A stretch of 21,864 bases of DNA. Source: a virus. Below the pieces are notes generated by a model. That model did not search any database. It saw only the letters and a list, made by a program, of their open reading frames with translations, and was not told where the DNA came from. The stretch lies in IMG/VR virus record IMGVR_UViG_3300035701_000332, positions 1 through 21,864 of that record, one strand, 5' to 3'. Of the stretch, positions 1 to 21,864 are shown in pieces. The position numbers and the translations under genes were made by a program. Every line of letters begins with the position of its first letter. Position 1 is the first letter of the stretch.

Positions 1-471
1 GGGTACGGTACTAGAAAGATAACTCATGAAGAAGGTGATATATGGGAAGAGGATAATAAAACTTGGACTATCAAGAATGGAATTAAACAATCAGTATCCA
101 AGCATGATGAATTTAGAAAAATATTTTTCATGCCTCTAGCATGTCCTGAATGCGGACAACGTATGCCTAATACCCTACATAATAAAAAGGTTTATATAGT
201 ACATAAAAAGTGTTCTGATTGTGTCATTAAAATGGAAACAGAACTAAAGAGAGTAGGTAAATATGAAGAATATGAACGAACTCTAGTCAATCAAAATAAA
301 AACGATGAAATAAATGATATGATTCAGTTTTTAGAAGAGTGGGAGAATGTAAAAGAAACATATGTTACGGAACAAGGAGATATTGAATTGTGGAGTACAG
401 GTAATGTAAAAACAAAGGAATACTTAGAGTTTAAACAAGCATTACAGAAAGCTAGAGAAACAGATATTTAA
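1..471 (+). CDS. Zinc-ribbon-like protein, 5' end cut by the window edge
   Basis: The reading frame is open from the first base to the TAA at 469-471, so the gene begins upstream; the ATG at 130 is probably internal. The visible part is about 156 residues. Two cysteine pairs, CPEC (142-153) and CSDC (211-222), form a C-x2-C...C-x2-C pattern that could bind one zinc ion. The segment before them is polar with several Trp and Gly, and the C-terminal half is charged and probably helical. No enzyme motif is visible and I do not recognise the family. It ends 35 bases before a fibre gene, with a promoter-like element between them, so it probably belongs to the preceding transcription unit. The coding call is firm; the zinc-binding idea rests only on cysteine spacing. 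Confidence 0.75.
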   Translation, partial: GYGTRKITHEEGDIWEEDNKTWTIKNGIKQSVSKHDEFRKIFFMPLACPECGQRMPNTLHNKKVYIVHKKCSDCVIKMETELKRVGKYEEYERTLVNQNKNDEINDMIQFLEEWENVKETYVTEQGDIELWSTGNVKTKEYLEFKQALQKARETDI

Positions 472-478
472 ATTATCT

Positions 479-488
479 AATATTTATA
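479..488 (+). promoter_or_regulatory. Putative late promoter element (AATATTTATA) before the repeat fibre gene
   Basis: One of seven intergenic copies of RATATTTATA. It ends 18 bases before the ATG at 507. The 18-mer at 478-495 recurs exactly at 12071-12088. The core TATTTATA resembles the T4 late promoter TATAAATA, and no conserved -35 block is seen. Promoter function is inferred from recurrence and position. Confidence 0.5.
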
Positions 489-506
489 ATAGATAAATAA
501 TTATTA

Positions 507-3500
507 ATGGCTTTTCCAAATTTTACAGGCGATTATATAGCGAACACTTATCAAAGAGTAGTTCAATATGCAAGTGGAGCTTTTTATGACGGTACTGGTA
601 GTTTAATACCTACATCGATTTTAGGTCAAGGCATAACCTCTTATTACCTTAATGATGCTGTAACAGATATCGCAGGGTATGACAGTTTACATGATATAAA
701 CAATTATGTAACATCATCTTTAGCATCAGAACCATTAGCTGCTGATAATACAGAGCAGTTAATAAAAGCATTTATTACCGATCCTGGATATCCTGGTGTA
801 ACATTCATTCCAGCAGGTACTTGTGCTTTATATTACGATAGTCAAAAAACTTCAGGAGCCGCAGCTACAGTTTATTACACTTACTATAAATTATATGTTA
901 GAAACACTGCGAGTGTTGAAACGTTAATATATACTTCTGATGAATCTACACATGATAATTCGACATCATTAAAAGTAAATTTTGTACTTGGTACTATTCT
1001 TCCACCTGGTATTAATATAAATTCTAGTGATCGCCTTGTTCTTAAAGTATACGGTCGAACAGAATCAAACACTTGTACAATTACAATATATTATGATGGG
1101 AATACAGGTACAAGATTTGCGTTACCTGCTAATTTACCTAATGTATATTCAACATGGAGTGTGGGAGGTAATTCGTTTGGCGGTAATACCACACAAAGTA
1201 TAGGAACGTTAACAGATGACGCTTTTGTTATAAAAACCAATAATGTTGAAAGAATAAAATTTTTAGGAGGAGTTGGATCAACATCTGTCGTCATTGGAAG
1301 AAACGGCCCTGGTGGCGGCGCATTAATATTAGGAGGTAGAAATAATCTCCCAGGTGATAGTAATTATCCTGGGTTTTTATATACAGATTATATTGCACCT
1401 CCATACTTTGACTCAGTAATTGATTTTACATCATTTGCTGGAGCATTAACCTTTAGAATGGACTTCGCAAATAAAATACTTAGCGGTCCAACTGCATCTT
1501 TTTATTATGGTAATTTTTACAACAATTTAATAGTAAGTGGTGGAATAACTGGATCATTACAAGGGACATCTTCATTCTCAACAGCTCCTATTGCATTAAC
1601 AGGATCATCACTTTACTCAGTCGATACAAGTCAAGTAAATAGTAATGGATCTCTTTTTTTTGGAGTAAATGCAGGTTATCAAGCATCGAATGCAGAAGCA
1701 TCAAACTTTTTTGGATTAAATGCAGGTTATCAAGCTGCTTGGGCATTTAAATCAAACTTTTTTGGATTAAATGCAGGTTATCAAGCATATAGTGCTTCAT
1801 ATAGTTCTTTCTTTGGGCAACAGGCAGGTTTTCAAGCAACGTATGCAAGTAATGCAAATTTCTTTGGCACCTATGCTGGATATTTAGGAGTTAATTGTTC
1901 TAATTCTACATTTTTTGGGTATGTATCTGGGTATCAAGCATATAATGGGTATCAATCTACATTTATGGGGTATGGTGCTGGAGCGTATGCTAGTGAAGCC
2001 CATGATTCAATGTTTATTGGGTACCAAGCAGGGATGTTAGCTGGTAGTGCTTCGTATTCTAATTTTATTGGATATAGAGCAGGTGAAAGTTCTATTAATG
2101 CCCACGATTCAAACTTCTTTGGTGACTTTGCTGGATTTCAAGCCACTAATGCTTATGGGTCAAACTTCTTTGGATTAGATGCAGGTTATCAAGCATATAG
2201 TGCTTCGTATTCTAACTTCTTTGGTTGGAATGCAGGTAATGGAGCAACTTTAGCTAATGATTCAAATTTTCACGGTCATGGTGCAGGACAGAATGCAGTG
2301 TCTGCTTCTCAGTCTAACTTTTATGGATATTTAGCAGGGTATGGTGCTACTAAAGCAAACCAAGCAAACTTCTTTGGTAATACTGCCGGGTATGAAGCAT
2401 CACAATCAGCAGATTCAAACTTCTTTGGAGCGATATCTGGTTATCAAGCATATAATGCTTTTCAATCTAATTTCTTTGGAAGAGGTGCTGGGCAGGCAGC
2501 TACTAATGCAAGTAATGCAAATTTCTTTGGATATACCACTGGTTATCAAGCATCGAATGCAAATAATTCAAACTTTATTGGACAAGCAGCTGGGTTCCAA
2601 GCTATTAATGCAGAAAAATCAAACTTCTTTGGATATCAAGCTGGTATTGTAGCTACTAATGCATACCAGTCTAACTTCTTTGGATTCCAAACAGGATATC
2701 TTTCTGATAATTCACATAATTCAAATTTCTTTGGATACAGGGCAGGATTTCAAGCTTACTTTTCATATGGATCAAATTTCTTTGGATTGCAAGCAGGTGA
2801 AAATTGCGATAGTGCTTATGAGTCTAACTTCTTTGGCTCCTTAGCAGGAAATCTTGCTTATAGTTCTTCATATTCTAACTTCTTTGGATATAATGCAGGA
2901 TATACTGCACGTATTGCTCAATTTTCAAATTTCTTTGGATATCAAGCAGGATATCAAGCACATGAAGCTAATAGATCAACCTTTTTTGGATACTCTGCTG
3001 GGTATCAAGCATATAGTGCTTCAAATGCGAACTTTATGGGTCGTGAGGCAGGGTATCAAGCCACTACTGCTAATGATTCTAATTTTTATGGAGCAGCGTC
3101 TGGGTATATAGCTTCTGCTGCAGATCATTCAAACTTTTTTGGAGTAAATGCTGGTGGATATGCTACAAGTGCTTCATATAGTAATTTCTTTGGATACAAT
3201 GCAGGGTATTCTGCTTCAGCAGCATCGTATTCGACATTATTTGGCCTACAAGCCGGGTATAGATATCCTGGTTCAGCAGGTATTGGTTCTAATAATATTA
3301 TTTTTGGTACAAATATTACATTAGCAGATAATACAGCTAATGGAATAAATATAGGAGGTGTATTATTTGGAACAGGAACATATTCAACTATATCAGGAAA
3401 TCCATTCTCAGGATCTAATAATGGTAAGATAGGTATTAATCAACCTAATCCAGTTGCTACATTTGATGTATCTGGATCAGGTAATTTCACAAATGGATTA

Positions 3501-3674
3501 TCAGTAACAGGTTCCTTGAACATTACAGGAAGTAATGCAGTACTTACTCTAGCACCTTATATAGGAGCATTACCAACAACTGGAATACCATCCGGATCAT
3601 TTGCTAATTCAGGTTCAGGAGCTAACTTAAAACCATATTTTTGGAATGGAGCTACTTGGACTGCACTGTTTTAA
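507..3674 (+). CDS. Long repeat-containing tail fibre / adhesin
   Basis: A 1055-residue protein, probably a host-binding fibre. The N-terminus has RVVQ (residues 17-20) and YDGTGS (27-32), a pattern shared with the next gene and probably a virion anchor. Residues 40-380 look beta-rich and include a GSLQGTSSFS-type linker near 349-358. Residues 382-925 are 32 contiguous 17-residue repeats with consensus S-N-F-F-G-x-x-A-G-Y-Q-A-x-x-A-x-x and no insertions or deletions. The tail (926-1055) has a GKIGIN segment, Gly/Ser/Asn-rich sequence and a short end containing WNGATW. The regular Gly/Ala/aromatic spacing suggests a beta-solenoid or trimeric beta-roll shaft, recalling YadA-head-like repeats, which are shorter. 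No chaperone or peptidase domain is obvious. The start is the first ATG after the promoter-like element; no Shine-Dalgarno is present. The fibre role is likely; the receptor is unknown. Confidence 0.85.
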   Translation: MAFPNFTGDYIANTYQRVVQYASGAFYDGTGSLIPTSILGQGITSYYLNDAVTDIAGYDSLHDINNYVTSSLASEPLAADNTEQLIKAFITDPGYPGVTFIPAGTCALYYDSQKTSGAAATVYYTYYKLYVRNTASVETLIYTSDESTHDNSTSLKVNFVLGTILPPGININSSDRLVLKVYGRTESNTCTITIYYDGNTGTRFALPANLPNVYSTWSVGGNSFGGNTTQSIGTLTDDAFVIKTNNVERIKFLGGVGSTSVVIGRNGPGGGALILGGRNNLPGDSNYPGFLYTDYIAPPYFDSVIDFTSFAGALTFRMDFANKILSGPTASFYYGNFYNNLIVSGGITGSLQGTSSFSTAPIALTGSSLYSVDTSQVNSNGSLFFGVNAGYQASNAEASNFFGLNAGYQAAWAFKSNFFGLNAGYQAYSASYSSFFGQQAGFQATYASNANFFGTYAGYLGVNCSNSTFFGYVSGYQAYNGYQSTFMGYGAGAYASEAHDSMFIGYQAGMLAGSASYSNFIGYRAGESSINAHDSNFFGDFAGFQATNAYGSNFFGLDAGYQAYSASYSNFFGWNAGNGATLANDSNFHGHGAGQNAVSASQSNFYGYLAGYGATKANQANFFGNTAGYEASQSADSNFFGAISGYQAYNAFQSNFFGRGAGQAATNASNANFFGYTTGYQASNANNSNFIGQAAGFQAINAEKSNFFGYQAGIVATNAYQSNFFGFQTGYLSDNSHNSNFFGYRAGFQAYFSYGSNFFGLQAGENCDSAYESNFFGSLAGNLAYSSSYSNFFGYNAGYTARIAQFSNFFGYQAGYQAHEANRSTFFGYSAGYQAYSASNANFMGREAGYQATTANDSNFYGAASGYIASAADHSNFFGVNAGGYATSASYSNFFGYNAGYSASAASYSTLFGLQAGYRYPGSAGIGSNNIIFGTNITLADNTANGINIGGVLFGTGTYSTISGNPFSGSNNGKIGINQPNPVATFDVSGSGNFTNGLSVTGSLNITGSNAVLTLAPYIGALPTTGIPSGSFANSGSGANLKPYFWNGATWTALF
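1650..3281 (+). repeat. 32 tandem 51-base coding repeats (17 residues each)
   Basis: The units start every 51 bases with no length change: the first S codon is at 1650 and the 32nd at 3231. Most units begin TCAAACTTCTTTGG or TCTAACTTCTTTGG. Units 2 (1701) and 3 (1752) share their first 35 bases exactly. Units 3 and 11 (2160) differ at only 3 of 51 bases although eight units apart. Other units have drifted mainly at residues 6-7 and 13-17, while F3, G5 and G9 are nearly always kept. Confidence 0.95.
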
Positions 3675-3687
3675 TTAGATTATCCAG

Positions 3688-3697
3688 GATATTTATA
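3688..3697 (+). promoter_or_regulatory. Putative late promoter element (GATATTTATA)
   Basis: A copy of the recurrent intergenic element, 23 bases before the ATG at 3721 and inside the 46-base gap after the repeat fibre gene. Promoter function is inferred. Confidence 0.5.
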
Positions 3698-3720
3698 GAT
3701 ATACTTTTAAAAATAATTAA

Positions 3721-4173
3721 ATGCCAGGACCTTCAGATTTATTTGCACTACCGATATCAAGTTCGTATAATAGGGTAGTACAATTTGTTACTGGTTCCAT
3801 TTATGATGGAACTGGAAGTATGATGTCTAGTTCTATGCTTACGTATAGATTTGAAATTGGTACTAAAACAGGTGATGGAACTGCGATACCAATTGGATCC
3901 AAAGGAATTAAATCAATAGATGTTAATGGTACAGCAGTATCATGGACATTAGTGTCTGACGTAGCAGCAACTGTATCATGTTCATTATGGAAATCAAACA
4001 AAGCAATACCTACATCAGCAAATAATATTTTTACTGCTTCTTTAACATCTGCTGGAACACAATTAGGTAGTGGATCGATAAACGTAGCAGTTGCTCAAGG
4101 AGATTTATGTAGGTTTGAAGTAATGTCAAATAATAGTGCAACATATCTATTTTTAGAAGTAAGAATTATATAA
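3721..4173 (+). CDS. Short fibre-like protein sharing the N-terminal anchor motif
   Basis: A 150-residue protein. RVVQ (18-21) and YDGTGS (28-33) align in order and spacing with the N-terminus of the 1055-residue fibre upstream (Y-x-RVVQ, then YDGTGS about ten residues on). The rest is Ser/Thr/Gly-rich with alternating hydrophobics ending in a hydrophobic strand, consistent with one beta-sandwich of the kind common in phage fibre and collar proteins. The natural reading is an anchor plus a single small head domain, such as a short fibre or an adaptor. It is followed after 4 bases by the 655-residue gene, so the two are probably co-transcribed. No Shine-Dalgarno precedes the start. A virion role is likely; its exact place on the particle is unknown. 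Confidence 0.75.
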   Translation: MPGPSDLFALPISSSYNRVVQFVTGSIYDGTGSMMSSSMLTYRFEIGTKTGDGTAIPIGSKGIKSIDVNGTAVSWTLVSDVAATVSCSLWKSNKAIPTSANNIFTASLTSAGTQLGSGSINVAVAQGDLCRFEVMSNNSATYLFLEVRII

Positions 4174-4177
4174 AGTT

Positions 4178-6145
4178 ATGGATTTAAAAACAATTGAATA
4201 TTCTTTTTCTGCTAGTGGTGCGACAATCGCTATAGTTAACAATACATTAACAGCTTTTGCCCCAATTACCATGTTCATCCCCGACATGGCACCAGGAGGT
4301 GGTATTAGAAAAGCTATACTTACTTTTACTGCTGATGATGTTATCACCGCAACTGGCGGTTCATATACTGTAAGAAGATTACAAATCCAAGTAGGAGCTC
4401 TAGCAGTAACAGGATCTTGGAATAATACAAATACATATACCAACTCAGGTGAAAATATAAGTTTATGGCATACTGCAGATGCTACTCTGTTTTTATCACA
4501 ATCTTGGGGTCCAGCAACACAGTCGCTTGATTTAACAGCAAGTTTTCAAATGAACCAGTCTACTGGTACAACAACAGGATTAGTAAATGCTTGTTTAACC
4601 CTTCAAGTTACATACGAATATAATGAAAGTAGTTCAGCACAAATAAAAACAGTTTATATACCTTTAGATGCTTCTGGTTCAGCCCAACCACTTGTTTTAA
4701 GTCAAACATTTGGATCAGTACCAGCATTAGATACATATTTACCTGAATCTGGTAAAACGTATAGAGACATTTTTATTGTTAATCAAGCTAATACTTCTAA
4801 CAACACTGCTACAACTAACTATACTGCTAGCATCCAAGTGGGGAGTTCAGTTATACAACAAACAGCTTTAATATCTGGATCTTTAGCTTCTGATAGATGG
4901 CGTAGATTTGTATATAAATTTCCATCTGGATCTTTTAATACTGCTGCTCAACAAGACTTTAAATATGCAAATAACATTGCTAGAGATAACCACGCTCAGA
5001 TGTATATGGGCGTTACTTATACATACGATGAAACAGGCAGTACTTCTATAATGAATAGTTTGTTATTACCATTAGAGATTCCTACTCCAGGTGGTGGTCC
5101 CACTTCAACTGATTTTCAAAGAGCAAGCCGCCAAATATGGGTGCAAGAAGCAAACCCGTCTTTTAAAAGATTAGCATTTTATATGTTTTGGGATCAACAA
5201 GCTAACATTGGTGGTCTTGCTGCAAGAATAGGTACTGGATCATTTATACAATATAATGATGTTGCATCCGTAATGTGTGGAGGTAACGGATTGATGATTA
5301 GAAATGATACAGCATCTATAGTTAGAGGTAGAAATTTATACTCCGTTGATGTATATAGAACAGATGCAACTGACTTGATGTATAACTTATCAGGATATTT
5401 TATACTAAATTATACTAGTGATAAACACCCATCTGGTTCCATGTGGCATAATAAAACAATACGATGGAATTTAGCAAATATAAGTAGTTCTGCTGCAACA
5501 TTGAATAGAACATTAATTGATTCAACTTCTCCACCCATACCTATTCCAGGTAATTATCCTTTTATAAATGCTCTCGGAACAAATTATTGTTATGTTAGCG
5601 ACTCGACAAGTAACCCAGCTGGAACAATAATACAATTTGAATTAACAAAATCTGAAGGAGCTGGATGGTCAAATGGTTATATAGATGTTGGAACCACTGA
5701 CCCAGAAACAGGATTAAGACAATGTTATTCTCAAATGAGAGATCAATTTACAAGATGGTATGGAGATCCAGATACTGCTAGAGCAGATATTAAATTAGGT
5801 AGAAGATGGAACTTAGTACAAGGTAACGCTGCAACAGCTTTTCATTATTTAGATACAATTATAACATACCACAGAATAACATATAATATATCTGGTAGTA
5901 TAACGGGTGGATCAGGAGCATTAGTTTCAATGAGTTTACTGAGACCATCTGATGAGTTAACATTAATAACAAGTAGTTTATCAGGTAACGGTCCTTTTAA
6001 TTTAACTTGGTATGATAATACTGAACCTGTTTATGTAGTAGCAAAAGAATTTAGTACAGTAAAAGGAAACATAAGTATTGTTAGTACAGGTAGTAATTCA
6101 AGCAATCCTTTTGGCATTGCATTAGGTAATGAACAATGGTTTTAG
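4178..6145 (+). CDS. Beta-rich virion surface / fibre-associated protein
   Basis: A 655-residue protein that I cannot place in a named family. It is rich in Ser, Thr, Gly and Asn with recurrent strand-like segments. Two internal stretches look like successive beta-sandwich units (about residues 1-150 and 155-290), each containing a YTYDETGS- or YEYNESSS-like turn. A Trp/Tyr-rich middle section (about 315-560) follows. The last 90 residues contain YNISGSITGG and a hydrophobic strand ladder resembling Ig-like carboxypeptidase-regulatory-type folds. There is no signal peptide or membrane segment. It lies 4 bases after the small fibre gene and is followed by a promoter-like element, so it ends the fibre block. 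A role as a large fibre, baseplate-edge or head-surface protein is inferred from composition and neighbours. Confidence 0.7.
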   Translation: MDLKTIEYSFSASGATIAIVNNTLTAFAPITMFIPDMAPGGGIRKAILTFTADDVITATGGSYTVRRLQIQVGALAVTGSWNNTNTYTNSGENISLWHTADATLFLSQSWGPATQSLDLTASFQMNQSTGTTTGLVNACLTLQVTYEYNESSSAQIKTVYIPLDASGSAQPLVLSQTFGSVPALDTYLPESGKTYRDIFIVNQANTSNNTATTNYTASIQVGSSVIQQTALISGSLASDRWRRFVYKFPSGSFNTAAQQDFKYANNIARDNHAQMYMGVTYTYDETGSTSIMNSLLLPLEIPTPGGGPTSTDFQRASRQIWVQEANPSFKRLAFYMFWDQQANIGGLAARIGTGSFIQYNDVASVMCGGNGLMIRNDTASIVRGRNLYSVDVYRTDATDLMYNLSGYFILNYTSDKHPSGSMWHNKTIRWNLANISSSAATLNRTLIDSTSPPIPIPGNYPFINALGTNYCYVSDSTSNPAGTIIQFELTKSEGAGWSNGYIDVGTTDPETGLRQCYSQMRDQFTRWYGDPDTARADIKLGRRWNLVQGNAATAFHYLDTIITYHRITYNISGSITGGSGALVSMSLLRPSDELTLITSSLSGNGPFNLTWYDNTEPVYVVAKEFSTVKGNISIVSTGSNSSNPFGIALGNEQWF

Positions 6146-6164
6146 TATTTCTTATTTTTTTAAA

Positions 6165-6174
6165 GATATTTATA
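6165..6174 (+). promoter_or_regulatory. Putative late promoter element (GATATTTATA)
   Basis: The element ends 16 bases before the ATG at 6191. The 15-mer GATATTTATATAAAA here (6165-6179) is repeated exactly at 20106-20120 before the neck gene. It would drive the block that ends with the terminase. Confidence 0.5.
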
Positions 6175-6190
6175 TAAAACGTAGTAATTT

Positions 6191-6670
6191 ATGGCAAAAA
6201 AAGTAATAAAGGAAACCGCTACTCCTAAGGGATTTAAAACATTTTATGCAGTACGCAAGGCAGAAAGACCAGATAACAAATTAGATGAACTTTTACATGA
6301 AGTTGATCCTTTTGCATTTTCTGAATTACACAGTACTGGTGCTGTAATGCCGGAAGGGATTCATGGTTTTTATTTAAATAAAGAAGAAGCTATAGAAGAA
6401 GCTAATGGTCAATTAAAAGCTGTGTATGAGAAATTCGCTAAACTAGAAGAAAAGAAAGGTAAAGTAAGCGATAAACTTCAAAAGAGAATGGCAACTTTAC
6501 AAAAACAAGTTAATCAACATTTGAAAGACGCTAAATTAGATCCAAGTAATGCTGATATTCATCAGACTAAAGCTGAAGAGTTATTAGCAAAAATTAGACA
6601 AATTAGAGATAAACACAAAATGGTTGAAGGTTCAAAAAAACCATTACCTAAACTGGAAGAAAAGAAATAA
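6191..6670 (+). CDS. Uncharacterised charged coiled-coil protein
   Basis: A 159-residue, Lys/Glu-rich protein of unrecognised family. Residues 1-70 include a more compact part with FKTFYAVRKAER, then a Pro/Gly stretch (about 52-60). From about residue 65 to the end it is helical and highly charged, with heptad-like spacing near 75-145. The C-terminus is basic and acidic in turn, ending LEEKK. The stop codon overlaps the ATG of the next gene by one base (TAATG), so the two are translationally linked. The N-terminus contains VIKE followed by T, a possible gp21 processing pattern, though such motifs occur by chance in Lys/Glu-rich proteins. A structural or assembly role is inferred only from position in the late block. 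Confidence 0.75.
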   Translation: MAKKVIKETATPKGFKTFYAVRKAERPDNKLDELLHEVDPFAFSELHSTGAVMPEGIHGFYLNKEEAIEEANGQLKAVYEKFAKLEEKKGKVSDKLQKRMATLQKQVNQHLKDAKLDPSNADIHQTKAEELLAKIRQIRDKHKMVEGSKKPLPKLEEKK

Positions 6671-7296
6671 TGCGTTTAACCAAAATCAAAAAATTAATTG
6701 AAAGATTAGTAAAGGAAGAATTAACTCCTAGTACGTTAATTCCTTCATTTGATGAAAATCCTATTCAGTTTATTACGCAAAAATATCCTAGTCTAAAAAA
6801 AGAAATGGTTGATCTATTAACAGATCGCTTTACAGATTATATTACTGGTATTTATATAATGGCTCCTAAACCAACAACATTTAAAATTGTGTTACATAAT
6901 GGTCAAGAGTTTTACCTGATATATCTTGGTAAATCATATGTATGTAAGGTAGAAGGTAAGAGGTATTATATGAATACATTATCTGAAAAACAAGGAGCTA
7001 TTTTAGCTATTGCTGACTTACTTCAATTAGGACCTCCAATTGGAGCACAGGGACCAGATGAAGAAGACGGAGCAGATCCTGAAGAACCTAAATCAAAATC
7101 TAGTGGTGGAGGCGGAGGTGGAGGTAATCCATATTACACCCCGGTTGGTGAAAGAGAAGGGGCAGAAGGAGAAGAAGGGGCAGAAGGGGCAGAAGGAGAA
7201 GAAGAACCGTCAGCAGAAGGTGGAGAAGAAGCAGGAACAGAAGATGAAGATGAACTTGAAAAAGCATTAAAAGAAACAAAAATTAGATTTATTTAA
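6670..7296 (+). CDS. Protein with globular N-domain, polyglycine run and acidic tail
   Basis: A 208-residue protein of unknown family. Residues 1-120 look folded: a basic N-terminal helix followed by alternating strands with several Tyr. A Pro/Asp/Glu linker leads to a run of seven glycines near residue 149. The last 50 residues are almost entirely Glu, Gly and Ala (repeated EGAEGEE-like units), then a short mixed charged end. The repetitive GAAGGAGAAGGG-type codons make the tail open in a second frame, but the main frame is supported by the one-base overlap with the preceding gene and one-base gap to the next. An acidic disordered tail would suit a DNA-mimic, scaffold-like or interaction role, but nothing here proves one. 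Confidence 0.75.
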   Translation: MRLTKIKKLIERLVKEELTPSTLIPSFDENPIQFITQKYPSLKKEMVDLLTDRFTDYITGIYIMAPKPTTFKIVLHNGQEFYLIYLGKSYVCKVEGKRYYMNTLSEKQGAILAIADLLQLGPPIGAQGPDEEDGADPEEPKSKSSGGGGGGGNPYYTPVGEREGAEGEEGAEGAEGEEEPSAEGGEEAGTEDEDELEKALKETKIRFI

Positions 7297-7297
7297 T

Positions 7298-7891
7298 ATG
7301 AAAAAAGTATTTAACTACATAGATTACGTAACCAACTACCAAAATTCGGTAAAGGAAAAATCTGGCAAAAAGCTTTTAAAAGAAGCTAAAAAAAATAAAG
7401 AAGCTGCTCCTGAAGTAGATGATGAGGCTTCATTTGAAAAAGAACCTGATCAAAAAGATATTGCTAAAGTAGGTGGAGATTCATTTCAATCTAAGACCCA
7501 ACAATTATTACAATTAATTGGTCAAAAGGATGAAATTTTAGCTAAGTTAAAAAATAAAGAAATTTCAATCGATGAATACAAAGAATTGATTGGTTCAATA
7601 CCTCAACAAATTATAGCTCTACGTTCAGATCTAGAATCAATGTCAAGTCCAGATGAAGAAATGGATGAAGATATGTCATCGTCAGGACAACAACCGGGAA
7701 ATCAACAAACCAGTCCTGGTGGAGTACCAATGGATAATGATCCACAAACTCCTGCTCCAACTGAACAAGAATATATTAAATATCTTGAAAAAAGAGTGAA
7801 AGAACTTGAAGGTATGGTTAAAGATCACATGCCAACTTCAGACACTTACACTCCTGAAGACGATAGATATGCTTCGTTGGCAAGAAGGTGA
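7298..7891 (+). CDS. Uncharacterised protein with coiled-coil and disordered segments
   Basis: A 197-residue protein of unrecognised family. The N-terminal 40 residues are Lys-rich and contain LLKE followed by A (about 27-31), a possible prohead-protease-type site. Residues 65-120 form a predicted helical hairpin with regular Leu/Ile spacing. Residues 120-155 are Ser/Pro/Gln/Asp-rich and probably disordered. A short coiled coil (about 158-175, YIKYLEKRVKELEGMV) follows. The gene starts one base after the preceding stop and is separated by 29 bases from the membrane-protein gene. The N-terminal MKKVFNYI recalls the MKTYQEFI-type targeting peptides of T4 internal proteins, a weak resemblance only. 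Confidence 0.75.
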   Translation: MKKVFNYIDYVTNYQNSVKEKSGKKLLKEAKKNKEAAPEVDDEASFEKEPDQKDIAKVGGDSFQSKTQQLLQLIGQKDEILAKLKNKEISIDEYKELIGSIPQQIIALRSDLESMSSPDEEMDEDMSSSGQQPGNQQTSPGGVPMDNDPQTPAPTEQEYIKYLEKRVKELEGMVKDHMPTSDTYTPEDDRYASLARR

Positions 7892-7901
7892 GATGATAAA
7901 A

Positions 7902-7911
7902 AATAGTTATA
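7902..7911 (+). promoter_or_regulatory. Degenerate copy of the late-promoter-like element (AATAGTTATA)
   Basis: One mismatch from RATATTTATA (G for T at position 5). It lies in the 29-base gap before the ATG at 7921, 9 bases upstream. It could be a weak internal promoter for the membrane-protein and terminase genes, or chance in AT-rich DNA. Confidence 0.2.
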
Positions 7912-7920
7912 TACACAAAA

Positions 7921-8514
7921 ATGATAAAATTCAATACGCAATGGTTTTCTGTATTCATAATATTAGTACTAGTGATTTTATTAGTACTGCAGAGATCGTG
8001 TACCAAACCTAGTATTAACGACCACCCTATTATTGTAACTACTATCGATACTCTTTTGGTACCAGGAAAAGATAGTATTGTTTATAAACCAAAGCCATAC
8101 AAAGTAATATACAGAGATACAATTGAAATTCCTTCAAAAGTTGATACATCTGCTATTCTTAAAGATTACTTTGCTAAAGTTTCATATAATGATACTATAA
8201 AGGTAGGGGAGTACGGGTATATATTATTACAAGATACAATAACAGAAAATAGAATTGCTTCAAGACAAAAAATTGATAAATTTAGTATTCCGGTAATTAC
8301 CACAACAACAACCATAACAAATCCCCCTCTTAAAACAACACAACTATACATTGGTCCTGAAATAGCAGGAAATGCTACCTATCCAATTAATTATTTTGGA
8401 GGTAATATTGTATTAAAAACAAAACAAGATCAAATGTACAACGCTGGAATAGGAATATCAAATGGAGGAACCACATTTAAAATAGGGATGGCATGGAAGA
8501 TCAAAATCAAGTAA
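7921..8514 (+). CDS. Membrane-anchored protein with beta-rich C-terminus
   Basis: A 197-residue protein. Residues 8-25 form one hydrophobic segment (WFSVFIILVLVILLVLQ) followed by R-S-C, so it is a single-pass membrane protein or, less likely, a lipoprotein with the Cys near residue 27. The middle is rich in DT/Thr/Ile pairs (DTLLVPG, RDTIEIPS, DYFAK, DTITENRIASR). From memory this pattern is frequent in small envelope proteins of Bacteroidetes phages and prophages, which I could not check. The last 60 residues alternate Gly and hydrophobics like short outer-membrane strands. Its end overlaps the terminase start by 22 bases. Possible roles are cell-envelope disruption (spanin-like) or exclusion; neither is shown by a motif. 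Confidence 0.75.
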   Translation: MIKFNTQWFSVFIILVLVILLVLQRSCTKPSINDHPIIVTTIDTLLVPGKDSIVYKPKPYKVIYRDTIEIPSKVDTSAILKDYFAKVSYNDTIKVGEYGYILLQDTITENRIASRQKIDKFSIPVITTTTTITNPPLKTTQLYIGPEIAGNATYPINYFGGNIVLKTKQDQMYNAGIGISNGGTTFKIGMAWKIKIK

Positions 8515-10097
8515 CTCAACAGTCTATAAAAGAGACTATAAAATTAGAGTTTATTAGATGCGGTCAAGATTCAGTATACTTTATAAAGAAGTATGTTATG
8601 ATTCAACATCCTATTAGAGGACGTATTCCTTTTGACCTGTTTGTATTTCAAGAAAAAGTATTAAATTTATTTGAACCGCATCAGTATTTAATCGTTAATA
8701 AATCTAGACAGTTAGGTATATCAACATTAGTAGCTGCGTATTCATTATGGTTAATGATATTTCATACAGATAAAAACATACTTGTTGTTGCTACTAAACA
8801 AGATACAGCAAAAAACTTAGTTACTAAGATTTCATTTGCATATGAAAATCTTCCATCTTGGATGAAAAAGATGGCACCCACAGAGTTTAATAACAAATTA
8901 AGTATGAGATTTATGAATGGATCTCAAATTAAAGCTGTAGCCGCAGCCACTGATGCAGGACGTTCTGAGGGTGCTTCTTTATTAGTACTAGATGAAGCAG
9001 CGTTTATTGATAATATTGAAACAATATTTACTGCTGCACAGCCTACTCTTTCTACTGGCGGTAAATGTATTGCAATTTCAACCCCTAATGGTACTGGTAA
9101 TTGGTTTCATAAAGAATTTACAAAAGGTGAAACTGGAGAAGGGAAATTCGTATCAGTAAGATTACCGTGGACAATACACCCAGAAAGAAATGAACATTGG
9201 AGAAAAGAACAAAATCAAATATTAGGTATTAGACAAGCAGCCCAGGAATGCGATTGTGACTTCACAACATCTGGTGCTACTGTAATAGAACCAGACGTAA
9301 TAAAATGGTATGACCAAAATATAAAACCTCCAATTGAAAAGAGGTTTATAGATCAAAATTTATGGATATGGAAATATCCTGAACCTCATAAAATTTACGT
9401 TACTATTGTTGATACAGCTAGGGGGGATGGGAATGACTATTCAACAATACAAATAATGGATGCTGAAACATGCGAACAGGTAGCTGAGTATAAAGGGCAA
9501 TTAGATACAAGAGATTTTGGTAATTTAGCTGTTAATGTTGCAACTGAATATAATGATTCATTACTTGTAATTGAAAATACAAACGTAGGATGGGATGTTG
9601 TTCAAACAGCTCTTGCGAGAGAATATAGAAATTTATATTACTCTCCTAGAACAGAAGCTGCAATGACAAACATTGAAGTGTACTTAAATAGATACGATAA
9701 AGGAGATGGAATGGTACCTGGGTTTTCTAACTCAACTAGAACCAGGCCTCTTGTAATTTCTAAATATACTTCTTACATGCATGAAAAATCATGTACTATT
9801 AATTCAAAAAGATTAATGGATGAAACTAAAACATTTATTTGGAGAAATGGCAAAGCACAAGCTTTAGAAACATATAACGACGATTTAATAATGGCTTGGG
9901 GTATTGGATTGTTTTTAAGAGACACCACTTTAAGGTATCGACAAACAGCTATGGATTTATCGAGAACAGCACTAGATAACATTCAATCTTCAAATTTGAT
10001 ACTAAAAGAGAAGCAATATACAAGGTATGATAAGGGGGATGGATGGGAAATGCAAGATCCTTACGGAAATACACTAGATTTAAAATGGTTACTGTAA
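8493..10097 (+). CDS. 17: Terminase large subunit (T4 gp17-like DNA-packaging motor)
   Basis: A 534-residue protein that translocates DNA into the prohead with its N-terminal ATPase and cuts the concatemer with its C-terminal nuclease. Visible motifs: Walker A-like SRQLGIST (71-78), Walker B LLVLDEA (163-169; D167, E168), coupling motif STPNGTGN (196-203), and RNase H-like nuclease acidic residues at D307 (VDTARGDGNDY), E361 (VIENTN) and D463/D464 (NDDLIMA). T4 gp17 has SRQLGKTT at the first motif; here Lys is replaced by Ile, as in deviant Walker A forms with the basic residue earlier (K70 or R72). It is shorter than T4 gp17 (610 residues). The conserved N-terminal part (IRCGQDSVYF...IQHP) supports the ATG at 8493 despite the 22-base overlap. 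It is followed directly by the portal gene, its docking partner. Confidence 0.95.
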   Translation: MEDQNQVTQQSIKETIKLEFIRCGQDSVYFIKKYVMIQHPIRGRIPFDLFVFQEKVLNLFEPHQYLIVNKSRQLGISTLVAAYSLWLMIFHTDKNILVVATKQDTAKNLVTKISFAYENLPSWMKKMAPTEFNNKLSMRFMNGSQIKAVAAATDAGRSEGASLLVLDEAAFIDNIETIFTAAQPTLSTGGKCIAISTPNGTGNWFHKEFTKGETGEGKFVSVRLPWTIHPERNEHWRKEQNQILGIRQAAQECDCDFTTSGATVIEPDVIKWYDQNIKPPIEKRFIDQNLWIWKYPEPHKIYVTIVDTARGDGNDYSTIQIMDAETCEQVAEYKGQLDTRDFGNLAVNVATEYNDSLLVIENTNVGWDVVQTALAREYRNLYYSPRTEAAMTNIEVYLNRYDKGDGMVPGFSNSTRTRPLVISKYTSYMHEKSCTINSKRLMDETKTFIWRNGKAQALETYNDDLIMAWGIGLFLRDTTLRYRQTAMDLSRTALDNIQSSNLILKEKQYTRYDKGDGWEMQDPYGNTLDLKWLL

Positions 10098-10104
10098 AAA
10101 ACTA

Positions 10105-10114
10105 AATATTTATA
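10105..10114 (+). promoter_or_regulatory. Putative late promoter element (AATATTTATA) before the portal gene
   Basis: Lies in the 29-base gap between terminase and portal, 12 bases before the ATG at 10127. Same element as at the other junctions; function inferred. Confidence 0.5.
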
Positions 10115-10126
10115 ACAAATAGTAAA

Positions 10127-12073
10127 ATGGCTGAGAACACACTTTTTTCGGATTTAAAAAGATTGTTTTCTTCTGACGTAATGATAAGAAACGTTGGAGG
10201 GAACCAATTAAAGGTTATAGACACTGCTAAAATACAGCAAAATGGTGTTCTACAAACAAATGCACTGGTAGATAGGTTTAGAAAGGTATATACAACTTCT
10301 AATGCTTATGCATACAATTATAACAATAATCAAAACTACCAAACACTTAAATTACAACTCTATATCGACTATGAAGGAATGGACACCCATGCTATCATAG
10401 CTTCAGCACTAGATATTCTAGCTGATGAATGTTGTTTAGAGAATGAAGCAGGTGAAATATTACAAATTAGATCTAATGATGAAAATATTCAAAAGATTTT
10501 ATACAACTTATTCTATGATGTATTGAATATTGAATTCAATTTATGGTCATGGGTAAGAAATATGTGTAAGTTTGGTGATTTCTTTTTAAAATTAGAAATT
10601 GCTGAAAAGTTTGGAGTATATAATGTTATTCCTTTTTCACCATATGGTTTGATTAGGGAAGAAGGATTAGATCCAAACAATCCATCATATGTAAGATTTA
10701 GATATGATCCTAACGTAATGACAACTTATAACCAAACAGGATATGCAGCGTTGTTAAATTATGGATTAAAAGATGAAAAAGATTTAACATTTGAAAATTT
10801 TGAAATGGCTCACTTTAGATTAGTAGGTGATGTCAATTTCTTACCATACGGTCGTTCCTATCTTGAACCAGCCCGTAAGACTTTCAAACAATTAGTATTG
10901 CAAGAAGATGCGATGATGATTCATAGAATTGTTAGAGCACCTGAAAGAAGAATTTTCTTTATTAACGTTGGATCTATTCCTCCTAATGAAGTAGAAAATT
11001 ATATGCAAAAGCTCATTTCAAAAATGAAAAGAGTTCCATTTATTGATCCACAAACAGGTCAATACAATTTAAAATACAACGTACAAAACATGCTTGAAGA
11101 CTTCTACATTCCAGTTAGAGGTAATGATACAGCAACAAAGATTGATACTGCAAAAGGATTAGAATATGATGGTATCAGTGACGTTGAATATTTTAGAGAT
11201 TTATTATTTGCAGCTTTACGTATTCCAAAAGCATTCTTAGGATATGAAAAAGATTTAACTGGTAAAGCAACATTAGCTGCAGAAGATATTAGATTTGCAA
11301 GAACGATTAGTCGTTTACAAAAAATTATTATAAGTGAATTAACAAAGATAGCTTTAGTTCATTTATATACACAAGGGTATACAGATGAAACAGTAACAAA
11401 CTTTGAATTATCTTTGACCAACCCTTCAATCATTTATGAACAAGAAAGGATTGCATTGTGGAAAGAAAAAGTAGAACTTGCTTCACAATTAATTGAAAAT
11501 AATTTATTACCTACTGAATGGATTTATGATAATATATTCCAATTTAGTGAAGATAAGTATGATGAATTGAGAGACTTGATTATAGCGGATAAGAGAAGAT
11601 TATTCAGATATAATCAAATTGAAAATGAAGGAAATGATCCATTAGCATCTGGTGAAGCATTTGGAACACCAGGTCAAATTGCTAGTATGTATGGTGGTAA
11701 TAGTAATACTACATCAGGAGCACTTCCAGTAGGATATAATGAGAAAAACCCGAATGAACCAACTCACAAACCAGGTCGCCCTACTGAAAAAATAACTGAC
11801 ACCAATACTGCATTAGATGCATTGGGTGCTGATAGACTAGGAAAGACAGACATAGGTAAAGCAGCTTCTGAAGGAGAAAGCTCTAAAACTATTAAACACA
11901 AGTTTATTGGAGGAAGTCCTCTGGCACTAGAAAATGAAAATAGAGGTACAAAAGAGATGTATTTACGTAATAAATCAATGTTAGAAACAATGAAAGGATT
12001 ACGTCGTAAAACTAAGTTATATGAAGAAGCTTCTTTTATGGACGAATCTAATATTAAAGACGATAACGAGTAA
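10127..12073 (+). CDS. 20: Portal vertex protein (T4 gp20-like)
   Basis: A 648-residue protein expected to form the dodecameric ring at one capsid vertex, through which gp17 pumps DNA and to which the neck binds. T4-family features are the early segment DYEGMDTHAIIASALDILADE (about residues 83-103), the wing region with SPYGLIREEG, and the central stretch with GRSYLEPARKTFKQL followed by RIVRAPERRIFFINVG (about 242-281). Further on, AALRIPKAFLGYEKDLTGKATLA (about 364-386) is a portal hallmark preceding the clip and crown helices. The last 120 residues are polar and probably flexible. The usual length is about 520-570 residues, so this one is long at the C-terminus. The TAA stop lies at 12071-12073, overlapping the next promoter-like element. 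Confidence 0.92.
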   Translation: MAENTLFSDLKRLFSSDVMIRNVGGNQLKVIDTAKIQQNGVLQTNALVDRFRKVYTTSNAYAYNYNNNQNYQTLKLQLYIDYEGMDTHAIIASALDILADECCLENEAGEILQIRSNDENIQKILYNLFYDVLNIEFNLWSWVRNMCKFGDFFLKLEIAEKFGVYNVIPFSPYGLIREEGLDPNNPSYVRFRYDPNVMTTYNQTGYAALLNYGLKDEKDLTFENFEMAHFRLVGDVNFLPYGRSYLEPARKTFKQLVLQEDAMMIHRIVRAPERRIFFINVGSIPPNEVENYMQKLISKMKRVPFIDPQTGQYNLKYNVQNMLEDFYIPVRGNDTATKIDTAKGLEYDGISDVEYFRDLLFAALRIPKAFLGYEKDLTGKATLAAEDIRFARTISRLQKIIISELTKIALVHLYTQGYTDETVTNFELSLTNPSIIYEQERIALWKEKVELASQLIENNLLPTEWIYDNIFQFSEDKYDELRDLIIADKRRLFRYNQIENEGNDPLASGEAFGTPGQIASMYGGNSNTTSGALPVGYNEKNPNEPTHKPGRPTEKITDTNTALDALGADRLGKTDIGKAASEGESSKTIKHKFIGGSPLALENENRGTKEMYLRNKSMLETMKGLRRKTKLYEEASFMDESNIKDDNE

Positions 12074-12081
12074 TATTTATA
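12072..12081 (+). promoter_or_regulatory. Putative late promoter element (AATATTTATA) overlapping the portal stop
   Basis: The element begins inside the portal stop codon and ends only 6 bases before the ATG at 12088. If it is a -10 element, transcripts would start at or next to that ATG, so the small gene would be leaderless or the promoter would serve mainly the 290-residue gene at 12260. The 18-mer at 12071-12088 is identical to 478-495. Confidence 0.45.
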
Positions 12082-12087
12082 ATAGAT

Positions 12088-12258
12088 ATGAAATTTAAAA
12101 ATTGGGTTGATGGGTATAGTAAAGAAAAAAATATAGTATTGGAATATGATGAAAAACATCATTTTGATTTAAACGGAAATTTACTATTGCAAGATAAAAT
12201 AAGACAAGAAGAAATTAAAAGTTATTTGCGTTGTAAATTTATAAGAATAAAAAAATAA
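12088..12258 (+). CDS. Small charged protein directly after the portal (56 aa)
   Basis: A complete 56-codon frame begins ATG AAA TTT AAA AAT TGG and ends TAA at 12256-12258. It fills the space between the portal and the 290-residue gene, leaving one base before the next ATG, which supports it as real. The product is rich in Lys, Glu, Asp and Ile, with W6 and one Cys; it is probably helical with no membrane segment. In T4 the gene right after 20 is 67, a small prohead core protein of 80 residues, so the position suggests a core role. I see no sequence proof of homology. Confidence 0.6.
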   Translation: MKFKNWVDGYSKEKNIVLEYDEKHHFDLNGNLLLQDKIRQEEIKSYLRCKFIRIKK

Positions 12259-12259
12259 T

Positions 12260-13132
12260 ATGGATACCAATATAACCCGCCATTCAAAATATAAAAATAC
12301 AGGCATAGTCTTTGAATTGCTTGTAAGACAGATAACCTCAGATATGATGCGTAATCAAGAATCTGAATCTGTTAGAATTTTAAAGAAATTCTATAATAAA
12401 AAAAGTGAATTGCTTAAAGAGTTAAATCTTTATAAAGTATTATATTCAACAAAAAATCTCAATGAATCTAAAGGAAGTATTATTATAGATACGGTTCTTG
12501 AACAGAGTAAAAAGCTTGATAGAGAAAAACTAAACAAAGAGAAATACAATATAGTTAAGGAAATCAAATTGAAATACAATATTGATGACTTTTTTAAAAA
12601 CAAAGTAAAAGATTATAAAATATATGCATCTATATATACGTTACTTGAAATATATAACAATGCATCATTTAAAAACACCGATCAATTACTAACAAATAAA
12701 ATTAATATTTTAGAACATATTACTTCACCTGAAGTAAAAAGTGTTGATGCAGATATCGACTTCTTTATGAATCAAGATAAAGAAATTAGAATATTATCAT
12801 TTAGAATATTACTTGAAAAATTCAATTCACAGTATCAAAGTTTAATACCTGATCAAAAAATGGTATTAAAAGAGTACATATATAACATATCTGATACAGT
12901 TACTTTGAAAAAATTTTTTAACACTAAGTTTCAAGAAATTAAGAAAGTATTATCTGAATGTATTAATAAGATAGATGATAAAGTAACAAAAATCAAAATA
13001 CAAGAATTGATAGAAGTTATCAAACCTATTTTACCTAATCAATCAATTAAAGATGAACATGCAATCTCATTAATGCATTATTATGAGTTAATAAAAGAAT
13101 TAAAGGTAGTAATTGATGAAAAAGCAAAATAA
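12260..13132 (+). CDS. Uncharacterised helical, lysine-rich protein of the head gene cluster
   Basis: A 290-residue protein, strongly Lys/Ile/Glu/Asn-rich and predicted almost entirely helical. The N-terminus has ITRHSKYKNTGIVFELLVRQI (around residues 4-24, the best-looking conserved part). The rest has leucine/isoleucine-rich helices with no catalytic motif, signal peptide or membrane segment. It starts one base after the 56-residue gene, and its last 17 bases overlap the next small gene. Lying between portal and protease, it sits where T4 keeps genes 67 and 68, but it is much larger than either. A prohead core or assembly role is inferred from position only. Confidence 0.75.
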   Translation: MDTNITRHSKYKNTGIVFELLVRQITSDMMRNQESESVRILKKFYNKKSELLKELNLYKVLYSTKNLNESKGSIIIDTVLEQSKKLDREKLNKEKYNIVKEIKLKYNIDDFFKNKVKDYKIYASIYTLLEIYNNASFKNTDQLLTNKINILEHITSPEVKSVDADIDFFMNQDKEIRILSFRILLEKFNSQYQSLIPDQKMVLKEYIYNISDTVTLKKFFNTKFQEIKKVLSECINKIDDKVTKIKIQELIEVIKPILPNQSIKDEHAISLMHYYELIKELKVVIDEKAK

Positions 13133-13265
13133 ACAATTAACTCCTGAAGAACAAAAACAATTTCATTTGAAATTGCAAGAAGAGATGAGAAAGAAATTAA
13201 CTCAAGAAAAAACCAAAGGGGTTAAATTCCCATCTAAAGCATTTGACTACATAAACATATGGTAA
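13116..13265 (+). CDS. Small overlapping protein (49 aa)
   Basis: A complete 49-codon frame starts with ATG at 13116, inside the end of the 290-residue gene (17-base overlap), and stops with TAA at 13263-13265, inside the start of the 258-residue gene (7-base overlap). Overlap at both ends, filling the whole gap, is the usual signature of a real phage gene. The product is Lys/Gln/Glu-rich: a helical segment with LTPEEQKQFHLKLQEEMRKK (residues 8-27), then a short end with FPSKAFDYINIW. I do not recognise it. Translational coupling to both neighbours is likely. Confidence 0.6.
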   Translation: MKKQNKQLTPEEQKQFHLKLQEEMRKKLTQEKTKGVKFPSKAFDYINIW

Positions 13266-14035
13266 ATAAAAAAGAACAAGTCAAAAAATATTTAGTTAAG
13301 TCAGTTAAAAAAGCACTTAAAGAAAATGTAGTAACAGGTGGTGGTGCTCCTGCTATATCTAATCCTGTTACAACAGGCGGTACTGGAGAAGCTCATCAAG
13401 GTGGAAAAAAAATTAGAGTTAAAAAAAATTTTAAAGAAACTTTTACAAAAGCAATAACAGGTAATCCTAGATTTGCTAAAAATGTAAAAGAAATAAGAAC
13501 TTCATCTTTTAACATCCCTATTGAAAAGTTAGTATCTTGGGCATCTAAAAATGTATTACATGCTAATGTACCTCCATATCCTGAAATTCAAAGATATGCT
13601 GAAGAAAACGATACTACTGTTGAAAATTTAGAGAAGATGTCAAAGTTCTATTTATCAAACATTGAAATGTTCGGACCTAGAAAAGGAGTATATGCTGATG
13701 TATTGAAAGATTTAATTTCAAATATTAAAGAAATAACATTTACGCAGAATTCAATTCATGACAAACCGCCTTTAAATTCTATTAATGAAATAAGATACGG
13801 TCAATTCACAAAACAAAATTCTACTAGAACTCCACGTGAAACTCTTCATAAAGCAATTAAAGAAATTCATAAGAGAGTTAAAGAAGTAAAAAAAATAATG
13901 GAATTTACTTCTAGAATGAAAACAGAATTTAAAGATAGATACTCAGCTCAATATATGGAAAGAACTAATAAGGCATTAAGTTCTTTACAAACAGAATTAG
14001 CTGAATTATATAAGCATTTTAAACAAATTAAGTAA
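13259..14035 (+). CDS. Uncharacterised protein, possible internal or core head protein
   Basis: A 258-residue basic protein of unrecognised family. The first 22 residues are Lys-rich and end ALKE (19-22), followed by NVVTGGGAPAIS and a Gly/Thr-rich linker to about residue 50. This resembles the start of the major capsid protein, where LVTE is followed by AVTTGGG, so a gp21-type cleavage after E22 is possible. Residues 60-160 appear folded, with aromatic and Pro positions (PPYPEIQRYAEEN). The last 70 residues form long charged helices. It overlaps the small genes on both sides, by 7 bases and by 1 base. The coding call is firm; the internal-protein idea is inference. Confidence 0.75.
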   Translation: MVNKKEQVKKYLVKSVKKALKENVVTGGGAPAISNPVTTGGTGEAHQGGKKIRVKKNFKETFTKAITGNPRFAKNVKEIRTSSFNIPIEKLVSWASKNVLHANVPPYPEIQRYAEENDTTVENLEKMSKFYLSNIEMFGPRKGVYADVLKDLISNIKEITFTQNSIHDKPPLNSINEIRYGQFTKQNSTRTPRETLHKAIKEIHKRVKEVKKIMEFTSRMKTEFKDRYSAQYMERTNKALSSLQTELAELYKHFKQIK

Positions 14036-14169
14036 TGGCAACGTCAAAAACAGTGTATTTTATCAAGAGAAACAAAAAGAAGAACAAAGGTGTGCATTCA
14101 AAAAATTCTCAAAGCAGTAATAAAGGATCTAAGAACTACAGTAAGCCTTATGTAGGACAAGGAAGATAA
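14035..14169 (+). CDS. Small very basic protein (44 aa)
   Basis: The ATG at 14035 overlaps the preceding stop by one base (TAATG), and the frame ends TAA at 14167-14169, just before a promoter-like element. The 44 residues carry many Lys/Arg: KRNKKKNKGVHSKNSQ (11-26), then Ser/Asn/Lys-rich sequence and the end KPYVGQGR. The only acidic group is the C-terminal carboxylate. I recall similar short basic proteins ending in a GQGR-like motif in other T4-like phages, but could not verify this. The charge suggests binding to DNA or to the acidic scaffold/core proteins nearby. Confidence 0.65.
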   Translation: MATSKTVYFIKRNKKKNKGVHSKNSQSSNKGSKNYSKPYVGQGR

Positions 14170-14179
14170 GATATTTATA
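14170..14179 (+). promoter_or_regulatory. Putative late promoter element (GATATTTATA)
   Basis: Immediately follows the stop of the 44-residue gene and ends 22 bases before the ATG at 14202. Same recurrent element; it would drive the acidic protein and the prohead protease. Confidence 0.5.
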
Positions 14180-14201
14180 AACATAATAATATAATAATTC
14201 C

Positions 14202-16217
14202 ATGAGCGTTCAAAATTTATATAATAAATACAAAACAGGTAAGATCTCAAAATACAACTTTCTTGAAGCAATAAGAAAAGATGAGAACTTACCTTGGATT
14301 ACCAATTTAAATTCAATAACTGAGGTTATATCTATTTTAAAAGGTAAAAACGTCATTTGGGAAGATAAAAATGTTAAGTGGCATGATGCTCATTTCGAAG
14401 GCGATGGTGGTTTAGAAGAAGTTGAAACAGCATATGATGACGATGATGAATTAAGTCAACCTGCTGGAGCAACTCCTGTTTCTCCTGAATCTCTTGGTGG
14501 AACATCTGATGCAGATGCATCTGGATATGATCCATCATTAGCATATGGTCATATTGGTAATGTAAATGAAGAGGATGATGATTTCTCTGATTTCTCTGAT
14601 GACTTTCCAATGAGTATGGAATATGATGATGATCCAATGGACGCAACTATGATTGGATCACCAGAAGATGAATTTGGATTTGGAGATGATGATAATCCAG
14701 AAGACCAAGGATCATTTGAAAATCCTGAAGATCATTTTGGATTTAAAGACGGTGGTGAATTTGATGATGAAGGAAATGAACTTCCAGGTGAAGTAAATGA
14801 TAACGGGATGACCACTGATGATGATCAAAGTACTTCTGGTGAAGAAGAATGGACAGATCCAGCAGGTGGCACTCATCGTGGTGATGAAGAAGATCCAGCA
14901 GCAATGTATAGAGAAAATAAAGGTATTGCTCCTGGTATGGATGGTGCTGATGAATATGATGTACCATATACCTTTGGTGAAATAACAGTTGGTAAAGAAA
15001 AAAATAGACCAAATTATAAAAAAGGTCAAAATTCAGTACAAGATATTGTAACCTACGTATCAAAAAATCCTGGCAAGTCTGAAAATGAAATTATGCAAGG
15101 TTCTTTTGGATTTGATCGTAATAATGATAGTACAAGTAATAAGAAGTTTGCAGGCCTGTTAAGAAGAGCATTATCAAAAGGACTAATAGTAAGAACAAAA
15201 AAAATTGATACAGGTAATACTAAATATTTTTATTCTTTGCCTGAATCTGACGGTAGTGTATCATCACCTCAATACCAAGAAGGAGAACAAGTTTCTTTAA
15301 ATGAAGGGAAAGGATATGTATGTACTATCGATACTGTTAACCCATACGAATTCAAACGTGGTATAAATTGGGAATCAGGATTAACATATAGTAGCATTCC
15401 TGATTGGGGATTCAAATTCATGGATCAAGAAAAATATAAGAAATTAGTAGATAAGGTGTTAGCTAATTTAACAAAAGATTCTACATATTATTCTAAGAAA
15501 TTAGCAAGTGTAAAACCAACTAATAAACCTGATCTAGATTCTAAAGCAAATTTTGCACCTAAAAAATCAAAACGATATGATGTCGCTGTAGCTTTTAAAC
15601 CTGGTGAAAAAAATCTTGATAAAAGAGAAGGTAATATAATGAAAACTGTTGGTAAGCTTGAAAAAGCTAATACAAAAGACACTTTAGGTAAAAAAGAAGT
15701 AGGTGGTGGTACAACAGTTAAAGTAAAAACATTCAAAGCTCCAGGCTCAGGTGGTAAAATGAAGAAATTCAAAGCTTTAAAAGAATCTTTAGTTAACCAC
15801 TTTAAAAAAAAAGGATTGACTGAGATAGCAGTATCTCAAGTATCTAGTTTACAAGCATTTCTTAATGCAATAAAAGCATGTAATGTTACGTACTTATCTG
15901 AGTATGTAAAATCTAAAACAGACGACGAATTAGTATTTAAAATGCCAGGTGGTAGATACATAGATAATGATCGTTTTGATGATCTTAAAAAACATTTATC
16001 TGGAGATGGGTATACTTTATCAGAAGTAGATTACAGTGATGAAGATCATTGGGATTTTAATTATGTAGTACACAAACCTGATGTAGATGAAGCTTTTGCT
16101 CAGAAAACACCCGAAGGAGAAACACTTGATATAACAAGCGATCCCGGAGGAGCTGCTTCGGAGCTTACAACAAAAGCAAAGAAACTTGGAGTTCAAGTAA
16201 AATCTACAAAACTATAA
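14202..16217 (+). CDS. Large acidic head-cluster protein with winged-helix-like segment
   Basis: A 671-residue protein with clear zones. Residues 1-50 form a compact helical start (LYNKYKTGKISKYNFLEAIRKD...LPWIT). Residues 66-260 are extremely acidic with many Asp/Glu/Gly and DDD runs, probably disordered. Residues 276-346 (15027-15239) read like a winged helix: SVQDIVTYVSKNPGKSENEI, a recognition-helix-like KKFAGLLRRALSKGL, then a strand hairpin ending in TKYFYSLP. Residues 365-430 are a mixed segment, 435-525 a basic linker, and 525-630 a second folded part ending WDFNYVVHKP. It sits directly before the prohead protease (2-base gap) in the place of T4 core genes, suggesting a prohead core or internal capsid protein. 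No homologue is recognised with certainty. Confidence 0.75.
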   Translation: MSVQNLYNKYKTGKISKYNFLEAIRKDENLPWITNLNSITEVISILKGKNVIWEDKNVKWHDAHFEGDGGLEEVETAYDDDDELSQPAGATPVSPESLGGTSDADASGYDPSLAYGHIGNVNEEDDDFSDFSDDFPMSMEYDDDPMDATMIGSPEDEFGFGDDDNPEDQGSFENPEDHFGFKDGGEFDDEGNELPGEVNDNGMTTDDDQSTSGEEEWTDPAGGTHRGDEEDPAAMYRENKGIAPGMDGADEYDVPYTFGEITVGKEKNRPNYKKGQNSVQDIVTYVSKNPGKSENEIMQGSFGFDRNNDSTSNKKFAGLLRRALSKGLIVRTKKIDTGNTKYFYSLPESDGSVSSPQYQEGEQVSLNEGKGYVCTIDTVNPYEFKRGINWESGLTYSSIPDWGFKFMDQEKYKKLVDKVLANLTKDSTYYSKKLASVKPTNKPDLDSKANFAPKKSKRYDVAVAFKPGEKNLDKREGNIMKTVGKLEKANTKDTLGKKEVGGGTTVKVKTFKAPGSGGKMKKFKALKESLVNHFKKKGLTEIAVSQVSSLQAFLNAIKACNVTYLSEYVKSKTDDELVFKMPGGRYIDNDRFDDLKKHLSGDGYTLSEVDYSDEDHWDFNYVVHKPDVDEAFAQKTPEGETLDITSDPGGAASELTTKAKKLGVQVKSTKL

Positions 16218-16219
16218 TT

Positions 16220-16849
16220 ATGGAAAGACAACTTCTAATTGAATATCTTCCATTTACTCTTTCGCAACAACAGTTGCGTGAAGCAGTAAGTAATCCAACT
16301 AAAAATTTAATTGTTAGTGGAAAAATACAAGCTGCAAATAAACCTAATGCTAATAAAAGAATTTATCCTGGCGATACACTTCGTAGAGAAGTTGAAAAAT
16401 ATATTAAAGGTCCAATTGCAGAAAATAGAGCTTTGGGTGAATTAGATCATCCAGAGTCTTCAGTAGTTAATTTAAAGAATGCATCTCATAACATTATTAA
16501 ATTATGGTGGGAAGCTGATGATCTATTAGCTAACATTGAAATCTTACCTACACCATCTGGTAATATATTAAAAACATTATTTGCTAATGGTATCAAAGTA
16601 GGTATTTCATCAAGAGCGATGGGGTCGGTAAGTACGATAGATGAAAATACATTTAAGGTGGAAGATGACTTAGAATTATTATGTTGGGACTTTGTTTCCA
16701 CTCCTTCCACATACGGATCATTTATGGCTCCAGTCAATTTAAATGAGTCATATACTCCGTCAGAAATAAAAATTATAAACAAGTATTCTAAAGTTAATAG
16801 AATAATTTCTGACATACTTTGTACGCAAGGTTTCTGTTGCGTAAAATAA
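16220..16849 (+). CDS. 21: Prohead core protease (T4 gp21-like)
   Basis: A 209-residue serine protease, close to T4 gp21 (212), that digests the scaffold and trims capsid proteins inside the prohead before DNA packaging. Family features: the early strand LIVSGKIQAANKPNANKRIYP (about 30-50), the catalytic-His region ALGELDHPES (H77), the Ser region KVGISSRAMGS (S130/S131) and WDFVSTPS (about 156-163), whose Asp could be the third catalytic residue. The C-terminal tail has three cysteines (C201, C206, C207), unusual for the family as I know it. It lies 2 bases after the acidic protein and upstream of scaffold and capsid, the T4 order 21-22-23. T4 protease cuts after Glu in (Leu/Ile)-x-Glu, and such a site is visible in the capsid protein here. 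Confidence 0.92.
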   Translation: MERQLLIEYLPFTLSQQQLREAVSNPTKNLIVSGKIQAANKPNANKRIYPGDTLRREVEKYIKGPIAENRALGELDHPESSVVNLKNASHNIIKLWWEADDLLANIEILPTPSGNILKTLFANGIKVGISSRAMGSVSTIDENTFKVEDDLELLCWDFVSTPSTYGSFMAPVNLNESYTPSEIKIINKYSKVNRIISDILCTQGFCCVK

Positions 16850-16975
16850 TTTAGTACAAAATAACATTCTCCGGAAATTGCATATATTTATGGATATATG
16901 CTATTCTACTATAGCATTATTTTTTAGAACGTCGATATTGCTTCATACAATAAGCAATCAAAATTAAACAAAAAA
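16850..16975 (+). promoter_or_regulatory. 126-base leader before scaffold and capsid genes, with variant promoter element and hairpins
   Basis: The longest gene-free stretch in the window. It holds TATATTTATG (16883-16892), one base off the recurrent ATATTTATA core, 83 bases before the ATG at 16976. Three short inverted repeats are present: 16880-16887 with 16894-16901 (8 bp, 6-base loop), 16899-16904 with 16911-16916 (6 bp, sharing bases with the first), and 16937-16943 with 16952-16958 (7 bp). There is no U-run after them as in a terminator. The region may be a structured mRNA leader or a processing site for the two most abundant head proteins. Confidence 0.4.
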
Positions 16976-18343
16976 ATGGGTAACGAAACAAAAGATCTGT
17001 ACAGAGAAGCTGTGGCAGATGCAAAAAAAGTCCGTGATGCTGCTATTGCCAACGCGAGAATGGCACTAGAAGAAACTATCACTCCAAGAATCCAAGAAAT
17101 GCTTCGTAAGAAACTTACTGAAGAAGAAGATTCAATGGATGAAGTTGATGCTAGCGGGCAAGGTGTTGATCCTGAAACTGGTGCATTACCAGGTAAGGAA
17201 ATACACGAAGAAGTAACAGAAGAATCACTTGATGAAATCTTAGCTGAACTTCAAAATGAAGAATCACTAGAAGAAGCTCCAGTTGAAGAAGGAGAAGCTC
17301 CAGTTGAAGAAGGATTTGAATTTGAAGCTAAAGATGACGAAGGTGGTGAAGAAGGTGCTGAAGAAGCTGGAGAAGAAGCTGGTGAAGGTGAAGAAGGAGC
17401 TGCAGAAGTTCCTGATATGACTGGAGCTGAAGCGGGCGAAGGCGAACAAGCAGACGATCAAGAAGTTGTAGAATTAACAGTTGGTGAATTAAAAGGTATC
17501 ATCGCAGATACTTTAATGTCATTAGGAATAGGTGGTGCTGAAGGCAATTCATCTGCTGATGGTATTGATGAACCAACATTAGAACCAGCTAACGCTGGAA
17601 CAGGTGATGTTCAACCTGGCCAAGACGATGAAGAATTATCTTTAGATGAAGTATTAGCTTCATTAGATGAAACTGAAGACGAACCTATGGCAGAAAGAAA
17701 ACAAGGGTTGTTCCCTGGTAAAGGTAAAGAAGCAGCAAAAGATAATCCCAAAGTAAAAGGAACTAATGTTACTTCAAGAATACCAAAAGCATCTCCTAAA
17801 GCTGAAACAAAATTAGGAACAGGTATGAAGAAAACCTCTCCTTCAAAAGATTACGCTGCTACCAAAGCTGGTAGTGGTGAACATTTATTGAAAGAAAAAG
17901 GAAAATTAGGAACAGGAATGAAGAAAGTATCTGCTTCAACAGATTACGCTGGACCTAAAGCAGGTAGTGGACAACACCTTGCTGAAGCAATCAAAACTAT
18001 TAATTTCTTGAAAAAAGAAATGAATAACATGAATTTGATCAATGCTAAACTTCTTTATGCAAACAAACTTTTCAAAACTAAAACATTGAACGAAGGTCAA
18101 AAAGCTAAAATTCTTACAGCATTCGACAATTTAACATCGATTAAAGATGTTAAGAGAGTGTATGAGACATTATCTAATACCTCCTTTAAGGCTACAGTTG
18201 GAAAGAAAAAACCTCTTAAGGAATCATTAGGATTCGCTTCTAAACCATCAGGAACAAAGGCTCCAGCCGGTCTGATCGTTGAACAACAAGATGAGGTTGT
18301 AACTAGATTACAAGAATTGGCTGGAATAGTAAAACGTAAGTAA
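16976..18343 (+). CDS. 22: Prohead scaffold / core protein (T4 gp22-like)
   Basis: A 455-residue protein. It starts with a charged helix (MGNETKDLYREAV...RMALEETITPRIQEMLRKKL, 1-47). Residues 48-240 are highly acidic and low-complexity with repeated EE-G-E units, then a Lys/Gly/Ser-rich region holds a 31-residue direct duplication (KLGTGMKK...DYA...KAGSG, starting at 279 and 310). The C-terminal helical part (about 340-410) has NLINAKLLYANKLF, LTAFDNLTSIKDVKRVYETL, the pattern I associate with gp22 scaffolds of T4-like phages. It is longer than T4 gp22 (269 residues), mostly through the acidic insert. The place between protease and capsid genes fits. It is expected to nucleate prohead assembly and then be digested by gp21. 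No strong Shine-Dalgarno precedes the ATG. Confidence 0.85.
   Translation: MGNETKDLYREAVADAKKVRDAAIANARMALEETITPRIQEMLRKKLTEEEDSMDEVDASGQGVDPETGALPGKEIHEEVTEESLDEILAELQNEESLEEAPVEEGEAPVEEGFEFEAKDDEGGEEGAEEAGEEAGEGEEGAAEVPDMTGAEAGEGEQADDQEVVELTVGELKGIIADTLMSLGIGGAEGNSSADGIDEPTLEPANAGTGDVQPGQDDEELSLDEVLASLDETEDEPMAERKQGLFPGKGKEAAKDNPKVKGTNVTSRIPKASPKAETKLGTGMKKTSPSKDYAATKAGSGEHLLKEKGKLGTGMKKVSASTDYAGPKAGSGQHLAEAIKTINFLKKEMNNMNLINAKLLYANKLFKTKTLNEGQKAKILTAFDNLTSIKDVKRVYETLSNTSFKATVGKKKPLKESLGFASKPSGTKAPAGLIVEQQDEVVTRLQELAGIVKRK
17810..17995 (+). repeat. Direct duplication of a 31-residue unit in the scaffold
   Basis: Two adjacent 93-base units start at 17810 and 17903. Both begin AAA TTA GGA ACA GG, and their proteins share K-L-G-T-G-M-K-K-x-S-x-S-x-D-Y-A-x-x-K-A-G-S-G-x-H-L. 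The nucleotide copies have diverged, so the duplication is not recent. Confidence 0.85.
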
Positions 18344-18373
18344 TTAAAAAAAATTTAAAACAAAAAACAAAGT

Positions 18374-20026
18374 ATGAGTAATTTATTAAGCGAACTTATC
18401 AACGAATCTGCTGATTTCACCAAACACAAAAAGGTGGCACAGAGATTAGCTGCTAAGTGGGACAGAAGTGGTCTTTTAACAGGGTTAGAAGGCTACGAAA
18501 AAACTAATACTGCGGTAATGTTAGAAAGTCAAGCTAAACAACTTGTTACAGAAGCTGTAACAACTGGTGGTGGTGTAACGACTGGTGCAACATTTACAGT
18601 AGGTGTTGGTGAACAATGGGCAGGCGTTGCTCTTCCATTGGTACGTAAAGTATTCGGAATGATTTCTTCAAAAGATTTCGTTTCCGTGCAACCTATGAAT
18701 ATGCCAGCTGGTTTGGTATTCTATTTGGATTTCCAATATGGTAATGATAAAACTCCATTCAGCAAAACAGGTTCATTATTTGGTTTCACATCAGCTAACT
18801 TTGGTAACCAAGCAGCTGGTGGTTTGTATGGTGCAGGTAGATATGGATATTCTAGCAACCAATTCGTTGTAGCCACTGGCTCATCAACACTTGGTCTTAA
18901 CTTTAACTCTTCATCAATTGCAGATGTTAACTTTAACGCATTATATTCTAGTTCAGTGGGTTCAATTAAGTACATCATTGTTAACTCATCAACATTAGTT
19001 GATGCTGATTTAACAGCTGTTCGTTCATTTATTATCACTGGTTCATCTGTAACTGCAGCTATGAACTTACAGGAATTTACAGTGGTATCTGGATCTACGA
19101 TTCAGTTCTATTTAAACAACCCTGGTGTTACTACACAATCTTATGCTATACATTACAGTAAGCAAACAGACTTTAACAAGCGTGGTGACTTTGAAGATCG
19201 TGACTCTACACAAGGTACTTCAGTTCCTAACTCATTGAGCTCAACCTCAATTGTGATCCCTACGATTGCAATTCAAATGAGATCTGAAGCCATCTCAGCC
19301 AAGACTCGTAAGTTGAAAGCAGAATGGACTCCAGAATTGGCACAAGACTTGGATAAATTCCAAAACATTGATGCCGAAGCTGAATTGACAAGTATGCTTG
19401 GAGAGTATATTGCTCTTGAAATTGACTTGGAAATATTGGATATGCTTATCCAAAACGTTCCATCTACATCAACTGATGTATGGTCAGTAGTAGCAAACAG
19501 ATTCTACAACTTAACCAACTCAACATACACAGATAAAGCTGCGGGTGCTGGTGGTTATTATAATACGCAAGGTGGTTGGTTCCAAACAATGGGAACTAAG
19601 TTGCAAAAATTAAGCAACATTATTCACCAAAGAACATTGCGTGGTGGTGCTAACTTTATGGTTGTTTCTCCTTCAGTTGCAACAATTATCGAATCCATTC
19701 CTGGATTTGCTAGTGATAGCGACGGAGCAGCAGACACAATGAAGTTTGCGTTCGGTGTACAAAAAGTGGGTCAATTTAATAACAGATACAAGGTTTACAA
19801 AAACCCTTATTTCTTAGAAAACTTGATCTTGATAGGTCTACGTGGTAGTCAATTCTTGGAATGCGGTGCGGTATACGCTCCTTATGTTCCTTTGATCATG
19901 ACACCTTTAGTATACGATCCTAACACATTTACTCCTAAAAAGGGTATTATGACAAGATACGCTAAGAAGATGGTAAGGCCCGAGTTTTTCGCAAAACTAT
20001 GGGTTGCTGATCTTGATCAAGTATAA
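18374..20026 (+). CDS. 23: Major capsid protein (T4 gp23-like, HK97 fold)
   Basis: A 550-residue capsid subunit; T4 gp23 has 521. The N-terminal 60 residues form a probable scaffold-targeting propeptide ending LVTE (57-60), followed by AVTTGGG; T4 gp23 is cut after the E of FLTE before AEIGG, so cleavage after E60 (base 18553) is predicted. Next come LPLVRKVFGMISSKDFVSVQPMNMPAG, matching the T4 region around CGVQPMNSPTGQ, and YGND. A Ser/Thr/Asn-rich insertion-like part (about residues 150-265) probably forms a surface domain. The second half has REKAEWTPEL-like KLKAEWTPELAQDLDKFQNIDAEAELTSMLGEYIALEID and RGGANFMVVSP, both characteristic. It is followed by the window's only clear intrinsic terminator. 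Codon use is slightly richer in C-ending codons than in neighbours, fitting high expression. Confidence 0.95.
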   Translation: MSNLLSELINESADFTKHKKVAQRLAAKWDRSGLLTGLEGYEKTNTAVMLESQAKQLVTEAVTTGGGVTTGATFTVGVGEQWAGVALPLVRKVFGMISSKDFVSVQPMNMPAGLVFYLDFQYGNDKTPFSKTGSLFGFTSANFGNQAAGGLYGAGRYGYSSNQFVVATGSSTLGLNFNSSSIADVNFNALYSSSVGSIKYIIVNSSTLVDADLTAVRSFIITGSSVTAAMNLQEFTVVSGSTIQFYLNNPGVTTQSYAIHYSKQTDFNKRGDFEDRDSTQGTSVPNSLSSTSIVIPTIAIQMRSEAISAKTRKLKAEWTPELAQDLDKFQNIDAEAELTSMLGEYIALEIDLEILDMLIQNVPSTSTDVWSVVANRFYNLTNSTYTDKAAGAGGYYNTQGGWFQTMGTKLQKLSNIIHQRTLRGGANFMVVSPSVATIIESIPGFASDSDGAADTMKFAFGVQKVGQFNNRYKVYKNPYFLENLILIGLRGSQFLECGAVYAPYVPLIMTPLVYDPNTFTPKKGIMTRYAKKMVRPEFFAKLWVADLDQV

Positions 20027-20050
20027 TCATTAGAATTATATTGATAATAA

Positions 20051-20080
20051 AAGAGCCGATAGCAATATCGGCTTTTTTTA
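20051..20080 (+). terminator. Intrinsic terminator after the major capsid gene
   Basis: AGCCGATA (20054-20061) pairs perfectly with TATCGGCT (20066-20073) around a GCAA tetraloop, followed by a T-run through 20079 and preceded by an A-run. It lies 27 bases after the capsid stop, in the 104-base gap, and separates the scaffold-capsid unit from the neck genes. Confidence 0.9.
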
Positions 20081-20105
20081 TTTTGTTCGATAATGAATCT
20101 CCATT

Positions 20106-20115
20106 GATATTTATA
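20106..20115 (+). promoter_or_regulatory. Putative late promoter element (GATATTTATA) before the neck gene
   Basis: Placed after the terminator and 15 bases before the ATG at 20131, which is the arrangement expected of a promoter that restarts transcription. The 15-mer at 20106-20120 equals 6165-6179. Confidence 0.55.
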
Positions 20116-20130
20116 TAAAATAACATCCGC

Positions 20131-21309
20131 ATGGCAAACAAAGTATATTATAATGGATCACCAGGTGCTATCTCAGGAAGCACACCTTTTGCATTTTATG
20201 ATTTAGATACTACGTATCAAATTGATGGTCCGAAGGTAGCTAACTTTTGTGCTAGAAAATTAGGATATCCTATGATGGATGTCGAATTGCAAGATCAGAA
20301 TTTTTACACATGCTTTGAAGAAGCTGTGACTACATATGGTAATGAATTATACTTATTTAAAATAAGAGATAATTATTTATCACTTGAAGGATCACCTACT
20401 GGATCAGCATTAAATACTACAGTAATCAATTCAGGATTGAATAGTATTATTAATATCTCAACTAACTACGGTGAAGCAATAGGAGTAGGTGGGTATACTA
20501 ATATTTACAAAGGAGCTTTACCTGTAATTTCAGGGCAACAATCATACGATATGAAAGCATGGGCTTCAGCCTCTGCATCTTTAACTCCTGGTGATAGTAT
20601 TGTATTAACTAGAATATTTTATGAACCAGCACCAGCAGTGGGTCGTTTCTTTGATCCATTTACAGGTACTGGATTTGATAGACAAGGAATGTTAGAATCA
20701 TTTGGTTGGGGTGCTCAATCAAGCGTTGTATCGACTATGTTATTCCCAGTATTTTGGGATATACAAAGAATTCAAGAAATTGAAATGAGCGATACAGTAA
20801 GACGTTCTCATTATTCATTCGAAGTAGTAAATAACGTTTTAAAAATATTCCCTATTCCAATATCAACAAGTAATCCAGCATGGACTGGTACATTATGGTT
20901 TGAATATAGTAAGCAATCTGAAATGAATAGCCCATCAAAAGGACCATATTCAGGATCAGCTAATTTAGTTACTAATATGGGTAATGTACCTTATAATAAC
21001 CCAGTATATTCTCAAATTAACGCTCCAGGTAGGTATTGGATATATGAATACTCAGCTGCATTAGCAAAAGAAATGCTTGGATATGTTAGAGGTAAGTACA
21101 CAACAGTTCCTATTCCAGGAGCTGAAGCAACTCTTAACCAACAAGATTTATTAGCAGATGCTAGAACCGAAAAAGCAAATCTAATTGAAAAATTGAGAGG
21201 TGATCTTGATGAAATGACAAGAAAGAGTCAATTAGAAAGAAAGCAAGCTGAAACTGTAGCTGCTAAAGGAACGTTGAATGAAATACCACAAATGATTTTT
21301 ATAGGATAA
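20131..21309 (+). CDS. 13: Neck protein (T4 gp13-like)
   Basis: A 392-residue protein expected at the head-tail joint, where it helps close the filled head. The N-terminal part has DGPKVANFCARKLGYPMMDVELQDQNFYTCFEEAVTTYGNE (about residues 34-74), the helix-strand-helix pattern seen at the start of gp13 proteins of T4-like phages. The middle is Gly/Ser/Thr-rich. Later segments contain DIQRIQEIEMSDTVRRSHYSFEV and a hydrophobic FPIP strand (around 210-250). The last 90 residues are helical and end in a charged coiled-coil-like tail with RKSQLERKQAE. T4 gp13 is shorter (309). It follows the terminator and a promoter-like element and lies 4 bases before the next neck-type gene. The family match is from memory of the pattern, not an alignment. 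Confidence 0.65.
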   Translation: MANKVYYNGSPGAISGSTPFAFYDLDTTYQIDGPKVANFCARKLGYPMMDVELQDQNFYTCFEEAVTTYGNELYLFKIRDNYLSLEGSPTGSALNTTVINSGLNSIINISTNYGEAIGVGGYTNIYKGALPVISGQQSYDMKAWASASASLTPGDSIVLTRIFYEPAPAVGRFFDPFTGTGFDRQGMLESFGWGAQSSVVSTMLFPVFWDIQRIQEIEMSDTVRRSHYSFEVVNNVLKIFPIPISTSNPAWTGTLWFEYSKQSEMNSPSKGPYSGSANLVTNMGNVPYNNPVYSQINAPGRYWIYEYSAALAKEMLGYVRGKYTTVPIPGAEATLNQQDLLADARTEKANLIEKLRGDLDEMTRKSQLERKQAETVAAKGTLNEIPQMIFIG

Positions 21310-21313
21310 AAGT

Positions 21314-21802
21314 ATGGCACTATTTGGAAAAACAACTGACATAGATACCTTTAAGATATTTAGCAGAGAATTAATAAACGATGTAATCTCACAGCAAGTG
21401 GGGTACTATAAACCTATTCTTGAAGATACAAAAGCAAACATATATTCTGAAGGACCAAATAAGGTTTTTTTAGGACCTGTTCTTTTAAATTGTTTAATTG
21501 ATAGAGGTGATTTTGAAGCACCTGTAGACGAATTTGGTATTGATGTAGTAAGAACAGTTAAATTTAGATTCTTGAATGATGATTTATTACTAGCTAATGT
21601 ACATTGTGAAGCAGGAGATATAGTAATGTATAATGAATTGTATTATGAAGTAGATAATGTAAATCCAAACCAATTAATTCTTGGTAAAGATCATGACTAT
21701 GCTTATAGTACTGGATTAGAAAACTTTGGTGATAATTATTCAACAATAATAGAAACTCATTACACTCGTGGAGATAAAGTTGGTATTACCCAAGTAAGAT
21801 AA
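21314..21802 (+). CDS. Probable head-completion / connector protein
   Basis: A 162-residue protein. The N-terminal half includes SRELINDVISQQVGYYKPIL and NIYSEGPNKVFLGPVLLNCLIDRGD (about 17-73); the second half is a compact strand-rich domain with CEAGDIVMYNELYYEV (about 99-114). There is no membrane segment or enzyme motif. This layout resembles small neck or head-completion proteins of T4-like phages, and the gene follows the gp13-like gene after 4 bases, so a role in sealing the head or joining the tail is likely. It might be the counterpart of T4 gp14, but T4 gp14 is longer (256 residues) and I cannot claim homology. The upstream AGGATAA (21303-21309) is one of the few places with a purine-rich stretch before a start. 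Confidence 0.6.
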   Translation: MALFGKTTDIDTFKIFSRELINDVISQQVGYYKPILEDTKANIYSEGPNKVFLGPVLLNCLIDRGDFEAPVDEFGIDVVRTVKFRFLNDDLLLANVHCEAGDIVMYNELYYEVDNVNPNQLILGKDHDYAYSTGLENFGDNYSTIIETHYTRGDKVGITQVR

Positions 21803-21803
21803 C

Positions 21804-21864
21804 ATGGTAACAAAACCAAGACCTCAAACACAAAGAGAGTTTCTTAGTAAACTTATTACTCCAA
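21804..21864 (+). CDS. Start of a further late gene, cut by the window edge
   Basis: An ATG one base after the preceding stop opens a frame that runs to the window end. The visible residues read MVTKPRPQTQREFLSKLITP. Too little is present for a family call; spacing and strand suggest it continues the neck operon. Confidence 0.5.
   Translation, partial: MVTKPRPQTQREFLSKLITP

Follow-up and report, generated by a model that had tools for sequence, protein, structure and literature searches.

The YadA-type head, a left-handed parallel beta-roll (Pfam PF05658; YadA, EibD, UspA1, BpaC), is built of long tandem stacks of layers, each of which has two strands. Its motif is GxNSVAIGAxSxAx, each chain forms its own roll with a rise of 4.8 Å per layer, and residue 7 lies near the three-fold axis; UspA1 layers have 15 residues, and the BpaC head contains 42 layers (PMC9543794). 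The Bdellovibrio MAT fibres (Bd2133, 8OND and 8OJN) are bacterial surface proteins with modular tips and solved trimeric structures (PMC10769870). S74 tailspikes carry an S74 domain, and their NTAIGxxALxxNTTGxx repeats (PHROG 4636, 6002 and 23837) have a period of 17 residues. The DNA analysed here (the window, 21,864 nucleotides) is an entire 21.9-kb IMG/VR viral contig, and its gene at 507..3674 probably encodes a tail or receptor-binding fibre, trimeric, with a shaft of 32 widened YadA-type beta-roll turns. The repeat array in this protein is most likely a longer, aromatic version of the known adhesin and tailspike layer repeat.

Genomic setting and gene architecture

The window virus is a T4-like phage, probably with a host of the Flavobacterium type (Bacteroidota). 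Pfam and PHROG matches identify a T4-like head and packaging module of terminase, portal gp20, protease gp21, capsid gp23 and neck genes at 8493..21802 (+ strand). This module is syntenic with that of Flavobacterium phage immuto, whose terminase, portal, protease and capsid proteins are 45–55% identical to those of the window, and this gene order and these identities suggest that the host is a Flavobacterium-like bacterium. The placement of the head module puts the repeat gene in a myovirus structural region, and it is from this context and from the relatives discussed below that we infer a fibre that is part of the virion. The nearby head-gene module would also suit a decoration or capsid fibre with the same fold and another attachment, and relatives match two PHROGs whose category is "head and packaging, virion structural protein". 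However, phrog_4636, which is matched by relatives as well, is a "tail spike", fibre genes are also found upstream of terminase in T4-like maps, and the C-terminal tip is common to different proteins, as is typical of receptor-binding fibres; we consider the capsid-fibre reading improbable and discuss the protein below as a tail fibre.

The repeat gene is complete, with an open frame from ATG to stop, and it and all of its parts described below lie on the + strand. It encodes 1055 amino acids, 381 of which precede the array and 130 of which follow it. The protein has no match among Pfam, PHROG, NCBIfam or PDB sequences. In particular, Pfam finds no Peptidase_S74 domain at its C-terminus, which sets it apart from the S74 tailspikes, and, unlike the YadA adhesins, the protein has no detectable C-terminal membrane anchor of a type Vc trimeric autotransporter, since none of its parts matches a Pfam model.

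The first 40 residues (507..626, NTYQRVVQYASGAFYDGTGS) form a motif that is probably the segment that anchors the fibre to the virion. It is 52% identical over 29 residues to the start of the small protein encoded by the adjacent gene (3721..4173, + strand), and it also begins ORFs of relatives L058 and L086. The sequence YxRVVQxxxGxxYDGTGS is common to the starts of the two adjacent window genes (507-626 and 3721-3840), as would be expected if both proteins dock at one virion site, and the motif is perhaps a common docking tag. A neighbouring gene, at 4178-6145, encodes a 655-residue protein that aligns over 97% of its length, at 28% identity, with a protein encoded by uncultured 735-kb phages. 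An N-terminal domain follows the motif (residues about 30–199, 594..1103) and resembles a protein of the 642-kb uncultured phage LR756502 (33% identity) and an ORF of L030 (30% identity); the N-terminal 381 residues as a query found no relative in viral contigs and a single match, to one uncultured phage, in phage records. Directly ahead of the array is a linker or N-cap (residues 322–381, 1470..1649, ...GTSSFSTAPIALTGSSLYSV...) that occupies the same place in ORFs of L132, L085, L054, L098 and L138.

The array is followed by a C-cap, GSNNIIFGTNITLADNTANGINIGGVLFGTGTY (3282..3434; pattern SNNIIFGTNI..NGINIGG), and the same cap follows 69 classified arrays of relatives. Next is a G-K-I-G-I-N-x-P-N-P-x-x-x-x-D-V-S-G motif typical of trimeric fibre and S74-type proteins (3423..3491); profile A2 of this region matches the Bdellovibrio MAT fibre tips 8OND/8OJN and, weakly, MYRF (7DC3). 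In the MAT fibres the corresponding segment, G-x-I/V-G-I-N/G-T-x-x-P-x-x-x-L-x-V-x-G, likewise comes after the shaft, but the profile match is confined to this C-terminal segment and excludes the 17-residue array. The protein ends in a tip module (residues 973–1055, 3423..3671, ...SGANLKPYFWNGATWTALF), and segments 42–71% identical to it are present in 12 other viral contigs (L002–L013), with the similarity limited to the tip region. The presence of this module on 12 otherwise unmatched viral proteins is consistent with tip exchange.

The 17-residue register

The array consists of 32 back-to-back copies of S-N-F-F-G-x-x-A-G-Y-Q-A-x-x-A-x-x at residues 382–925 (1650..3281; 32 × 51 = 1632 nt) without a single indel, so that the unbroken register of 32 units and 544 residues reported by an earlier, sequence-only reading of this DNA is confirmed at exactly these coordinates. 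The self-identity at a lag of 17 residues is 0.50, and the maximum in 1000 shuffles of these residues, at any lag from 2 to 59, is 0.17. The near-invariance claimed for F3, G5 and G9 is borne out by the counts (31/32, 32/32 and 32/32, respectively). S1 is present in 28 of the 32 copies, position 4 is F, I, M or Y in 31, and A8, A12 and A15 are found in 27, 27 and 25 copies, the exceptions being mostly another small residue. Positions 6–7 and 13–17 had been described as variable; this holds for 6, 7, 13, 14, 16 and 17 but not for 15, which is A or S, and positions 10 and 11 have to be added. The second half of repeat 32 (STLFGLQAGYRYPGSAG) is degenerate and runs into the cap.

The DNA copies of the repeat are on average only 58% identical (46% at third codon positions), and synonymous codons are mixed at the conserved glycines and alanines, indicating that the register is maintained at the protein level. 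Repeats 3 and 11 have 94% DNA identity, which suggests recent copying within an otherwise old array. A wider sample of 1779 family repeats, selected without constraint at positions 3 and 4, shows both of these positions to be 99% hydrophobic; positions 1, 5, 8, 9, 12 and 15 are 96–100% small in the same set, in which the selection itself fixed 5 and 9 and, in part, 8.

Relation to YadA-type layers and predicted fold

The window repeats share with the YadA-type head the S-x-x-hydrophobic-G motif, in which the layer glycine corresponds to the G5 of every copy, as well as the small residues and the long tandem stacks. They differ in their period of exactly 17 rather than 14–15 residues, in F rather than A at position 3, in an additional conserved glycine (G9), in detection by PF05658 that is below threshold or absent, and in having one predicted strand per turn. 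The earlier reading had proposed a comparison with beta-roll family profiles as a check, and Pfam YadA_head (PF05658) has no match in the window. The arrays of relatives support the connection. They start or end by way of 14-residue YadA-type layers (SIAIGxxAxxxxN) that are in the same register, with no linker, and preserve its S-x-x-hydrophobic-G spacing: the array of L087 ends ...STFVGYRAGLNATTACA/SIAIGSCAIPTGPN/QLVLG, that of L100 has the same ending (...SIAIGSCAIPTGPN/QLVLG), and L001 passes from layer to array as SIAIGDGAEALSND/MFVVGLQAGYNAPNASG/SNFLG. Sub-threshold Pfam YadA_head matches fall on such bordering layers in L001, L042, L100 and L103, and further YadA_head matches in L042 and L064 are located elsewhere in those proteins. 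The proposed link to the YadA beta-roll thus has the bordering layers in its favour and the missing PF05658 match, the single strand per turn and the fold-search result described below against it. We note that 14-residue SHAEGxxTxASGxx arrays, which do match Pfam YadA_head (15106-15390 in the L054 record, G009, and 2566-8979 in L042), are found in phage genomes that also contain 17-residue arrays, in the case of L042 within one protein.

A second connection leads to the S74 tailspikes. Their NTAIG-type repeats have the same period and an N/S-x-A/F-I/F-G motif in common with the window repeat, they often share proteins or loci with F-type arrays (for example in L103, L024 and L095), and ORFs that contain them are recognised by phrog_4636 (tail spike), phrog_6002 and phrog_23837. 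The differences are A3 versus F3, L9 versus G9 and N12-T13-T14-G15 versus A12-x-x-A15, and the F-type and A-type 17-residue repeats could not be aligned with each other when their profiles were compared directly; the linkage therefore rests on the methanosarcinal virus vir515 (L017), whose hybrid repeats NSFFGxxAGYxNTTGxx fall between SNFFGxxAGYQAxxAxx and NTAIGxxALxxNTTGxx. Profile comparison links the hybrid to the F-type and NTAIG-type repeats with probabilities of 98% and 95%, scores that may be inflated by the repeats.

An AlphaFold2 monomer model of repeats 23–32 and the C-terminus (63 aligned sequences) has a strand at residues 2–4 of each repeat, and these strands are stacked as a solenoid with pLDDT values of 96–98 in almost the whole ten-repeat stretch; confidence is low for the fold of the last 130 residues. 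One strand per repeat at this confidence supports the earlier idea that one repeat is one solenoid turn, as a monomer prediction by a method that can over-predict solenoids for tandem repeats. A second model, of relative L087, has the same strand pattern and, at lower confidence, extra strands in the array-ending SIAIG and QLVLG layers that are aligned with those of the 17-residue repeats. Foldseek gave no match to solved structures for either model, a silence that may stem from low-complexity handling of exact repeats and is weak evidence rather than proof of a new fold. The highest-ranking predicted viral structure is that of a phage protein called "YadA-like head domain-containing" (40% identity), followed by H9NCD4 and M1HFA2. 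A left-handed hexapeptide helix was rejected, as the matches to such proteins were non-significant.

Two other folds have to be weighed against the beta-roll. DSSP assigns a single 3-residue strand per turn in both models, no solved structure matches by sequence or by fold, and the model confidence drops in the capping layers, all of which would suit a distinct one-strand-per-turn solenoid that has no solved relative and is only capped by abutting YadA-type layers of another fold; such an aromatic solenoid would then be common to environmental phage tail fibres and to secreted fibres of Patescibacteria and Bacteroidota. We think this unlikely, since the capping layers hold the S-x-x-hydrophobic-G register without a linker, AlphaFold2 sets their strands in line with those of the array, and exact structural repeats may defeat a Foldseek search. 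The triple-stranded beta-helix is a frequent type of phage shaft, and hydrophobic residues at both 3 and 4 would suit the core of three interwound chains, as in T4 gp5 or gp34, with each repeat as one strand crossing. This arrangement is very improbable, because the confident monomer model has one strand from each repeat stacked along the same chain and the register is continuous with that of YadA-type layers, which are per-chain rolls (PMC9543794).

The beta-roll fibre that we favour would be organised as follows. Beyond the N-terminal anchor, the 32 repeats would form the shaft, each being one turn and an enlarged version of the 14-residue layer of the YadA head. N2-F3-F4 would be the stacked strand, G5 and G9 would lie in tight turns, the side chains of S1, A8, A12 and A15 would be packed inside the turn, and those of positions 6, 7, 10, 11, 13, 14, 16 and 17 would face the solvent. 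Adjacent strand residues have their side chains on opposite faces, and with both 3 and 4 hydrophobic one row would be inside the turn and the other would form an external stripe as long as the shaft. Position 4 is the counterpart of residue 7 of the YadA-type heads, which is near the three-fold axis (PMC9543794), so that a trimer with a central stripe is likeliest, the stripe being best buried at this axis among the three chains. The S74 trimer chaperone found in some relatives' array proteins and the C-terminal match to the trimeric Bdellovibrio fibres also point to a trimer. Assuming the 4.8 Å rise of YadA-type layers, 32 turns would give a shaft of about 15 nm. The C-cap would close the array, the GKIGIN..NP segment would continue as trimeric beta structure, and the swappable 80-residue tip (...LKPYFWNGATWTALF) would contact the host.

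Distribution of the repeat family

The 17-residue array is not peculiar to the window phage but has a wide distribution in phages and also occurs in some bacteria. A DNA pattern spanning two adjacent repeats matched at least 120 viral stretches and 26 bacterial genome stretches, the latter mostly of Patescibacteria and Bacteroidota; a search of plasmids did not find the repeat domain. The matches listed for a profile built from the window repeats comprise at least 165 ORFs with at least 2313 repeats; neighbouring repeats in these matches are spaced by exactly 17 residues in 1942 cases (the next commonest spacing, 16, occurs 39 times), and their longest uninterrupted run is 37 repeats, or up to 52 with small irregularities. 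The window protein has the features of this family: in-register copies, F3, G5, G9 and small residues at 1, 8, 12 and 15. Its named relatives are Sphingomonas phage PAU gp257, Leptolyngbya phage Lbo-JY46 and vir515. PAU gp257 has the same repeat type (38% identity over the matched pieces) and the same cap, but it is 669 residues long, its array is shorter and its ends differ. The earlier suggestion of a distinct, aromatic-rich 17-residue variant of the YadA-type fold agrees with the in-register layers that border relatives' arrays, but more than 100 viral contigs and 26 bacterial stretches also have this variant, some in longer runs than the window protein. The repeat is not described in the literature searched, coverage of which was partial, and it may still have been described.

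The family is frequently found in environmental phages, and also in Patescibacteria proteins that appear to be secreted; no Pfam, NCBIfam or PHROG model matches the window protein, however, and a structure of the array would supply a name and a template for this common type of fibre module. The 14-residue layers at the array borders hint at a way for a beta-roll to alter its turn length with the stack unbroken, and an array this regular and free of indels lends itself to use as a scaffold whose length can be adjusted. Close relatives with near-identical N-termini have unequal repeat numbers (18 in L104, 22 in L070 and 17 or more in L123), indicating that array length shifts fast.

Bacterial array ORFs begin with a hydrophobic signal-like segment in L142, L144, L145, L148, L149, L153, L159, L162 and L164 (contigs of Patescibacteria and other metagenome-assembled genomes) and likewise in L147 and L152 (Bacteroidota). 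This segment is sometimes followed by PGETLDPxCxPGDxxC, and by these starts the proteins look like secreted surface fibres. The array proteins of L141 and L163 end in S74. Two window proteins encoded within or close to the head module contain short acidic tandem repeats (7155-7204 and 17272-17408); the second is a 455-residue protein, perhaps a scaffold, encoded immediately ahead of the capsid gene. At L020:3322-3893 the array is apparently broken by single-base shifts, where the ORF passes into another frame of the repeat and a one-base-short repeat pattern matches twice; this array appears to be a pseudogene or an assembly error.
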